Source of the DNA: Clostridia bacterium | Lineage (GTDB): Bacteria > Bacillota > Clostridia > Oscillospirales > Acutalibacteraceae | NCBI GenBank assembly: GCA_017437005.1 | Contig: JAFSBZ010000007.1 | Location: 1 to 64,000, forward strand | Direction: 5' to 3' | Length of the DNA: 64,000 bases | Shown: positions 1-64,000 of the stretch, in pieces | Layout of the letters: every line of letters starts with the position of its first letter | Numbering within the stretch: the stretch's first letter is position 1 | The notes under the pieces: generated by a model | Told to the model about the DNA's origin: nothing | The model's database searches: none | The model's input: the letters and a program-made list of their open reading frames with translations, nothing else | Translations under genes and position numbers: made by a program

Positions 1-5
1 TAGTT

Positions 6-134
6 AACCCCTTTAGGGGTAGCCAAAGAGGCAAAGACTCTAAGGCTTGAACAAAGAGAAAGCCCGCGCCTTGAGACGCGGGTCGGCATTGTGGGCTTTT
101 AGCCCTTGTGCAAACCACCCGTTTGACGGGTGGT
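6..134. other. Cluster of short hairpins beside the collagen-like gene
   Basis: Four consecutive palindromes are visible: ACCCC/GGGGT near 6-19, CCCGCG/CGCGGG at 63-82, GGGCT/AGCCC at 93-105 and ACCACCCG/CGGGTGGT at 114-134. They lie just past the stop codon of the minus-strand collagen-like gene and could end its transcript. None has a clean T-run, so a repeat element is an equally good reading. No gene was found in bases 1-160. Confidence 0.4.
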
Positions 135-160
135 TATGATTTGGTTTATCCCCAAAACAA

Positions 161-1021
161 CTATCCAATCTGCGTAATAATTAAGTGTGCAGAAACAGGT
201 CGTGTTCCTCCTGCGAGTGGGGTAATAGTTAATGCCGCCGCATTGCCTGCAGGATTGCGAACAGTAAGAATAGAGTTTATAACAGTAGTTGTTACAATAG
301 CCATGCCTACAATTTGCGAGGCTCCTGTTGCTCTGCCAACTACAGTATATGCCAAATCCTCTCCGTTCAAGGTCAAAATCAATTGACCTGGCTCATCTAC
401 GCTTACCTCAAATAAAATTTGGTAGCTTCCTATTTGCGTAAGATTAAATGAATCTGCTCCGACTCTAAAAATGCCGGACTTGCTATTAGGACCGTCTTGC
501 GGGAAACTAACGTCTGTTCCTGGAGCTACTGTTGCCGCATTATCGGGTGGCATCAATGCATAAAAATCAGCAAAGCCCAGCACGCCGCCGGCGGGACCTT
601 GAGGACCAACGGGACCGGTTTCACCGACGGGACCTTGTGGACCAGCGGGACCGGTTTCGCCAACGGGACCTTGCGGACCGATAGGACCGGTTTCACCGAC
701 GGGACCTTGGGGGCCAACAGGACCAATCTCACCAGCAGGGCCTTGAGGACCCATTAGACCCGGCATTCCGGTCAAACCCCTTGGACCAATTGGGCCTTGA
801 GGACCCGGTGCTCCTGTAAAACCTCTTGGGCCCATAGGACCTTGTGGTCCTCTTGGACCTACAGGACCCGGAGGTCCAGGTGGGCAATTTAAACAATCAC
901 AGTCACAAGAGTGTTCGTTCGCACAAGGATCTTTTTGGCAACCACAGTCACAAGCTCGCTTATCATCGTCACAATTTTTTTGGCAGTTATTATTGTTATT
1001 ATAAAAATTCCATTTGCTCAT
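161..1021 (-). CDS. Collagen-like protein with Cys-rich N-terminus and BclA-like C-terminal domain
   Basis: A probable structural protein of the spore or cell surface. The first ~48 residues hold Asn-rich sequence and ten cysteines in CxC-type groups. About 33 Gly-X-Y triplets follow (residues ~49-145), many of them GPQGPVGET units. The last ~140 residues are beta-rich and resemble the trimeric C1q/TNF-like domain of BclA. There is no signal peptide, which suits a protein made in the mother cell and put on the spore surface. I prefer the ATG at 1021 (MSKWNFYN) to the one nine bases upstream because AGAGG then sits eight bases away. The triplet region is a direct repeat at DNA level and probably varies in length between strains. 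The exosporium role is inferred from family architecture and from the spore protein gene at 28 kb. Confidence 0.8.
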
Positions 1022-1224
1022 CACATTCACCTCTTTAAAAGTCAGGTATTACATAATATGCTGTGATGTATTGATGTGGCACTTTAAACATTATAAATAA
1101 TTATGTGTGTTGGCTTAGGAAAAATAAAGTATAAATGGTTTTTGTTTTAAACTATTTTTTTAATGACATTTTTATTTTGATATGTTATTATAATTGTAAT
1201 ATACACTTTGAAAGGAAATTGTTT

Positions 1225-1845
1225 ATGAAGATTTTAATGATAAACGGTAGTCCGCGTGTAAACGGTAACACAAGTGTGGCACTTAATGAAATGGAAAAGG
1301 TTTTTCACAAAAACGGAATCGAGACCGAAATTTTTCAAATAGGCGCACAGGATATACGCGGCTGTATGGCGTGTGGTTATTGCTTTAAAAACGGCAAATG
1401 CGCTATTGACGATGTTGTAAACCGTGAACTCGCACAAAAATTTGAGGAGTGCGACGGCTTGGTTGTGGGAAGTCCTGTATTTTATGCTTCGGCAAACGGT
1501 AGTCTTATTTCACTACTTGATAGGCTTTTTTATAGTACGTCGTTTAATAAAACTATGAAGGTGGGCGCTGCAGTTGCAGTTGCACGTCGCGGAGGTTGCA
1601 CGGCTACGTTTGATATGCTTAATAAGTACTTTACAATCGCAGGTATGCCTGTGGCATCGGGCCAGTATTGGAACAGTGTTCACGGCCGCAAGGTAGGTGA
1701 GGCTGTAGGCGACGAAGAGGGCCTGCAGGGTATGCGCACCTTGGCCGAGAATATGTCGTTTTTGATAAAAAGCATCGCATTAGGCCGCGAAAAATACGGC
1801 ATCCCCGAAAAAGAAAAATGGATTATGACAAATTTTGTAAGATAA
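1225..1845 (+). CDS. Flavodoxin-fold NAD(P)H reductase / iron-sulfur flavoprotein
   Basis: A 206-residue FMN-binding oxidoreductase. The N-terminus MKILMINGSPRVNGNTS is the phosphate-binding loop of the NADPH-dependent FMN reductase/flavodoxin family. The segment CMACGYCFKNGKCAIDD (residues ~48-64) is the cysteine motif of the iron-sulfur flavoprotein branch, which in anaerobes passes electrons to small acceptors. GSPVFYASANGSLISLLDR is the usual second flavin-contact block. The start was moved from an upstream in-frame ATG (1135) to 1225 because AAAGGAAA precedes it and homology begins there. It is monocistronic and ends at a strong terminator. The physiological substrate cannot be read from sequence. 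Confidence 0.85.
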   Translation: MKILMINGSPRVNGNTSVALNEMEKVFHKNGIETEIFQIGAQDIRGCMACGYCFKNGKCAIDDVVNRELAQKFEECDGLVVGSPVFYASANGSLISLLDRLFYSTSFNKTMKVGAAVAVARRGGCTATFDMLNKYFTIAGMPVASGQYWNSVHGRKVGEAVGDEEGLQGMRTLAENMSFLIKSIALGREKYGIPEKEKWIMTNFVR

Positions 1846-1852
1846 AAGTAAA

Positions 1853-1886
1853 GGCCTATGCTTAAAAATTAAAGCATAGGCTTTTA
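1853..1886. terminator. Bidirectional intrinsic terminator
   Basis: GCCTATGCTT and AAGCATAGGC form a ten-pair stem followed by TTTTATT on the plus strand, with a T-rich tract on the minus strand too. It lies between the flavoprotein stop codon and the convergent small Asn/Lys-rich ORF and can end both transcripts. Confidence 0.85.
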
Positions 1887-1890
1887 TTAA

Positions 1891-1998
1891 TTACTGGTTT
1901 TTGTTATCGTACTTATTATCGTTTTTCTTGTTGTCGTTTTTATTTTGATTGTTCTTATTTTCGTTTTTGTTTTGGTTTTTGTTCTTGTTGTCGTTCAC
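1891..1998 (-). CDS. Small Asn/Lys-rich peptide (35 aa), low complexity
   Basis: GTG-initiated ORF of 35 codons whose product uses almost only N, K, Q, D and E (VNDNKNKNQNKNENKNNQNK, then a similar tail ending YDNKNQ). GGGGTG lies six bases before the GTG. C-ending codons AAC and GAC dominate, unlike a random A-rich tract, and the stop codon falls directly before a shared terminator. It is the last ORF of the minus-strand cluster after tatD. Its ribosome site lies inside the hairpin that follows tatD, so translation may be structure-controlled. The function is unknown. Highly hydrophilic small proteins of this kind occur in clostridia, but I cannot assign this one to a family. Confidence 0.55.
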   Translation of the reverse strand: MNDNKNKNQNKNENKNNQNKNDNKKNDNKYDNKNQ

Positions 1999-2001
1999 AA
2001 A

Positions 2002-2047
2002 AATCACCCCGCTTTCAGTAGTATTGTTTACTGATTGCAGGGTGATT
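2002..2047 (-). terminator. Long hairpin after tatD; also masks the small peptide's ribosome site
   Basis: On the minus strand AATCACCC...TCAGTA pairs with TACTGA...GGGTGATT, followed by TTTTTG. This has the form of an intrinsic terminator for tatD. The 3' arm contains the GGGGTG that would serve the GTG at 1998, so read-through RNA would have that site sequestered. Confidence 0.75.
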
Positions 2048-2052
2048 ATTCG

Positions 2053-2835
2053 TTATTTGATTTGAAACAAATTTTTAGCATTTTTAGCGGTCAAATTTAA
2101 AATTTGTTCGGTTGTAGTACCACGTATTTCGGCAATTTTCTGAGCAGTATATTTTATTAACCCTGAATGACATACTTGTCCGCGATATGGCACGGGGGCA
2201 AGGTAGGGGCAATCGGTTTCAACAAGCAATAGCTCGTCGGGAATAATGCGTACCACATCGGGTAGTTTTTTTGCATTATTAAATGTAACAACACCGCCAA
2301 CACCAATATACATTCCGAGTTTTATAACTTCCTGTGCCATTTCTACACTGCCCGAAAAGCAATGAACAACGCCCTTCGGCTTATGCTTTTTTAGAATTTC
2401 AAGAGTGTCACCATGGGCGTCACGGTCATGGACTATTATGGGTAAATCTAGTTTTTTTGCAAGTTCAATTTGTTTTTCAAAAACATCAATTTGTTGCGGT
2501 TTGTTATCATCTACCCAGTAGTAATCAAGACCAATTTCGCCAATGGCAACACATTTTTTATGTGTTGCAAGCTCTAAAATTTGCTCGATGGTTGTACCCG
2601 AATCGATATTACCCGGGTGAATGCCCACAGCGGCATAAATAAAGCTATAGTCTTCTGCCATTTTGAGTGCTTTTTTAGATGACACCTCGTCACAGCCACA
2701 CGTTACAATACCGCACACACCGTTTTGATGAATTACTGTGAGAAGATCATCACGTATATCGTCAAATCGGTTGTCGTCATAATGTGCGTGAGTGTCAAAA
2801 ATAGGGTATGAGTTTATTAAGTCTTCGCTATACAT
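2053..2835 (-). CDS. tatD: TatD family metal-dependent hydrolase (deoxyribonuclease)
   Basis: A 260-residue TIM-barrel hydrolase of the TatD family, which binds two divalent metals and shows 3'-5' exonuclease activity on DNA. Visible metal ligands are the FDTHAHYDD motif near the N-terminus, the Glu in AIGEIGLDYY, His in IIVHDRDA, His in VVHCFSGS and the Asp of VETDCPY near the C-terminus. The length is normal. The ATG overlaps the metG stop codon by one base (TAATG), so the two are translationally coupled. metG-tatD pairing is common in Firmicutes, where rnmV and ksgA often follow; neither is here. Confidence 0.93.
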   Translation of the reverse strand: MYSEDLINSYPIFDTHAHYDDNRFDDIRDDLLTVIHQNGVCGIVTCGCDEVSSKKALKMAEDYSFIYAAVGIHPGNIDSGTTIEQILELATHKKCVAIGEIGLDYYWVDDNKPQQIDVFEKQIELAKKLDLPIIVHDRDAHGDTLEILKKHKPKGVVHCFSGSVEMAQEVIKLGMYIGVGGVVTFNNAKKLPDVVRIIPDELLLVETDCPYLAPVPYRGQVCHSGLIKYTAQKIAEIRGTTTEQILNLTAKNAKNLFQIK

Positions 2836-4757
2836 TATCTAATTTTGCATCCTTCGGGAATATCGTCTACAAATATTACCTTAACGTCATCATCGGGGCA
2901 GTCAGCTGCCAAAATCATACCGTTTGACTCAACACCGCAAAGAACGGCAGGCTTAAGGTTTGATACAACAATTACGTTGCGACCTATAAGCTCGTCGGGT
3001 GTGTAGTATTTTGCAATGCCCGATGCTACTGTACGGGGCTTATTACTACCGTCGTTGAGTGTGAGTTTTAAGAGCTTCTTTGCTTTTGGAATAGGCTCGC
3101 AAGCCACAATTTTAGCAGTTGTAAGCTCAACCTTTGCAAAATCATCAATAGAAATTTCGGGCAGCTTTACAATGTTTACTGCCTTTTCGGCCTCGGCGGC
3201 TTTTTTAGCTTGTTCAGCAGCAATTTCTTCGAGTACCTTTGGCATATCAATACGGGCAAAAAGAGGTGTTGCTTCACCTACGGTGAATTCACTTACCTTA
3301 CCAAATGCAAGTTCACGATTTTCGCTGTTAATTTGCGCCGCAATGCTCTTACAGCTTGATGGAATAACAGGGGTAAGCATAACGCTAAGCATACGAATAC
3401 CTTCGAGCAAGTTGTAAAGCACGTCGTTAAGACGGGGAAGAGTAGCCTCGTCCTTTGCGAGCACCCAAGGTGTTGTTTCGTCAATGTATTTATTTAAGCG
3501 TTTTGCAAAATTCATAACGCATTCACACGCATCAGCGTTGCGGTAAGCGTCCATAAGAGAATAATACTTTTCGATTGTATCATTAGCTACTGTAATAAGC
3601 TCGTTGTCAAGCTCTTCACGTTTGGTGGGTGCAGTAACCTTTCCGCCAAAATATTTGTTTGTCATAGCAACCGTACGGTTTACAAGGTTGCCGAGTGTAT
3701 TTGCCAAATCGGCATTAAACTTGGTAATAAAGCTTTCGTAAGTTATTGTACCGTCCTGTGTAAACGGTATTTCAGAAAGCAGGTAGTAACGAACAGCATC
3801 AATCGAGAAACGAGCGGCTAATTCATCGGCATAGATAACGTTACCTTTTGATTTAGACATTTTATCGTCGCCAACAAGTACCCACGGATGACCGAGAACC
3901 TGCTTTGGTAGTGGCTCACCAAGCGCCATAAGAATAATCGGCCAATAGATTGTGTGAAAACGAACAATATCTTTACCAATAACGTGCAAATCAGCAGGCC
4001 ACAACTTTTTGTACTGCTCACTGCTGCCGTCGGGATTATAGCCAACACCTGTGATGTAGTTTGAAAGCGCATCAATCCAAACGTAGATAACGTGGCCTTC
4101 GTCAAAGCTTACAGGCACACCCCACTTGAATGATGAACGCGATACGCAAAGGTCTTGAAGACCTGGTTTTATAAAGTTGTTGAGCATCTCGTTTTTGCGG
4201 GATTCGGGCTTAATAAAGTCGGGATTTTGCTCGTAGTATTCAACTAACTTGTCTTGATATTTTGAAAGGCGCAAGAAGTATGCTTCTTCTTTAGAGTCAA
4301 TAACCTCACGGCCACAGTCGGGGCATTTGCCATCTACAAGCTGGCTTTCGGTGTAAAACGATTCACAAGGCACACAGTATTTACCTTCGTACGTGCTTTT
4401 GTAAATATCGCCTTGGTCATAAAGCTTTTTAAAAATCTTTTGAACAGCATCTTCGTGGTAATCGTCAGTTGTACGAATAAACTTGTCATAGCAAGTATCA
4501 AGAGAGTCCCAAACTGCCTTAATATTAGCGGCGGCGTTGTCTACAAATTCTTTAGGGCTGATGCCGTCAGCCTTTGCATATTCTTCAATCTTTTGACCGT
4601 GCTCGTCAGAGCCTGTCATTAAGTAAACATCAAAGCCCATCATTTTTTTGTAGCGGGCAATCATATCGGCAAGCACTATATCATAAGCGTTGCCTATGTG
4701 CGGCTTACGAGATGCGTAAGCAATGGCTGTTGTGATGTAAAATTTTTGTTTGTCCAT
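2835..4757 (-). CDS. metG: Methionyl-tRNA synthetase
   Basis: Class I aminoacyl-tRNA synthetase charging tRNA-Met, 640 residues. Visible are the HIGH-type signature PHIGNAYD (~residue 19), the zinc-knuckle cysteines CVPC and CPDCG (~127-150) and the KMSKS loop DDKMSKSKG (~300). The C-terminal ~110 residues (VELTTAKIVACEPIPKAKKL onward) are the EMAP-II/Arc1p-like tRNA-binding domain found in dimeric bacterial MetRS. AGGAGG is well placed before the ATG. The stretch directly upstream is a MITE-like element whose end abuts this ribosome site, so expression depends on read-through from the upstream gene or on a promoter within the element. Confidence 0.97.
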   Translation of the reverse strand: MDKQKFYITTAIAYASRKPHIGNAYDIVLADMIARYKKMMGFDVYLMTGSDEHGQKIEEYAKADGISPKEFVDNAAANIKAVWDSLDTCYDKFIRTTDDYHEDAVQKIFKKLYDQGDIYKSTYEGKYCVPCESFYTESQLVDGKCPDCGREVIDSKEEAYFLRLSKYQDKLVEYYEQNPDFIKPESRKNEMLNNFIKPGLQDLCVSRSSFKWGVPVSFDEGHVIYVWIDALSNYITGVGYNPDGSSEQYKKLWPADLHVIGKDIVRFHTIYWPIILMALGEPLPKQVLGHPWVLVGDDKMSKSKGNVIYADELAARFSIDAVRYYLLSEIPFTQDGTITYESFITKFNADLANTLGNLVNRTVAMTNKYFGGKVTAPTKREELDNELITVANDTIEKYYSLMDAYRNADACECVMNFAKRLNKYIDETTPWVLAKDEATLPRLNDVLYNLLEGIRMLSVMLTPVIPSSCKSIAAQINSENRELAFGKVSEFTVGEATPLFARIDMPKVLEEIAAEQAKKAAEAEKAVNIVKLPEISIDDFAKVELTTAKIVACEPIPKAKKLLKLTLNDGSNKPRTVASGIAKYYTPDELIGRNVIVVSNLKPAVLCGVESNGMILAADCPDDDVKVIFVDDIPEGCKIR

Positions 4758-4770
4758 AATATATTCCTCC

Positions 4771-5047
4771 TAGGCTGACGGTGGTCGAACCTGTTATGGT
4801 TTCAAACGCCGCCTTTTGTCGATTTTCTTATATTTATGTTTGTGTGACGGTAGTCTTACTGTAAACTTCACGATTTACCTCTCGTAAAAGGCGGCCGTGA
4901 GAAACTCCTTGACCTGCCAAATAAATAATTTTTTTGGAGGGTGAAGCCGAAGAGAGCAGTAATACTGGCGTATTACAAACGATGAGGCAAGAAAAAACAT
5001 AAAATTATTATTTGCCAGGCATAACGGGTTCGGCTACCGTCAGCCTA
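4771..5047. mobile_element. MITE-like element, ~277 bp, with 28-base terminal inverted repeats
   Basis: Left end TAGGCTGACGGTGGTCGAAC... (4771-4798) is matched in inverse orientation by 5020-5047, with 25 of 28 positions identical. Both ends are bounded by TA, which fits a TA target duplication as made by IS630/Tc1-mariner-type transposases. No transposase is encoded. Inside are further nested inverted repeats: GCCGCCTTTT with AAAAGGCGGC, and TGCCAAATAAATAATTTT with AAAATTATTATTTGCCA, so transcribed RNA could fold end to end. The right end supplies the TAG stop of the upstream membrane protein gene and the left end touches the metG ribosome site. A structured untranslated RNA is the alternative reading. 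No second copy was noticed in this window. Confidence 0.6.
4794..4871 (-). CDS. Possible 25-aa highly basic peptide inside the MITE-like element
   Basis: GTG-initiated 25-codon ORF whose product begins VKFTVRLPSHKHKYKKIDKR and ends RRLKP. Nearly half the residues are Lys, Arg or His. AGAGG is seven bases before the GTG, and the ORF lies on the strand transcribed through the element toward metG. It might be a translated leader peptide or chance coding. No homology to a named family is known to me. Conservation across element copies would decide it. Confidence 0.25.
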   Translation of the reverse strand: MKFTVRLPSHKHKYKKIDKRRRLKP

Positions 5048-7693
5048 CGGTTTTCGAATGAGAAAACCGATTATTGATAAAAGGGTTGTGCCAAGAGCAT
5101 AAAGCAAAACTGTTGTTTGCTGCGGCATAGACAAAAGGCCAGAAAATGCCGCATACACAAAGTACATAATGCCAATCACAGCGAATAAAACGTACATTAT
5201 TGTAAGTATACTGTTTGAGCGCTTGATCATTGAAGCACAGTTTACAAGTCTTATAACGTTTAGGTGTGATCCGCTATAAGCCGCGGGAGCCGAACATTCG
5301 TTAGTATCGGGTGTTACATTTTTAAGCATATGAACACCTGCGTTTGACATTATTTTTACCGAATCTTCGTATAAACCAAAATAATCGCAAAGCATTTCTT
5401 CGGTTATGTTAGGATCACAGTTTTCTACAAGCAAAGTAACACCTAAATCGGTGATTTTACGAAGCTCTTTTGCGACAGCCGGTTTTGCTTCATATTGGAT
5501 TACTATAAGAGCGCAGGCGGTATCGGTAGTGGCAACATACACAGGGAAGTAACCTTTTCGCAAAATTTTCTTATCTACTTCAAGGCTTGGTATTTGTATG
5601 CCGTGCGCTTGCATAAACGAGCGATTGCCAATAAACAACAATTCGTTGTTTACCCAACCCGATATACCAAGATTTTTTTCGTATTTTACTGTGTCAGAAT
5701 CAGGTATAGTATACGAGCTGTTTGTTCCTGCAATTTGATTAAATATTGATTCAAGCGGACTGTTTACCGCCGCGGTAAGCGATGCCGCGCGCAAAAAGGT
5801 ATCATCTATATTATTTTTTGATAGCACTCGCATACTATACATCTTTATAGAGCCTGCAGGGAAAATATCATTTATATGAATATGCGCCGCGTTGGTAAGC
5901 TCGATCTTTTCGGCGCCGTACATACCCGATATCATTGCACCGCGTGCGTTAAGTTTTTTTGCAGCGGCAGATAGCGGAAGACAATCAATAAAAAACAATG
6001 TAGGCAAAGCCGACATACAGGTAACAACGGTAGCGCTATAAAAAGCATCAAACACGTTTTGATAGTAAAAATATGCGATTATTGCGCTGACAACAGAAAA
6101 AGAAAATGTGAAATAAAACAAAAACGGACATCTTCCTGAAAGCTTTTGTGAGAAGGTGTTGTGCTTTATATAATCTGAAACCAAAATTGTATTGCGGTGT
6201 GATATGGCAAGTACATCACCATCAATTTTGTTTTTTGCCATAGCAACAGTTGTGGCGGGATCATCTATAATCGCTACTGCATTTTTTTGTTTTTCGTTTA
6301 AAACCAGCTTTAAATTTCCGCTTAAGTAAGATGTTTCCTTAAATGCGCAAAATGCTCTGGTAAACAAGATTATTGAACATAATAAAACAATGTAATATGC
6401 ATTTTGTTGTGTTAGCGCTGCGGTAACAGCAAGTATTAATGAAAATACTGAGCACAACGAAGAAAATATGTCGAAGCAACAGGTCTTATTTATTAAATTT
6501 TTAAAATCTAAAAACATTTTTGCATTTGCAATAACCGATACCAGTAAAAATGCTCCGCAGGTAAACATTGTGCTTTTTGGGTTTGCAATTATATGGTCAT
6601 AAACCGGGGGAATAAGAAAAACCGATAAAGCAATAACACATAAAGCTGAGATAAATGCTGTGAAAAAGTCCGAACGTTTTCGCAGTGCAAGCTTATGCAA
6701 AATCTTTTTTCCGCTTGCAATGTCAGTAACCTCTTCTTTGGGAGAAAATTTTTCAAATTCAGATTTTTCCAAACTTTGATTAGCAGTTTTTGAGGATATG
6801 TCATTATCATAATCTTCGCCAAGTTCGATATACTTGGTGGAACTGCTTATGCTTATGTGATCGGTATTACCCAGTTTGTCTTTTATTGGAGTAAATCTAA
6901 TTGTAGCAGTATTGGATACTTCCTTTGAGGTGGTTTTATCAATTTCGTGCGTATCAATATCAGAAATATTTGGAACAACCGCGCGGGAGATATGCTCATT
7001 TATATCTACTTGCTTTTTTTCGGGGAAAAGTGACTCAAGAAGCTCTTTTGATTCGCGCTTTTCAGAATCACTTACCATCTTTTCAAAGGCAGAAGTAGGC
7101 TTTACCGTACTTGATGTTTTTTCACTTGTGTTTGTTTTTGTGTTGTCAGATTCATTAATATCGTTAGTTTTTGGTGTGTAACCAAAATCAATGTCAATTC
7201 CATATTTTTCTGACAAATTTTTCATTGCAGTTTTGCCGTCATTCATAAGTATTTCGGCTACAGACTCAAGCTGATAAAGCGGCTTTTTGTTTTCCGACAT
7301 ATCTTGACCGTGTTCATCAATGGTGTAGCGTTTAACTTTTTCTACAAGAGTAGTTTTAGACGTATTAGATGATTTTGAGTCGCCCAAAACATCCTTGGCA
7401 CTGTCGTCAGGATGTACGGTGGTTGAGTGCATAGGCGATTCTTTTGATGAATTATCAAAAGAATCGTTTTTTAAAGGCTTTTCAGCCGAAGCATTCATAC
7501 GTTTTTTTAGCAAATCAAGCGCACCTACATTTGAAGAATGCTTGTTATTATTAGATGTTTTGGTGTTTGATATTTCGTCGGGAGTTATGGCGTGTGGAGC
7601 CAATTTTTTGTTCCCCGATATTTTAGAGTTATCATCAACAGTGTTTACGATAACTTCATTATCTTTATTTGTTTTTTTTGAGAAAAATCCCAT
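5045..7693 (-). CDS. Degenerate P-type ATPase-like membrane protein with long disordered N-terminus
   Basis: An 882-residue protein. Residues 1-330 are hydrophilic, Ser/Asn/Lys/Asp-rich and probably disordered. About eight membrane segments follow (near 343-362, 373-390, 408-428, 433-450, 525-543, 552-570, 828-850, 858-878). The order of parts matches a P1-type ATPase: VVTCMSALP...CLPLSAAAKKL stands where the metal-site helix TxxxxCPCALGLA normally lies, KLNARGAMISGMYGAEKI matches RGILIKGGEALE, GISGWVNNELLFIGNRSFM matches the nucleotide-domain GxxVxxxVLVGN region, and EAKPAVAKELRKITDLGVTLL matches the KPxAxxxIxxLxxxGI segment. The catalytic motifs are gone: the DKTGT position reads INDIFP (607-612), TGES is not seen, and TGDN and GDGxND are absent. 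I infer a pseudoenzyme. It sits 19 bases after rlmB in the same operon, and its stop codon is contributed by the adjacent element. Confidence 0.65.
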   Translation of the reverse strand: MGFFSKKTNKDNEVIVNTVDDNSKISGNKKLAPHAITPDEISNTKTSNNNKHSSNVGALDLLKKRMNASAEKPLKNDSFDNSSKESPMHSTTVHPDDSAKDVLGDSKSSNTSKTTLVEKVKRYTIDEHGQDMSENKKPLYQLESVAEILMNDGKTAMKNLSEKYGIDIDFGYTPKTNDINESDNTKTNTSEKTSSTVKPTSAFEKMVSDSEKRESKELLESLFPEKKQVDINEHISRAVVPNISDIDTHEIDKTTSKEVSNTATIRFTPIKDKLGNTDHISISSSTKYIELGEDYDNDISSKTANQSLEKSEFEKFSPKEEVTDIASGKKILHKLALRKRSDFFTAFISALCVIALSVFLIPPVYDHIIANPKSTMFTCGAFLLVSVIANAKMFLDFKNLINKTCCFDIFSSLCSVFSLILAVTAALTQQNAYYIVLLCSIILFTRAFCAFKETSYLSGNLKLVLNEKQKNAVAIIDDPATTVAMAKNKIDGDVLAISHRNTILVSDYIKHNTFSQKLSGRCPFLFYFTFSFSVVSAIIAYFYYQNVFDAFYSATVVTCMSALPTLFFIDCLPLSAAAKKLNARGAMISGMYGAEKIELTNAAHIHINDIFPAGSIKMYSMRVLSKNNIDDTFLRAASLTAAVNSPLESIFNQIAGTNSSYTIPDSDTVKYEKNLGISGWVNNELLFIGNRSFMQAHGIQIPSLEVDKKILRKGYFPVYVATTDTACALIVIQYEAKPAVAKELRKITDLGVTLLVENCDPNITEEMLCDYFGLYEDSVKIMSNAGVHMLKNVTPDTNECSAPAAYSGSHLNVIRLVNCASMIKRSNSILTIMYVLFAVIGIMYFVYAAFSGLLSMPQQTTVLLYALGTTLLSIIGFLIRKP

Positions 7694-7712
7694 ATTATTT
7701 TCCCACCATTTA

Positions 7713-8483
7713 TTATTTTATGTTTCTTTTTCGCACGACTTCGTACATCAGCACGCCGGCAGCAACCGATGCGTTGAGCGAGTTTATCTTGCCGCACATA
7801 GGCAACGAAATAATGCCGTCGCACTTTTTAGCGACTAATGTGCCAATGCCTTTGCCTTCGTTACCAATAACTATTGCGCAGGGAATGTCATAATCGGTTT
7901 GTGTATAGGGTGAGCCATCCATATCGGCACCAAACACCCATATACCTTTTTCTTTAAGCTCGTCAATAGTGTTTGAAATATTGGTAACGCGCGCCACCTT
8001 CATATAAGCGAGCGCACCCGCCGAGGTTTTTTCAACGGTAGCGTTAAGCGAGGCTGAACGGCGTTTTGGAATAATTATACCGTGAACTCCACAGGCTTCG
8101 GCCGTACGGATTATTGCACCTAAGTTGTGTGGATCTTCTATTTCATCGCAAATTACAATAAAAGGCTTTTCTTGTCGGTCTTCTGCAGTTTTAAGTATTT
8201 CCTCAACGGTAGAGTATTCTTGGCTTGCAATCATCACAGCAACCCCTTGGTGATTGCCGCCGTTGCAGTAATAGTCAAGCTTTTGAGGGCTGATTTCTTT
8301 AATCAGTATTCCGCGCTGATTGCATTTAGCTCGAATTGCTGTAACCGAGCCGCCTGTAACACCGTGGGCTATAAGCAATCGGTCTATTTCGCGACCTGAA
8401 CGCAAAGCCTCCATAACAGGATTTCTGCCATATATAATGTTACCTTGTTTTGAATCAAGGTTTTCTTGTGTTTTAAATTCCAT
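7713..8483 (-). CDS. rlmB: 23S rRNA (guanosine-2'-O-) methyltransferase, RlmB/SpoU family
   Basis: A TrmH/SpoU-class 2'-O-methyltransferase of 256 residues, expected to methylate 23S rRNA G2251. The N-terminal substrate-binding domain contains IIYGRNPVMEALRSGREIDRL. The knotted SAM domain shows the three SPOUT motifs: DEIEDPHNLGAIIRTAEACG, CAIVIGNEGKGIG, and ISLPMCGKINSLNASVAAGV. An in-frame TTG at 8495 is possible, but the ATG at 8483 with GGGTGA upstream is preferred. It is the first gene of the minus-strand cluster leading to metG and tatD. An RlmB/TrmH-like paralogue with another rRNA target cannot be excluded. Confidence 0.9.
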   Translation of the reverse strand: MEFKTQENLDSKQGNIIYGRNPVMEALRSGREIDRLLIAHGVTGGSVTAIRAKCNQRGILIKEISPQKLDYYCNGGNHQGVAVMIASQEYSTVEEILKTAEDRQEKPFIVICDEIEDPHNLGAIIRTAEACGVHGIIIPKRRSASLNATVEKTSAGALAYMKVARVTNISNTIDELKEKGIWVFGADMDGSPYTQTDYDIPCAIVIGNEGKGIGTLVAKKCDGIISLPMCGKINSLNASVAAGVLMYEVVRKRNIK

Positions 8484-8573
8484 AAAATCACCCAAGTATA
8501 ATAATTCAAAATAATTATAACATACATAAATAAAAAAATAAAGTAGAAAATACTAAAAAAGGAGGTAATTTTT

Positions 8574-9815
8574 ATGAAAATTGAATCGGTACAGGGTTTT
8601 GAGGTTATAGATTCACGCGGTAATCCTACAGTTGCGGCAAAGGTGGTCTGCGAATGTGGGGTAGAGGGTTTTGCAATAAGTCCATCAGGCGCGTCTACAG
8701 GTATGTACGAGGCGCACGAATTACGTGATAATAATGCGATGCGTTATATGGGCAAGGGTGTTAAAAAGGCAGTAGAAAATATTAATAATGAAATCAATAA
8801 TCTGTTAAAAGATAAATGTGTTTTAAATCAGCGTGAAATTGATGAGCTAATGATAAAAGCGGATGGCACCGAAAACAAGTCGCGGCTTGGCGCAAATGCT
8901 ATTTTAGCGGTATCGTTAGCTGTGGCAAAGGCGGCAGCAAATTCGCTTAAAATACCGCTTTATAGATATTTAGGCGGCGTTAATGCAAAGTGCTTACCGC
9001 GTCCTATGATGAATATTTTAAACGGTGGCGCTCACGCGGCAAATAATATAGATATACAAGAATTTATGATTATTCCTAACAAGGCTCAATGCTTTGCGCA
9101 GGGACTTCAAATTTGTGTAGAAATCTACCATAATTTAGGTAAAATTTTAAAAGAGAACGGGCTTTTGTCGGGCGTGGGTGACGAAGGCGGCTTTGCACCA
9201 AATCTTGAAAGTGACGAGGCGGCAATTGAACTTATTTTGCAGGCGGTAGAAAAGGCAGGCTACAGCGGTCAAATTAAGATTGCGCTTGATGTTGCAGCAA
9301 GCGAATGGTATAAGGATGGGAAATACACACTTCCTAAGCGTGACAAGAGCATGACCGCCGAACAGCTTATTGAATATTATAGCGAACTGACAACTAAATA
9401 TCCTATTATTTCTATCGAGGATGGACTAAGTGAAAACGACTGGGAAGGCTGGCAAAAACTAACTCAAAAATTGGGCGATAAAATACAACTTGTCGGTGAT
9501 GATTTATTTGTTACCAATCCCGAAAGATTAAAGATGGGATTTGATAAAAACGTTGCTAATGCAGTGCTTGTAAAGCCTAATCAAATAGGTACCTTAAGCG
9601 AAACGCTGCAGGTTATAAGAATGGCGCAAGGGGAGGGCTATGCGGCGGTTGTTTCACATCGCTCGGGCGAAAGCGAGGATACAACAATTGTCGATATAGC
9701 GGTTGCTACAAATGCGGGACAAATTAAAACCGGAGCCCCTTGCCGCACCGACCGCGTCGCAAAATACAATAGATTATTGTTGATTGAAAATGAAATTGAA
9801 TGCACGATTCAATAG
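8574..9815 (+). CDS. eno: Enolase
   Basis: Phosphopyruvate hydratase of glycolysis, converting 2-phosphoglycerate to phosphoenolpyruvate; 413 residues, slightly short of the usual ~430. Family blocks seen are [24 protein letters not shown], the general-base region [10 protein letters not shown], metal ligands in [25 protein letters not shown] and [10 protein letters not shown], the catalytic Lys in [10 protein letters not shown], and [18 protein letters not shown] with [16 protein letters not shown] at the end. AAGGAGG precedes the ATG. It is divergent from rlmB, with a short A/T-rich promoter region between them, and is followed by a group of REP palindromes. Confidence 0.97.
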
Positions 9816-9820
9816 GAATC

Positions 9821-9879
9821 GTAGGGCAGGGGCTTGCTCCTGCCGAAAAAATTACGGAACGAGCAAGCCCGTTCCCTAC
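9821..9879. repeat. REPIN: two inverted GTAG-type REP palindromes
   Basis: A plus-oriented copy GTAGGGCAGGGGCTTGCTCC... (9821-9845) is followed nine bases later by an inverted copy (9855-9879) that reads GTAGGGAACGGGCTTGCTCG... on the minus strand. Each starts with GTAG, then a palindrome (GGCAGG/CCTGCC and GGAACG/CGTTCC), and ends CCG. The arrangement matches a REP doublet of the kind mobilised by RAYT transposases. No RAYT gene is in this window. Confidence 0.65.
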
Positions 9880-9891
9880 AAAAATATAAAA

Positions 9892-9915
9892 CGGATGGTC
9901 AATGACCATCCCTAC
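9892..9915 (-). repeat. Third GTAG-type REP copy, minus orientation
   Basis: On the minus strand it reads GTAGGGATGGTCATTGACCA followed by TCCG: the same GTAGGG start and CCG end as its neighbours, but the stem bases are different and still pair (GATGGTC/GACCATC). Confidence 0.65.
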
Positions 9916-9935
9916 ATAAAAAATAAATTATCACC

Positions 9936-9959
9936 GTAGGGGCGAGCAATGCTCGTCCG
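9936..9959 (+). repeat. Fourth GTAG-type REP copy, plus orientation
   Basis: GTAGGGGCGAGCAATGCTCG followed by TCCG. The stem GGCGAGC/GCTCGTCC pairs around an AAT loop. With the copy at 9892-9915 it may form a second, wider inverted pair. Confidence 0.65.
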
Positions 9960-9966
9960 TGAAAGA

Positions 9967-10002
9967 AAACACCTACCGATTTTACAGTCGGCAGGTGTTT
10001 TA
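9967..10002 (+). terminator. Intrinsic terminator after the eno region
   Basis: ACACCTACCGA and TCGGCAGGTGT form a strong stem around a short A/T loop, followed by TTTTA. It lies ~150 bases past the enolase stop codon, beyond the REP copies, and is the first good terminator for eno. The ~160 bases between it and the next promoter hold no visible gene. Confidence 0.8.
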
Positions 10003-10160
10003 TGCAAAGTGGTATCCTCAAATATATAAGCACTATGTTGATGGGATTCCTTACAAATAAATGGTATTGAAAGGTTTAATCCTTTTACGCTATTTATTTA
10101 ACATAAAAACAAAATAATTTTACTAAACAGTTTTTGCGAGTTTATTCACAAAATAAGATA

Positions 10161-10188
10161 TGGACTTTTTATAGCAAATAAATATAAT
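10161..10188 (+). promoter_or_regulatory. Possible sigma-A promoter of the XRE regulator
   Basis: TGGACT, 16 bases, then TATAAT. The -10 is perfect and the -35 weak. It lies 44 bases before the start codon. Confidence 0.4.
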
Positions 10189-10231
10189 TTAAGTTAGAGG
10201 CCTCACTAAAAATCAAAAAGGAGTATTGACT

Positions 10232-11170
10232 ATGAATGATATTTTTGCTAATAATCTCAAAAAATTACGATTGCAAAAGAAACTCACTCAAGAACAAGTA
10301 GCGGATATTCTAGGTGTTGGTTCTCAAACTATTTCTCGATGGGAATGCAACACAACCTATCCTGATGTTATGTTGCTGCCTGAAATCGCAAAACTTTACT
10401 GTGTAACGGTTGATGACTTATTTAAAGCGGAATCTTCCGCATACGAAAACTATGCTCAAAGATTAGCATCCGTATATGAAATGACACGCGAGCCTGAAGA
10501 TTTTATTAGAGCAGACTTTGAGTTTAAAAAACTCGTGAAAAAAGGCGAGTGTTCAGCAGAAGATTTGAGAACATACGGAATAATATATCATTTTATGATG
10601 TATTATTCTATGAATAAAGCAATAGAATTATTTGATAAAGTGCTTGATGATAGTTCGAATATAAATACCGAGGTTTTTTGGAAGACAAAAAATCAAAAAA
10701 TGCTTTTGTATTCTCAAATTGGAAAAAGCAAAGATAATATTTCGGACTGTTTGAAAGAGTTTAACGAAGATTCCAGCGTGGTGGGAAATTGGCGATATTT
10801 GATATTAGCATATCTGTCAGACAACGATTATAACGGTGCTTATGAGTGGTTTAATAAAGCAATTAAAAAGTTTCCTGATGATGCAATATTATACACATTA
10901 GGTGGAGATATTTGTAGAAAACTCGCTCAACATGATGAAGCACTTTTATATTGGGATAAAGCGATAGAATTTGATAGTTCGTGTTTGGACGCTAAATATT
11001 CAAAAACAAATTACTACGAAGAAATAGGTGATTATAACAAATGTTATGCTCTTTGGTTAGAAATAATAGAAGAATTAAAAAGTGCAGGACTTGACGTAGA
11101 AGCAAGTGCAGAACAAAAGAAAGCAGATGACTTTTATAAAAATATACTTTTACCAAACACCGATAAATAA
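10232..11170 (+). CDS. XRE-family transcriptional regulator with TPR-like C-terminal domain
   Basis: A 312-residue DNA-binding protein. Residues ~5-60 form a Cro/CI-type helix-turn-helix (LKKLRLQKKLTQEQVADILG, then SQTISRWE as recognition helix). The rest is helical with TPR-like pairs (YNGAYEWFNKAIKKFPDDA; HDEALLYWDKAIEFDSSCLDAKY). Regulators built like this often respond to peptides or partner proteins. The ATG at 10232 is chosen over a TTG two codons earlier because AGGAG is then nine bases away. It stands alone between terminators, and its target genes cannot be told from position. Confidence 0.85.
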   Translation: MNDIFANNLKKLRLQKKLTQEQVADILGVGSQTISRWECNTTYPDVMLLPEIAKLYCVTVDDLFKAESSAYENYAQRLASVYEMTREPEDFIRADFEFKKLVKKGECSAEDLRTYGIIYHFMMYYSMNKAIELFDKVLDDSSNINTEVFWKTKNQKMLLYSQIGKSKDNISDCLKEFNEDSSVVGNWRYLILAYLSDNDYNGAYEWFNKAIKKFPDDAILYTLGGDICRKLAQHDEALLYWDKAIEFDSSCLDAKYSKTNYYEEIGDYNKCYALWLEIIEELKSAGLDVEASAEQKKADDFYKNILLPNTDK

Positions 11171-11179
11171 TTTATATCA

Positions 11180-11208
11180 TTGACAATTTTAAACTTTTAC
11201 TGTAAAAT
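11180..11208 (+). promoter_or_regulatory. Sigma-A promoter directly ahead of a terminator hairpin
   Basis: TTGACA, 17 bases, TAAAAT. The expected RNA start (~11214) falls only a few bases before the GGACTG...CAGTCC hairpin, giving a short leader or attenuator ahead of the GtrA-like gene. Confidence 0.65.
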
Positions 11209-11221
11209 AGATAAGCAGTAG

Positions 11222-11256
11222 GGACTGTAGCCGATTTTGGTTTGCAGTCCTTTTTT
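11222..11256 (+). terminator. Terminator or attenuator ahead of the GtrA-like gene
   Basis: GGACTG (11222-11227) pairs with CAGTCC (11245-11250), followed by six Ts. It may end the XRE transcript, attenuate the promoter at 11180, or both. Confidence 0.65.
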
Positions 11257-11272
11257 ACGGAAATTTTACGGA

Positions 11273-11707
11273 GTGATTGTAATTAGTATTTTTACAAACC
11301 GATTAGTTGATATTTTTAAAAAGCATCGTGAAATTATTATGTACGTAATTTGCGGTGCGGCCACAACGCTTGTAAGCATAGTAACATATTATTTGTTTGC
11401 AAAATTTCTTTTTGATACAAGCAATGCGCTTGAGCTACAAATCAACAATATTTTGTCATGGGTTGTAAGTGTTTTGTTTGCTTATATTACAAATAAAATA
11501 TTCGTTTTTCAAAGCAAAGGCTCGCCTAAAGCAGAGATTGTAAAATTTTATCTTGCGAGAATAGCAACGCTTGTAATTGATATGGCATTAATGTATTTAC
11601 TGGTAACGCTTTGTTCGTTTGATGATATGCTTTCAAAATGTGTTGTGCAAATTGTTGTTATAATACTTAATTATATATTCGGCAAATTAGTGTTTGCAAA
11701 GAATTAA
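11273..11707 (+). CDS. GtrA-like four-helix membrane protein
   Basis: About 144 residues with four predicted membrane helices (YVICGAATTLVSIVTYYLF, LSWVVSVLFAYITNKIFVF, LATLVIDMALMYLLVTL analogues and VVQIVVIILNYIFGKLVF). The pattern with NKIFVF between helices two and three and a final NYIFGKLVF is typical of the GtrA/DPMS family, which takes part in moving or flipping polyprenol-linked sugars for surface polysaccharide decoration. The start is uncertain: no ATG precedes the homology, and GTG at 11273 overlaps GGAG, while a TTG at 11237 lies inside the terminator hairpin. It is closely followed by the FAD dehydrogenase, 17 bases away. Confidence 0.8.
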   Translation: MIVISIFTNRLVDIFKKHREIIMYVICGAATTLVSIVTYYLFAKFLFDTSNALELQINNILSWVVSVLFAYITNKIFVFQSKGSPKAEIVKFYLARIATLVIDMALMYLLVTLCSFDDMLSKCVVQIVVIILNYIFGKLVFAKN

Positions 11708-11724
11708 ATTTCAGGAGCGATTTT

Positions 11725-13095
11725 ATGAAAAAGTTTGATACTGTGATAATAGGCGGAGGTATAGGCGGTCTTATGGCGGCTTACCGTCTGCGTAAAAACT
11801 GTCCAGATATGGCTATTGCTATAACCGAGCGTGGTAACGAGCTTGAGAAGCGTGTTTGCCCTGCAAGCAAAAACAATACCTGCGTTCACTGTAAAATTTG
11901 CAGTATTACAAGCGGTTATGCAGGCGCGGGCGCGTTCAGTGACGGTAAGTTTAACCTTGGTACTGCTTATGGTGGAACTTTAGGTGAAGAGCTTGGTGAT
12001 GACGTTGCAAACCTTTACATAAACGAGGTTGACAAAATTCTTAACGAATACTGCACTTCGGGTGTTCCAAAGGTGTTTAAATCTAACGATGAATTGCGTC
12101 TTAAATGTATACAAAACAATCTTCGTCTTTTAGATATGAATGTAAAGCATCTTGGTACCGATAATAACTATATCACTATGCAAAATCTTATAAATGCTAT
12201 CGGTGCGTCAGGAACAGAGCTTTACAGCTTTTACGATTGTGTTGATATAAAAAAACAGGATGATAGATACATTCTTAATTACACAAACGGTGAAGTTTTT
12301 GAAGCTAAAAACATTATAATTGCAACAGGTCGTTCGGGCGCAAATTTCGTGTCGGAATTTTGCAAATCAAACGGTGTAAAAATGCGCTCTAACCATATAG
12401 ATATTGGTGTTCGTGTTGAAATGAAGGATATTATATGGCGCGAGTTTTCTTCTAAAATTTATGAGCCTAAAATTCTTTATAAAACCAAGACTTTTGAAGA
12501 TAGATGTCGTATGTTTTGCTTTAATCAAGGCGGTCTTGTATCGGCAGAAAACAACCACGGTATTATTACGGCAAACGGTCATTCGTATGCGCAACCCGAA
12601 AAAAAGACCGACAACTGCAATTTTGCTATTCTTTCAAGTATTCGTTTTACCGAACCGTTTAATCAGCCTACCGAGTACGCCGAAAACATTTCCCGTCTTG
12701 CTAATATGATAGGCAAGGGCAATGTGTTGGTGCAGCGCTTTGGCGACCTTATACGTGGCAGACGTACAAACGAGCATAGACTTTCGCAAAATACGGTTAT
12801 TCCAACACTTAAAGCAACAGCTGGGGATATATCGCTTGTGTTACCACACCGTATACTTACAAATATTATTGAAACCATTTATGCGCTTGATAAGGTAGCA
12901 CCTGGTACCGCCAATGACGACACCCTACTTTACGGCTGCGAAAGTAAGTATTACTCTATTAGACCTGAATTTATGAATAAAAAGTTTGAGCTTATCGATA
13001 ACGTATATATCATTGGGGACGGCAGTGGTATCTGCCGCGGTCTTTCACAGTCGGGCGCAATGGGTATTTACGTTGCAGACTGTATAACAGGATAA
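11725..13095 (+). CDS. FAD-dependent dehydrogenase (COG2509-like)
   Basis: A 456-residue flavoprotein of the uncharacterised FAD-dependent dehydrogenase group common in Firmicutes. The Rossmann ADP-binding motif is VIIGGGIGGLMAAYRL (residues ~6-21). A cysteine cluster follows (CPASKNNTCVHCKICS, ~residues 46-61), then the family block SGYAGAGAFSDGKFNLG. NIIIATGRSGANFV and YIIGDGSGICRGLSQSGAMG are the second and third flavin-contact regions, the last with a glycine-rich C-terminal end. The reaction is not known for the family. CAGGAGCG precedes the ATG. It follows the GtrA-like gene and may share its transcript. Confidence 0.85.
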   Translation: MKKFDTVIIGGGIGGLMAAYRLRKNCPDMAIAITERGNELEKRVCPASKNNTCVHCKICSITSGYAGAGAFSDGKFNLGTAYGGTLGEELGDDVANLYINEVDKILNEYCTSGVPKVFKSNDELRLKCIQNNLRLLDMNVKHLGTDNNYITMQNLINAIGASGTELYSFYDCVDIKKQDDRYILNYTNGEVFEAKNIIIATGRSGANFVSEFCKSNGVKMRSNHIDIGVRVEMKDIIWREFSSKIYEPKILYKTKTFEDRCRMFCFNQGGLVSAENNHGIITANGHSYAQPEKKTDNCNFAILSSIRFTEPFNQPTEYAENISRLANMIGKGNVLVQRFGDLIRGRRTNEHRLSQNTVIPTLKATAGDISLVLPHRILTNIIETIYALDKVAPGTANDDTLLYGCESKYYSIRPEFMNKKFELIDNVYIIGDGSGICRGLSQSGAMGIYVADCITG

Positions 13096-13103
13096 TATTA
13101 TTA

Positions 13104-13145
13104 AAAAACGGATTCAATATTTCACAATATATTGTATCCGTTTTG
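13104..13145 (+). terminator. Intrinsic terminator after the FAD dehydrogenase
   Basis: AAAACGGATTCAATAT pairs with ATATTGTATCCGTTTT (one bulge), followed by a T-rich stretch. Confidence 0.85.
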
Positions 13146-13155
13146 TTATTTTCTT

Positions 13156-13184
13156 TTGACTTTGTGTTTACGCTGTGATATATT
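13156..13184 (+). promoter_or_regulatory. Sigma-A promoter of the glycosyltransferase fusion gene
   Basis: TTGACT, 17 bases, TATATT, about 49 bases before the ATG. Confidence 0.7.
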
Positions 13185-13232
13185 ATATTTGTTATTATAG
13201 TTATATTAAAATTTTCTGCACGGGGGAATTTG

Positions 13233-16200
13233 ATGAAATACAATGTAGCAATTTGTGGAACCTTTAACGTAGATAATTATGGGGACGTTATGTTTCCTGA
13301 AATTTTTAAGCGAGCAATGAAAAACAGGGGATTAGACTTTGAACTTTTTTTGGTTTCCCCTGGTGAAACAACCGACTATACATTATGTCCTGAAGCAAAG
13401 GTTTATTCTGTATCAGAATTAGAAAATATTCATAAAAGCAATCCAATTGATGCCATTATTATTGGTGGTGGCGCGCTGATACATTACAGTAAAATACCGG
13501 TACAATTGCCTGACAGTGATGGGTTTAGTGAGTATAATATTTACGATTCTTGGTACACCCCAATCGAATTTGCCGTAAGAAATAATATCAAGGTGTTGTT
13601 CAATTTGCCGCAGGTTCCGTATGACTTTCCGTCAGAGTTAAAAGAGGTTACTAAACGTTCTTTTGAATATGCGGAATATATATCTTTACGTGATGATGTT
13701 TCGGCGGGGAAATTAGCCGATGTCTTTAAAAGTGACTGCCCAGAAATTGCTGTATATCCTGATTCCGTGTGCTGCATACAAAATGTGATATCTAAGAATG
13801 AGCTTCTGGATTTAAAGAATAGCTTATTGCCCTTTGATGATAAATATGTAGTATTGCATTTTAACGCACAAAAACATCAGTCTGAAGACGAAACGTTACT
13901 TAAAATTATAAACAAATTACAATCTATCGGATATAAAGTTGTGTTGTTGCCTTTGGGATACACTCACAATGATGACGGTGTTTTAAATGAATTTAATAAA
14001 AGATACAACAACATTGCATATTTAATAGATAAAAAACTCAATATATTTGAAATGGCGGCAGTTTTATCTGATTGCTCGATATATATTGGTTCAAGTTTTC
14101 ATGGTGCTATTACAACTATATCATATGGACACGTTGCTATAAGCTACAATTATATTTATCCCAAAACCAAAAACCGTGAAATTTTTGATATGTATGGAAT
14201 AGGTGAATTTGTTGCCGAAAATGCAGACGAGGTTTGCAACATACTCGATAGATATTTAAAAGAAAAATTGGCGTTTGAGCCAAAGATACAAAGCGTTGTT
14301 AATAGGGTGGATGAGCATTTTGACCGTATTTGCGGTTTAATTCAAAAAGAAACCGTTACAAAAACAAAGCCATATGATTTTTATGCTTCATTGATAGAGT
14401 TGCTGCCTCAAACCGTTAAGTTTTGTCAAGATATTAGCACAATGACACGACAAATAGAAACAACCGAAAATCATGTGAGAAATCTTAAAAAAATACACAG
14501 TGATGAAAAGGAAGTAATGACAGCAAATTTTGAAAAAGAGCTGGCTGTTTATAAAGATAATTATGAAAGAGTTAAAAAGGATAACGAACTTTTATCCTTT
14601 AGTTACAGCGAAATTCAAAGAAGCTTTTTTTGGCGCGTTACCAAACCATTAAGAAACATTTCACAATCAATTAAAAATTTTGTATCAAAAAGACCAAAAC
14701 TTTTAAAATGTGCAATATATTTAAAGGGATTTTTGCGTGGCGGAATAAAGGGCGCAAAGGTACAAATAAAAAATTATAACGATTTCATCTCTGTCAATAC
14801 ATTTAGCGCACCGACAAGGCCGGAGCGAAGAATGTTGAAATTGGATAACGAGATAAAAGAATACCAGCAAAATTATAATTTTTCACGAGATATAAAATTC
14901 AGTATACTTGTACCGCTGTACAACACCCCTAAAGATTTTCTTGTAGAAATGATAAATTCCGTTCAAGAACAAACATACAAGAATTGGGAACTTTGTCTTG
15001 CAGATGGCAGCACAGAAGATTTTAAGTATGTTGAAAAAATGTGTCTTGATATCGCTAAAAATGATTCGCGCGTTATTTACAAAAAACTCAAACAAAATCT
15101 CGGTATTTCAGAGAACACAAATGCATGTCTTGAAATGGCCACCGGTGATTACATAGCACTTTTTGACCATGATGATATTCTTGAACCTACAGTGCTTTTT
15201 GAGTATATGAAGGTTATTTGCGAGCAAAATGCTGACTTTATTTATTGTGATGAGGATAAATTTAGTGAGTTTGGTGGAAAATTGTATGACGAAAATTATA
15301 AGCCTGATTTTGCAATTGATAATATTCGTTCTAACAATTATATCTGTCACTTTAGTGTTTTTGATAAAAAACTCATTGAAAAAGCGGGTGCGTTTAGAAA
15401 AGAATTTGATGGTTCACAAGACCATGATTTGATTTTGCGCCTCACTGAGCAGGCAAAAAATATTGTTCATATACCTAAAATTTTATATCACTGGCGCGTC
15501 AGTGAGGCATCGGTTGCATCCGATCCGTATGCCAAACCCTATACAATAGAGGCGGGTAAAAAGGCAGTAACTGAACATCTTGAAAGAGTTGGTCTAAAAG
15601 GAAAGGTAGAAAGTACAAAAATTCATCCCAATATTTACAGGATTAAGTATGATATTATAGGTAATCCTTTGGTTTCTATAATCATACCAAACTATAATCA
15701 TGTGGAAGAACTTTCACGTTGTATTGATTCTATAATCAACAAGTCTACGTATAAAAATTATGAAATAATTATTGTAGAAAACAATAGTGACAAAAAGACC
15801 TTTGATTATTATGAAACCTTAAAAAAATATGATAACATTAAGGTTGTTGTATACAAACCGGAAGGTGGATTTAACTATTCTGCAATTAATAACTATGGTG
15901 TTAAATTCGCAAGTGGCGAGCATTACATTTTACTTAACAACGATGTTGAAATAATTACTCCTGAGTGGATCGAAGAAATGCTTATGTATTCGCAACGCGA
16001 TGATATAGGTGCGGTTGGTGCCATGCTTTATTATCCTAACGACACAATTCAACATGCAGGTGTAACAATTGGGGTTTTAACACTGGCAGGTCATAATTTT
16101 AAACATTCACATCGTGGAGATCCGGGATATTTTGGTCGAGCAGGTTATCAGCAAAACGTTTCAGCCGTTACCGCGGCATGTTTAATGCTTCCGGCTAAGG

Positions 16201-16490
16201 TTTATAAGCAGGTAAATGGTCTTGACGAGAGTTTTGCGGTTGCGTTTAATGATATAGATTTTTGTATGCGCATACGTAAGGAAGGATATTTAATTGCATT
16301 TACGCCTTTTGCTGAGTTGTATCATTATGAATCTATAAGCCGCGGCGATGACGAGAGTCCGGAAAAGCGAGCACGATTTGTTTCAGAAGTGGAGCGTTTC
16401 CAACAAAGATGGGAAAAAGAACTTGAAGAAGGGGATCCATATTATAATCCCAATCTTACGCTTGACCGTGAAGATTTTTCGCCCAAATAA
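13233..16490 (+). CDS. Polysaccharide pyruvyltransferase fused to two GT2 glycosyltransferases
   Basis: A 1,085-residue fusion. Residues ~1-370 form a polysaccharide pyruvyl transferase domain (start AICGTFNVDNYGDVMFPEIF; IIIGGGALIHY; IYIGSSFHGAITTISYGH), which adds pyruvate ketals to sugars or is CsaB-like. A coiled coil lies at ~410-455. A first family-2 glycosyltransferase starts at ~555 (ILVPLYNTPKDFLVEMINSV, FDHDDILEP). A second starts at ~812 (VSIIIPNYNHVEELSRCIDS, LLNNDVEIITPEW, acceptor block LDESFAVAFNDIDFCMRI). There are no membrane helices. Likely a cytoplasmic assembler of a surface polysaccharide repeat unit. The ATG at 13233 follows GGGGGA. No other polysaccharide genes adjoin it except the GtrA-like protein, so the pathway is unknown. 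Confidence 0.85.
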   Translation: MKYNVAICGTFNVDNYGDVMFPEIFKRAMKNRGLDFELFLVSPGETTDYTLCPEAKVYSVSELENIHKSNPIDAIIIGGGALIHYSKIPVQLPDSDGFSEYNIYDSWYTPIEFAVRNNIKVLFNLPQVPYDFPSELKEVTKRSFEYAEYISLRDDVSAGKLADVFKSDCPEIAVYPDSVCCIQNVISKNELLDLKNSLLPFDDKYVVLHFNAQKHQSEDETLLKIINKLQSIGYKVVLLPLGYTHNDDGVLNEFNKRYNNIAYLIDKKLNIFEMAAVLSDCSIYIGSSFHGAITTISYGHVAISYNYIYPKTKNREIFDMYGIGEFVAENADEVCNILDRYLKEKLAFEPKIQSVVNRVDEHFDRICGLIQKETVTKTKPYDFYASLIELLPQTVKFCQDISTMTRQIETTENHVRNLKKIHSDEKEVMTANFEKELAVYKDNYERVKKDNELLSFSYSEIQRSFFWRVTKPLRNISQSIKNFVSKRPKLLKCAIYLKGFLRGGIKGAKVQIKNYNDFISVNTFSAPTRPERRMLKLDNEIKEYQQNYNFSRDIKFSILVPLYNTPKDFLVEMINSVQEQTYKNWELCLADGSTEDFKYVEKMCLDIAKNDSRVIYKKLKQNLGISENTNACLEMATGDYIALFDHDDILEPTVLFEYMKVICEQNADFIYCDEDKFSEFGGKLYDENYKPDFAIDNIRSNNYICHFSVFDKKLIEKAGAFRKEFDGSQDHDLILRLTEQAKNIVHIPKILYHWRVSEASVASDPYAKPYTIEAGKKAVTEHLERVGLKGKVESTKIHPNIYRIKYDIIGNPLVSIIIPNYNHVEELSRCIDSIINKSTYKNYEIIIVENNSDKKTFDYYETLKKYDNIKVVVYKPEGGFNYSAINNYGVKFASGEHYILLNNDVEIITPEWIEEMLMYSQRDDIGAVGAMLYYPNDTIQHAGVTIGVLTLAGHNFKHSHRGDPGYFGRAGYQQNVSAVTAACLMLPAKVYKQVNGLDESFAVAFNDIDFCMRIRKEGYLIAFTPFAELYHYESISRGDDESPEKRARFVSEVERFQQRWEKELEEGDPYYNPNLTLDREDFSPK

Positions 16491-16516
16491 GCAAGTTTTA
16501 AACAAAATAATTTATA

Positions 16517-16561
16517 AAAAATGACGAAATTTGAAACTTTGTTAAAATTTCGTCATTTTTT
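16517..16561 (+). terminator. Intrinsic terminator
   Basis: AAAATGACGAAATTT pairs with AAATTTCGTCATTTT, followed by a T-run. It separates the glycosyltransferase fusion from nifJ. Confidence 0.9.
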
Positions 16562-16563
16562 TG

Positions 16564-16592
16564 TTTACTTTTTGAAATGAAAGTGTTATTAT
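16564..16592 (+). promoter_or_regulatory. Probable promoter of nifJ
   Basis: TTTACT, 17 bases, TATTAT, about 60 bases before the nifJ ATG. The gene has strongly biased codons and TTGGAGGA as ribosome site, so high expression is expected. Confidence 0.5.
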
Positions 16593-16657
16593 GTATCCGT
16601 ATGAGACTGTCAAGATGACACAGCCTCTCGAATAAATTTTTTTGGAGGAATTTTAAC

Positions 16658-19600
16658 ATGGCAAGAAAGTTTAAAACCATGGATGGTAACAACGCTGCGG
16701 CTCACGTTTCTTATGCGTTTACCGAAGTAGCAGGTATTTATCCTATTACACCATCCAGCCCAATGGCAGACTATGTTGACCAGTGGTCAGCACAGGGCCT
16801 CAAAAACATTTTTGGAACAAGGGTTAACGTTGTAGAAATGCAGTCCGAAGCAGGTGCTGCAGGTACAGTTCACGGCTCACTCGCAGCTGGTGCACTTACT
16901 ACAACCTTTACCGCTTCACAGGGTCTTCTTTTGATGATTCCTAATATGTACAAAATCGCAGGCGAATTATTGCCTTCAGTTTTCCACGTATCAGCTCGTT
17001 GTGTAGCAAGCCACGCTCTTAACATTTTTGGCGACCACTCTGACGTTTATGCATGCCGTCAGACAGGTTTTGCAATGCTTGCTGAATCAAACCCACAGGA
17101 AGTTATGGATCTTGGTGCAGTAGCACACTTAGCTTCTATCAAGGGTCGCGTACCTTTTATTAACTTCTTTGACGGTTTCCGTACTTCACACGAACTCCAG
17201 AAAATTCAAATCTGGGATTACGAAGACCTTAAGGAAATGTGTGATATGGATGCAGTTGATGCATTCCGTAAGCGTGCTCTTAACCCAGAGCGTCCCGTAA
17301 TGCGTGGTTCACACCAGAACGACGACATCTTCTTCCAGAACAGAGAAGCTTGCAACAAGTATTATGAAGCTCTTCCTGCAATTGTTGAAGAATATATGGA
17401 CAAGGTTAATGCTAAGCTTGGCACTGACTATAAACTCTTTAACTACTACGGCGCACCTGATGCAGAGCGTGTAATCATCGCTATGGGTTCATTCTGTGAC
17501 GTTGCTGAAGAAGTTATTGATTATATGATGGCAGCAGGTGAAAAGGTTGGTCTTATCAAGGTAAGACTTTATCGTCCATTCGCAGCTGACAAGTTTGTTG
17601 AGGCTATTCCTGCAACATGTAAAAAGCTTGCCGTTCTTGACAGAACAAAAGAACCTGGTTCACTTGGCGAACCACTTTATATGGACGTTGTTAGTGCATT
17701 GGCACAAACAGGCCGCAAGATTGATACCGTTATCGGTGGTCGTTACGGTCTTGGTTCTAAAGATACTCCTCCTTCAAGCGTATTCGCTGTATACAAGGAA
17801 TTAGCATCAGACGCTCCTCGTCACAACTTCACAATCGGTATCGTTGATGACGTTACCAACCTTTCACTCGTTGAAGAAGAAGCTCCAAACACCGCTGCAG
17901 AAGGCACAATCGAGTGCAAGTTCTGGGGTCTTGGTGGTGACGGTACCGTTGGTGCTAACAAAGACTCTATCAAAATTATCGGTGACCACACCGATAAATA
18001 CGTTCAGGCTTACTTCCAGTATGACTCTAAAAAGACCGGTGGTATCACAATTTCTCACCTCCGTTTCGGCGACAAGCCAATCAAGAGCCCATACTATATC
18101 AACAAGGCTGACTTCGTTGCTTGTCACAACCCATCATACGTAATCAAGGGTTACAAGATGGTTAACGACGTTAAACCAGGCGGTGTATTCCTTATCAACT
18201 GCCAGTGGACTCCTGAAGAGCTTAACGAACATATGCCTGCAGAAGCTAAGCGCTATATTGCTAACAACAACGTTCAGCTTTATACTGTTAACGCTATTGA
18301 TATGGCTGCCCAAATCGGTCTTGGTAAGCGTACCAACACAGTTTTACAGTCTGCATTCTTCGCACTTTCTGAAGTTCTTCCACGTGAAGAGGCTATCGGC
18401 TATATGAAGGAAAAAGCTCAGAAGTTTATGAAGAAGGGTAAAGAAATCGTTGAAATGAACGAAAAGGCAATCGACGCAGGTGCTAACGCTTACGTTAAGA
18501 TTGACGTTCCTGCTGACTGGGCTAACGCTACCGATGACGGCGCTGCTGCTGCATCTGTTGGCGCAGACAAGCTTGTTAAGATGGTTGACAATATCATGAA
18601 GCCTGTAGGCCTTATGAACGGTTATGACCTTCCTGTATCTGCATTTACTGATCACGCTGACGGTACATTTGAACAGGGAGCTTCCGCTTATGAAAAACGC
18701 GGCGTTGCCGTAATGGTACCAGAGTGGAACAACGAAACATGTATTGGTTGTAACAAGTGCGCATTTGTATGTCCACATGCTACAATTCGTCCATTTGCAC
18801 TTTCTGCCGATGAAAAGGCTGCTGCTCCTGCAAATATTAAGATAGCTACTAAAGAAAAGCTCGTTACAAACAAGGGCTTTAGCTATGTACTTACAATTTC
18901 TCCACTTGATTGTATGGGTTGCGGCGTTTGCGTTGGCGTATGTCCTACCAGCTCACTTAAGATGGTATCTCAGGAATCACAGCTTTCTGAACAAGCAAGC
19001 TTTGATTACTGTGTAGCAAACGTAACCGAAAAAGAAGGTATTGCTTCAAGCGCTAACCTTATTTCTTCACAGTTCAAGAAACCACTTCTCGAGTTCTCAG
19101 GCTCATGCGCAGGTTGTGCAGAGACTGCATATGCTCGTCTTATTACACAGCTCTTTGGTGACAGAATGTACATCTCTAACGCTACCGGTTGTTCATCAAT
19201 CTGGGGTGGTCCTGCTGCTACATCACCATACACCACTGATGCTAACGGCCACGGTCCTGCTTGGGCAAACTCTCTCTTTGAAGACAACGCTGAGCACGGC
19301 TTTGGTATGTACTTAGGTCAAAAGGCTATCCGTAACCGTCTTATCGACGATGTTAAGGCTATTGTTGATGCTTGCAAGGCACCTGAAAACGTACTTGCTG
19401 CTGCAAATGCTTACCTTGACACACTTAACGATGGCGACAAAAATGCCGCTGCTTCTAAAGCACTTGTTGAAGCACTCGAAGGCTTTGACTGTGACTGCGA
19501 TATGAAGAAAGACATCCTCGCAAATAGCGAGTACCTCTCAAAGAAATCTGTATGGATCTTTGGTGGTGACGGTTGGGCATACGACATCGGCTTCGGCGGT

Positions 19601-20200
19601 GTTGACCACGTACTCGCAACAGGCGAAAATGTAAACATTATGGTATTTGATACCGAGGTTTACTCTAACACAGGCGGTCAGGCATCTAAGGCTTCTAACA
19701 TTGGTCAGGTTGCTCAGTTCGCAGCTGCAGGTAAGGCTATCAACAAGAAGAGCCTTGCTGAAATCGCAATGAGCTATGGTTATGTTTACGTAGCACAAAT
19801 CGCTATGGGCGCAGACCAGAACCAGACACTTAAGGCTATTAAGGAAGCTGAAGCTTATGACGGTCCTTCAATCATCATTGGTTACTCACCATGCGAAATG
19901 CACTCTATTAAGGGTGGTATGGTTAACTGCCAGGCAGAAATGAAGAAGGCTGTAGACTGCGGTTATTGGGATCTGTTCCGTTATAACCCAGCACTCAAGG
20001 CTGAAGGTAAGAACCCATTCTCACTTGACAGCAAGCCTGCTACTGCCGACTATAAGGAATTCATCCTTAACGAAGCTCGTTATTCTTCACTTACACGTTC
20101 ATTCCCAGAGCGTGCAGAAGAACTCTTTGACAAGGCTTCTGAGGCTGCAAAGGCACGTCGTGCACACCTTGAAAAGCTTGTTGAGCTTTACGGTAAATAA
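16658..20200 (+). CDS. nifJ: Pyruvate:ferredoxin (flavodoxin) oxidoreductase
   Basis: Single-chain PFOR of 1,180 residues, the usual length. It oxidises pyruvate with CoA to acetyl-CoA and CO2 and reduces ferredoxin, the central step of anaerobic pyruvate use. The N-terminal pyrimidine-binding domain begins YAFTEVAGIYPITPSSPMAD. Two 4Fe-4S cluster motifs lie at ~693 (CIGCNKCAFVCPH) and ~751 (CMGCGVCVGVCPT). SCAGCAETAY (~817) and a later Cys bind the proximal cluster. The TPP site is GGDGWAYDIGFGGVDHVL (~967) with VYSNTGGQASKAS. Codon use is markedly biased toward C- and G-ending preferred codons compared with neighbours, a sign of very high expression. It is monocistronic with its own promoter and terminator. 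Confidence 0.98.
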   Translation: MARKFKTMDGNNAAAHVSYAFTEVAGIYPITPSSPMADYVDQWSAQGLKNIFGTRVNVVEMQSEAGAAGTVHGSLAAGALTTTFTASQGLLLMIPNMYKIAGELLPSVFHVSARCVASHALNIFGDHSDVYACRQTGFAMLAESNPQEVMDLGAVAHLASIKGRVPFINFFDGFRTSHELQKIQIWDYEDLKEMCDMDAVDAFRKRALNPERPVMRGSHQNDDIFFQNREACNKYYEALPAIVEEYMDKVNAKLGTDYKLFNYYGAPDAERVIIAMGSFCDVAEEVIDYMMAAGEKVGLIKVRLYRPFAADKFVEAIPATCKKLAVLDRTKEPGSLGEPLYMDVVSALAQTGRKIDTVIGGRYGLGSKDTPPSSVFAVYKELASDAPRHNFTIGIVDDVTNLSLVEEEAPNTAAEGTIECKFWGLGGDGTVGANKDSIKIIGDHTDKYVQAYFQYDSKKTGGITISHLRFGDKPIKSPYYINKADFVACHNPSYVIKGYKMVNDVKPGGVFLINCQWTPEELNEHMPAEAKRYIANNNVQLYTVNAIDMAAQIGLGKRTNTVLQSAFFALSEVLPREEAIGYMKEKAQKFMKKGKEIVEMNEKAIDAGANAYVKIDVPADWANATDDGAAAASVGADKLVKMVDNIMKPVGLMNGYDLPVSAFTDHADGTFEQGASAYEKRGVAVMVPEWNNETCIGCNKCAFVCPHATIRPFALSADEKAAAPANIKIATKEKLVTNKGFSYVLTISPLDCMGCGVCVGVCPTSSLKMVSQESQLSEQASFDYCVANVTEKEGIASSANLISSQFKKPLLEFSGSCAGCAETAYARLITQLFGDRMYISNATGCSSIWGGPAATSPYTTDANGHGPAWANSLFEDNAEHGFGMYLGQKAIRNRLIDDVKAIVDACKAPENVLAAANAYLDTLNDGDKNAAASKALVEALEGFDCDCDMKKDILANSEYLSKKSVWIFGGDGWAYDIGFGGVDHVLATGENVNIMVFDTEVYSNTGGQASKASNIGQVAQFAAAGKAINKKSLAEIAMSYGYVYVAQIAMGADQNQTLKAIKEAEAYDGPSIIIGYSPCEMHSIKGGMVNCQAEMKKAVDCGYWDLFRYNPALKAEGKNPFSLDSKPATADYKEFILNEARYSSLTRSFPERAEELFDKASEAAKARRAHLEKLVELYGK

Positions 20201-20227
20201 TTAAGATGTTGAAATCTTAAATGCAAA

Positions 20228-20256
20228 ATCCCACCGAGAAATCGGTGGGTTTTTTG
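20228..20256 (+). terminator. Intrinsic terminator of nifJ
   Basis: CCCACCGA pairs with TCGGTGGG around GAAA, followed by seven Ts. Confidence 0.93.
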
Positions 20257-20269
20257 TATAAAAATGCCG

Positions 20270-20336
20270 TTATCGGCAAAAATGTATATAAGATTATTGT
20301 CGCTTGATTGACATATTGCCGATAATGTGATATACT
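20270..20336 (+). promoter_or_regulatory. Promoter of the Fic-RM operon with inverted repeat operator candidates
   Basis: TTGACA (20308-20313), 17 bases, TATACT (20331-20336). TTGCCGATAA (20316-20325) sits in the spacer, and its exact inverse TTATCGGCAA is at 20270-20279. A protein binding both would block polymerase. The helix-turn-helix start of the Fic protein is an obvious candidate, by inference. Confidence 0.7.
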
Positions 20337-20363
20337 ATTAACAGTAATTTTGGAGGTTTGTAT

Positions 20364-21266
20364 ATGAAATATCTATCCGTTAAAGAGGTTGCTTTGCTTT
20401 GGAATATGTCCGAGCGTAGTGTTCGTAATTATTGTGCCGCGGGTCGTGTGCCTGGTGCATTTCTTACGGGCAAGACCTGGAACATTCCTGAAAATGCAGA
20501 AAAACCCGAAAGAAGTAATAAACGGGGAACTGCGCCACAAACTTTGCTTGATATTCTAAAAGAGGAAAAGCGCAGTCAGACCCACGGCGGAATTTATCAC
20601 AAAATACAGATTGAACTCACATACAACTCCAATCATATTGAAGGCAGTCGCCTTACCCACGACCAAACCCGCTATATATTTGAAACCAATACCATTGGTC
20701 TAACTGAGGAAGGTGTGCGTGTTGACGATATTATAGAAACCACCACACACTTTCGTTGTATTGACGAAATAATCGAAAATGCTAAATCTCAATTAAGCGA
20801 AAAGTTTATAAAACATTTGCATTTTATTTTAAAGACCGGAACAACCGATGCCAAAAAAGATTGGTTTGCCGTAGGGGATTATAAAAAGTTACCTAACGAA
20901 GTAGGGGGTAGCGAAACGACACTACCCGAAGATGTATCGGCTGAAATGAAGAAACTACTCGGTAGTTATAATGGCAAAGAAAATATAACTCTCCAAGATA
21001 TTATAGAGTTCCACGTCCGGTTTGAGCGCATCCACCCGTTCCAAGACGGTAACGGTCGTGTCGGCAGACTGATTATGTTTAAAGAGTGCTTAAAGCATAA
21101 TATCGTTCCGTTTATTATTGAAGATAAAATAAAAATGTTCTACTATCGTGGACTGAAAGAATGGAACAGTGAAAAAGGTTATCTCACCGACACCTGCCTT
21201 TCTGCCCAAGATAGCTTTAAAACTTATTTAGATTATTTTAGAATATCGTATAGTGAACACGATTAA
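20364..21266 (+). CDS. Fic family protein (class II, autoinhibited) with N-terminal helix-turn-helix
   Basis: A 300-residue Fic-domain protein, a family that usually transfers AMP from ATP onto target proteins. The active-site motif HPFQDGNGRVGRL begins at His224 and is complete, so catalysis is likely. SNHIEG (89-94) fits the [S/T]xxxE[G/N] inhibitory helix, placed before the Fic core as in class II. Residues 1-45 (YLSVKEVALLWNMSERSVRN and GRVPGAFLTGKTW) look like a MerR/excisionase-type DNA-binding helix-turn-helix. The ATG at 20364 is chosen over TTG at 20358 because GGAGG is seven bases away. The downstream restriction enzyme follows 15 bases later, so the two are co-transcribed; the Fic protein may regulate or guard it. 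Confidence 0.9.
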   Translation: MKYLSVKEVALLWNMSERSVRNYCAAGRVPGAFLTGKTWNIPENAEKPERSNKRGTAPQTLLDILKEEKRSQTHGGIYHKIQIELTYNSNHIEGSRLTHDQTRYIFETNTIGLTEEGVRVDDIIETTTHFRCIDEIIENAKSQLSEKFIKHLHFILKTGTTDAKKDWFAVGDYKKLPNEVGGSETTLPEDVSAEMKKLLGSYNGKENITLQDIIEFHVRFERIHPFQDGNGRVGRLIMFKECLKHNIVPFIIEDKIKMFYYRGLKEWNSEKGYLTDTCLSAQDSFKTYLDYFRISYSEHD

Positions 21267-21281
21267 AGTGAGGACTTAATT

Positions 21282-24041
21282 ATGAAAGATACAGAACGTC
21301 GTGCAAATGCAAAAGCATTTTCGGAATATTGGAAAGACAGAGGATATGAAAAGGGCGAAAGTCAATCTTTTTGGCTCTCGCTTCTTCGTGATATTTTAGG
21401 TGTAGAACACCCCGAACAATTTATAATATTTGAAGAACAGGTACAACTTGATCATACAAGTTTTATTGACGGTCATATATCTGCTACAAACGTACTCATA
21501 GAGCAAAAGAGCAAGGGCAAAGACCTTCGTAAACCCATTAAGCAGTCCGACGGCTCTTTGCTTACGCCGTTCCAACAAGCACAGCGTTATTCGGCAAGTT
21601 TGCCTTACTCTAAACGTCCCCGTTGGATTGTTACCTGTAATTTTGAGGAAATGCTTGTCTATGATATGGAAAAACCCAACGGTGAACCCGAGCAAATTTT
21701 GCTTAAAGATTTACCAAAAGAATACTACCGTTTGCAATTTTTGGTTGACACAGGTGATGAAAATATACGCCGTGAAGAACAAATCTCGGTTGATGCAGGC
21801 AAACGTGTGGGTGAACTTTATGACGCAATATTAAAGCAATACATAAACCCCGAAAGTGACGAAACACTAAAAAGTCTTAACAAACTTATAGTCTGTCTTG
21901 TATTTTGCCTTTATGCCGAAGATGCGGGTATCTTTGGCGGTCATAATAAATTTCACGATTATATCAAGTCTTTTTCGGCTCGTGATATGCGCCGTGCGCT
22001 AATAGATTTGTTTGGTATTCTTAATACAAAGGTTGCCGACCGTGACCCCTATGCCGACCCGATGTTGCTTGAATTTCCTTATGTAAATGGTGGTCTTTTT
22101 GCCGACGAGCATATCGAGATTCCGCAAATGGATGATACTATTCGTGACCTTCTTTTGCAAAAAGCAAGTGAAGATTTTGACTGGTCAGATATTAGTCCCA
22201 CCATTTTTGGTGCTGTTTTTGAAAGTACATTAAACCCCGAAACTCGCCGTAGCGGTGGTATGCACTATACCTCTATTGAGAACATTCACAAGGTAATCGA
22301 CCCCTTGTTTTTAGACGATTTGCGTGCCGAATTTGACACCATAAAAGAAACCAAGGTTGCAAAACTAAAAGAAAATAAACTAAACGATTTTAGAACAAAA
22401 CTTGGCAGTCTTACCTTCTTTGACCCTGCTTGCGGTTCGGGTAACTTTTTGACCGAGACCTATATTTCACTACGCCGACTTGAAAACGCCGCTTTAGAGG
22501 AAATAACAAAAGGACAAATTATGCTCGGATTTGACGACGTTATCAAGGTATCAATCGGTCAGTTTTACGGTATCGAGATTAACGATTTTGCCGTAACGGT
22601 TGCAAAAACAGCGCTTTGGATTGCCGAAAGTCAAATGATGAAAGAAACCGAGGATATTGTTCAACAAAACCTTGAGTTCTTGCCGCTAAAATCTTACGCC
22701 AATATTGTAGAGGGCAACGCCCTGCGTATTGATTGGGAGACGGTAGTGCCTAAAGATAAACTTAACTATATAATGGGCAATCCACCGTTTGTGGGGTATA
22801 AGTTCCAAACCAATGAGCAGAAAGAAGAGTTAAAGTTAATAGCAGGAAATTTTGAAAATTACGGCACATTAGATTATGTTTCGGCTTGGTACATTAAGGC
22901 TGCAGAATATATTAAAGATACTGCGATTGTATGTGCTTTTGTTTCAACAAATTCAATCTCACAAGGCGAACATGTACTAACACTATGGAAACCATTGTTT
23001 GATTTAGGAATACAAATTATTTTTGCTCACAGCACGTTTAGATGGAATAGTGAAGCATCTTTAAAAGCACATGTTCATTGTGTTATTATTGGTTTTGCTA
23101 TGAATACTGTTGCAAGGAATAAATATATATTCGATAATAATAGATATAAAAATGTTGAAAACATAAATGGTTATTTATTAGAAGCAGATAATATCTTTAT
23201 TACAAAAAGAAACAAGCCTTGGAGTAACAATACTCCAATTGCGACAAAAGGTAATGCCGCTATGGACGATGGCAATTTAACTCTTACTTTAGAAGAACGT
23301 AATGAAATTTTATTAAGAGAACCATTGTTAGAAACTGTAATAAAACAACATATGAGTGCTGATGATTTTTTGAACAACAAACAAAATTATTGTTTTTGGT
23401 TTGATGGAGTTGATATTACACAATATAGACATAGCAAAGAAGTTCAAAAACGTTTACTTGCAGTAAAAGAATATAGAAATAGTAGTAATAGGGCAGCAAC
23501 AAAGAAAATGGCTGATTATCCTATGCTTTTTGCTGAAATTAGGCAACCTAAAAATAACTATATAATGATTCCTGTTGTGTCATCAGAAAAACGCAAATAT
23601 GTTCCGATTGCGTTTTTAACACCGGATATTATAAATAGCTATGCAAGTATATCTATACCTGATGCCAAACTGTACCATTTTGGAGTTTTAATGTCTAATG
23701 TTCATAATTCATGGCTACGTGCGGTATGTGGTCGATTAGAAATGCGATATCGTTATGCTACATCGTTAGTATATAATACTTTCCCATGGCCGACACCAAC
23801 GGACGAACAAAAGGCAGTTATTGAAAAGACTGCACAGGCAATACTTGACGCACGTGCATTATATCCCGATTGTTCTCTCGCTGATTTGTATGACGAGTTA
23901 ACTATGCCACCCGAACTGCGCAAAGCCCATCAAGAAAATGATAGGGCAGTAATGCGTGCATACGGCTTTGACGTTAAAACAATGACCGAATCTACCTGCG
24001 TAGCAGAGCTTATGAAGATGTATCAAGAACTTACAAAATAA
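21282..24041 (+). CDS. MmeI-like type IIL restriction-modification enzyme (fused nuclease/N6-adenine methylase)
   Basis: A 919-residue single-chain restriction-modification protein. The N-terminal PD-(D/E)XK nuclease shows D63...E74-Q-K76 (FIDGHISATNVLIEQKSK), spaced like the D70/E80-x-K82 site of MmeI. A helical linker follows. The adenine methylase has motif I DPACGSGNF (~380) and motif IV NPPF (~500). Residues ~510-830 hold the target recognition domain, and the C-terminus (YPDCSLADLYDELTMPPELR) is the helical tail of the family. Such enzymes methylate one strand of their site and cut about 20 bases away. The recognition sequence cannot be predicted. The stretch from ~22.8 to 23.8 kb is clearly richer in A/T than the flanking methylase and nuclease parts, which suggests exchange of the recognition domain. 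Confidence 0.9.
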   Translation: MKDTERRANAKAFSEYWKDRGYEKGESQSFWLSLLRDILGVEHPEQFIIFEEQVQLDHTSFIDGHISATNVLIEQKSKGKDLRKPIKQSDGSLLTPFQQAQRYSASLPYSKRPRWIVTCNFEEMLVYDMEKPNGEPEQILLKDLPKEYYRLQFLVDTGDENIRREEQISVDAGKRVGELYDAILKQYINPESDETLKSLNKLIVCLVFCLYAEDAGIFGGHNKFHDYIKSFSARDMRRALIDLFGILNTKVADRDPYADPMLLEFPYVNGGLFADEHIEIPQMDDTIRDLLLQKASEDFDWSDISPTIFGAVFESTLNPETRRSGGMHYTSIENIHKVIDPLFLDDLRAEFDTIKETKVAKLKENKLNDFRTKLGSLTFFDPACGSGNFLTETYISLRRLENAALEEITKGQIMLGFDDVIKVSIGQFYGIEINDFAVTVAKTALWIAESQMMKETEDIVQQNLEFLPLKSYANIVEGNALRIDWETVVPKDKLNYIMGNPPFVGYKFQTNEQKEELKLIAGNFENYGTLDYVSAWYIKAAEYIKDTAIVCAFVSTNSISQGEHVLTLWKPLFDLGIQIIFAHSTFRWNSEASLKAHVHCVIIGFAMNTVARNKYIFDNNRYKNVENINGYLLEADNIFITKRNKPWSNNTPIATKGNAAMDDGNLTLTLEERNEILLREPLLETVIKQHMSADDFLNNKQNYCFWFDGVDITQYRHSKEVQKRLLAVKEYRNSSNRAATKKMADYPMLFAEIRQPKNNYIMIPVVSSEKRKYVPIAFLTPDIINSYASISIPDAKLYHFGVLMSNVHNSWLRAVCGRLEMRYRYATSLVYNTFPWPTPTDEQKAVIEKTAQAILDARALYPDCSLADLYDELTMPPELRKAHQENDRAVMRAYGFDVKTMTESTCVAELMKMYQELTK

Positions 24042-24068
24042 TTTACAATTTGTTAATAACTATACATA

Positions 24069-24108
24069 ATGCAACATTTATTTAACACTATGCAACGCAT
24101 ATTTAACA
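24069..24108. repeat. Short tandem direct repeat between the RM and AbiH genes
   Basis: ATGCAACATTTATTTAACA (24069-24087) and ATGCAACGCATATTTAACA (24090-24108) recur with a 21-base period. It could be a remnant of a joining event or a binding site. Only two clear copies are present. Confidence 0.5.
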
Positions 24109-24131
24109 TAATGTATTCAATGTGTTGCACC

Positions 24132-24162
24132 AAAACCGACACAATATCTTGTGTCGGTTTTT
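24132..24162 (+). terminator. Intrinsic terminator of the Fic-RM operon
   Basis: AAACCGACACAA pairs with TTGTGTCGGTTT around a four-base loop, followed by Ts. Confidence 0.92.
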
Positions 24163-24179
24163 ATGTCAGTAAATACATA

Positions 24180-24207
24180 TTGACAAAAACAGGAAATGTG
24201 CTATAAT
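24180..24207 (+). promoter_or_regulatory. Sigma-A promoter of the AbiH gene
   Basis: TTGACA, 16 bases, TATAAT: near-perfect consensus, 30 bases before the start codon. Confidence 0.85.
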
Positions 24208-24237
24208 GACGGCAGAAATAATAAAAAGGGGATAACG

Positions 24238-25458
24238 ATGAATTTATTATTATTGGGAAACGGTTTTGATTTATATCATGATTTGCCTACAAAATATATT
24301 AACTTTTTAAATACTGTTAATTTTTTAAAAAACAATACTTTAACTGATATAAAAACAATTGGTGATGTTTTTGGTAACAAAAAACTTAATAGTGTAGATA
24401 AAGAAATTTCAAATAGTTACAATATATATAGAGAAATATACGACAAAGTAGAAATAGATTTGAATGATATTGATAGGTTAATTAATTTAGCAGAAAATAA
24501 TATATGGTTTACGTACTTATCAAAATCACTTGAAAAGGATATTACATGGATTGATTTTGAAAAAGAAATTTCAGCGGTAATTAATGTTTTTTACGAACTG
24601 TTTTTGGATAAAGATCCTCTTGTAGTTTTTAATCAACGTTTTAAGTCGAATGAAAATGTTTTAATTGCCAGAGAATTCAATTTTTATTTGCCGCAAAGCA
24701 ATAATTTTTATAGAATGGTTAGGGTGTTAGATGAATATACTATCGAATATCCATTGGGGACTGATAATAAAATAATTGACAAAGATAAAATCGTAAAATG
24801 TTTAAAGAAAGAACTTGTTGAACTGGCAGATTGTTTGAAGTTGTATTTAAAACTATTTATTGATAAATCACTTGAGATTTTAAAAAAAGAAAACTATGTA
24901 AAATGGCAATCGGTTTTTCAAAGTGTAAATTGTGCTATAACATTTAACTATACAAAAACATATGAAAAGTTGTATGGAAGTGATAGGGTTATACATCTAC
25001 ACGGAGATTTAGATCAAAATATTGTGTTAGGTATCAATCCAGATAAATTCGATAAATTTGGTTCCATAGATACAACTTTTTTGCCTTTTAAAAAATATTT
25101 TCAGCGAGTAATATATAAAACAGACACTAAGTATTTGTCATTGATTAAAAGTATAAAAGAATATAAAGATGATGTCACACTTTTTGTTATAGGACACTCT
25201 TTAGATGTTACTGATAGTGATATAATCGAAGAGCTATTTTCAATTTCCAACGAAATATTTATTCTTAATTATGATGAAATCGATGAAGCAAAACATATTT
25301 CTAATCTGATTGATATATTTGGTAAGGAGAGTTTTGATGATTTACGTGTTAATAAAAACATGACATTTATTCCAATTGATACTGATATTACGAGCGAAAT
25401 TTATAATAGTCAAGATATGTATTTTCCTACAACATTAGATGATTTGGGAGATAGATAA
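24238..25458 (+). CDS. AbiH-like phage abortive infection protein
   Basis: A 406-residue protein of the AbiH family, first known from lactococcal plasmid phage resistance. Diagnostic blocks are the start MNLLLLGNGFDLYHDLPTKY, the ITFNYTKTYEKLYG segment with DRVIHLHGDL after it, and VIGHSLDVTDSDII in the last third. The mechanism is not established; family members make infected cells stop growing. The ATG at 24238 follows AAAAAGGGG. The gene is noticeably AT-rich with AAA/AAT codons, unlike the neighbouring metabolic genes, as expected for transferred defence genes. It has its own promoter and no terminator that I could find in the 100 bases after it. Confidence 0.85.
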   Translation: MNLLLLGNGFDLYHDLPTKYINFLNTVNFLKNNTLTDIKTIGDVFGNKKLNSVDKEISNSYNIYREIYDKVEIDLNDIDRLINLAENNIWFTYLSKSLEKDITWIDFEKEISAVINVFYELFLDKDPLVVFNQRFKSNENVLIAREFNFYLPQSNNFYRMVRVLDEYTIEYPLGTDNKIIDKDKIVKCLKKELVELADCLKLYLKLFIDKSLEILKKENYVKWQSVFQSVNCAITFNYTKTYEKLYGSDRVIHLHGDLDQNIVLGINPDKFDKFGSIDTTFLPFKKYFQRVIYKTDTKYLSLIKSIKEYKDDVTLFVIGHSLDVTDSDIIEELFSISNEIFILNYDEIDEAKHISNLIDIFGKESFDDLRVNKNMTFIPIDTDITSEIYNSQDMYFPTTLDDLGDR

Positions 25459-25903
25459 GATTGTTAATGGTTTATTATATTTTAATGAATAAATTACTTC
25501 TATTTTATCGGAGCAATCCGTAATATCTTTTTATATCTGTGCTGTAAGGCACACCGTAATGACGGTATAATCGTCAATTCATGAAACATAAGCTTCAATT
25601 AACGTGTAATGTATAATTCATTTAATTTGCGTAGGGAATGGGCTTGCTCGTTCCGTTAAAAACGGATTGCAGTATTATGAATTGCGAACACAATAATTGT
25701 GCATTGTGAAAATCCCCTCACCAACCTTACGGTCGGCCCTCGTCTCAACTGCCGTTTCGGTCGGTGCTTTTGCTTTGCAGAGGTGTCCACAGGACACCCG
25801 CACCCCTTTAGGCAAGGGGCGTTAAGCATTGTGCATTTAATTACATTTTTCTCTTGATTTAACAATTTAAAATGCTATACTCTCCTTGAAAGGCGGTGCT
25901 TTT
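25459..25903. other. Intergenic stretch with repeat remnants
   Basis: No convincing gene. One GTAG-type REP copy lies at 25631-25655. Bases ~25700-25830 hold another repeat-like tract with GTGTCC/GGACAC and CCCCTTTAGGCAAGGGG hairpins, typical of dispersed intergenic elements. An open frame on the minus strand here is only a by-product of it. The first ~170 bases hold nothing recognisable. Confidence 0.6.
25631..25655 (+). repeat. Fifth GTAG-type REP copy
   Basis: GTAGGGAATGGGCTTGCTCG followed by TTCCG. Nearly identical to the copy at 9855-9879 read on the minus strand, 16 kb away, which shows the family is dispersed. Confidence 0.65.
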
Positions 25904-27523
25904 ATGACAAAAAAATATGAAAGATTTGGCGTTATGATAGATATGTCGCGTAATGCTGTTATGACGGTAGAAGCTTTAAAGCAATATTTTACTTTGCTTA
26001 AAAAAATGGGCTATAACTCGGTTATGCTTTATACCGAAGATACCTACGAGGTAGAGGGCGAACCCTATTTTGGTTATATGCGAGGCAGATACTCTATCGC
26101 CGAAATGCAAGAGCTTGATGAGTACGCAAGCAATATGGGTATTGAGCTTATACCTTGTATTCAAACACTTGCTCACTTAAATCAGGCACTTCGCTGGGGC
26201 ACAATTCCCGTTGATTGTGATGACATTATGCTTACCGATAATGACAAGGTTTATGACCTAATTGATAGAATGTTTAAAACACTTAAAAAATGCTTTAAGT
26301 CATCGTATATACATATCGGTATGGACGAGGCGCATATGTTAGGACGCGGTAAACACCTTGATATTCACGGATACGAAAGCACCAACGAAATAATAAAGCG
26401 TCATTTGGCGGCGGTTTGTGATATTGCTAAAAAATATGATTATATTCCAGTTATATGGTCGGATATGTATTTCCGCTCTTGGAATAATGGTCAATACTGT
26501 TTTATAGAGGGTGAAAAAAAGGTACCGCAAGAGGTTGTTGACGCTATGCACCCCGACGTTGTTCCGGTATACTGGGATTATTACAGCAAGGACGAAAAGC
26601 ACTATAGCGATATGATAAAAAATCACAAGCAAATATCTAAAAACGTATGGTTTGCAGGTGGTGCTTGGGGTTGGCACGGGTTTACGCCATTTAACGGGCA
26701 CACACTTGAAACTTCAATCCCTGCGCTTGATGCTTGCAAAAATCAAAATATAAAGAATATATTTATTACAATGTGGGGTAATGATGGATGCGAAAGTTCA
26801 AACTTTGCGTTGTTGCCGTCGCTTTTGTACATTGCAGAGTATGCAAAGGGTAACACCGATGAAGAAAGGATTAAAGCAAAATTTAAACGTATAACAGGTA
26901 TAGATTATGATGACTTTATGTTGATTGATATACCAAATCAGGTAGATATGAACACAAGTTGCAAATTACCACCAAACCCTGTTAAGTATATGTTTTATTC
27001 TGACTACTTCAGCGACTTTTTGGATGTTACCGTTCGAGATGATGTAAATTCATACGACTATTACGACAGTGCTGCTAAAAAGCTTTTTGCAGTTGCTAAA
27101 AAAAGCCGAAAATATGGTTATCTTTTTGATGCATCGGCAAAAATGTGCGAGGTTATGAAATACAAATATGAGCTTGGTAAAAAAACTCGTGCTGCATATA
27201 AAGCAGGGAACAAGGATGAACTTTTGCGCCTTGCCAAAAACGATTATGTTGAGGTGGCAAAGGCTATGCGTAAGTTTGGTTTGAGTTTTGAAAAACAGTG
27301 GTATAAAGAAAACAAACCTCAGGGTTTTGACGTTCAGGATCATCGCATCGGCGGTATGATACATCGTACCGATGCTTGCCGCAGAAGAATTTTAGACTAC
27401 GTTGCAGGCAGGGTAGACTCAATCCCCGAGTACGAGGAAGAACTGCTTAGCGCATATGGTAACGAACCCAGAAGCATAGAGGCGTTTAAGGTTTACTCAA
27501 CAGTAAATGTCGTGTCGCACTAA
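25904..27523 (+). CDS. Glycoside hydrolase family 20-like beta-N-acetylhexosaminidase
   Basis: A 539-residue protein with a GH20-type TIM barrel. The start FGVMIDMSRNAVMTVEALKQ and SVMLYTEDTYEVEGEPYFGY fit the barrel entry, and HIGMDEAHMLG (Asp141-Glu142) is the D-E catalytic pair that works with the substrate 2-acetamido group. GGAWGWHGF and MWGNDGCESS lie later in the barrel. There is no signal peptide, so it acts in the cytoplasm on imported HexNAc oligosaccharides. The last ~190 residues are a helical extension of unknown role. The ATG at 25904, after AAAGGCGG, is preferred to the TTG at 25886. It is monocistronic; the family assignment is good and the exact substrate open. Confidence 0.82.
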   Translation: MTKKYERFGVMIDMSRNAVMTVEALKQYFTLLKKMGYNSVMLYTEDTYEVEGEPYFGYMRGRYSIAEMQELDEYASNMGIELIPCIQTLAHLNQALRWGTIPVDCDDIMLTDNDKVYDLIDRMFKTLKKCFKSSYIHIGMDEAHMLGRGKHLDIHGYESTNEIIKRHLAAVCDIAKKYDYIPVIWSDMYFRSWNNGQYCFIEGEKKVPQEVVDAMHPDVVPVYWDYYSKDEKHYSDMIKNHKQISKNVWFAGGAWGWHGFTPFNGHTLETSIPALDACKNQNIKNIFITMWGNDGCESSNFALLPSLLYIAEYAKGNTDEERIKAKFKRITGIDYDDFMLIDIPNQVDMNTSCKLPPNPVKYMFYSDYFSDFLDVTVRDDVNSYDYYDSAAKKLFAVAKKSRKYGYLFDASAKMCEVMKYKYELGKKTRAAYKAGNKDELLRLAKNDYVEVAKAMRKFGLSFEKQWYKENKPQGFDVQDHRIGGMIHRTDACRRRILDYVAGRVDSIPEYEEELLSAYGNEPRSIEAFKVYSTVNVVSH

Positions 27524-27568
27524 AAAGATAAAAATTATAGCATTTAATTTAAAAATTCTATTAAATCA

Positions 27569-27604
27569 GTTTGGGAGTGCGCACACAATGTACGCACTCC
27601 CAAA
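27569..27604. terminator. Bidirectional terminator between GH20 and DUF378 genes
   Basis: GGGAGTGCG pairs with CGCACTCCC around an 11-base loop, with A/T tracts on both sides; the genes converge here. Confidence 0.85.
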
Positions 27605-27606
27605 TT

Positions 27607-27819
27607 TTAATCCGCTACCTGATGATGCGCGTGCTCATCTCTAAATAATAGTGATATACACCACACACCTGCCAAGGCTATTACAGTATAAACTATTCGG
27701 CTTAACAATACACCGCTACCGCCAAATATCCACGCTACTAAATCAAAACTAAAAAGACCTACAAGACCCCAGTTAAGACAGCCAATAATGGCAAGCACAA
27801 GACATATTTTATCAAACAT
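27607..27819 (-). CDS. DUF378 family small membrane protein
   Basis: A 70-residue protein with two membrane helices: VLAIIGCLNWGLVGLFSFDL and a second around IVYTVIALAGVWCISLLF. The LNWGLVG signature after the first helix is diagnostic of DUF378 (YuzA-like). Function is unknown. Standard length. GAGGTGAAATAA precedes the start. It has no obvious link to its neighbours. Confidence 0.9.
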   Translation of the reverse strand: MFDKICLVLAIIGCLNWGLVGLFSFDLVAWIFGGSGVLLSRIVYTVIALAGVWCISLLFRDEHAHHQVAD

Positions 27820-27885
27820 TTATTTCACCTCTTTAACGCTTATATTGTTAGTTTGAGTCTGTTTTAATTAAAATATACTCTTTTT

Positions 27886-27918
27886 TAAAAAAACGCCGAC
27901 AGTTTTAACTGCCGGCGC
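27886..27918 (-). terminator. Terminator of the spore protein gene
   Basis: On the minus strand CGCCGGCAGT pairs with ACTGTCGGCG, followed by seven Ts. Confidence 0.9.
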
Positions 27919-27946
27919 CTTGTGGTTAGTTGCAGTTGCCTACAAC

Positions 27947-28132
27947 TTATTTCATGCTGTTTTCATAAGACTGAATCATCTTTTTAACCATCTGTCCGCC
28001 GATAGAACCAGCCTGCTTAGCGGTGAGATCGCCGTTGTAACCCTGCTTAAGATTAACGCCTACTTCGTTAGCGGCTTCCATCTTAAAACGGTTGAGTGCT
28101 TCTTTAGCCTCAGGTACTACGTTTTTAGCCAT
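27947..28132 (-). CDS. Alpha/beta-type small acid-soluble spore protein
   Basis: A 61-residue SASP that coats and protects DNA in the dormant spore. The central EALNRFKMEAANEVGV matches the germination-protease cleavage region of the family, and GGQMVKKMIQSYE near the C-terminus is the second conserved block. AAGGAG precedes the ATG. Expression in the forespore under sigma-G is expected from the family, but I could not find a clean sigma-G site. This gene is the best evidence that the organism forms spores. Confidence 0.95.
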   Translation of the reverse strand: MAKNVVPEAKEALNRFKMEAANEVGVNLKQGYNGDLTAKQAGSIGGQMVKKMIQSYENSMK

Positions 28133-28431
28133 TATATTTCACTCCTTACATACACAAATTTTGTTTGCGTTTGCAATATTATCTTATGAAAAATTTTTGC
28201 ATTTATTAAAGGTAAATTTTGTGATGGTTGTAAATTTTTTCTTTAAAGCAATAACAATATATATAAGCAAATTAAAAATTTTTTTACAATATATAGATGT
28301 GAAAATATGCCAAAAATTACAAAATAAGGAAAAAAAATAATCGCAAAATAGTAAATATCGCCAATAAATAGAGCGGTTTTCAAATATTTTAAAAAAATTT
28401 TCAAAAAAGTTAAAAAAAATGTTAAAAACAC

Positions 28432-28460
28432 TTGCAATTTGAAAATGTTTGTGATAGAAT
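28432..28460 (+). promoter_or_regulatory. Promoter of the large secreted protein genes, with long leader
   Basis: TTGCAA, 17 bases, TAGAAT. The untranslated leader to the ATG at 28626 is about 160 bases. No known riboswitch fold was recognised in it. The ~300 bases upstream are very A/T-rich and hold nothing else. Confidence 0.6.
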
Positions 28461-28625
28461 GACGTAGAGTAAAACAGTTGTCTCAAAATCTCTTGTTGGC
28501 AATTGTGTTTTAAGCGCGCACATTTATTATATATAGTGTTGCCGCGTTTGAGCCACATTTGATTACAATATTGATCTTTGGACAGCTATTGAAAAATCAA
28601 AAAATTTTCAAAGGAGAAAATTATT

Positions 28626-31361
28626 ATGAAAAAAACACTTTCAAGAATTTTTGCAGTGCTTTTAGTAGTATCAATGCTCTTTACTCAGCTTTTGGTACCT
28701 GTATCTGCAGAAGTAAAGAACTGTGAGTGCGATCCTGCAACTCGCAAGGGCGTAAAAACACGTAGCGTTGCAGCTACTTGTGGTTACTTTGGTTACGATA
28801 TGTACAAATGTAATTCATGTAAGGGTTTGTACACAGTATATACTGATGAACCTACAGGTGCTCACACTTACGTAGATCACCCAGCAAAGGCTGAAACATG
28901 TACTGAAATAGGCTATGGTGCTTATCAGACTTGTGAGGACTGTGACTTCACATCATATGATGCTACAACTGAGGTTCCGGCTCTTGGTCATGATATGGCA
29001 GTTATTCCTGCACAGGATGCAACCTGTACTCAAATCGGTTGGGCTGAGTATGAGGATTGCACAAGATGCGATTATACAGTAGGCTATGAACCAATAGAAA
29101 AGCTTCCTCATACTCCAGCTGATCCAGTTGATGAAAATCCTATTGGCTCTACCTGTACAACACCTGCAACAGTTGACAAGGTAGTTTACTGTGGTGTTTG
29201 CGGCGAGAAGATGTCTTCAGAAACAGTTGAAACTGCACCTGAAGAGGGTCACGACTATGTTGTAATTGACAGCAAAGATCCTATCTGTAAGCCAAGAGAA
29301 GATACTACCGATGGTTACATTACATATGAATGTACAAAGTGTGGTGATACTTATACAGTTACTCTTCCCGCTCCTGAAGAGCACAGCTACGTTTTAACCG
29401 AACAGAAGCCTGACTGTGAAGTAGATGGTTTTGAAATTCATACTTGTACAGTATGTGACTATGAAAATGAAGTAGCTGTTCCTGCAACAGGTCATACAGA
29501 AGAAACAATCAAGGGTTATGCTGCTACCTGTGATGAAACCGGTTTAACAGATGGCAAAAAGTGTACTGTTTGTGGCAAAATTACTAAAGCGCAAACTGTA
29601 ATCCCTGCAAAAGGTCATACATATGCAAAGGACGACGAAGGAACAGTAATCGCTCCTACTTGTAAAGAAGAAGGTTACACAACCAAGTACTGTACAGTTT
29701 GTAAAAATGATATTGTTCAAGATGGTTCAATAGTTGCAATAGATCCTCTTAACCACGTTAAGAGCCATGTTGTTTCTGCTTACGTAGCTCCAACATGTAC
29801 TGAAGTTGGTTATACTGAAGGTTTGCAATGTGATGAATGTGGTATAACAACAAAGAGAGTTGAAGAAATTCCTGCTCTTGGCCACAACATCAGAAATATA
29901 GCTGCAAAAGATCCTACCTGTACTGAAATTGGTTGGGATGCTTATGAAAAGTGCACAAGATGCGATTACACTACTTACGTAGAAAAGGCAGCTCTTGGTC
30001 ACGAGCTCGAACCTACTATTGGTCACAAGGATGCAACCTGTGAGGTAGAAAGCTATGACTATCAGTATTGTTTAGTATGTGGTGAACAAATTAAGAAAAA
30101 TCTTGGTGCTGATGCACTTGGTCACAACTGGTCAGCATGGACAGCAGTAGATGCTGATACTCATACACGTACTTGTCAGAATGCAGAGTGCGATGTAGTA
30201 GGCGGCAAGGTAGAAACTGCTGAACACAAAATTGTTGAGCACGAAGCAAAAGAGCCAACCTGTACTGAAGTTGGTTGGGATGCTTATGTAACATGTGAAG
30301 ATTGTGATTACACAACTTATGTAGAAAAAGCAGCTCTTGGTCACCGCAATGAACGTTGGGTTGCTCAGGAAGCAACATGTACACAAGACGGTTGGTCTGA
30401 TCACATTAAGTGCGCAAGATGTGGCGAAGCAACACCTCATTCATATACACCTGCACTCGGTCACCAGATTATGAATGTACCTGCTAAGGATCCTTCATGT
30501 TTTGAAGCTGGTTGGACAAAGCATACCGAATGTGCAAGATGTGGTGAAACATCTCCATACTTTGATATCGCTCCATACGGCGAGCACGGCGAAGTTGTTA
30601 TTGACGAAGCAGTTCAGCCTACATTTGATGAAACAGGTCTTACCGAAGGTTCACACTGTGGACGTTGTAATGAAGTATTAGTTCAGCAGATCGTTATTGA
30701 TAGAGTTAAGGAAGATGTAAGCTTTACTTATGAAGCTACAGGTCTTAACGGTAGTGAATATACAGTTAACTCTGGTTATGTAACTCTCAACGTTTATATG
30801 AACGTTAACTCAACAGCAGCACGTCTTTGGGGTGCTGACCTTACCTTGAACTTCGATTCTAACCTTACTCTTACTGCAGTAGATGGTTGCGCATTTGAGT
30901 ATGCAAATAATTCTGATGTGCTTAACAACAGCATTAAGCTTGCTCAGGGTATGAACGTTGGTAGCAACTTCAAGACCTTTGAAATGGGTCAATACCTCTT
31001 TGCTACACTTACATTCAAGGTAGACAAAGACTTCTATTCAGCAAATGCAATGTTTGAAATCGTAGCTGACGAGTGTAATCTTGTACGTCGCGATATCGAA
31101 AACAACACTGATTTCTCAAATGAACTCGTAGTTGATTTTGGTACCGGTACTGAAATTTATGTTGCTCAGCTTGGCGATGCAAATGCTGACGGTAAGTTCA
31201 GTTCAGTAGACACAATGTCTCTTGCGCAGTGGTTTGCAAATGCTGACATTGATGCATATGAAGCTGTTTATGATATGAACAAAGACGGTTACATCGATGG
31301 TGACGACTTTGCTATCCTTCGTGGCGCTGTTGTTCGTGATTATAGCTATTTAGAAGACTAA
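28626..31361 (+). CDS. Secreted repeat protein with cohesin and dockerin modules
   Basis: A 911-residue exported protein. The signal peptide KTLSRIFAVLLVVSMLFTQL ends in PVSA (~28). About sixteen repeats of ~40 residues follow to ~690. Their core is PTCTEIGWDAYEKCTRCDYT...ALGH: one Cys, a CxxC pair and a His, a ligand set suited to metal binding. Residues ~695-848 read as a cohesin-like beta domain (VTLNVYMNVNSTAARLWGAD, LTLNFDSNLTL). The last ~60 residues are a dockerin with two calcium loops (DANADGKFSS and DMNKDGYIDG). The protein can therefore both bind and be bound in cellulosome fashion. GGAGAAAATT precedes the ATG. The next gene starts 16 bases after the stop codon and shares the repeat, so they form one operon. 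Confidence 0.8.
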   Translation: MKKTLSRIFAVLLVVSMLFTQLLVPVSAEVKNCECDPATRKGVKTRSVAATCGYFGYDMYKCNSCKGLYTVYTDEPTGAHTYVDHPAKAETCTEIGYGAYQTCEDCDFTSYDATTEVPALGHDMAVIPAQDATCTQIGWAEYEDCTRCDYTVGYEPIEKLPHTPADPVDENPIGSTCTTPATVDKVVYCGVCGEKMSSETVETAPEEGHDYVVIDSKDPICKPREDTTDGYITYECTKCGDTYTVTLPAPEEHSYVLTEQKPDCEVDGFEIHTCTVCDYENEVAVPATGHTEETIKGYAATCDETGLTDGKKCTVCGKITKAQTVIPAKGHTYAKDDEGTVIAPTCKEEGYTTKYCTVCKNDIVQDGSIVAIDPLNHVKSHVVSAYVAPTCTEVGYTEGLQCDECGITTKRVEEIPALGHNIRNIAAKDPTCTEIGWDAYEKCTRCDYTTYVEKAALGHELEPTIGHKDATCEVESYDYQYCLVCGEQIKKNLGADALGHNWSAWTAVDADTHTRTCQNAECDVVGGKVETAEHKIVEHEAKEPTCTEVGWDAYVTCEDCDYTTYVEKAALGHRNERWVAQEATCTQDGWSDHIKCARCGEATPHSYTPALGHQIMNVPAKDPSCFEAGWTKHTECARCGETSPYFDIAPYGEHGEVVIDEAVQPTFDETGLTEGSHCGRCNEVLVQQIVIDRVKEDVSFTYEATGLNGSEYTVNSGYVTLNVYMNVNSTAARLWGADLTLNFDSNLTLTAVDGCAFEYANNSDVLNNSIKLAQGMNVGSNFKTFEMGQYLFATLTFKVDKDFYSANAMFEIVADECNLVRRDIENNTDFSNELVVDFGTGTEIYVAQLGDANADGKFSSVDTMSLAQWFANADIDAYEAVYDMNKDGYIDGDDFAILRGAVVRDYSYLED

Positions 31362-31377
31362 TTTGGAGGAATAAGAG

Positions 31378-33768
31378 ATGTTGGTTAAAAGATTCTTTGC
31401 GATTCTTTTAGCTGCCGCTCTAATGTGTTCTGCACTGTTCTGTGTTACAGCCAGTGCAGAAACCGCTGATAACTTCAAGGTGGGAGTGGTGGCATCGACC
31501 GCCACTCCCATTTCTGTTTCTCCCCAGATTATTAACCAGGGAGAAGAAGTTACTGTTAGAGTATCAGTTGAAGAGAATACAGGTATTACATTTTTAAGAT
31601 TTACAATTAACTTTGATTCCGATGCTTTAGAGTATTTAAGCAACAAGGGCGCTAATTTGTTTGGAGTAAACGATAGTATTCAGGTTAAGGATGGATATTT
31701 AATTTACTTTATGACACTTTCAGATAAAAATTCTGATGCTACAGGTGAATTATTAGAAGTAAAATTTAATGCCAAATCTTCATTTTGTGGTGATACAAAA
31801 ATTTATACTGAATGTTCGTCTTCAAACTGCTCAAAAAATAACAACACAGTAAATTCTTATACACATGTTCCTTTCTCAAGCGATGATGCGGAGTTTTCAA
31901 TTCATAATATCACAACCGAAGGTACTGTTGTTGAACCTACATGTTTAGATAATGGTTATACTTCCTATCACTGTGATGCATGTGATACAGATGTTAAGGG
32001 CAATATAGTAAAGGCTCTTAATCATAAACTTGTTAAATATGAAGCAAAAGAACCTACCTGTACCGAAATTGGTTGGGATGCTTATGAGGCTTGCTCAAGA
32101 TGTGACTATACTACTTATGCTGAGATTCCTGCTAAAGGTCATCGCAACGAGGTTTGGGTTCAGCAAGAACCAACCTGCACTGAAGATGGTTGGACAAAGC
32201 ATACAAAATGTGTAGTTTGTGGTGAAGAATCAATTCATTCCTTACTTCCTGCACTTGGTCATGATATTGTAAATCATGAGGCTAAAGAGCCAACCTGTAC
32301 CGAGATAGGTTGGGATGCATATGAAACATGCTCAAGATGTGATTATACTACTTATGTAGAAAAGGCAGCCCTTGGTCACGATATTGTTAAACACGAAGCT
32401 AAGGCTCCAACTTGTACCGAAATAGGTTGGGATGCTTATGAGGCTTGTTCAAGATGTGACTATACTACACGTGTAGCAAAGGATGCACTCGGTCACGTTT
32501 TAATTGATGTAGAAGCAAAAGAACCAACCTGTACCGAAATTGGTTGGGATTCATACAAAAAATGTACAGAATGTGATTATTCTACTTTTGAAGAAAAGGC
32601 AGCCCTTGGTCACGATTTAATTAAGATTGAAGCAAAAGAACCCACTTGTACCGAAATAGGTTGGGACGCTTATGAAAAATGCTCAAAATGCGACTATTCA
32701 ACTTATGTTCAAAAAGATAAAGTTGAACATAACCTTATAATTAATCCAGCAAAAGAGCCTACCTGTACTGAAATCGGTTGGGATGCTTATATTACATGTA
32801 CCGAATGTGATTTTTCAACATTTGTAGAGAAAGCTCCTTCGGACCACAACTATATTGTTATTCAGGCAAAAGAACCTACTTGTACTGAAACAGGATGGGA
32901 TGCTTATATCGGTTGTTCTAATTGCGATTATTCTACTTGTGTAGAAAAGGCAGCCCTTGGTCACGATACCGTAAATCATGAGGCTAAGGCTCCAACCTGT
33001 ACCGAAATCGGTTGGAATGCTTATGAAACATGCTCAAGATGTGACTATTCTACTTACGAAGAAATTGCCGCATTTGGTCATCGTAACGAAACTCTAAATG
33101 CACAAGAGCCAACCTGCACAGAAGATGGTTGGACAGAGCACGATAAATGCGTTGTATGCGGCGAAACAACACCATACGATACAATCCCTGCTACAGGTGT
33201 TCACACTTACGCTGCTGATTGGGATGCAGATTGTGATGTTTGTGGTCAAATCCGTGAATTAACCTACACAGGTTGGGTATTGGATGACGGCAAATGGTAT
33301 TTTTATGAAAATGGCGAGCTTTTAAAGAATAAATGGTGCAAGGATAGCGTTGGCTGGGTATACCTTGGCAAAGACGGCGCAATGTTAACAAATGCTTGGT
33401 GTACAGATAGCCAAGGTAAGTGTTATGTTGGCGCTAATGGTTACGCAGTTACAAATTGTTGGATGCAAGACAGCTACGGTTGGATCTATTTTGATGCTAA
33501 CGGTTCAATGACTAAAAATGCATGGGTACAGGATAGTACAAGTTGGTGTTATCTTGGCGAAGATGGATATGCAGTTTCTAATTGCTGGATGAAAGACAGC
33601 ATTGGCTGGGTATACATTGGTAGTGATTGCAAAATGCTTAAGAATGAATGGGTACAAGACAGCAACGGTTGGTGCTATGTTGGTGCTGATGGTTACATTT
33701 TAATCGGTACTCATACTATTGATGGTGTAAAGTACACCTTTGATTCAAACGGCAATTTAGTTTCTTAA
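31378..33768 (+). CDS. Wall-anchored repeat protein with cohesin and choline-binding-type repeats
   Basis: A 796-residue exported protein. The signal peptide ends at TASA (~25). Residues ~40-185 form a cohesin-like domain (ISVSPQIINQGEEVTVRVSV, GITFLRFTINFDSDALEYL, TGELLEVKFNAKS). Eleven ~38-residue C...CxxC...GH repeats follow (~186-630), many nearly identical in DNA. The C-terminal ~165 residues are cell-wall/choline-binding repeats (GWVLDDGKWYFYENGELLKN, NAWVQDSTSWCYLGEDGYAV), which hold proteins to teichoic acid or glycan at the surface. I infer an anchoring scaffold: the cohesin could catch the dockerin of the upstream protein or of the CotH protein at 59-63 kb. TTGGAGGA precedes the ATG. 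Confidence 0.8.
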   Translation: MLVKRFFAILLAAALMCSALFCVTASAETADNFKVGVVASTATPISVSPQIINQGEEVTVRVSVEENTGITFLRFTINFDSDALEYLSNKGANLFGVNDSIQVKDGYLIYFMTLSDKNSDATGELLEVKFNAKSSFCGDTKIYTECSSSNCSKNNNTVNSYTHVPFSSDDAEFSIHNITTEGTVVEPTCLDNGYTSYHCDACDTDVKGNIVKALNHKLVKYEAKEPTCTEIGWDAYEACSRCDYTTYAEIPAKGHRNEVWVQQEPTCTEDGWTKHTKCVVCGEESIHSLLPALGHDIVNHEAKEPTCTEIGWDAYETCSRCDYTTYVEKAALGHDIVKHEAKAPTCTEIGWDAYEACSRCDYTTRVAKDALGHVLIDVEAKEPTCTEIGWDSYKKCTECDYSTFEEKAALGHDLIKIEAKEPTCTEIGWDAYEKCSKCDYSTYVQKDKVEHNLIINPAKEPTCTEIGWDAYITCTECDFSTFVEKAPSDHNYIVIQAKEPTCTETGWDAYIGCSNCDYSTCVEKAALGHDTVNHEAKAPTCTEIGWNAYETCSRCDYSTYEEIAAFGHRNETLNAQEPTCTEDGWTEHDKCVVCGETTPYDTIPATGVHTYAADWDADCDVCGQIRELTYTGWVLDDGKWYFYENGELLKNKWCKDSVGWVYLGKDGAMLTNAWCTDSQGKCYVGANGYAVTNCWMQDSYGWIYFDANGSMTKNAWVQDSTSWCYLGEDGYAVSNCWMKDSIGWVYIGSDCKMLKNEWVQDSNGWCYVGADGYILIGTHTIDGVKYTFDSNGNLVS

Positions 33769-33775
33769 TAAAATT

Positions 33776-33807
33776 AGAGCCGACACGTAAAGTGTCGGCT
33801 CTTTTTA
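33776..33807. terminator. Bidirectional terminator
   Basis: AGCCGACAC pairs with GTGTCGGCT, followed by TTTTT on the plus strand. It ends the surface-protein operon and lies at the 3' end of the convergent deacetylase gene. Confidence 0.9.
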
Positions 33808-34434
33808 TATTTCATTTATGTTGTGTATATGAATACCAATAGGAATATCGGTTTTACCTTTTATTTTAAATAACTCATCGGGATTTACCAATTCAAAACC
33901 ACGTTTTTTTAGTTCGGGCAAAATAGTTTTCAGTGCTTGGTAAGTATGCTCTTTTACATGCATACAAGCAATAGCGCCGTCACAGGCGGTATCAAGTGTT
34001 TCGTGAATAATGTTTTCGGGTGTGGCATCTACAAGCCAATCGCTACCACATCTCATTCCGTGGCCGAGTAGTATTAATTTTAATTCTTTACAAATTTGCA
34101 ACACCGATTCATCGCGGCATAGATGCGGTAGCCTTGCCCAATTTTTCATATCGTAACCAATACGATTTTTTACGTATGATATAGGCTTGGTCATTTCTTT
34201 AATTACTTGTTCACGCGATACAGTCTCAAGTTTTGGGTGTGAGTGTGAGTGACCCACTAACTGAAAACCGTTATCTATAGCGTATTTTAGCATATATTCG
34301 GTATCGTCGTTTATTCTAGCACCCATTACAGCAAAACCTGCTTTAAAGCTATATTCATTAAATAAATCTACAATTTCGCACATAAAGGGTAGGGGACCAT
34401 CGTCAAAAACTATGGTCATATATTTTGTCAGCAT
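33805..34434 (-). CDS. Polysaccharide deacetylase family protein
   Basis: A 209-residue NodB-homology (carbohydrate esterase 4) enzyme. TIVFDDGPLP at the very N-terminus gives the base and metal Asp pair, and VGHSHSHPKLETVS gives the metal-binding HxxxH-type histidines. The C-terminal part (IIHETLDTACDGAIACMHVK and the LKTILPELKKRGFELV helix) matches the family's end. It is short, with no signal peptide or membrane helix, so a cytoplasmic or atypical substrate is possible. Related enzymes remove acetyl groups from peptidoglycan or chitin oligomers. It is transcribed alone. Confidence 0.82.
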   Translation of the reverse strand: MLTKYMTIVFDDGPLPFMCEIVDLFNEYSFKAGFAVMGARINDDTEYMLKYAIDNGFQLVGHSHSHPKLETVSREQVIKEMTKPISYVKNRIGYDMKNWARLPHLCRDESVLQICKELKLILLGHGMRCGSDWLVDATPENIIHETLDTACDGAIACMHVKEHTYQALKTILPELKKRGFELVNPDELFKIKGKTDIPIGIHIHNINEI

Positions 34435-34497
34435 ATAATCACATCCTTAATTCTTATTATAAATGTTTATAAATAGAAAGTAAATCTAAAAATATAC

Positions 34498-34526
34498 TTG
34501 ATTATTTTAAAACCTTGTGATATAAT
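34498..34526 (+). promoter_or_regulatory. Promoter of the tRNA-Arg gene
   Basis: TTGATT, 17 bases, TATAAT, 27 bases before the mature tRNA end. Confidence 0.75.
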
Positions 34527-34553
34527 ATCTAACGTTGCCAATAATGGTGATAT

Positions 34554-34630
34554 GCGCTGATAGCTCAGTTGGATAGAGCATCTGCCTTCTAAGCAGAGGG
34601 TCGGGGGTTCGAATCCCTTTCAGCGTGCCA
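34554..34630 (+). tRNA. tRNA-Arg (anticodon UCU)
   Basis: A full cloverleaf of 77 bases. Acceptor GCGCTGA pairs with TCAGCGT (G-U at the first pair). The D-arm is GCTC/GAGC, the anticodon arm TCTGC-CTTCTAA-GCAGA with anticodon TCT reading AGA, and the T-arm GGGGG-TTCGAAT-CCCTT has two wobble pairs. Discriminator G and an encoded CCA are present. The last 20 bases are duplicated 181 bases downstream. Confidence 0.95.
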
Positions 34631-34812
34631 AATATTAAGGAGCAGTGTCGTAAGATGCTGCTCCTTAATGTTTTATACAAAATGAAGGGATTCGAACAAG
34701 GAGGGAGCGTAAGCGGAAGAAAACAGTCCGGTGGACTGTTTTTGCCGACGTGGGCAAGCCGCTTGCGGCACGATAGGTGCGTTGCACCGGAAAATCCCTT
34801 TCAGCGTGCCAA
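34612..34812. mobile_element. Small element flanked by a duplicated tRNA-Arg 3' end
   Basis: AATCCCTTTCAGCGTGCCAA, the tRNA 3' end, occurs at 34612-34631 and again exactly at 34793-34812. Between the copies are a terminator hairpin, GAAGGGATTCGAAC (34682-34695, the tRNA T-arm region in inverse orientation), and hairpins AAAACAGTCC/GGACTGTTTT, GCCGC/GCGGC and GGTGC/GCACC. Duplication of a tRNA 3' end is the hallmark of attL/attR left by tRNA-targeting integration, yet no integrase fits in ~180 bases. It may be a non-autonomous element, a decayed integration scar, or a dispersed repeat that follows tRNA genes. No protein is supported here. Confidence 0.6.
34634..34674 (+). terminator. First terminator after tRNA-Arg
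   Basis: ATTAAGGAGCAG pairs with CTGCTCCTTAAT, followed by GTTTTAT. Confidence 0.88.
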
Positions 34813-34860
34813 CCAAAAAGGAAGTTGTGATCTTTGGGTTGCAACTTCCTTTTTGGTTTT
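34811..34860. terminator. Second terminator, after the duplicated tRNA end
   Basis: AACCAAAAAGGAAGTTG pairs with CAACTTCCTTTTTGGTT: a stem of about 17 pairs with A and T tracts on both sides. It can serve the tRNA side and the convergent SIS gene. It stands to the second tRNA-end copy exactly as the first terminator stands to the tRNA. Confidence 0.9.
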
Positions 34861-34878
34861 ATTATTATAATTTTTAAC

Positions 34879-35493
34879 TTACTCTTTAAAGAAGTGGTCT
34901 TCAACCGCGGCACATAGGTAGTGATAAACCGGCAGATGCAATTCTTGTATACGATATGTTTCGATGTGGTTAACGTGAATAATTATATCTGAGAGTGAAT
35001 CAAGACCACATTCTTTTGCGCCTACAAGTGAAATAACCTTGCATCCGATAGCGCGTGCCGTTTTAGCGGCATTCACCACGTTTTGTGAATTGCCCGAGGT
35101 GCTAATAGCAAGCAGTACATCGTCCTTTTTGCCAAGAGCGTAAAGCGCTTGCGCATAGAGTAGTGATGGATCCTCGTCATTTAAGAATGCAGTTAAAAAG
35201 GCTGTTTGCGAATGAAGCGATATTGCGGGTAAGCCCTGCATAAGACCGGCGGCTAATTGCTTATCATCAAATGCTGCTATCTGATTTTCAGTAAGCGGTC
35301 TTTTTTTAAGAAAGCCTTTCATAAGCTCGCCTACAATATGGTCGGCATCAGCAGCACTGCCACCGTTGCCGCAAATATAAAGGCGGTTGCCGTTTTCAAA
35401 TGTTTTTATAAGCAGCTCGGCAGCCTCTTTAATTTCGTTTTCACAGGATGAAAGCAGTGGGTATCTTGTTATAAGTTCTGATAAGGTTTTCAT
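34879..35493 (-). CDS. SIS-domain sugar-phosphate isomerase/binding protein (GmhA-like)
   Basis: A 204-residue single SIS domain. Visible are RLYICGNGGSAADADHIVGE (the GmhA-type phosphate-binding GGSA loop), LAISTSGNSQNVVNAAKTAR (the second SIS loop) and CKVISLVGAKECGLDSLSD. Relatives isomerise sedoheptulose-7-phosphate or act on other phosphosugars. Here it closes a beta-mannosidase/ROK kinase operon, so a sugar-phosphate from that catabolism is a more likely substrate than heptose. The ATG at 35493 follows GAGGG and lies one base beyond the upstream stop codon, showing tight coupling. Confidence 0.85.
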   Translation of the reverse strand: MKTLSELITRYPLLSSCENEIKEAAELLIKTFENGNRLYICGNGGSAADADHIVGELMKGFLKKRPLTENQIAAFDDKQLAAGLMQGLPAISLHSQTAFLTAFLNDEDPSLLYAQALYALGKKDDVLLAISTSGNSQNVVNAAKTARAIGCKVISLVGAKECGLDSLSDIIIHVNHIETYRIQELHLPVYHYLCAAVEDHFFKE

Positions 35494-35494
35494 A

Positions 35495-37945
35495 TTAAAA
35501 TCCCTCAAAATGACCAATTTTAGTTTTGTTTAAGAAGTCAATATATGTATCGTAGTTAATGCCACGAATATTATTGATAAAATGATTGCGGTAGGTATTG
35601 CCGTCGAATTCCCACTCAATAAGGAACATTTCCTTTTTATCGGGGTCAATCGTTACGGCATCAAGCTGTAAAATTCCACTCGCTTCAACTTGGCTTTCGC
35701 CACTGCAAACAACCACATTGTCGTTTATGCGTATAACCTTATAGCTAAAGGTTTTGTCTTGCGGAATTTCATTTGCCACGAAAAGATTAATTTTGTTGTT
35801 TTCATCAGGCTCGTCAAACATAAGACAAAGCGGTTGCTGTGAATTTTTTATGTAATCGTAAGCAATTTTTTTTGTAAAGTAGTAGTCAACCACTGCGTCA
35901 GAAATTTGTGGCCAACCGTCTAAAAGATTCCACCAAATAAGGCCGCCGTGGGTGGCTTTTCGTATGCGGAAGCGCTCTATCATAAACTTAAAGGCTTCTG
36001 CTTGGAAAATTTGACTTGCTTTAGCAATACCCTCGAGTGCTTGTTCGCCATCACCAAACAGTGCTTTCATTCGCTTGAAATAGTCAACCGATTCTTCTGC
36101 TGTGGCACGACCTGTGTTACCGTCCGGCATATCGCTAAACAATACCGCTACTTGTCGTAGCATAAGCGCTATGCGGTATTCATAGTGACCTATATGATCG
36201 GTTTCCATACTTGCTGCGTGAACAATGTAATCTTCGTTAGGGCGACCGTTTGGTAAAATGATTGGCCACAGTTTTTCTGGGGTAATAAATTTCTTTATAG
36301 ACTCAACGGATGGACAGCCGTGAAAGCCTGTTTCGGATGCAAAAAGCGCTGTCGCATTTTTATAATAATCACTCTTAAAGTAATTGCGCGGACCCCAAAG
36401 ATGATCTTCGGCAGGGCGGCATTTATCGATTAGAGCAAACGATGTTTCGTCTATGTAGGGTGAGCTTGGCAAATATGGTCTAAAGCCGTCATAAGCGCGC
36501 AAGACCTCGGGTAAAACCTTACGGGTAAGAACATTTTGATTTGGGTCAAGGCGTTGAGCATTTTTTTCGGCATAGGTATAAAACGCATCACATTCGTTAT
36601 CACCCGCCCAAAGCACGATAGATGCGTGTGAACGCAAGCGCTTTACGGCAATAATTGCTTCATCGCGTAGTTTATTACAAAATTCTTCATACTGTGGGTA
36701 GTAACCGCAACCCATAATAAAGTCATGCCACAGCATAATACCGTGCTCGTCACACCAGTTGTAAAATGTATCGCTCTCATAGATATTACCGCCCCAAAGA
36801 CGAATCATATTACAGCCGATATCTTCTACCATTTCGAGTGCCTTTATAACACGTTTTTCATTTTGAGAGGGGAATGCGTCAAGCGGTACCCAGTTGGTAC
36901 CCATAATAAATACTTTTTTGCAATTAATTAAAAATTCAAACTTGCCGTTTCCGTTTTCGTCGACTGTAGATGTACGAACGAGTTCAATAAGGCGAATGCC
37001 TATACGTGTGTTGTAGGTGTCGCAAAGCTCACCCTTGCGGTATAATCTTACCTCTACGTCATAAAGGTTTTGTTTGCCTTCGCCACGCGGCCACCAAAAT
37101 TCAGCGCCGCTAAAGTTTATGCTAAAATTGCGGTTTACGCCCCAAAAACGAACGCTGTGCTCAAAATGTGATTCACCACAAGTACCTGTAATTACCGCCT
37201 CATAATCTGAAAGCAAATCATCGTCGGTATGTATGCGTATTTGTCCCGAAAGCTGAGCGGTTTTATGCTTTAAATTCATATTGGCAGTGCCAAGATAAAA
37301 ATCGTCTATACGGTGACGGGGCTTTTCTATGAGTGATACACCGCGCCAAAGTCCGCCCGATACTGTACGGGGCATAATGTCCCAACCGAACATATACGGT
37401 GCCTTGCGCACGTGTAAAGAGTCTTCGTTATAGGGAAGTCCCACTGCCAAAGCGTTTTCTTCATATTCACGAGCTTCAATTACGGTTGGGTGAATGTGAA
37501 CGATAATTTTATTCTTACCTTTTTTGATATGTTTGTTTACGCAATATTCATGCTCTATAAGCATATTATCACTGTAATCTATAAATTCGTCATTAAAATA
37601 TATTTCTGCAAAGGTATCGATACCCTCAAAGCGTAAAAATGCATCACCATCAGGTAGTTTATCGAGTGTAAATTCTTTTACATACCAAAGGTGACGGTTT
37701 TCGTATTGCTGGCAAAGCAGTGTATTAGTACCCAAAAACAAGTCGGGGAGTAATCCTGCGCGTTGCATATCAAGCTCAAAGTTACCTGGTACTTCGGCAT
37801 CAATTTTTATAAAATCAACATTATTCTCAGTGTCCTTACAAAGATAATCAGGGTTCATAAAATCCCACTCAACAATGTCTTTTACTTGATTGTGTGGCGC
37901 TATATACAGTTCCCATTTACCGTTTAAATCAATTAACTGCTTCAT
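35495..37945 (-). CDS. Beta-mannosidase, glycoside hydrolase family 2
   Basis: An 816-residue GH2 enzyme that removes terminal beta-mannose. The N-terminal jelly-roll domain has LWYVKEFTL and FLRFEGIDTFAEIYFND. The TIM barrel starts near GTNWVPLDAFPS and holds CNMIRLWGGNIYESDTFYNW. The acid/base Glu is in VLWAGDNECD (~451) and the nucleophile Glu in FASETGFHGCPS (~535), both as in bacterial and animal beta-mannosidases. There is no signal peptide, so it works on imported oligosaccharides such as the Man-beta-1,4-GlcNAc core of N-glycans or mannan fragments. It lies between the ROK and SIS genes in one operon controlled from the divergent AraC side. Confidence 0.93.
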   Translation of the reverse strand: MKQLIDLNGKWELYIAPHNQVKDIVEWDFMNPDYLCKDTENNVDFIKIDAEVPGNFELDMQRAGLLPDLFLGTNTLLCQQYENRHLWYVKEFTLDKLPDGDAFLRFEGIDTFAEIYFNDEFIDYSDNMLIEHEYCVNKHIKKGKNKIIVHIHPTVIEAREYEENALAVGLPYNEDSLHVRKAPYMFGWDIMPRTVSGGLWRGVSLIEKPRHRIDDFYLGTANMNLKHKTAQLSGQIRIHTDDDLLSDYEAVITGTCGESHFEHSVRFWGVNRNFSINFSGAEFWWPRGEGKQNLYDVEVRLYRKGELCDTYNTRIGIRLIELVRTSTVDENGNGKFEFLINCKKVFIMGTNWVPLDAFPSQNEKRVIKALEMVEDIGCNMIRLWGGNIYESDTFYNWCDEHGIMLWHDFIMGCGYYPQYEEFCNKLRDEAIIAVKRLRSHASIVLWAGDNECDAFYTYAEKNAQRLDPNQNVLTRKVLPEVLRAYDGFRPYLPSSPYIDETSFALIDKCRPAEDHLWGPRNYFKSDYYKNATALFASETGFHGCPSVESIKKFITPEKLWPIILPNGRPNEDYIVHAASMETDHIGHYEYRIALMLRQVAVLFSDMPDGNTGRATAEESVDYFKRMKALFGDGEQALEGIAKASQIFQAEAFKFMIERFRIRKATHGGLIWWNLLDGWPQISDAVVDYYFTKKIAYDYIKNSQQPLCLMFDEPDENNKINLFVANEIPQDKTFSYKVIRINDNVVVCSGESQVEASGILQLDAVTIDPDKKEMFLIEWEFDGNTYRNHFINNIRGINYDTYIDFLNKTKIGHFEGF

Positions 37946-37955
37946 ATTTTCCTCC

Positions 37956-38900
37956 TTAATGGTTGTCTGCTGCTAAAGATAAAGCGGCATAATCGCCAAG
38001 GCTTTCACCCAAAGCGGCAGGTGGTATTTCTACTACCGAAAGTGATGGCGCAAGTGCTTCTTGCTTTAGTGCTTCTATCATTGTTTCTTGTAACAGGTCT
38101 TGGCTTCGTGTGTAAATACTGCCAATAACAATTTTTTCGGGATTTAGCACGTCTATCAAAATAGATAAACCGTAGCCTAACATTTCACCACATTTTTTAT
38201 ATACCGAAATAGCTGTTTTATCACCCTTGTATGCGGCTTCGGCAACCGATTGTGCGGTGACAGTGCTTAATTCGTCAAGACTTTTGCAGTAAAGCGGTGT
38301 TACACCTTTTTTTAATTGCTCTTTTGCAGCAGACTTTGCCATTTGGGCAATGCCTCCACCGCTTGCAAAGCCCTCAAAAGAACCTTCTTTTCCGTAGCCT
38401 ATGGGGCCCGTGTCACGCATACGAACGTGGCCTATTTCACCGGCATTACCGTTAGCACCCGAATATAGCTTGCCGTTAAGGATTAGTCCTGCGCCCATAC
38501 CTGTACCAAAGGTTAAGAAAATCATATTTTTCGAGCCTTTACCCGCACCGTATTTCCACTCGGCAAAGGCGCAGGCGTCAGCATCGTTTTCAAGTCTTAC
38601 ATAGCCACCGTATTTTTCTTTTAAATAATCTACAACTTTTATATCTTTAAATCGTGGTAAGTTAGGTGGAGAAATTATAATTCCCTTTTTATTGTCAAGC
38701 GGTCCGCCACAACTGATACCAATACGACTAAAATCGTAGGTTATTTCTTCGGCCAAGGCACACATTTTATCTATCATTTCATATCCCGAAATACTATGGT
38801 CGGTGGGTATGACTTTTTTATCTAAAATATGCATAATGCCATCTATTTCTTCGCCGATACTTACGGCGCATTTGGTTCCGCCTATATCAAAGCCAATCAT
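37956..38900 (-). CDS. ROK family sugar kinase
   Basis: A 314-residue ROK protein, most likely a hexose or N-acetylhexosamine kinase. The N-terminal phosphate loop is MIGFDIGGTKCAVSIG. GISCGGPLD, the sugar site LENDADACAFAEW, FLTFGTGMGAGLILNG and GNAGEIGHVRM are present. The zinc-binding CxCGxxGCxE segment normally found after GHxxV is replaced by GPIGYGKEGSFEGFASG, with every cysteine lost, so the structural zinc site is missing. There is no DNA-binding domain, so it is a kinase and not a repressor. The ATG at 38900 follows GGAG; the start is placed there because the family begins with this motif. Confidence 0.9.
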   Translation of the reverse strand: MIGFDIGGTKCAVSIGEEIDGIMHILDKKVIPTDHSISGYEMIDKMCALAEEITYDFSRIGISCGGPLDNKKGIIISPPNLPRFKDIKVVDYLKEKYGGYVRLENDADACAFAEWKYGAGKGSKNMIFLTFGTGMGAGLILNGKLYSGANGNAGEIGHVRMRDTGPIGYGKEGSFEGFASGGGIAQMAKSAAKEQLKKGVTPLYCKSLDELSTVTAQSVAEAAYKGDKTAISVYKKCGEMLGYGLSILIDVLNPEKIVIGSIYTRSQDLLQETMIEALKQEALAPSLSVVEIPPAALGESLGDYAALSLAADNH

Positions 38901-38921
38901 AATCTCAACTCCTTTAATACA

Positions 38922-38971
38922 ATTATACAATAAATGTATATCTTGAAAAATAATATTTTCTATGATAAAAT
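38922..38971. promoter_or_regulatory. Divergent promoters between ROK operon and araC-type regulator
   Basis: Plus strand: TTGAAA (38943-38948), 17 bases, TAAAAT (38966-38971), for the regulator. Minus strand: TATAAT (complement at 38922-38927) without a good -35 box, as expected for a promoter needing an activator, for the ROK/GH2/SIS operon. Confidence 0.6.
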
Positions 38972-38999
38972 TAAGAAAATCAACACATTAGAGGTAATT

Positions 39000-39809
39000 A
39001 TGTCAAAACAAATAGTTAAATATGATTCATCGTTACAAAATAATAAGGATTATTATATTGAACAAAATTTTATAAAAAAAGGTGAATATTTTAGCCCACA
39101 TTGGCACGATTATTTTGAGCTTGAAATAGTGCTTGGTGGCGGTGGTGAGCATATATATAATAATACAAGTTATATGTTGCATCGCGGCAGTATTTATCTT
39201 ATGTCTTATTACGATTTTCACGAGCTGAAAGCAAAAGAGGATATGCAAATACTAAAACTGCAGTTTAATGAAAATGTTTTACCAAATGAACTTAACGATT
39301 TTTTGTTTTTAAGTCATAACCGTTTTTGTTGCTCGGTGGGTGAAAATGAAATGCAACATATTATAAAATTATTTAGTATTTTAAAACGCGAGGAGCAGTG
39401 TGGCGGTCTTTTTAGCGAAATGCTTATTAAAAACCTTATAGCCGAAATTATTATTACGGTTATAAGAAATTCGTCACAAAATGAAGACACCGTAATACCG
39501 TCGCTATTGCAAAATGCCGTGGCATATATACGAAATAATTTTAGAGAACCGTTGACATTAGGACTGCTAGCCAAGCACTGTAACGTAACTCCCAATTATC
39601 TTGGTGTTCAATTTACAAAAAAGATGGGAATATCTTTTTCGGATTATCTTAATACTGTGCGGCTGCGATACGCCTGCAACCTGCTTGACAGCACCGACCT
39701 TACGGTTAAGGAAATCGCCTTTGCCAGCGGTTATAATTCGGTTGAGTATTTTGGTTATACATTTAAAAAAATATTGGGCGATTCTCCACTAAATTATAAA
39801 AAGCGCTAA
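39000..39809 (+). CDS. AraC family transcriptional regulator
   Basis: A 269-residue regulator. The N-terminal cupin-like sensor domain has FSPHWHDYFELEIVLGGGGE and MSYYDFHELKA. The C-terminal ~100 residues hold the two helix-turn-helix units: LLAKHCNVTPNYLGVQFTKK and LTVKEIAFASGYNSVEYFGY with the closing FKKILGDSPLNYKKR. Placement opposite the ROK/beta-mannosidase/SIS operon indicates it controls that operon in response to a sugar. The ATG at 39000 follows AGAGGT; an upstream ATG at 38934 would overlap the promoter. Confidence 0.92.
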   Translation: MSKQIVKYDSSLQNNKDYYIEQNFIKKGEYFSPHWHDYFELEIVLGGGGEHIYNNTSYMLHRGSIYLMSYYDFHELKAKEDMQILKLQFNENVLPNELNDFLFLSHNRFCCSVGENEMQHIIKLFSILKREEQCGGLFSEMLIKNLIAEIIITVIRNSSQNEDTVIPSLLQNAVAYIRNNFREPLTLGLLAKHCNVTPNYLGVQFTKKMGISFSDYLNTVRLRYACNLLDSTDLTVKEIAFASGYNSVEYFGYTFKKILGDSPLNYKKR

Positions 39810-39829
39810 CCAAACGGTTAGCGCTTTTA
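39800..39829. terminator. Terminator overlapping the end of the araC-type gene
   Basis: AAGCGCTAACC pairs with GGTTAGCGCTT around AAAC, with TTTTAG after it. The stop codon lies in the 5' arm. It also stands at the end of the convergent deaminase gene. Confidence 0.87.
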
Positions 39830-39834
39830 GTGTT

Positions 39835-40311
39835 TTATAACTTAATATTAACTTCTTTATTTGTCGGTATGTATTGTCTATATATGACACCCGCGCTATT
39901 AAGCATTCGCTTTGATGCCTTAACGCCATCGGTGTCGGCATATTTATCACACATATATACAATCTCTTTAATACCTGACTGAATAATCGCCTTTGTACAT
40001 TCGTTACAGGGGAAGAGTGTAACGTAGACGGTACAGCCCTTTACCGATGATGTATTACAGTTTAGTATTGCGTTAAGCTCGGCATGGCAAACGTAAAGAT
40101 ATTTAGAGTTAAGACCCTCGCCGCGATCCCAAGGATATTCGTCATCGTGACAGTGATGCGGCATACCGTTATAGCCCATAGAGAGTATACGTTTTTCCTC
40201 GTTTACAATGCAGGCGCCCACCTGGGTAGAGGGGTCTTTACTTCGCAGTGCAGACAGCGCTGCAATACCCATAAAATATTCGTCCCAGCTTAAATGGTCT
40301 TCTCTTTTCAT
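39835..40311 (-). CDS. Deoxycytidylate (dCMP) deaminase
   Basis: A 158-residue zinc-dependent deaminase converting dCMP to dUMP for thymidylate synthesis. HAELNAILNC supplies the zinc His and catalytic Glu, and PCNECTKAIIQSGIKEIVY supplies the two zinc cysteines. RSKDPSTQVGACIVN and GYNGMPHHCHDDEYPWDR are the dCMP-deaminase-specific blocks. Length is normal. GAGGTG precedes the ATG. It is close to, but not overlapping, the upstream MFS gene. Confidence 0.94.
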   Translation of the reverse strand: MKREDHLSWDEYFMGIAALSALRSKDPSTQVGACIVNEEKRILSMGYNGMPHHCHDDEYPWDRGEGLNSKYLYVCHAELNAILNCNTSSVKGCTVYVTLFPCNECTKAIIQSGIKEIVYMCDKYADTDGVKASKRMLNSAGVIYRQYIPTNKEVNIKL

Positions 40312-40370
40312 AATTACACCTCAAAGGTAGATTTTGTATATTTATATTGTAACTGATACTATTACATTTT

Positions 40371-41543
40371 TCAACATTTTTCTTTGCGTAAAAATGGCGC
40401 CGTAACAACCATAATAGCAGGAAAGATGGCGCACACCAAAAATCCCATTTGAAGTGTTGTACTGTTTGCAACAATACCCATAGTCCACGGGCCAATTGAA
40501 CAGCCAAAGTCACCACAAAGCGCGAGCAGGCTAAACATTAGCGTACCACCTGTTGGGAAATAACGCGCCGCCATAGAATATGTACCCGGCCACGAAAGGC
40601 TTACCGTAAATCCACATAGTGCGCATGCCACAAGTGACAACCATTCGATACTGCAAACTGCAACACCTACGTAGCAAATTACACATAAGATATTGTTTAT
40701 AATAAGCGCTTTCTTGGGGTTGAATTTTCCGTCAAATAGTCCAAATATAACCCTTCCGCTACCCATACAAATTGCAAAAGCACACGGCCCCAAAAGATCA
40801 CCTACTGTTTTGCTTACCCCAAGCGCTTGCTGAGTAAATATGGATGCCCATTCTGCCATGGTAATTTCGCTGGCGCCCGCGCAAATCATAATAATGGCAA
40901 AAATCCAAAAATCACGATTTTTAAATAGTGCTTTTGCTGTTTTACTAACAGGCTCATCTACTTGTTCTACAATTGGCACACGCATAAAGTTAAACATATT
41001 TACAAATGGAATTACAGCCCAAATTATAGGTATAAGCTGCCAGCCGTCTTGTCCTATCAAATAAATAAGAATGGTAGATACAAGTACTGTAAATGCCTGT
41101 CCCCAACAGTAAAATGAATGTGAAAATGCCATATCGGCTCCCTTTTTATCACCGGGCAGCATTTCTACGATAGGGCTGATGCACACTTCAATTATACCGC
41201 TACCCGTAGCATATATTATGATTGCTATAATGACGCAAGTGTATATTTGCTTAGGAAACAGCAAAGGCAAAATGCCCAGTAAGCATAAACCAACTGCCGC
41301 AAGACCGTGACAGGCAATTGCCGCGCCGCGATAACCAATGTGTTTTACTACGGCAGGGGTAAGTGCGTCAACAATAAGCTGAACAAAAAAGTTTATGAAC
41401 AGCAGTCGACCTAATTGTTCATAGTTAAGATTATATCTTGTATTAAATATTATAAATAACAGCGGTAAGAAGTTATTTATAATTGCTTGTACCACAAAAC
41501 CTGCAAAGCAGGCGATTTTGGTTGATTTATAGGATGCGCTCAT
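40371..41543 (-). CDS. Major facilitator superfamily transporter
   Basis: A 390-residue membrane carrier with about twelve helices, resembling the fucose permease/FHS-like sugar transporter branch (NLNYEQLGRLLFINFFVQL at the first loop, ATGSGIIEVCISPIVEML, SGRVIFGLFDGKFNPKKALI between the halves). The substrate is not evident. Its start overlaps the stop codon of the HAD phosphatase by four bases (ATGA), so they are coupled. Sugar-phosphate export or uptake is plausible but unproven. Confidence 0.85.
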   Translation of the reverse strand: MSASYKSTKIACFAGFVVQAIINNFLPLLFIIFNTRYNLNYEQLGRLLFINFFVQLIVDALTPAVVKHIGYRGAAIACHGLAAVGLCLLGILPLLFPKQIYTCVIIAIIIYATGSGIIEVCISPIVEMLPGDKKGADMAFSHSFYCWGQAFTVLVSTILIYLIGQDGWQLIPIIWAVIPFVNMFNFMRVPIVEQVDEPVSKTAKALFKNRDFWIFAIIMICAGASEITMAEWASIFTQQALGVSKTVGDLLGPCAFAICMGSGRVIFGLFDGKFNPKKALIINNILCVICYVGVAVCSIEWLSLVACALCGFTVSLSWPGTYSMAARYFPTGGTLMFSLLALCGDFGCSIGPWTMGIVANSTTLQMGFLVCAIFPAIMVVTAPFLRKEKC

Positions 41544-42199
41544 TTGTTAAGCTCCTCTATAATGTCTAAAAGCTCGTTAGGAGAATTGATTATGTAACGT
41601 GCCCCATTAGCAAGAAGCTCGTCTTCTTTCCTAAATCCCCAAAGCTCGCCCACGGGTACAGCGCCGCTGTTTACCGCAGTAGCAACATCCATACCGGAAT
41701 CACCAATAAACACGCACTCTTCAGGTTTTACACCTAATTCGTCCATAGCCATTAAAGCGGCTGTTGGGTCTGGCTTTGCGGGAATTCCGTCGCGTTTACC
41801 AAAAATTAAATCAAACACGTCGCCGTAAAGCGAGGTTACAACTTCATTTGCCATATGCTGTTCTTTATTTGTAACGACAGCAACAATAAAGCCTGTTTCT
41901 TTAAGAGTATTTACAAGCTCGGGCATACCGCTATAAGCGTATGTATTATCGGCATAATGAATTGCATAATATGGCAAGAAAATGTCCTTTATTTCGCTTA
42001 TTGTAGCAGTATCACGATGTTCTTTAGGTAATGCACGCTCAATCATTTTGGGTATACCGTCACCAACAAAGTATTTAAATGCTTCGACATCGTGTGTCGG
42101 GAAACCTTTACTCGCTATTGCTCGGTTAACACCATCAGCTAAATCTATCAAAGAATCAGCAAGTGTGCCGTCTAAATCAAATAAAACTGCTTTTATCAT
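41540..42199 (-). CDS. HAD family hydrolase, phosphoglycolate phosphatase-like
   Basis: A 219-residue HAD phosphatase. FDLDGTLADSLIDLADGVN is motif I with the nucleophile Asp, VAVVTNKEQ motif II, the Lys in IPAKPDPTAAL motif III, and CVFIGDSGMDVATAVNSG motif IV. The helical cap between I and II fits the Gph group, which removes phosphate from 2-phosphoglycolate, but HADs are promiscuous. It precedes the MFS gene in one operon. Confidence 0.87.
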   Translation of the reverse strand: MIKAVLFDLDGTLADSLIDLADGVNRAIASKGFPTHDVEAFKYFVGDGIPKMIERALPKEHRDTATISEIKDIFLPYYAIHYADNTYAYSGMPELVNTLKETGFIVAVVTNKEQHMANEVVTSLYGDVFDLIFGKRDGIPAKPDPTAALMAMDELGVKPEECVFIGDSGMDVATAVNSGAVPVGELWGFRKEDELLANGARYIINSPNELLDIIEELNK

Positions 42200-42225
42200 A
42201 TTTTTTGTTCCTTTCGTATTGCAAG

Positions 42226-42262
42226 AAAAAAGCCCGTGTAAATAGCTTACACGGGACTTTTA
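42226..42262 (-). terminator. Terminator of rpmB
   Basis: On the minus strand AGTCCCGTGTAA pairs with TTACACGGGCT, followed by TTTTTTC. Confidence 0.9.
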
Positions 42263-42276
42263 AGTCAAAGAATTGA

Positions 42277-42465
42277 TTAGATAGCTCTGGTAACCTTACC
42301 CGAACGTAAGCAACGAGTGCAGACATTGATGCGACGGGGTGAACCATCAACGATAGCCTTTACCTTCTTTACATTGGGCTTCCAAGTTCTGTTAGAACGT
42401 CTGTGTGAGTGAGAAACCTTAATACCAAAAGCAATTTCTTTGCTGCAAATTTCACATTTTGCCAT
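42277..42465 (-). CDS. rpmB: 50S ribosomal protein L28
   Basis: A 62-residue L28. MAKCEICSKEIAFGIKVSHS carries the first CxxC and NVCTRCLRSGKV the second, so this is the zinc-binding (C+) form. The basic middle part with RSNRTWKPNVKKVKA is typical. The ATG at 42465 follows GGAGGTGC; a longer upstream frame is not coding. It is transcribed alone and ends at a strong hairpin, as usual for rpmB. Confidence 0.96.
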   Translation of the reverse strand: MAKCEICSKEIAFGIKVSHSHRRSNRTWKPNVKKVKAIVDGSPRRINVCTRCLRSGKVTRAI

Positions 42466-42588
42466 TGGTTGCACCTCCTTTTTTGAATCGACCAAAACTT
42501 GCTTGGTCACATAGCAAACACAATATTAACACAAAACCCTTAAAAATGCAAGTGTTTTTTTAAAATTTTATGAAATTTATTATTTATT

Positions 42589-43437
42589 TTAATATATATA
42601 ATCGGGTTCGGGGGAATTCGATATCATAGATTGGCATATATATTCCAAATTATCCAGTGTTGTGCGTTGTTTTAGTGTAAGATTTTCGCTGCGCAGTAAT
42701 AAATTAATATCATTTAAAATTTGGCTAACACCTGTATGATCGTTTGACAATTGGTGTTCGGCCACCGATTTTTCAAGCTCTGCAATTTTTTTTGCTACAT
42801 AATCAATTTTGCTTAAATATTTTTCACAAGTAACGAGTATGTCATTAATTGCTGCGGCTTCGCCTTGAGATGAATATTTTGTGCTTAATTTAATCACCGA
42901 TTCTTTTACGTTATTTATGGTATCGTAATCGTGCGCCGTTACTGTGTTTTCGTTTAGATGATTGATTGGTTCTGATAAAGTAGATATTGGCTTAGTGTAA
43001 ACGACGAAGGTAGTTATATTTTCATCTAAATCAATTACTTCAATAGCATATATATTTGTTTGGTTTCCATCAATGTAAAAACCTTTATTGCTTTTTTCAC
43101 CGTTTACACTTATAGATTTAATATTATTTCCGTTTACAGTTGCATACTGAGTGGTGTAATAAACAGCGCCGTTAGTTACACCATTTATTTTAGGTGCATC
43201 GGGGTTTACATTGTCTACAATTGGTTTTTCTGAATCGGTTGATAAATGCGATTCTTCATAGCTTGAGCTTGATGTAAATGCTGCGTTATTTGAGCTGAAT
43301 ATGACATCGGGCGGGTTCTTAAGAATATGTACAAAAATTGTTACCAAAATAACTGCGGATATAACTGCACCTGTGGCGGATAGACCATAGATAATTATTT
43401 TTTGTTTTTTACTTAATGTTTTATTGTGCTTTGTCAA
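42589..43437 (-). CDS. Membrane-anchored extracellular protein of unknown function
   Basis: I do not recognise this 282-residue protein. Residues 1-13 are basic, ~14-38 form one membrane helix (IIIYGLSATGAVISAVILVT), and the rest is outside. A Ser-rich linker (~50-70) leads to a short beta-rich module (~80-150; GVTNGAVYYTTQYATVNGNN, SISVNGE, VIDLDENITTFVVYT) that resembles Ig-like modules of surface proteins. The last ~110 residues are helical and perhaps coiled (KKIAELEKSVAEHQL, LNDINLLLRSENLTLKQRTT). Similar Ig-plus-helix tails occur in wall-associated proteins of clostridia. It is flanked by rpmB and the rubredoxin gene, without apparent functional connection. Confidence 0.7.
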   Translation of the reverse strand: MTKHNKTLSKKQKIIIYGLSATGAVISAVILVTIFVHILKNPPDVIFSSNNAAFTSSSSYEESHLSTDSEKPIVDNVNPDAPKINGVTNGAVYYTTQYATVNGNNIKSISVNGEKSNKGFYIDGNQTNIYAIEVIDLDENITTFVVYTKPISTLSEPINHLNENTVTAHDYDTINNVKESVIKLSTKYSSQGEAAAINDILVTCEKYLSKIDYVAKKIAELEKSVAEHQLSNDHTGVSQILNDINLLLRSENLTLKQRTTLDNLEYICQSMISNSPEPDYIY

Positions 43438-43489
43438 TTTTATAAATCTCCTTACATTTATAAAATAATAATATCACAAATAAAAATAT

Positions 43490-43529
43490 TTTACAAGAAA
43501 AAACGCAGTCAACATAGAGTTGACTGCGT
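43490..43529 (-). terminator. Terminator of the rubredoxin/flavodiiron operon
   Basis: ACGCAGTCAAC and GTTGACTGCGT form an 11-pair stem; on the minus strand it is followed by TTTTTTC. Confidence 0.9.
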
Positions 43530-43535
43530 AAGGCT

Positions 43536-43694
43536 TTATTCCTCGCTGAAATCTTCTTTGCCTACGCCACAAAGCGGGCAAACAAAATCGTCCGGCAAAT
43601 CTTCAAATTTGGTACCGGCAGCAATTCCGTTGTCGGCATCGCCTACGGCTTCATCGTAAACCCAACCGCAAATATTGCATACGTATTTTTTCAT
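43536..43694 (-). CDS. Rubredoxin
   Basis: A 52-residue iron-binding electron carrier. The sequence has the two iron motifs [12 protein letters not shown] and [13 protein letters not shown], with four cysteines binding one Fe, and [17 protein letters not shown] between them as in classical rubredoxins. TAGGAGGA precedes the ATG. It lies 20 bases after the flavodiiron protein gene and is probably its electron donor in reduction of O2 or NO. Confidence 0.97.
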
Positions 43695-43714
43695 TTTGTT
43701 TTCCTCCTAAAAAA

Positions 43715-45505
43715 TTATTTTATTTCCTCAAAATCGGCGGCGCCGTGTTTGCAAAGGGGGCAAACTATATCCTCGGGCAATTTATCTCCCTCGTATACGT
43801 AGCCGCAAATTTTGCAGACAAAGCCTTTTACACCGTCGGTTTGTGGTTTTGGTTTAACGTTTTCAAGATAATAACTGTATGTCATTGTATCCTTGTCAGA
43901 AAGAACGCGAGCTTCATTTATTTCGCAAATAAACATACCGTGTGTGTCAAGGTCGACATATTGTTCTACTTTAAGTGATATAAATGAATTTATATATCTT
44001 GGTAAAAACACAAGACCGTTATCGGCTCTAAGCGGTGTGCAATCAGCAAATTTATCTGTATTTCTGCCACTTGTAAAACCAAATTTTTCAAACACGGTAA
44101 ATGGGGCTTCAACACTTAAAACATTTATGTTCATTTTTCCGGTTTGTTTTATAACGTGGTGAGAATAATTTTCTTTGTTTATAGTAACTGCAATTTTGTT
44201 GGGTGTGTTGGTTACTTGGGTTACAGTATTTACAATAAGTCCGTTATCCTTTTTGCCGTCATTACAGGTTACAACGTATAGTCCGTATCCTATATTAAAA
44301 AGTGCAGATAGGTCATTTTTGTTGGCGGTTGAATCCTGCTGTGCCAAATACTCCCTACAAAGCTCATCGGCAAGGGCGTTAAGTTGGTTTGAACTTTCGC
44401 TGTTTAACGCCGACATTATTTTAACGGTGTTTTCAGCAAAGGTAAGATTTTTGCTTTTTTCAAACATCCCTCGCATAACCTTAGCAGCCAAGGGTGCCCA
44501 ACTGCCGTTTTCAATAAAAGCTACTGTGCGATTTTGAAAATTGCGCTCGGTAAGATGATTTATAAATTCGCGCATAAAGGGAAAAATTTCTGCATTGTAG
44601 GTGGTAGTTGCAAGCACCAACTTACTGTATCTAAAGGCATCTTCAACAGCCTCTGCCATATCACAACGAGCAAGATCATTTATAACAACCTTGGGACATC
44701 CGTTGGCGCGTAGTTTGTCAGCCAGTTGATACACGGCTTTTTTTGTGTTGCCATAGACCGATGTATACGCTATTACGATTCCTTCATCTTCTACCTGATA
44801 ACTTGACCAGATGTCATAAAGATTTATATAATAGCCTAAATTATCAGTAAGCACGGGTCCATGTAAAGGACAAATTTTTTCTATATCGAGTCCAGCGGCT
44901 TTTTTAAGCAACGCCTGAACCTGAGCACCGTATTTTCCAACTATACCTATATAGTAACGTCTTGCTTCACAAGCCCAGTCCTCGTCGGTATCGGGGGTGC
45001 CGAATTTGCCGAATCCGTCAGCCGAAAACAAAACCTTATCGGTGCTGTCGTAAGTAACAATAACCTCAGGCCAATGTACCATTGGAGCTGTTACAAAAGT
45101 AAGCTTGTGTTTGCCTAAATTTAATGTATCGCCCTCACTCACCACAAGTCGATTATCGGTAAAATCTATACCAAAAAATTGATTCATCATAGCAAATGCC
45201 TTTGCAGATGACACAATAGTAGCATTTGGATAACGTTTAATAAAATTCACAATATTTGCCGAATGATCGGGCTCCATATGCTGAATTATTAAATAATCGG
45301 GAGATTTATCTTCAAGAACATTCTGGATATTATCAAGCCATTCATGAGTAAATGCCGCGTCTACGCTATCCATAACAGCAATCTTTTCATCGAGTATAAC
45401 ATACGAGTTATATGATATACCGTTTGGTACTACATACTGTCCTTCAAACAAATCTATTTTTCGGTCGTTTACCCCTACGTATTTAATGTCATTTGTAATA
45501 ATCAC
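43715..45505 (-). CDS. Flavodiiron protein with flavin-reductase and C-terminal rubredoxin domains
   Basis: A 596-residue four-part protein that reduces O2 and/or NO to water or N2O. Residues ~1-245 are the metallo-beta-lactamase diiron domain (HMEPDH at 76-81, HWPEV, PLHGPVL). Residues ~250-390 are a flavodoxin domain (IAYTSVYGNTKKAVYQLADK). Residues ~395-550 are a flavin-reductase-like domain (IVNTVTQVTNTPNKIAVTIN), and the last ~35 form a rubredoxin (FVCKICGYVYEGDKLPEDIV, CPLCKHG). Such fusions protect anaerobes from oxygen. The rubredoxin gene follows in the same operon, so both a fused and a free carrier are present. Confidence 0.93.
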   Translation of the reverse strand: MIITNDIKYVGVNDRKIDLFEGQYVVPNGISYNSYVILDEKIAVMDSVDAAFTHEWLDNIQNVLEDKSPDYLIIQHMEPDHSANIVNFIKRYPNATIVSSAKAFAMMNQFFGIDFTDNRLVVSEGDTLNLGKHKLTFVTAPMVHWPEVIVTYDSTDKVLFSADGFGKFGTPDTDEDWACEARRYYIGIVGKYGAQVQALLKKAAGLDIEKICPLHGPVLTDNLGYYINLYDIWSSYQVEDEGIVIAYTSVYGNTKKAVYQLADKLRANGCPKVVINDLARCDMAEAVEDAFRYSKLVLATTTYNAEIFPFMREFINHLTERNFQNRTVAFIENGSWAPLAAKVMRGMFEKSKNLTFAENTVKIMSALNSESSNQLNALADELCREYLAQQDSTANKNDLSALFNIGYGLYVVTCNDGKKDNGLIVNTVTQVTNTPNKIAVTINKENYSHHVIKQTGKMNINVLSVEAPFTVFEKFGFTSGRNTDKFADCTPLRADNGLVFLPRYINSFISLKVEQYVDLDTHGMFICEINEARVLSDKDTMTYSYYLENVKPKPQTDGVKGFVCKICGYVYEGDKLPEDIVCPLCKHGAADFEEIK

Positions 45506-45550
45506 TTTATCACTACCCTTACATAAGTATTTCCACTTAATTTTAGTATT

Positions 45551-45579
45551 ATTATACGATAATTAGCAAATTAATGCAA
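45551..45579 (-). promoter_or_regulatory. Promoter of the flavodiiron operon
   Basis: Read on the minus strand: TTGCAT, 17 bases, TATAAT, about 46 bases before the start codon. Confidence 0.7.
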
Positions 45580-45606
45580 TATTATAAAAAAATTTTATGT
45601 ATATAC

Positions 45607-45667
45607 TTGACAATGATATAAAAGAGTAGTATAATTCATCACATTAATACACTATTGCACTAAAGTG
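45607..45667 (+). promoter_or_regulatory. Promoter and operator candidate of the histidine operon
   Basis: TTGACA (45607-45612), 17 bases, TATAAT (45630-45635): full consensus. Just past the expected RNA start lies CACTAAAGTG (45658-45667), a small palindrome in a good position for the TrpR-like repressor encoded first in the operon. The operator role is inferred. No T-box or histidine leader peptide was seen. Confidence 0.75.
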
Positions 45668-45688
45668 ATTTTGTGAGGAGAAAGATTT

Positions 45689-45985
45689 ATGAGTAATTGG
45701 CATAACAAAAGCACAGATGAGTTTTGTGAAGCGCTATTATCACTACAATCAAAGGAAGAGTGTTATGCGTTTTTAGAGGATATTTGCACTATAAAGGAAA
45801 CGCTTGATATTTCACAAAGATTGTCGGTTGCAAAAATGCTAAAAAAAGGTGTTAGCTATACAAAAATAACTAAAGAAACAGGCGCGAGCGCAGCTACAAT
45901 AAGTCGTGTCAGTAAATGTTGCGAATACGGCACAGGTGGTTATGATATAGTTATTGGCAGATGTGAAGGTGAAAGTAATGATTAA
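45689..45985 (+). CDS. TrpR-family regulator (YerC/HisR-like)
   Basis: A 98-residue YerC/YecD-type repressor of the TrpR superfamily. ETLDISQRLSVAKMLKKGVS and YTKITKETGASAATISRVSK form the helix-turn-helix, and the N-terminus (DEFCEALLSLQSKEECYAFL) is the dimerisation part. Being the first gene of a complete histidine operon with a consensus promoter, it is most likely a histidine-responsive repressor, as comparative genomics has proposed for HisR-type regulators of Firmicutes. GAGGAG precedes the ATG. Its stop codon overlaps the hisZ start. Confidence 0.88.
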   Translation: MSNWHNKSTDEFCEALLSLQSKEECYAFLEDICTIKETLDISQRLSVAKMLKKGVSYTKITKETGASAATISRVSKCCEYGTGGYDIVIGRCEGESND

Positions 45986-47081
45986 CAGTATTTTAAGAAA
46001 CGAAGAAAAGGCGATATTTGCTTTACGCGAGCTTTATGGAAAATATGGATACAAACCATTTAAAATGAGCAAGTTTGAAGAGTATGAATTTTATATCCAA
46101 AACAAAGACTTTTTAGTTAGCGATCGCATAATAGCATTTAATGATACAAGCGGTAAGCTTTTGGCACTTAAGCCTGACGTTACGTTGTCGATTGTAAAAA
46201 ACGGCGAAGATGTAGAGGGCTTTAAACAAAAGGTTTGTTATAATGAAAATGTATACCGTGTTTCTGAAAACACCCACCAGTTTAAAGAAATTATGCAAAC
46301 GGGCGTAGAGTGTATAGGAGATATAAAGTTGTACGATATATATGAAATGATAGTTATGGCGGCAGAAAGTCTTTCGCTTTTGGCGGGTGATTTTGTTCTT
46401 GAGGTATCACACCTGGGTCTGCTGTCGTCACTGCTTGATAATATATGCGACAGCGTTGGATTTAAGCAACAGGCAATTAAATATATATCAGATAAAAATG
46501 CCCACGACCTTGCGCGTATTTCTGATGAAAATAATATATCCGATAACGATAAAAAAACACTTCAAAAATTCGTTTCTATATATGGTGAAAGAAACGCAGT
46601 TTTACAGGATTTAGAAGCATTAAGCGACTATTTAAACAAAGAAAGTATAAACATATTAAAAACATTGTCGAATATGCTTGACAATCTATCTTTCGGTGGT
46701 AAAATAAAATTTGATTTTTCTGCTGTAAGCGATATGAATTACTATAATGGAATAGTTTTTAAGGGATATATTAATGGATTGTCGCAAAGTGTTCTTTCGG
46801 GCGGTCAGTATGATAATCTTATTTATAAAATGGGCAGAAAATCAGGAGCTATAGGTTTTGCAATTTATCTTGATTTATTAGAAGATTTGCCAAGCGAAAA
46901 ACAAAAATTTGATATTGATGTTTTATTGCTTTGTGATGATGAAACCGATAATAAAGTACTAATCGATACTGTATGTCAAATTATAGTTGAAGGTAAAACC
47001 GTGTCGGTTCAAAATGATGATGTAGGCAAAATAAGATATAAAGAATTAATAGATGTCAGGGGGAGGGGTATAAATGCTTAA
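45978..47081 (+). CDS. hisZ: ATP phosphoribosyltransferase regulatory subunit
   Basis: A 367-residue HisRS-like protein without tRNA-charging function that forms the active complex with short HisG and makes it sensitive to histidine. The class II synthetase fold is visible in LLALKPDVTLSIVKNGEDVE and SVLSGGQYDNLIYKMGRKSG. The C-terminal ~50 residues end before a full anticodon-binding domain, typical of HisZ. The ATG at 45978 (MINSILRNEEK) follows GAAGGTGA and overlaps the regulator gene by eight bases; the GTG/ATG frame further upstream is not needed. Confidence 0.93.
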   Translation: MINSILRNEEKAIFALRELYGKYGYKPFKMSKFEEYEFYIQNKDFLVSDRIIAFNDTSGKLLALKPDVTLSIVKNGEDVEGFKQKVCYNENVYRVSENTHQFKEIMQTGVECIGDIKLYDIYEMIVMAAESLSLLAGDFVLEVSHLGLLSSLLDNICDSVGFKQQAIKYISDKNAHDLARISDENNISDNDKKTLQKFVSIYGERNAVLQDLEALSDYLNKESINILKTLSNMLDNLSFGGKIKFDFSAVSDMNYYNGIVFKGYINGLSQSVLSGGQYDNLIYKMGRKSGAIGFAIYLDLLEDLPSEKQKFDIDVLLLCDDETDNKVLIDTVCQIIVEGKTVSVQNDDVGKIRYKELIDVRGRGINA

Positions 47082-47703
47082 TATAGCGCTGCCTAAGGGC
47101 AGATTAGGCGAAAAGGTTTACGCTATGTTTGAGGCTGCAGGTTATGAATGCCCCTCTATTAAAGAAAATAATCGAAAACTCATTTTTGAAAACGAAGAAA
47201 AACAGGTACGCTACTTTTGGGTAAAACCGTCTGATGTGGCAATATACGTTGAACGAGGAGCGGCAGATATAGGTGTTGCGGGCAAAGATATTTTGCTTGA
47301 ATATACTCCCGACGTTTATGAACTTTTAGACTTAAATTTGGGCAAATGCCGAATGGCAGTAGCCGCACCTAATGAATTTCACGATGACGGACAAAAGACA
47401 CTTAAGGTTGCTACTAAGTTTACCAATATTGCGGCAAACTATTATGCTTCTCTTGGGCGAGAAATAGATATTATTAAGCTTAATGGTTCGATAGAGATAG
47501 CGCCGATACTCAGGCTGTCGGACGTTATAGTAGATATTGTAGAAACAGGCACTACACTCAAGGAGAATAATCTTGAAGTTAAATCTACCATAGTGCCTAT
47601 AAGCGCACGACTTATTTCTAATAAATCAAGCTTTAAGTTTAAAGGTGAAGATATAGAAAAAATAGTAGAGTCTATTAAAAATCAGGTGAATAACAATGAT
47701 TAA
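47074..47703 (+). CDS. hisG: ATP phosphoribosyltransferase, short form
   Basis: A 209-residue catalytic subunit for the first step of histidine synthesis, joining ATP and PRPP. LNIALPKGRLGEKVYAMFEA is the family start, DIGVAGKDILLE the middle block, and VDIVETGTTLKENNL the PRPP-binding loop. The short length means it lacks the C-terminal regulatory domain and needs HisZ, encoded just before it with an eight-base overlap. Confidence 0.97.
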   Translation: MLNIALPKGRLGEKVYAMFEAAGYECPSIKENNRKLIFENEEKQVRYFWVKPSDVAIYVERGAADIGVAGKDILLEYTPDVYELLDLNLGKCRMAVAAPNEFHDDGQKTLKVATKFTNIAANYYASLGREIDIIKLNGSIEIAPILRLSDVIVDIVETGTTLKENNLEVKSTIVPISARLISNKSSFKFKGEDIEKIVESIKNQVNNND

Positions 47704-48979
47704 AATTTATAATTATGGCGAGGTTTCAAATGAAGAAATCTTTGCACGTGATAATATTGCTACAAACGTTGAGGGCATTGTAAGTGATATTATATCCAAC
47801 GTAATAAATCGCGGTGACGAGGCAATTTTTGAATATGCGCTAAAGTTTGACAAGGCAGACTTAAAATCCCTGGAAGTAACAGCCGATGAAATAGATGAAG
47901 CTTTTTCACTTGTTGACGAGAAATTTGTAAGCATAATTAAAGAAGCGGCGGTAAATATACGCGCGTTTCACTCTAAACAGGTAAAAAACAGCTTTATTAT
48001 AAACGAGCAAGATGGCGTTGTAACAGGTCAAAAGGTTACACCTATTGAAAAGGTAGGGTTATATGTACCCGGTGGTACGGCTGCGTATCCGTCTACCGTG
48101 CTTATGGACAGTATTCCCGCTAAAATTGCGGGATGTAGCGAAATAGTAATGGTAACACCGCCAAATTCAGAGGGCAAGGTAAACCCCGTAATATTGGCGG
48201 CGGCAAAAATTGCCGGTGTGGACCGTATATTTAAGGTAGGTGGCGCGCAGGCAGTAGCGGCGCTTGCATACGGTACCGAAAGTATCCCAAAGGTCGATAA
48301 AATAGTAGGCCCCGGTAATGCCTTTGTAGCTGAGGCAAAAAAGCAGGTGTTTGGCAAGGTGTCTATTGATATGATTGCTGGCCCAAGCGAAATTTTGGTT
48401 GTGGCAGATTCTACGGCAAATCCTCGTTTTGTAGCGGCTGATTTACTAAGTCAGGCCGAACACGATAAAATGGCAAGCGCCGTGCTTGTATGTGATAGCG
48501 TTGACTTTGCAAACAAGGTAAGTGCCGAGCTTGAAATTCAAATTCCCGAGCTTCCTCGCGCCGAGATTGCACGTGCTTCTATTGATAACAACGGTAAGAT
48601 AATTGTTGCCGAAAACAATCTTATGTTGGCAATAGATATCGCAAATGAAATAGCGCCCGAGCATCTCGAACTTTGTGTAGATAATCCGTTTGATTATCTT
48701 GACAAGGTTAAACACGCAGGCTCTATCTTTATGGGGAAATATTGTCCCGAGGCTTTGGGTGACTATTTTGCAGGACCAAATCACACGTTACCCACAAGCG
48801 GTACGGCAAGATTTTCGTCACCGCTCTCGGTGGATGATTTTGTAAAGAAATCACAGTTTACATACTTTACGTCTGACGCTTTACAAAATGTAGCGGATAA
48901 GGTTGCATATTTTGCAGAAAAAGAAGGTCTTTCCGCTCATGCGCGCAGTGCTACTATTAGATTTGAGGATAAACAATGA
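47696..48979 (+). CDS. hisD: Histidinol dehydrogenase
   Basis: A 427-residue zinc enzyme catalysing the last two oxidations from histidinol to histidine with NAD. Blocks seen are VGLYVPGGTAAYPSTVLMDS, KVGGAQAVAALAYGTES, IVGPGNAFVAEAKKQVFG, the SQAEHDKMASA catalytic/zinc region, IAPEHLELCVDN and FAGPNHTLPTSGTARFSSPL. Length is standard. The ATG overlaps the hisG end by eight bases and the hisC start overlaps its stop codon. Confidence 0.98.
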   Translation: MIKIYNYGEVSNEEIFARDNIATNVEGIVSDIISNVINRGDEAIFEYALKFDKADLKSLEVTADEIDEAFSLVDEKFVSIIKEAAVNIRAFHSKQVKNSFIINEQDGVVTGQKVTPIEKVGLYVPGGTAAYPSTVLMDSIPAKIAGCSEIVMVTPPNSEGKVNPVILAAAKIAGVDRIFKVGGAQAVAALAYGTESIPKVDKIVGPGNAFVAEAKKQVFGKVSIDMIAGPSEILVVADSTANPRFVAADLLSQAEHDKMASAVLVCDSVDFANKVSAELEIQIPELPRAEIARASIDNNGKIIVAENNLMLAIDIANEIAPEHLELCVDNPFDYLDKVKHAGSIFMGKYCPEALGDYFAGPNHTLPTSGTARFSSPLSVDDFVKKSQFTYFTSDALQNVADKVAYFAEKEGLSAHARSATIRFEDKQ

Positions 48980-50037
48980 GTAAATTTTTTACTGACAGGT
49001 TGTCAAAGCTCAAGCCATATACTCCGGGTGAACAACCAAAGGATATGCAATATATAAAGCTTAATACTAACGAGTCGCCGTTTGCACCGTCCCAAGCTGT
49101 AAGCAATGCTGTTTTGGCAGAAAGCAAAAAGCTTCAGCTTTACTCTGACCCCGAATGTGTAAATGTGCGACGGGAGCTTGCTCGTGTTTATAATGTAGAT
49201 ATAAATAAGGTTATTGTTACTAATGGCTCTGACGAAGTGCTCAATTTTGCATTTATGGCATTTGCTGACGAGAAAAAACCACTTGTGTTTCCAAATATTA
49301 CATACGGATTTTATCCCGTTCTTGCCGAACTTAATCGTATACCGTATACCGAAATTCCGTTAAAAGACGATTTTACAATTGATATAAATGATTATATCGG
49401 TGTTAACAAGACGGTGGTTATCGCAAATCCTAATGCGCCTACGGGTATAGCCCTTACGCTCCAAGAAATTGAAAAAATCGTGGCATCTAACCCCAATAAC
49501 ATTGTTATTATTGATGAAGCATACGTAGATTTTGGTGGAGAGAGCGCAGTCTCGCTTGTTGACAAGTATGACAATTTGCTTGTAACCCAAACCTTTTCAA
49601 AATCTCGCTCTATGGCGGGCGCACGTTTAGGTTTTGGTATAGGTAACGAAAAGCTTATAGCCGATCTTAACACAATAAGATATTCAACAAATCCTTACAA
49701 TGTAAACCGTATGACCGATGCGGCAGGTGCGGCAGCGCTTGCAGATAACGATTATTATATGAATAATTGTAAAAAGATTGTCGAAAATCGCAAATGGACT
49801 GTAGCGGCACTTCAACAATTGGGTTTTGATGTTTTGCCGTCAAAAGCGAATTTTGTTTTTGCAAAAAACGATAAAATTGATGGTGAAAAGCTTTATCTTG
49901 AACTAAAAAAACGCGGTGTTCTTGTTCGTCATTTTACAAAAGAAAAAATTTGTCAGTACAATCGTATTACAATAGGCACTATGGAACAAATGCAAAAATT
50001 AATTGATACTGTATCTCTAATATTAAAGGAGAATTAA
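48976..50037 (+). CDS. hisC: Histidinol-phosphate aminotransferase
   Basis: A 353-residue PLP enzyme transferring an amino group from glutamate to imidazole-acetol phosphate. KLNTNESPFAPS is the substrate-binding start, VTNGSDEVLNFAFMAF the PLP phosphate loop, NPNAPTGIALT and VIIDEAYVDFG the central motifs, and TFSKSRSMAGARLGFGIG holds the PLP lysine. The C-terminus with RRGV-like LKKRGVLVRHF is complete. It overlaps hisD by four bases (ATGA). Confidence 0.97.
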   Translation: MSKFFTDRLSKLKPYTPGEQPKDMQYIKLNTNESPFAPSQAVSNAVLAESKKLQLYSDPECVNVRRELARVYNVDINKVIVTNGSDEVLNFAFMAFADEKKPLVFPNITYGFYPVLAELNRIPYTEIPLKDDFTIDINDYIGVNKTVVIANPNAPTGIALTLQEIEKIVASNPNNIVIIDEAYVDFGGESAVSLVDKYDNLLVTQTFSKSRSMAGARLGFGIGNEKLIADLNTIRYSTNPYNVNRMTDAAGAAALADNDYYMNNCKKIVENRKWTVAALQQLGFDVLPSKANFVFAKNDKIDGEKLYLELKKRGVLVRHFTKEKICQYNRITIGTMEQMQKLIDTVSLILKEN

Positions 50038-50038
50038 A

Positions 50039-50629
50039 ATGAGAACTGCTCAGATAGTAAGAAAAACTGCTGAAACAGATATAAAGCTTACCATTAATCT
50101 TGATGGTAAGGGAGAGTCGATATGTGATACTAGCTGTCCTTTTTTAGATCATATGTTAACTCTTTTTGCGCGTCACGGAAAATTTGACTTAACGGTTAAA
50201 TGCGTAGGTGATATCGAGGTTGATTATCACCACACTACCGAGGATATTGGTATTGCGCTGGGTCAAGCATTTAAAGATGCGTTAGGAATTAAAAAGGGTA
50301 TTGACCGCTATGCTGATACTACGCTCGTTATGGACGAGGCTTTAATACTTACAGCTGTTGATATTTCTGGTAGGGGTGGCTGTTATTATGAAGTAGAAAT
50401 GCCCACCGAAAAGGTCGGCGACTTTGACACCGAGCTTAATAAAGAGTTTTGGGATGCGTTTGCCTATAATTCGGGTATAACCACTCATATAGTTAAATTT
50501 GCAGGTAAAAATTCTCATCACATACTTGAGGGATGCTTTAAATCAATGGCTCGTTCTTTGCGCAAAGCAGTTGCAATTGACAAAGAATTTGCCGACGAAA
50601 TTCCCTCAACGAAAGGTGTTATAGCATGA
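50039..50629 (+). CDS. hisB: Imidazoleglycerol-phosphate dehydratase
   Basis: A 196-residue manganese enzyme that dehydrates imidazole glycerol phosphate. FLDHMLTLFARHGKFDL and DYHHTTEDIGIALGQAFKDA give the first metal-binding histidine set, and GKNSHHILEGCFKSMARSLR the second. It is the monofunctional form; the phosphatase step is done by the PHP enzyme at the end of the operon. It begins one base after the hisC stop codon. Confidence 0.97.
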   Translation: MRTAQIVRKTAETDIKLTINLDGKGESICDTSCPFLDHMLTLFARHGKFDLTVKCVGDIEVDYHHTTEDIGIALGQAFKDALGIKKGIDRYADTTLVMDEALILTAVDISGRGGCYYEVEMPTEKVGDFDTELNKEFWDAFAYNSGITTHIVKFAGKNSHHILEGCFKSMARSLRKAVAIDKEFADEIPSTKGVIA

Positions 50630-51237
50630 TAGCGATAGTTGACTACGGTGTAGGTAATTTGTTTTCGCTTATATCCTCATTTAAAAGGATTGGCGCAGAT
50701 ATTGTTGTTACCGCAGATCCAAATGTTATTGAAGCAGCCGATGGAATAATACTTCCTGGTGTGGGGGCATTTGAGGATGCCGCGCGCAAATTGCACGATA
50801 CCGGTCTTGATAAGGTTGTAAAAGCGGAAGCGCAAAAAGGCAAAAAGCTTATGGGTATTTGCCTTGGTATGCAAATGCTTTTTGAAAAGAGCTTTGAATA
50901 CGGTTGTCACGAGGGCTTAGGCCTTTTAAAAGGTAATATAATACCTATGAAAGACACTATTCCCAACACCCTAAAAATTCCTCATATTGGTTGGAATGCT
51001 TTGCATTTTACCCGTAAAAGTGATTTGTTTAAGTATATAAATCAAAACGATTGTGTATATTTTGTACACTCTTTTTACGCGACCGATTGTGATGATAGCG
51101 TGGTTGCTACGGCAGAGTACGGTAAAGAGCTTACCGCAGCCGTACAAAAGGGTAATATTATGGGATGCCAATTTCATCCCGAAAAAAGCGGTCAGGTAGG
51201 ATTAAATATCTTGCGAGCTTTTTGTGAAATGGAGTAA
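50626..51237 (+). CDS. hisH: Imidazole glycerol phosphate synthase, glutamine amidotransferase subunit
   Basis: A 203-residue class I glutaminase feeding ammonia to HisF. The catalytic Cys lies in MGICLGMQMLFEKS, and the His and Glu of the triad are in CQFHPEKSGQVG. VDYGVGNLFSLISSFKRIG and LPGVGAFEDAARKL are family blocks. It overlaps hisB by four bases. Confidence 0.97.
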   Translation: MIAIVDYGVGNLFSLISSFKRIGADIVVTADPNVIEAADGIILPGVGAFEDAARKLHDTGLDKVVKAEAQKGKKLMGICLGMQMLFEKSFEYGCHEGLGLLKGNIIPMKDTIPNTLKIPHIGWNALHFTRKSDLFKYINQNDCVYFVHSFYATDCDDSVVATAEYGKELTAAVQKGNIMGCQFHPEKSGQVGLNILRAFCEME

Positions 51238-51244
51238 TTTTTTT

Positions 51245-51958
51245 ATGATAATTTTTCCCGCGATTGATTTGTATAATAAAAAAGCGGTTCGTCTTTTTAA
51301 GGGCGATTACCAAAATATGACTATCTATAGCGAAAATCCTATTGAGATTGCGCGCGATTTTGAATTGGCGGGCGCTACGCACATTCATATGGTGGATTTA
51401 GAGGGCGCTAAGGACGGTACAACGCCAAATATTGATATTGTAAAGCAGGTGGCAAGCGAAACCAATTTGTTTGTAGAAATCGGCGGCGGTATTCGTGATA
51501 TGGCTACTGTTGAAAAATATTTATCAGCAGGTGTATCCCGCGTAATACTTGGTACAGCGGCTGTTACAAATCAAGAATTTTTAATAGAAGCGGTAAAAAA
51601 ATATGGTGATAAAATTGCCGTTGGCGCTGATGTTAAAGATGGTTTTATCGCTATAAAGGGTTGGCTTGAAAAAAGTGAAAAAACGCTCGATGACTTTCTT
51701 TTTGATATGCAAAGTATTGGCGTAAAATATATAATTTGTACCGATATTTCAAAGGATGGCGCTATGCGTGGTACAAATCTTGAACTTTACAAGCAACTGT
51801 CACAAAAATATTCTATGAACATTACCGCATCGGGTGGTGTTTCAAGTCTTGATGATGTTAAAAGGCTTCGTGAGATGGATATTTACGGCGCAACTATAGG
51901 CAAGGCTTATTACATAGGCGCCATTAACTTAAAAGACGCTTTGGAGGCGGCTAAATGA
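51245..51958 (+). CDS. hisA: Phosphoribosylformimino-5-aminoimidazole carboxamide ribotide isomerase
   Basis: A 237-residue TIM-barrel isomerase. The first catalytic Asp is in IFPAIDLYNKKAVRLFKGDY and the second in ICTDISKDGAMRGTN. VEIGGGIRDMATVEKYLSAG and ITASGGVSSLDDVKRL bind the two substrate phosphates. I moved the start to the ATG at 51245 because homology begins there and GGAG is about nine bases upstream. It follows hisH by seven bases and precedes hisF with a four-base overlap. Confidence 0.97.
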   Translation: MIIFPAIDLYNKKAVRLFKGDYQNMTIYSENPIEIARDFELAGATHIHMVDLEGAKDGTTPNIDIVKQVASETNLFVEIGGGIRDMATVEKYLSAGVSRVILGTAAVTNQEFLIEAVKKYGDKIAVGADVKDGFIAIKGWLEKSEKTLDDFLFDMQSIGVKYIICTDISKDGAMRGTNLELYKQLSQKYSMNITASGGVSSLDDVKRLREMDIYGATIGKAYYIGAINLKDALEAAK

Positions 51959-52713
51959 TTACAAAAAGAATTATTCCCTGCCTTGACATAAAAAACGGCA
52001 GAGTGGTAAAGGGAACCAATTTTCAAGGGCTTAATGATGTGTCATCACCCATTGAGCTTGCGCGCCTTTATTCCGATAATTTAGCTGACGAGCTTGTGTT
52101 TTATGATATAACGGCATCTTTTGAAGGGCGACAGCTTTTTACCGATATACTTACTAAGGTTGCAAGTGAAATATTTATTCCTCTTACAGTGGGCGGCGGA
52201 ATAAATACAGTAGACGATTTTGATCGTGTGCTTAAATGCGGCGCCGATAAGGTTAGTGTAAATTCGGGCGCAATTAAAAACCCGTCACTTATAAAAGAGG
52301 CGGCTCATAAATACGGTGATCAGTGCGTTGTGCTATCGGTCGATATAAAACGAGTTGACGGCGCATTTCACGTATTTGCCAAGGGCGGACGTGAGGACAC
52401 AGGCATTGAAGCTATAAATTGGATAAAACAGGGCGTTGCAAATGGCGCGGGTGAAATAGTGGTAAACTCTATTGATACTGACGGTGTAAAACAGGGCTTT
52501 GATATCGAAATGTTAAAGCTTGTTTGTGATGCGGTAAACGTACCGGTTATTGCTTCGGGCGGAGCAGGAAATATGCAGCATTTTGTGGATTTATTTAAAC
52601 AAATTCCCGATATAGACGCAGGTTTGGCGGCATCTATTTTTCACTTTGGCGAGGTTGCAATTCCTGATTTAAAAAGAGAGTTAAAAGAAAATAACATAAT
52701 CGTGAGGTTATAA
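51955..52713 (+). CDS. hisF: Imidazole glycerol phosphate synthase, cyclase subunit
   Basis: A 252-residue TIM barrel that uses ammonia from HisH to close the imidazole ring and release AICAR. RIIPCLDIKNGRVVKGTNFQ contains the first catalytic Asp and IVVNSIDTDGVKQGFDIEML the second; LTVGGGINTVDDFDRVLKCG and VIASGGAGNMQHFVDLF bind phosphate. Full length. Confidence 0.98.
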   Translation: MITKRIIPCLDIKNGRVVKGTNFQGLNDVSSPIELARLYSDNLADELVFYDITASFEGRQLFTDILTKVASEIFIPLTVGGGINTVDDFDRVLKCGADKVSVNSGAIKNPSLIKEAAHKYGDQCVVLSVDIKRVDGAFHVFAKGGREDTGIEAINWIKQGVANGAGEIVVNSIDTDGVKQGFDIEMLKLVCDAVNVPVIASGGAGNMQHFVDLFKQIPDIDAGLAASIFHFGEVAIPDLKRELKENNIIVRL

Positions 52714-52715
52714 TT

Positions 52716-53366
52716 ATGATAAATATTGATGAACTTAAATTTGACGAAAAGGGTTTAATTCCTGCTGTTGTGGTAGACAGTATTACTAAAAAGGTTTTAA
52801 CCGTAGCATATATGAACAAAGAAAGCCTTGAAATTTCTATAAAAAAAGGCTTGAACTGTTTTTATAGCCGTTCACGTGATGAACTTTGGCTTAAAGGTGA
52901 AACAAGCGGCAACTATCAGCATATTGTAAGCATTACCGCCGATTGCGATAACGACGCTTTGGTAGTAGTGGTTGAAAAGGACGGCCCAGCTTGTCATAAG
53001 GGTACCGATTCTTGCTTTACAAATCCCGTTTGGGAATCTGACGAGCTACACGAGTTTTCGCTTCAAAACCTTTATGATATGCTTGTAGGTCGTAAAATAG
53101 AAAAACCCGAAGGCTCATACACAACATATCTGTTCCAAAAGGGTATTGATAAAATACTCAAAAAGGTAGGCGAAGAGTGTACCGAGGTTATAATCGCCGG
53201 CAAGGCAGACGATAAGGCCGAAACGGTTTATGAGCTTGCCGATCTTGCTTATCACGCAATGGTGCTTATGGTGCAGATGGGTATCAGCGTGGAGGATGTT
53301 CACCGTGAGCTTGCTTCCCGCCATATAATTGATCACAAAGTAAAACAGGAAAAGATGACAAAATAA
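52716..53366 (+). CDS. hisIE: Phosphoribosyl-AMP cyclohydrolase / phosphoribosyl-ATP pyrophosphohydrolase
   Basis: A 216-residue two-domain enzyme for steps two and three. HisI part (~1-105): AYMNKESLEISIKKGLNCFY, LWLKGETSGNYQHIVSITAD, DCDNDALVVVVEKDGPACHK and the following SCF, which give the zinc cysteines. HisE part (~112-216): KKVGEECTEVIIAGKADDKA and ELADLAYHAMVLMVQMGIS, the NTP-pyrophosphohydrolase metal helices. The fused form is usual in Firmicutes. Confidence 0.96.
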   Translation: MINIDELKFDEKGLIPAVVVDSITKKVLTVAYMNKESLEISIKKGLNCFYSRSRDELWLKGETSGNYQHIVSITADCDNDALVVVVEKDGPACHKGTDSCFTNPVWESDELHEFSLQNLYDMLVGRKIEKPEGSYTTYLFQKGIDKILKKVGEECTEVIIAGKADDKAETVYELADLAYHAMVLMVQMGISVEDVHRELASRHIIDHKVKQEKMTK

Positions 53367-54112
53367 TGCTTTATAACTATCATACGCACACCACCTATTG
53401 CGACGGCAAAAGCACAGCCGAAGAAATGGTGCAAAAGGCAATAGAGTTTGGTCTTTCAGAGCTTGGCTTTTCGGGACATTCTTATACCGAATTTGACCTC
53501 GAGCCTTGTATGACGCGCGAGGGTACCGAGCTTTACAAAAAAGAAATAAATGCTTTAAAAGAAAAATATAAGGATAAAATTAAAATACTGCTCGGTATAG
53601 AATATGATTACCATAGTGACTGTTCACTCGACGGTTATGATTATATTTTAGGTTCGGTACATTATATACTAAAGAATGGCGAATATCTTTGCATAGATTA
53701 TAGTCGCGAAAAGCAAATCGAAGCAGTAAATACGTATTATGACGGCGATTTTTATTCTTATATTGAGGATTATTACAAAACCGTTGCCGAGCTTTATAAT
53801 AAGCTAAAATGTGACATAATCGGTCACTTTGATTTGATTACAAAATATAACGCTGACGGAAGCCTTTTTGATACAAAGCATCCGCGTTATATTACGGCGT
53901 GGCAGGCGGCGGCTGACACTATTATAAAAACACCCGCCGTGGTAGAAATTAATACAGGCGGTATGGCACGTGGCCACGTAAACGAGCCTTATCCGTCAAA
54001 AGAAATTATTGAGTATTTTAAATTGCACGGTAAAAAAATGATTTTCTCATCCGATTGTCATAACAAGGATTATTTGCTTTGCGGATATGAAGAGATACAA
54101 AAATATTTGTAA
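53366..54112 (+). CDS. hisJ: Histidinol-phosphatase, PHP family
   Basis: A 248-residue PHP-domain phosphatase (HisK/HisJ type) giving histidinol. YNYHTHTTYCDGKSTAEEMV is the PHP metal motif I; GFSGHSYTEFD, LLGIEYDYHSDC, GSVHYILKNG, IIGHFDLITKYN and FSSDCHNKDYL carry the other metal ligands. It overlaps hisIE by one base and completes the pathway, so every step from PRPP+ATP to histidine is encoded here. Confidence 0.93.
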   Translation: MLYNYHTHTTYCDGKSTAEEMVQKAIEFGLSELGFSGHSYTEFDLEPCMTREGTELYKKEINALKEKYKDKIKILLGIEYDYHSDCSLDGYDYILGSVHYILKNGEYLCIDYSREKQIEAVNTYYDGDFYSYIEDYYKTVAELYNKLKCDIIGHFDLITKYNADGSLFDTKHPRYITAWQAAADTIIKTPAVVEINTGGMARGHVNEPYPSKEIIEYFKLHGKKMIFSSDCHNKDYLLCGYEEIQKYL

Positions 54113-54124
54113 TAGGGGACAAAA

Positions 54125-54877
54125 ATGAAAGAAGTATTAATAACAGCACTCGGCGTTGGTATGGCAACCGTTATAGGTGCTATAATCGGTTTTGTGTTTA
54201 AAAAAGTATCGCACAAATTTTCTGATATCGTTATGTCTTTTGCGGCTGGCATTATGCTTGCAGCGGCGGTTATAGGTCTAATACTGCCTTCGGTAGAATT
54301 GGGTGGTAAGTGGGGACTTTTGTATGCTATTATAGGTATCTTTGCGGGTGCTATATGCTTAAACCTTATGGACAAGCTTATTCCTCACTTGCATCGACTT
54401 GCTGGTGTAGACAGTGAGAATCATAATAACGCAAATATTAATAAAGTGTTGCTTTTCGTATTGGCTATAGCTATTCACAATTTGCCCGAGGGCATTGCCG
54501 CAGGTGTTGGTTTTGGCACGGGCGATAGTGGTCAGGCACTACTTATAGCAAGTGGTATAGCGCTTCAAAATATACCTGAGGGTATGGTAATTATAGCTCC
54601 TATGCTCGCGGCAGGCATTAGCCCACGCAAGACTATGGTTTGTGCTATTGCTACCGGTGTTGTCGAGGTTATAGGTACGCTTATAGGTTACTTAGCAGTA
54701 AACATTGCAACTGTTATTTTGCCAATAGCTTTAAGTTTTGCAGGCGGTACAATGCTTTATGTTGTTAGTGACGAAATGCTTAACGAAACCCACGCCCATG
54801 GCCACGAGCGTGCTGCAACCTACTCAATGATAGTAGGCTTTTGTGTAATGCTTATTTTAGATGTATTATTGGGGTGA
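54125..54877 (+). CDS. ZIP family metal transporter
   Basis: A 250-residue divalent metal importer of the ZIP/GufA branch, with about eight membrane helices. Helices 4 and 5 carry the metal sites HNLPEGIAAGVGFGTG and ALQNIPEGMVIIAPMLAAGI. A His-rich loop HAHGHERA sits before the last helix. The gene starts 12 bases after the histidine phosphatase stop codon with no terminator between, so it is part of the same transcript. HisD (Zn), HisB (Mn), HisIE and the PHP phosphatase all need metals, which may explain the linkage (inference). Confidence 0.92.
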   Translation: MKEVLITALGVGMATVIGAIIGFVFKKVSHKFSDIVMSFAAGIMLAAAVIGLILPSVELGGKWGLLYAIIGIFAGAICLNLMDKLIPHLHRLAGVDSENHNNANINKVLLFVLAIAIHNLPEGIAAGVGFGTGDSGQALLIASGIALQNIPEGMVIIAPMLAAGISPRKTMVCAIATGVVEVIGTLIGYLAVNIATVILPIALSFAGGTMLYVVSDEMLNETHAHGHERAATYSMIVGFCVMLILDVLLG

Positions 54878-54883
54878 TTCAAT

Positions 54884-56029
54884 ATGAAAAAATTGGTTTG
54901 TTTGAGTTTAAGCATTTGTTTAATTTTAACTTTATTTTGTGGGTGTAATAATAACAATGATACGCAGTCAAATTATTCTGAAGTGGTTATAACAGAAGAG
55001 GTTATAATAGATAACACAACAAACACTTCCAATGATGCGCAGGGTGATGATAATATGTCAAGTGCAACCGATATACCAAGTAAAAGTGAAATCTCAACAT
55101 CATCGGATGATATTTCTTCTAAAACCGATCCCCAAAACTGTTCGCATAAATACAACGAGACAATCGAGCAAACAGCCCAGCTTTTTAAAGCAGGAACGAA
55201 AAAATATAGTTGTCAAAACTGTGGTGACAGTTACACAAAGGAGTACACTGTGGAAAAACTAAAAATACTTGCAATCGGTAATAGCTTTAGTCTTAATTCT
55301 ATGTGGGAGCTTTATCCACTTTTGAAACAGGCAGGTGTTAAGGAAATAGATATTGCCATAATGTATATAGGCGGATGTTCACTTGATCAGCATTGGGAAA
55401 ATGCGCAGAATAACTCTGCAAATTATCAACTGTATCGTAATAACAGCGGTAGTTGGAAAATTACCGACAATTACTTGCTTGAAACAATACTTCAAGAAGG
55501 CGGTTGGGATATTATAACTCTGCAAAACAAGTCTGAGCATGCTGCCCAGCAAAGTATGTTTTCTAATCTTGATAATATGGTAAGCTATGTAAACGGCAAG
55601 TGCCCTGATGCCAAAATTTTGTGGCATATGACCTGGGCATTTACAAAAGATTCAAAGTACCTGAACACAAAATATGATAAAGACGATACATTGATGTTTA
55701 AGAATATAACTGATTGTGTGCAGAACATAGTTACTAAAAACCAAAAAATACATTCTATTGTTCCCGTAGGCACTGCTGTTATGAATGCTCGAACATCTAA
55801 ACTCAGTGACAGCATTAATCAAGAGGATGGCTCACATTTAAGCGAGGACATAGGATATTACGTTGGCGCTTATACCTGGTTTAGCGCTATTACCGGTATG
55901 TCGGTTTACGATGTGAATTTATCGGCGATTAATTTTGGCGCAAGTCAAAATGCTGATATAATTTGCGAATCGGTGCAAAACGCACTCAATAATCCTTATC
56001 AAATAACACAATCGCACTATAAAAATTAA
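54884..56029 (+). CDS. DUF4886 lipoprotein with C...CxxC...-type module
   Basis: A 381-residue lipoprotein. The signal peptide ends in the lipobox LFCGC, Cys21 being the lipidated residue. A Ser/Thr/Asn-rich linker (~25-85) follows. A short CSHKYNE...KYSCQNCGDSYTKE module (~87-122) resembles the repeats of the surface proteins at 28-34 kb. The main domain (~125-381) is DUF4886, an SGNH-hydrolase-like fold: ILAIGNSFSLNSMWELYPLL carries the Ser block, and HLSEDIGYYVGAYTWFSAIT the His block. A polysaccharide esterase is the usual guess for this fold. It begins six bases after the ZIP gene and ends the long histidine transcript at a terminator. Confidence 0.85.
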   Translation: MKKLVCLSLSICLILTLFCGCNNNNDTQSNYSEVVITEEVIIDNTTNTSNDAQGDDNMSSATDIPSKSEISTSSDDISSKTDPQNCSHKYNETIEQTAQLFKAGTKKYSCQNCGDSYTKEYTVEKLKILAIGNSFSLNSMWELYPLLKQAGVKEIDIAIMYIGGCSLDQHWENAQNNSANYQLYRNNSGSWKITDNYLLETILQEGGWDIITLQNKSEHAAQQSMFSNLDNMVSYVNGKCPDAKILWHMTWAFTKDSKYLNTKYDKDDTLMFKNITDCVQNIVTKNQKIHSIVPVGTAVMNARTSKLSDSINQEDGSHLSEDIGYYVGAYTWFSAITGMSVYDVNLSAINFGASQNADIICESVQNALNNPYQITQSHYKN

Positions 56030-56033
56030 AAAT

Positions 56034-56075
56034 ACCTCCTACGATTTTTAAGAGTCGTGGGAGTTATATTTTTTG
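56034..56075 (+). terminator. Terminator of the his-ZIP-lipoprotein transcript
   Basis: CTCCTACGA pairs with TCGTGGGAG around a ten-base loop, followed by a T-rich run. Confidence 0.82.
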
Positions 56076-56102
56076 TTGCTTTAATTGTAAAGTTGTAGTT
56101 GC

Positions 56103-56131
56103 TTGACGGTAATAAAGTAAACTGATATAAT
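56103..56131 (+). promoter_or_regulatory. Promoter of the GH3 gene
   Basis: TTGACG, 17 bases, TATAAT, about 32 bases before the ATG. Confidence 0.82.
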
Positions 56132-56162
56132 TTTAAAAGTTCCACAGAAAAGGGGAGTGTTT

Positions 56163-57731
56163 ATGAAAAACTTGTTAAATATAGATGAGCTATCAACCGA
56201 ACAAAAATTGGGTATGTTAATGTGCGCGAGATATTTTCATCCCAATGATAAAGAAAATTTAGAATATACATTAGAACTTATAAAAAATCATTCTCTTGGT
56301 TGTGTTCAGGTGCCTCTTTCTCAACTTGATGTTATGAAAGAGGTATTGGCTGTAGCGGATTATCCAATAATTATCATTACCGATATGGAAATGGGATACC
56401 CCAATGGCAAGCTACCTAAAATTCCGCTTATGGCACTTGCCGCTTGCGACAATGACGAATATTATCGTGCCTTTGCTCGCGGCACAATTTACGAGGCAAG
56501 GCTTGATGGCTACAACAGTATGTGGGGCCCTGTTTTAGACGTTTTACAGTCAGATGGCCCTTGCAGTGTGCATAGGCATTTTTCTGATGACCCTATGCGT
56601 GTTGCTCGCGCGGCCGAGCTTATGGCCGAGGTTTGCGCCCAAAACAATTTTTTAACTTGCGGTAAGCATTACCCCGGTGGTGAAGCGGTTACTATTGATT
56701 TACATATGACCAATACACCATCTGATGTGTCAAAGGAATCAATTATAAATTTAGACCTTGTGCCATATGAGTATTTGATGGGAAAGGGTTTACTTCCGTC
56801 AATTATGACAAGCCATCGTGTAATTCGCGACATCGACCCCGAGCACCCTGCTTCACTTTCAAAAAAGGTAAATGATATTATAAGAGATATGGGCTTTGAC
56901 GGCCTTTGCTTTACCGATTCTATGGCAATGATGGCTATCTTGCAGGATTGGGGCGAGGAAAACATTTTGGGGTTAGCGGTTGCGGCAGGCAATGATATTG
57001 TATTGCCAAATTATCGTTCTACCAATAAGCAGTCGTTTGAAATGCTTAAAAAGAATTATTATGACGGTGCCTTTAGTGAGGAGCGACTTAACGAGGCGGT
57101 AAGTCGCGTGCTTGCAGTACAGCAAATGTTGGGTAGCGCACCCGATAGCTGCGAGTTTACCGATGCTGACCGTATAGCTCTTGATAACGTTGCTAAAGAC
57201 TGCATAACCGCAATAACCGATGACGGTGTAACGGCTGCACTTGACACCAATAATAAAAAGTTATTTGTTATACTTACCGACAATAAAACATCAAAAGAAA
57301 TCGCAGGGGAAGTATGCTTTGGCAAGTGGTATAATCCATATAACATTGCCGATAAAATCAGACAAGAATTTCCCAATTCGGATATAGAGTTTTTCCCCGA
57401 ATTTCCATCCGCTACCGACAATGAGCGTGTGCTGCTTGCCGCAACAAAGCACAGCGAGGTTGTGTTTATTACCTATTGTGCTACGGGGCCATACCTTGGT
57501 ACCGATTGCCTTACACGCAGAGCAGAGTACGTAATCAATTCGCTTATTATGTCGGGTAAGGTATCGGCAGTTTTGCACTTTGGTAATCCGTTTGCTGTAA
57601 AGCCGCTTCTTCACACACCACGACGTTTGTTTGGCTATATGATGCCCGATTCTCAGCTTCACGCTATAGATGTGCTTTCAGGCAAGCTTGAAGCTAAAGG
57701 AACGTTACCTTTTAAAATAGATTTTGAATAA
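56163..57731 (+). CDS. Glycoside hydrolase family 3 protein (beta-N-acetylhexosaminidase type)
   Basis: A 522-residue GH3 enzyme of the NagZ-like group. The barrel domain shows IITDMEMGYPNG, MWGPVLDVL, the substrate Lys-His in LTCGKHYPGGEA followed by IDLHM, which stands where NagZ has its catalytic loop His (DSH), and the nucleophile Asp in GLCFTDSMAMMAI. A smaller alpha/beta domain follows (~360-522). There is no signal peptide, so it probably acts in the cytosol, removing beta-linked HexNAc from recycled wall or imported glycans. The ATG at 56163, six bases after AGGGGAG, is preferred over GTG at 56157. Confidence 0.88.
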   Translation: MKNLLNIDELSTEQKLGMLMCARYFHPNDKENLEYTLELIKNHSLGCVQVPLSQLDVMKEVLAVADYPIIIITDMEMGYPNGKLPKIPLMALAACDNDEYYRAFARGTIYEARLDGYNSMWGPVLDVLQSDGPCSVHRHFSDDPMRVARAAELMAEVCAQNNFLTCGKHYPGGEAVTIDLHMTNTPSDVSKESIINLDLVPYEYLMGKGLLPSIMTSHRVIRDIDPEHPASLSKKVNDIIRDMGFDGLCFTDSMAMMAILQDWGEENILGLAVAAGNDIVLPNYRSTNKQSFEMLKKNYYDGAFSEERLNEAVSRVLAVQQMLGSAPDSCEFTDADRIALDNVAKDCITAITDDGVTAALDTNNKKLFVILTDNKTSKEIAGEVCFGKWYNPYNIADKIRQEFPNSDIEFFPEFPSATDNERVLLAATKHSEVVFITYCATGPYLGTDCLTRRAEYVINSLIMSGKVSAVLHFGNPFAVKPLLHTPRRLFGYMMPDSQLHAIDVLSGKLEAKGTLPFKIDFE

Positions 57732-57732
57732 G

Positions 57733-57768
57733 TAAAAGCCACCGAAAATTGAGTTTCGGTGGCTTTTG
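57733..57768. terminator. Bidirectional terminator
   Basis: AAAAGCCACCGAAA pairs with TTTCGGTGGCTTTT; it serves the GH3 gene and the convergent SGNH gene. Confidence 0.92.
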
Positions 57769-57770
57769 CT

Positions 57771-58679
57771 TTACTGTTTTTTCATAAAGTCTATTGTGAA
57801 TTGTATATTTTCTTGCTGTTTTGGTTTTATATCCTGATACTGCTTTGACAGTTCTTTAAAGTAATTAACGTATGGACCTGTCTGTTCGTTTTCGAGGTAG
57901 TCTTTTATTGCATCAAAGCGTTGTTGTTGTGTGGTTGTAAAATCATCGTTTAATATAAAATGCTCGGTAGCGATTGTGTTACGCACAAGACCTACAACCT
58001 TATGCCATTTTTTGATGTCCTCGGGCAATTCTTTTTCTTTTCCAAGGTTATAACCCTGAAATTTCAAAAAGCACTTTGCCATATAGTATTGTCCGCGGTC
58101 GGTTGGATGAACACGGTCGGGGTTATAAATTGTTTCAGTTTGCATTACGCGGGTAAAGTAGTCGTGATAATCACAAACGGGGTAACCCATTTCTTTTGCA
58201 AATTCGCGTATGTAATCGGCATAAGCCTGTAACAAAGCACTGCCGCCGCGCAAAACGGGTTCATCGCTTTCTATGTACTCGGCGTAGGGGGTAGGTGTGC
58301 AAAGTGTAATTTTAGCGCCCATATCTTCAAGTTTGTCGCAAAGTTTTTTAAGGTTTTCTTTATATGCTTCAAACGAACTTTTAAGAATAGTGTATTTTTC
58401 TTCGCCTACAAACGGAAGTGCCCAACGGGCAGAATCGTTTATACCAATCATAATAACCGCGTGGGTAGGGTTGTGGGGTAGTATATCCTCGTCAAAGCTG
58501 TTAAGAGTTGTTGTAAGCGTACCGCCCGAAATACCACAGTTGTAAAATTCTACCTTTGAATCACCAAAACGTTCTTTGTAATATGCTACAATATGTGCTA
58601 AAAATAAGTTGTTATGCGTAATGCTGTCGCCAATAAAACAAACTCTTGCACCTTTAGGAAATATATTCACAACTATCAC
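57771..58679 (-). CDS. SGNH/GDSL-family hydrolase
   Basis: A 302-residue esterase-like protein. Block I RVCFIGDSITHNNLF has the catalytic Ser, block II the Gly in NCGISGGTL, block III the Asn in IMIGINDSARW, and block V NPDRVHPTDRGQYYMA the Asp and His. The C-terminal ~70 residues are a helical addition. There is no export signal. Relatives remove acetyl groups from carbohydrates. It has its own transcript, converging with the GH3 gene. Confidence 0.9.
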   Translation of the reverse strand: MIVVNIFPKGARVCFIGDSITHNNLFLAHIVAYYKERFGDSKVEFYNCGISGGTLTTTLNSFDEDILPHNPTHAVIMIGINDSARWALPFVGEEKYTILKSSFEAYKENLKKLCDKLEDMGAKITLCTPTPYAEYIESDEPVLRGGSALLQAYADYIREFAKEMGYPVCDYHDYFTRVMQTETIYNPDRVHPTDRGQYYMAKCFLKFQGYNLGKEKELPEDIKKWHKVVGLVRNTIATEHFILNDDFTTTQQQRFDAIKDYLENEQTGPYVNYFKELSKQYQDIKPKQQENIQFTIDFMKKQ

Positions 58680-58729
58680 ATCCTTTGAACGTAATTATAA
58701 CACATACAATCATTAAATCAAGAAAAAAT

Positions 58730-58762
58730 TAAAGCCACAGACTTGTTGTCTGTGGCTTTTTG
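58730..58762 (-). terminator. Terminator of the CotH protein gene
   Basis: GCCACAGAC pairs with GTCTGTGGC around a five-base loop; the minus-strand 3' side continues TTTAATTTTTT. Confidence 0.85.
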
Positions 58763-58763
58763 C

Positions 58764-61700
58764 TTATCCAACATACCAAGAAGAAAATCTATCATCTAAA
58801 CGAGGAACTACTGTGTCAAGGTAGTCTTGAATTTGGGATAAATCAAATCCCGGTATTGGATCGTTAGGACGCGTCCATTTTTCTGTTTCACGTTCTAATA
58901 TTTCTTGTGGTATTGTGCTGTAAAATTCATTAAATTTTGACATTACATATTTGGTGTCTAAAACACTACTACGCAGTTCAAAATAACGAGCAGCTATTTC
59001 CGGTTTAAAGTGCTCTTCAAAGCGCTGCCACAGTAAACTGTTACTACCGTTTACGACGCCGGATGAATAGTTGTATAGATAGCCGCCTGTCCAATGTGCT
59101 CCCCAAGTGGTGTCGAGGTCGTAAAGCGACGGATACCATACGTTGCCGTCATAGGTTGCAAGCAACATGTTTTTGCCAACGTTATCAGGCATCCAGGCAT
59201 AGTTCATCATAATATAATAATTCAAAGTTGAATCAAGATTTAAATATTCGCTAAATTTTGATTTAAAATCTTCGTCACTACTGTTAAGAACAAAATCTAC
59301 CAAGCGTTGAACTTTTGAAAGGGTTGCGTCGTCATCGGGGCCTACTTCAACCTCCCAACCGCTAAAATCGGTAGGGATTTCTTTAAACAGTACAGATTCA
59401 GCCCAATTATCACCACCAATTACAATATGGTTAGGATTGTCTTTATCCATATTAAATTGCCATTCGTCTTTTGGAATATTCATAGTGTAAAGGCCGTGAA
59501 ATTCGCCATTTATATATACTTCCACAGGGAAACCATCGATAGCACCGTTGTTTGGGGCGGTATTTAGAAGCCCATATTTTTTCTGCATTTCACCGGCAAG
59601 TTTTGCTGTAACAACATTACGTGAATGTGTTTTGTCTATCCAGTTGGCTTTTAAACAGTATTTACTTTGCTCACCCCAGCCAACATCTATACCCATTTTG
59701 TTTTCGTAACTGTCATCTTCGTAGAAGGTGATAGTATAGTTCTTTTTGCGCCACTGTGTACTTGATGAACCTTGAATCTTTATTTTGGCACTTCTATTTA
59801 CAATTTGTTCTTTGCTACGATATTCAACGTCTATGTTACAAACAATATCCTTATTTCTTTGTGATTCGAGAGTTATTTCGGACATATCACCCGTAAAATA
59901 AAGTTTTGGACAATAATCTTCGTTAAAATCATTACATAATACACCTTTATTTACGCGATTACATTCGCCCGCAACGTAGTTGTGCCCAAGCTTTTCACCT
60001 GTTGTTTGTTCACAATATATGCACGATTTTGGAGAAGTACAGGTTGCGGCGGTGTATCTATGTATACAAACATCCCAACCATTTAAGTATTGCATTACTA
60101 TAGCTACATCTCTTCCGTTGATTTTACCATCACGGTTCACATCGCAAGCGTCATAAACTATATTAAGTTCCCAACCGTTTATATGTTGTATTATAAGCGA
60201 GTAATCTCTACCGTTAATTACGTTGTCGTTGTTAGCATCACCGTGTATAAAGGCGACTCTTGATTCACCGCAAGTACTACATTCGGTAACAATATCATCC
60301 TCGTATGTATGACCTGTGGCGTCAACCGATATGGTTTCGCGAGAAATTTCGATATAACATTCGGTACAGTAGTATACCAAATCGTATGAGCCGTTTGTTG
60401 TGCAATTGCCAACTACGGTATTTTGGTATTGCGGCTTGCTGAGTATATGCGCCTCTGAAATTCCACTAATACCACAATCACAATATAAGCTATGTGTTCC
60501 ATCGGTGTTGTCAACGGCAGTAACATAGTGAAACGCGCGAAGCTCGGGTAATGTGTCGGTTGCAAACCAGGCATTACCAACACCTACACCTTTAAGTTCT
60601 TCGGCAGTTATGGATTTAATTTGTTTATCTGTATATTTCCAAGAACCATCGGTAAATTCAACTGTACCTGCAACGCCGTCTGTATAGCAGTTTTCAAAAC
60701 AGTCAGGTTCATTTAATCTGTAGCTATAGTGCATACGGGTATTAACAATATCGCAACCCAACGCAACAGTATTTCTAACCATATTGTAAAACATATCTAC
60801 ATCGGTATCGTTAACATTTGTTTGAATTTTGACGTCGAGTTCGGCAGGCTTTCGGCTATCCGATTTAATATTGTTTCTTCCCATGCCTATAAGAGGAATT
60901 TTGTATTGATAGGAATCACCATAGTATGCATCGTTACCGTAAACCAAACAGTTGTCAACAATTACGGCTTCTTCGTAAGAGTTACCCATAATAATTCCTG
61001 CACGCTTATTCGCGTTGCTATCAGACACACTGCTTCTCATATAGCAATTAGCAACAATACAAGAATCAAACCAAATTACACCGTTTGTTTTTATACCGTA
61101 ATCTACACCATTACCAACAGCGGCGATAGCGCCTATTTGATAGTTAGTAGCAGTTGTTGAAAGGTAAGAATTCATAACTGCTATGTTGTGTATTGATGCA
61201 CCACCATCAATGCTTGAAAAAAGGCCCGCATTATTAGAGGATTGTTGATATAATCCGTAAATTTTTACGCCGTTACCGTCAAAATAACCGCAAAAGGATG
61301 ATTGCTCCCAACCTTTGTTTGGCCACGGATAAAGCCAGCTACTGTATTTTTCAAAAAACGTTTTTACCTCGGCGGCGGTTTTTAAATCTAATATATCGTT
61401 TGCAAAAACGGTATCCTGCAACACGATAGTGCCAATGCCGTCAGCAATTTTAAAATATTTTGGGCTTCCGTCTGAAAGGGTGCTTACATCTACTTTGCTT
61501 GAGATAAGATATGCAAGCTCGGCCGCCGTGTTAATTATAACAGGGTCGTTTTTAGTGCCTGCCGATTGGTCAATAAAGCCTGTTGCTATTGTACCATCCC
61601 AATAAATGATTTCTCTTTCAGAACACGATAAATCAGCCTCACATATGGTGCATTTACCTTTTTCTAAAGTACAGGCTGATTTAAGACCACCAAAACCACA

Positions 61701-62993
61701 AATACAGGTTTCGCTATGGGTACCGTCATTGTTTTTGACGTATGAAATTTCTTTGTGAGCTGAGCGCAGCTCGGGATAATTTTCATCGTCAGCTAACCAT
61801 ATGCTCCAGTCAAGATTCATATTATCCACTGCAGCAAAGCCTTTAATTTGCGCTTTGGTAAGCTGTGTTACACGTCCTGTAAAGTCCTTTGGGGTTGAGG
61901 TGTATCCCGTACCACCGATTAATATGTCAGTACCTGAAATTTGATCGGTATAAACATTTGTAAAATGACTTGGAAGTCCCGAGTGTTGAACGTCGGCGTA
62001 AGTATTACAGCTTGTGGTAGCGTATGGTGTAATACCCAATACTATACAGTCGCTTACTGATAGAGCATTTGTGCTTATAAAGCCCGCAATACCACCGTGT
62101 ACACCACGTAGAGTAGTGTCGGTTTGGGTGCTTTTTTCAAAGCTTGAAATAAAGTATTCTTCGTCAAGATTTACAAAGCAGTTTTTTATATTAACAGCAC
62201 CGTTTACATAGATAGTTTCGGTTGTGTCACCGTCACCGTCGGTATCCTCGGTATCTTCGTATGAACTAAGGTTTTCTGCATAGCCCACAATACCACCAAT
62301 GCCAACACCAAAACCGGATGTTGTAACCTCGAGATGAGAATCGCTTACAGAACAGTTTTCAATAGTGAGGGAGTTGTTGCCGTTACCTGCATGATAACCT
62401 ACAATGCCTCCCACCGTGTTTTTTGCAGTAAAAGAAGCAAATTTAACGTTAATATTTTTTATGGTTACGTCGCCTCTGGTTACTGAAAAAAGGCCTGCAT
62501 ACATACCTACGTTTCCTTCGGTATGATTGGTCCACGCACCGTAAACCGTAACACCGTTGCCGTCGAAAGTGCCCTGAAAACCGGGCGAACCACCCGAGTG
62601 GTTTTTGCCCGAACTCATAATCGCCGATATATTTTGCTTTAATGTTCCGTTAAAATCCAAATTACCGCGTGACAAATCAAACGCGCTAATACCGTCAGCC
62701 ACCTTGTAGTATTTGCCTACAGTATCGTTGGAGATACCTTTTGCAAGGTAGACAAATTCTTCTGCGGTGTCTATTATAATAGGATCGTCTTTGGTGCCTG
62801 TTTCGCCGTTATCGACAAGAACAGAGTCGTACCATTTACTTGTACTGCCGGCTTCGATAAGATAATCACCAAATTCAAGCAAGTCGGTAGTACCGCTTGT
62901 ACATGCGGCATTTGCCACAAGTGTGTTTGATGAAATTGGTATCATAGCAATTATTAATACTATTGCCATAACAAACGATAGCGCTTTTTTCAC
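58764..62993 (-). CDS. Secreted CotH-kinase protein with dockerin and GLUG-like beta-helix region
   Basis: A 1,409-residue exported protein. The GTG start at 62993 follows GGAGGT and begins the signal peptide KKALSFVMAIVLIIAMIPIS, ending around VANA. Residues ~45-900 hold two similar blocks that open with TAEEFVYLAKGIS/TAAELAYLISSK and then GLUG-like beta-helix repeats (GTFDGNGVTVYGAW, GYFDGNGVKIYGLY). Cys-pair modules (CTECYIEISRE, CSTCGES) follow. A dockerin lies at ~917-975 (DANNDNVINGRD and DVNRDGKINGRD, both followed by NGW). The CotH kinase domain is ~1029-1409 (KIKIQGSSSTQWRKKNY, DLDTTWGAHW). CotH enzymes phosphorylate proteins; the dockerin suggests this one is delivered to a cohesin. 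Confidence 0.85.
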   Translation of the reverse strand: MKKALSFVMAIVLIIAMIPISSNTLVANAACTSGTTDLLEFGDYLIEAGSTSKWYDSVLVDNGETGTKDDPIIIDTAEEFVYLAKGISNDTVGKYYKVADGISAFDLSRGNLDFNGTLKQNISAIMSSGKNHSGGSPGFQGTFDGNGVTVYGAWTNHTEGNVGMYAGLFSVTRGDVTIKNINVKFASFTAKNTVGGIVGYHAGNGNNSLTIENCSVSDSHLEVTTSGFGVGIGGIVGYAENLSSYEDTEDTDGDGDTTETIYVNGAVNIKNCFVNLDEEYFISSFEKSTQTDTTLRGVHGGIAGFISTNALSVSDCIVLGITPYATTSCNTYADVQHSGLPSHFTNVYTDQISGTDILIGGTGYTSTPKDFTGRVTQLTKAQIKGFAAVDNMNLDWSIWLADDENYPELRSAHKEISYVKNNDGTHSETCICGFGGLKSACTLEKGKCTICEADLSCSEREIIYWDGTIATGFIDQSAGTKNDPVIINTAAELAYLISSKVDVSTLSDGSPKYFKIADGIGTIVLQDTVFANDILDLKTAAEVKTFFEKYSSWLYPWPNKGWEQSSFCGYFDGNGVKIYGLYQQSSNNAGLFSSIDGGASIHNIAVMNSYLSTTATNYQIGAIAAVGNGVDYGIKTNGVIWFDSCIVANCYMRSSVSDSNANKRAGIIMGNSYEEAVIVDNCLVYGNDAYYGDSYQYKIPLIGMGRNNIKSDSRKPAELDVKIQTNVNDTDVDMFYNMVRNTVALGCDIVNTRMHYSYRLNEPDCFENCYTDGVAGTVEFTDGSWKYTDKQIKSITAEELKGVGVGNAWFATDTLPELRAFHYVTAVDNTDGTHSLYCDCGISGISEAHILSKPQYQNTVVGNCTTNGSYDLVYYCTECYIEISRETISVDATGHTYEDDIVTECSTCGESRVAFIHGDANNDNVINGRDYSLIIQHINGWELNIVYDACDVNRDGKINGRDVAIVMQYLNGWDVCIHRYTAATCTSPKSCIYCEQTTGEKLGHNYVAGECNRVNKGVLCNDFNEDYCPKLYFTGDMSEITLESQRNKDIVCNIDVEYRSKEQIVNRSAKIKIQGSSSTQWRKKNYTITFYEDDSYENKMGIDVGWGEQSKYCLKANWIDKTHSRNVVTAKLAGEMQKKYGLLNTAPNNGAIDGFPVEVYINGEFHGLYTMNIPKDEWQFNMDKDNPNHIVIGGDNWAESVLFKEIPTDFSGWEVEVGPDDDATLSKVQRLVDFVLNSSDEDFKSKFSEYLNLDSTLNYYIMMNYAWMPDNVGKNMLLATYDGNVWYPSLYDLDTTWGAHWTGGYLYNYSSGVVNGSNSLLWQRFEEHFKPEIAARYFELRSSVLDTKYVMSKFNEFYSTIPQEILERETEKWTRPNDPIPGFDLSQIQDYLDTVVPRLDDRFSSWYVG

Positions 62994-63033
62994 AAAATAT
63001 ACCTCCAAACTAAGAATTAATTTGTATATAACG

Positions 63034-63062
63034 ATTATAACATCAAACAAAGGGAATTTCAA
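63034..63062 (-). promoter_or_regulatory. Promoter of the CotH protein gene
   Basis: Minus strand: TTGAAA, 17 bases, TATAAT, about 40 bases before the GTG. Confidence 0.78.
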
Positions 63063-63134
63063 TGATATGTATATTAACCTAAAAATTTTTAGTTTTGTGA
63101 CAAAGTAATACTAAATAAATTTAGCAATGCTTTA

Positions 63135-63163
63135 TTTACTTATGAAAAAAATTGTGATATAAT
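63135..63163 (+). promoter_or_regulatory. Promoter of uvrB
   Basis: TTTACT, 17 bases, TATAAT, 35 bases before the uvrB ATG. Confidence 0.75.
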
Positions 63164-63198
63164 ATATTCGTGAAAGTTTACATTTGCGAGGTGAGTGT

Positions 63199-63471
63199 AT
63201 GAGCGAGTTTGTTTTGCATAGTAATTATAAACCTACAGGCGACCAACCACAAGCGATTGACAAGCTGGTAGAGGGTTTAAATCGCGGCGATAAAGAACAA
63301 ACATTGCTTGGTGTAACAGGCAGCGGTAAAACCTTTACAATGGCTAATATCATAGAAAAAGTAAACCGTCCGACGCTTGTTCTTGCTCACAACAAAACTC
63401 TTGCCGCACAACTTTGTACCGAGTTTAAAGAATTTTTCCCTAACAATGCGGTGGAATACTTTGTATCCTAA
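63199..63471 (+). pseudogene. uvrB: UvrB N-terminal fragment, interrupted
   Basis: Only the first 90 of about 660 residues of the nucleotide-excision-repair helicase subunit UvrB remain. [20 protein letters not shown] is the family start, GVTGSGKT (38-45) the Walker [21 protein letters not shown] motif Ia, and the frame breaks after NNAVEYFVS, where all UvrB proteins continue YYDYYQPEAY. The in-frame TAA comes with unrelated DNA, so this is an insertion and not a point mutation. A good promoter and GAGGTG ribosome site remain. The rest of uvrB should lie beyond the inserted DNA, outside this window. Confidence 0.9.
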
Positions 63472-63487
63472 CATAAGATTTGACCTG

Positions 63488-63522
63488 AAAACCGCGATAA
63501 AATGCCGATTTTAAGGTTTTTT
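63488..63522 (+). terminator. Terminator at the edge of the inserted DNA
   Basis: AAAACC and TAAAAT pair with ATTTTA and GGTTTT (one internal loop), followed by TT. It sits ~17 bases inside the inserted DNA and would stop transcription coming from the uvrB promoter. Confidence 0.65.
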
Positions 63523-63636
63523 AACACAAGATAAAACGTAATAACACTATATAAACCAAATAAATTTGTGACCTAAATTCGTGTAATAGTGAAATTATAA
63601 TATTTTAAATACAACTTTAATAAATCAGGAGTAATT

Positions 63637-64000
63637 ATGCTGTTTGCTTATGACCATGAAGACAATAGAATCTTTATTGATGATACACACAGCAATAGTG
63701 AATACTATTGTCCTTATTGTGGTGCGCCTCTCATAACAAAAAAGGGCGAGATTAGACAGCATCACTTTGCTCATAAATCTCACCATTTATGTTCTGATAG
63801 CTGGGAAAGAGAGCGTTCCTATGATATTTCTCCTTGGCACAATGAATGGCAAAATAGATTTCCAAGAGAAAATCAAGAAATCAAGCTTGTGTTTGGAGAT
63901 ACTCGCCACCGAGCCGATGTAATGATAGGAAGAACTGTTGTCGAGTTTCAACACAGTATAATGCCGGTCAAGTTTTTTGATGAAAGAAATAACTTTTATC
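63637..64000 (+). CDS. CoiA-like competence/nuclease-domain protein (partial, runs off the window)
   Basis: The first 121 codons of a CoiA-like protein. The N-terminal zinc-finger region is EYYCPYCGAPLITKKGEIRQ followed by HHFAHKS. The start of the PD-(D/E)XK-like nuclease domain shows SPWHNEWQNRF, HRADVMI and VVEFQHS (Asp...Glu-x-Gln in family spacing). CoiA acts after DNA uptake in competent cells, and CoiA-like proteins also occur on mobile elements. AGGAG precedes the ATG at 63637. It is the first gene of the DNA that interrupts uvrB, so a mobile-element role is likely. The C-terminus is not visible. Confidence 0.82.
   Translation, partial: MLFAYDHEDNRIFIDDTHSNSEYYCPYCGAPLITKKGEIRQHHFAHKSHHLCSDSWERERSYDISPWHNEWQNRFPRENQEIKLVFGDTRHRADVMIGRTVVEFQHSIMPVKFFDERNNFY

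Follow-up and report, generated by a model that had tools for sequence, protein, structure and literature searches.

Cohesin-dockerin docking is best known for assembling cellulases. The question raised by this locus is what else such docking may build, as two adjacent genes here combine cohesin and dockerin modules with long arrays of a Cys3-His repeat. Throughout, "the window" is the whole 64,000-nt stretch of DNA that was analysed, which belongs to a genome assembly of 1.97 Mb in 49 contigs that is 85% complete. The features to which we refer are, by position in the window:

28626..31361, + strand: ORF A, an adaptor-like scaffold of 911 aa, with Cys3-His repeats, a cohesin-like domain and a Dockerin_1 domain
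28719..30725, + strand: repeat array of ORF A, 15 repeats by profile and 16 by eye
30744..31154, + strand: cohesin-like domain of ORF A (approximately residues 707-843), from profile-profile comparison and an iterated profile
31170..31322, + strand: dockerin of ORF A (Dockerin_1, residues 849-899)
31362..31377, + strand: intergenic gap of 16 nt between A and B, with GGAGG ahead of the ATG of ORF B
31378..33768, + strand: ORF B, an anchoring-like scaffold of 796 aa, with a cohesin, repeats and wall-binding repeats
31478..31513, + strand: RNA hairpin within the coding sequence of ORF B, 15 pairs and a 6-nt loop, from a scan for terminator-like hairpins
31534..31845, + strand: cohesin of ORF B (Pfam Cohesin; profile match to solved cohesins)
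31930..33252, + strand: repeat array of ORF B, 11 repeats and a terminal half unit (the half unit by eye)
33262..33762, + strand: wall-binding repeats of ORF B, choline-binding type (Pfam Choline_bind_2 and Choline_bind_3; PDB sequence matches)
33776..33802, + strand: terminator-like hairpin 3' of ORF B, matched on both strands
58764..63062, - strand: ORF C, a CotH kinase carrying a bulk-type dockerin of this genome, candidate cargo (Pfam)

Modules of the pair and the cohesin-dockerin complement of the genome

The first-pass annotation, made from the sequence alone, had described two adjacent secreted proteins with about 16 and 11 repeats, one with a cohesin and a dockerin, the other with a cohesin and wall-binding repeats, and neither with a catalytic or cellulose-binding module. 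This description holds. The repeat profile finds 15 units in ORF A and 11 in ORF B, and by eye ORF A has a sixteenth, a Cx4C knuckle variant that the profile misses; that both proteins are secreted is read from N-termini which, by eye, resemble signal peptides. No catalytic and no cellulose-binding family was found in either ORF (Pfam, E up to 1). In ORF B both modules exceed their Pfam cut-offs, the cohesin at E 3e-6 (27.9 bits against a cut-off of 24.1) and the wall-binding repeats at E 2.5e-13 (Choline_bind_2), the latter being similar to known choline- and glucan-binding wall repeats with what look, by eye, like cysteines at several of the aromatic positions. Moreover, a profile built from five B N-termini matches solved cohesins in the PDB (best E 1.8e-4). 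In ORF A the dockerin is above its Pfam cut-off (E 2.2e-5, 25 bits against 22.9) and has E 5e-7 in a genome-wide search, whereas the cohesin-like domain has no Pfam match and no PDB sequence match. However, compared profile to profile with 11 of the 14 cohesins that Pfam finds in the genome, the domain scores a probability of 84.9% and E 6.4e-6, and an iterated profile seeded with it reaches cohesins that Pfam does recognize; we consider a cohesin beside the dockerin in ORF A probable. ORF B, with a cohesin and a cell-surface anchor both over cut-off, has the composition of an anchoring scaffoldin, and it is very likely that A and B together form an anchored surface scaffold.

The same genome contains 14 cohesin matches, across 11 ORFs, and 32 dockerin matches in as many ORFs (two are weak, one of these being below cut-off). 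Cohesins and dockerins therefore occur together in one genome, as in cellulosome producers, while the other marks of a cellulosome, i.e. plant-wall glycoside hydrolases with dockerins and a cellulose-binding module on the scaffold, were not found. We ran Pfam on the 35 other cohesin or dockerin ORFs and on one repeat protein with a limit of E 0.01, and with a limit of E 1 for ORFs A, B and C: no glycoside hydrolase was detected in any cohesin or dockerin ORF of this 85% complete genome. Below cut-off there was one CBM_4_9 match, in another dockerin protein, and one transglutaminase match. GH48, a hallmark of cellulosomes, was over cut-off in none of four genomes, and its one match in this genome was weak (15.7 bits). 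The earlier reading of a non-cellulolytic surface scaffold is thus supported and extends to the genome as a whole.

The cargo had been called unknown, and this can be amended in part. LRR_5 is over cut-off in eight ORFs, some of which also have LRR_8 or FNIP; Endonuclease_1 is over cut-off in two neighbouring ORFs, one with and one without a dockerin; and in the window itself ORF C couples a CotH kinase to a dockerin. A Cadherin-like domain is over cut-off in one cohesin ORF. Many dockerin proteins nevertheless match no family beyond the dockerin, so that unknown enzymes may be among them. As no glycoside hydrolase was found among the 32 dockerin matches, docking may here serve to place adhesin-like proteins, and enzymes other than cellulases, on the surface of a gut bacterium. 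A parallel comes from R. flavefaciens FD-1, whose group 4 dockerin proteins bear LRR and transglutaminase domains and are suggested by its authors to take part in structuring the cell surface (PMC2930009). The two cases share dockerins on leucine-rich-repeat proteins, but the FD-1 group exists beside a large cellulosome, whereas in our genome no glycoside hydrolase with a dockerin was recognized by Pfam.

The gene pair in other loci and a hairpin inside ORF B

A scan with ORF B yielded 42 loci, mostly in assemblies of ruminant gut Clostridia and Oscillospiraceae. The A-B pair is adjacent in eight loci, which are the window and those that we label L112, L107, L114, L096, L109, L098 and G620; in the six with L labels the upstream gene ends in a cohesin-like domain plus dockerin, and the gene after it begins with a cohesin. 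The two genes are separated by 16 nt in the window, L112, L114 and L107, by 34-65 nt in L096, L109 and L098, and by 3 nt in G620. The first 400 nt of B are identical in L112 and G183, and the first 240 nt in L114 and G922; L107 and L112 are close relatives. When all ORFs of at least 150 aa in the window were compared to the 42 loci by blastp, the matches beyond A and B were limited to repeats or the dockerin of ORF C and to a single weak hit. No neighbourhood is conserved around the pair, which therefore behaves as a unit. No relatives were found among 113 viral contig stretches.

The pair is rare. In the family, the C-terminal region of A was found in 6 of 300 genomes (E 1e-5) and the cohesin of B in 16 of 300, strong matches in both cases being confined to the genome studied here and G183. 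At E 1e-15 the N-terminus of B was found in 4 of 394 genomes of the order (including G593, where it is another cohesin gene and there is no operon), in 1 of 391 genomes of the class, namely this one, and in 2 of 63 genomes of the family of G620. What B carries at its C-terminal end differs between loci: the window has wall repeats there, as does L098 by eye, whereas L114 has a dockerin, L112 a dockerin-like stretch (where Pfam lists none) and L096 a tail that by eye resembles a membrane helix. We read B as an anchoring tier with exchangeable attachment. The B gene of L109 runs off its contig, and that of L107 reads in two pieces. Both L112 and L107 have a further gene downstream with a Pfam cohesin, in which repeats and a C-terminal membrane helix are seen by eye.

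Apart from its protein modules, ORF B contains an unusual RNA structure. The hairpin at 31478-31513 is the most stable of 9279 segments of 48 nt taken from 43 genes of the window, at -26.4 kcal/mol (mean -6.6, sd 3.5). An equivalent hairpin is present in L112, L107, L114, L096, L109 and G620, i.e. in seven of the eight pairs including the window, always in the same codon phase and with a stem that begins 96-107 nt past the start codon of B; the B gene of L098 has no comparable hairpin. In L112, L107, L114 and G620 it is also the most stable coding segment of the locus, and in L096 and L109 a single site is more stable, which is a second hairpin in the signal-peptide region of B. Since G620 was found after the hairpin had been noticed, it provides an independent check.

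When synonymous codons were drawn at random, sequences as stable as the native one were obtained in 0 of 2000 trials each for the window, L112 and L114, in 0 of 1000 each for L096 and L109 (to which the codon usage of the window was applied), and in 2 of 2000 for L107 and 6 of 2000 for G620. The stem encodes Val by GTG three times, a codon that accounts for 8% of Val codons in seven genes of the window. Across six relatives all 90 of 90 cells are paired, and the hairpin was matched by none of 500 shuffles in percentage paired, in cells changed on both sides or in covariation score. The remaining two of the five measures are ordinary, as the four pairs changed on both sides were equalled by 85 of 500 shuffles and the further pair types by 258 of 500. 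When the partner columns are slid by 1-3 positions, pairing falls to 48-68%. In all seven hairpins 77 of 77 cells of an 11-pair core are paired, with one pair occurring as four pair types and another as three Watson-Crick types; since the hairpin of G620 is out of register in the alignments, a script was used to count its pairs on segments centred on the loop. A search of 31200-31700 against Rfam returned one match, at E 1.5 and with 18 bits where the gathering score is 39. Two other hairpins in the window have at least 13 pairs, at least seven of them G-C, and both are intergenic, one touching a stop codon. We are nearly certain that the hairpin in ORF B is a selected RNA element. Neither it nor the conserved operon had been noticed in the first-pass annotation, and it is a clear and testable example of an RNA structure preserved within coding sequence.

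As for its action, we propose that the element, located about 100 nt into B, reduces the output of B compared with that of A. Transcription might terminate there in part, or the stem-loop might shield the 3' end of a processed A message. There are precedents: the cellulosome operon cip-cel has stem-loops downstream of its scaffoldin gene by which the ratios of its subunits are set (PMC4423207), and in ABC-importer operons of cellulolytic Clostridia ratios are set by internal terminators that have longer GC-rich stems and a lower U content (PMC9045158). As in those operons, a stable stem-loop follows the upstream gene, the one whose product is to be more abundant, in members of Clostridia; yet the stem-loops described there are intergenic, whereas the conserved stem-loop downstream of A lies inside the coding sequence of the next gene. 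Judging by this analogy, we would put the chance that the hairpin sets the A:B ratio at about even.

The main rival to that role is an action on translation, in which the ribosome would pause after the signal peptide of B, so aiding export and leaving the transcript ratio unaffected. It would agree with the constant position of the hairpin, which in all seven cases starts just beyond the hydrophobic N-terminus (as judged by eye), and with the second strong hairpin inside the signal-peptide region in L096 and L109. However, a scan of the genome's own loci showed no such hairpin at the starts of its other secreted scaffold genes, and the hairpin of ORF B was flagged as terminator-like. We regard export pausing as somewhat unlikely.

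Proposed docking within the pair and a two-tier model

Trees were made of 27 cohesins and 37 dockerins, which included 30 of the genome's own 32 dockerins (the two weak ones were excluded). The dockerin of A clusters with dockerins of L112 and L114 (support 0.94), apart from most dockerins of its own genome, and the cohesin of B groups first with cohesins of L112 and L114 (0.97) and next with those of L096 and L109 (0.96). From the kept adjacency and the separate clades we infer that the A dockerin binds the B cohesin, and consider it reasonably probable, judging from these phylogenies, that A docks on B. Alternatively, A and B could be ordinary adhesins whose dockerin and cohesins bind other partners rather than each other; besides those of the pair, the genome has 13 cohesins recognized by Pfam and 31 dockerins. 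Against this stand the adjacency of the genes in eight loci and the clades that their modules form apart from the bulk, and we regard this alternative as doubtful. The genome encodes a second protein (L040:3598-4968) in which a cohesin-like domain of the ORF A type is combined with a dockerin of the bulk type.

Taking docking of A on B as the preferred reading, the two genes would form one operon for a two-tier surface scaffold within a non-cellulolytic cohesin-dockerin system. B would be the anchor: its wall repeats would hold it on the cell, its repeat array would act as a spacer, and its N-terminal cohesin would receive the dockerin of A. A would be the adaptor, which adds a second long spacer and whose cohesin-like domain could receive a further dockerin protein. 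The repeats would be short modules that, with Cys, CxxC and His as ligands, most likely coordinate zinc and so form a stable extended rod. We lean slightly towards this model as a whole, with metal rods and ratio-setting hairpin included. A bolder version, in which some gut Clostridia possess a cellulosome-like surface organelle unrelated to cellulose, made of wall-anchored rods with interlocking metal sites that display LRR, nuclease and CotH proteins in a ratio set by the hairpin, is put forward only tentatively.

The scaffold is of a known kind in a new setting. In R. flavefaciens, ScaC is an adaptor and, like ORF A with its probable cohesin, combines dockerin and cohesin in one protein, and ScaE is an anchoring protein with, like ORF B, one cohesin and a cell-surface anchor (PMC4081043). 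The present pair differs in its long Cys3-His arrays and in that no cellulase cargo was found, and the attachment of ScaE is covalent, whereas ORF B has wall repeats instead (PMC4081043).

Cys3-His repeats

In 889 profile matches, taken from the window, from loci of its own genome and from the 42 loci matched by ORF B, the four putative ligands (Cys, CxxC, His) are conserved at 97-100% where aligned, one glycine is conserved at 96%, and the remaining columns are at or below 89%; this count is biased toward intact repeats, as the ligand columns dominate the profile, and the His column is reached by 779 of the 889. It is fairer than a selection of 21 repeats from the window, in which no position other than C, C, C and H is invariant and from which repeats that lack ligands or align badly had been excluded. 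In a 62-row alignment of four-repeat blocks, picked by pattern, the invariance of Cys and His exists by construction and is not evidence. Among 816 distinct CxxC motifs, the first Cys and the downstream His are both present in 627, Cys alone in 39, His alone in 79 and neither in 71, i.e. the two are lost together with an odds ratio of 14, the sequences being related and not independent. Many of the displayed cases with His alone are shorter repeats with a closer Cys. Where a downstream His is present (718 units), the knuckle takes the form CxxC in 608, Cx4C in 45, CxC in 20, Cx3C in 18 and absent in 7, and in 20 of the 718 the third Cys is replaced by a His 5-7 residues past the second Cys. 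We consider it likely, from the conservation of these residues, that the repeats bind metal.

The earlier proposal that each repeat has ligands for one metal fares well in one respect, as the conservation of the four ligands makes one metal per repeat plausible; in another it may need revision, since the ends of the arrays hint at sites shared by two repeats. At clean array starts an extra His precedes the first Cys in 11 of 13 cases, and at 31 clean ends the first Cys is missing in 27, the downstream His is present in none and the upstream His in all 31. Clean ends were defined by a CxxC with no Cys in the next 60 residues and clean starts by the absence of Cys in the preceding 55; these counts include close relatives, and the tests were devised after the data had been seen. 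A wider count of starts gives 76 with the extra His and 9 without it, many of the 76 being internal units with variant knuckles, and a Cys at most 6 residues before the extra His occurs in 17 of the 76 starts versus 20 of 610 internal units. Under a looser end filter 77 of 91 supposed ends had a downstream His, but many of those counted were in fact internal units. Thus, a site made from the Cys, CxxC and His of the same repeat is disfavoured by array starts that have an extra His and by ends that lack the first Cys and the downstream His, which suggests that one putative metal site may draw its ligands from two neighbouring repeats.

As to what the arrays are for, metal storage had been among the functions suggested for them, and it gained no support of its own. 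The repeats themselves might be the functional part, a surface store or sink for metal that the cohesin, dockerin and wall repeats merely hold in place, and there are about 27 putative sites across ORFs A and B and up to 122 repeat matches within one open frame in relatives. We nevertheless consider this improbable, as the repeat is common, occurs in few copies beside many other domains, varies widely in number and, in this genome, lies mainly between cohesin and anchor domains. It is present in 56 of 291 genomes of the class, this one included (E 1e-6), and two or more copies were found in 6 of 11 ORFs with a Pfam cohesin versus 1 of 26 dockerin ORFs without one (P 0.001; own genome, ORF A excluded). 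With a repeat so common in the class and so concentrated in cohesin proteins, a spacer role fits best, and better than metal storage. That the cysteines instead form disulfides in a metal-free, braced adhesin or stalk would suit proteins that look secreted and are rich in Cys (50 and 49 in ORFs A and B), but is quite unlikely given that a repeat with three Cys is odd, that the His is as conserved as the Cys, that in some units a His takes the place of the third Cys, and that the first Cys and downstream His are lost together.

When the repeat profile was compared with PDB sequences, nothing useful matched (best E 0.061). Literature searches found nothing on the combination of cohesin, dockerin and zinc ribbon, and nothing relevant by title or abstract on Cys-rich repeats of clostridial surface proteins; beyond these searches we claim no absence of the repeat or the hairpin from the literature. 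The repeats of ORF B do match the double zinc finger zf-POGZ over cut-off (E 6.3e-9), with a CxxC followed by His, although the best stretch spans no more than positions 22-41 of the 43, and this likeness probably reflects a shared ligand pattern rather than descent. Since the repeat is widespread in the class, a settled metal site would explain many surface proteins that are at present unannotated. Within the repeat array of ORF B, a tandem period of 117 nt extends across 32254-33064.

RNA hairpins and the junction of ORF B

Within the coding sequence of ORF B, the wall-binding member of the scaffold pair, we observed a covarying RNA hairpin (31478-31513, +) that did not figure in the finding of the first-pass annotation. 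In two other loci that carry an adjacent A-B pair (L096 and L109), the B gene has an additional strong hairpin, at about 8042-8090 in the signal-peptide region, which lies upstream of the hairpin shared by most of the B genes. The junction preceding B (31362-31380) reads GGAGG(T/A)ATAAGAGATG, and is near-identical across the window and the pair-bearing loci L112, L114 and G620.

Relatives of the pair

A second protein of the same genome (L040:3598-4968, -) bears the cohesin-like domain of the kind found in ORF A, paired there with a dockerin of the type that most dockerins of this genome represent. The B relative at L107:10237-11981 is split into two pieces when read, and is whole in L112.

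Other genes of the window

161-1030, -, protein with collagen-like repeats (match to Pfam Collagen at E 9e-16)
20358-25458, +, Fic-domain protein, 919-aa ORF and AbiH-family protein in a row
25886-27523, +, GH20 protein with GH20C C-terminal domain, adjoining the A-B pair
34879-38930, -, GH2 - SIS - ROK cluster, downstream of the pair

Neither the GH20 protein nor the GH2 - SIS - ROK cluster has a dockerin match. The row of three may be a defence cluster, and its 919-aa ORF, judged by eye, looks like a restriction-modification enzyme.
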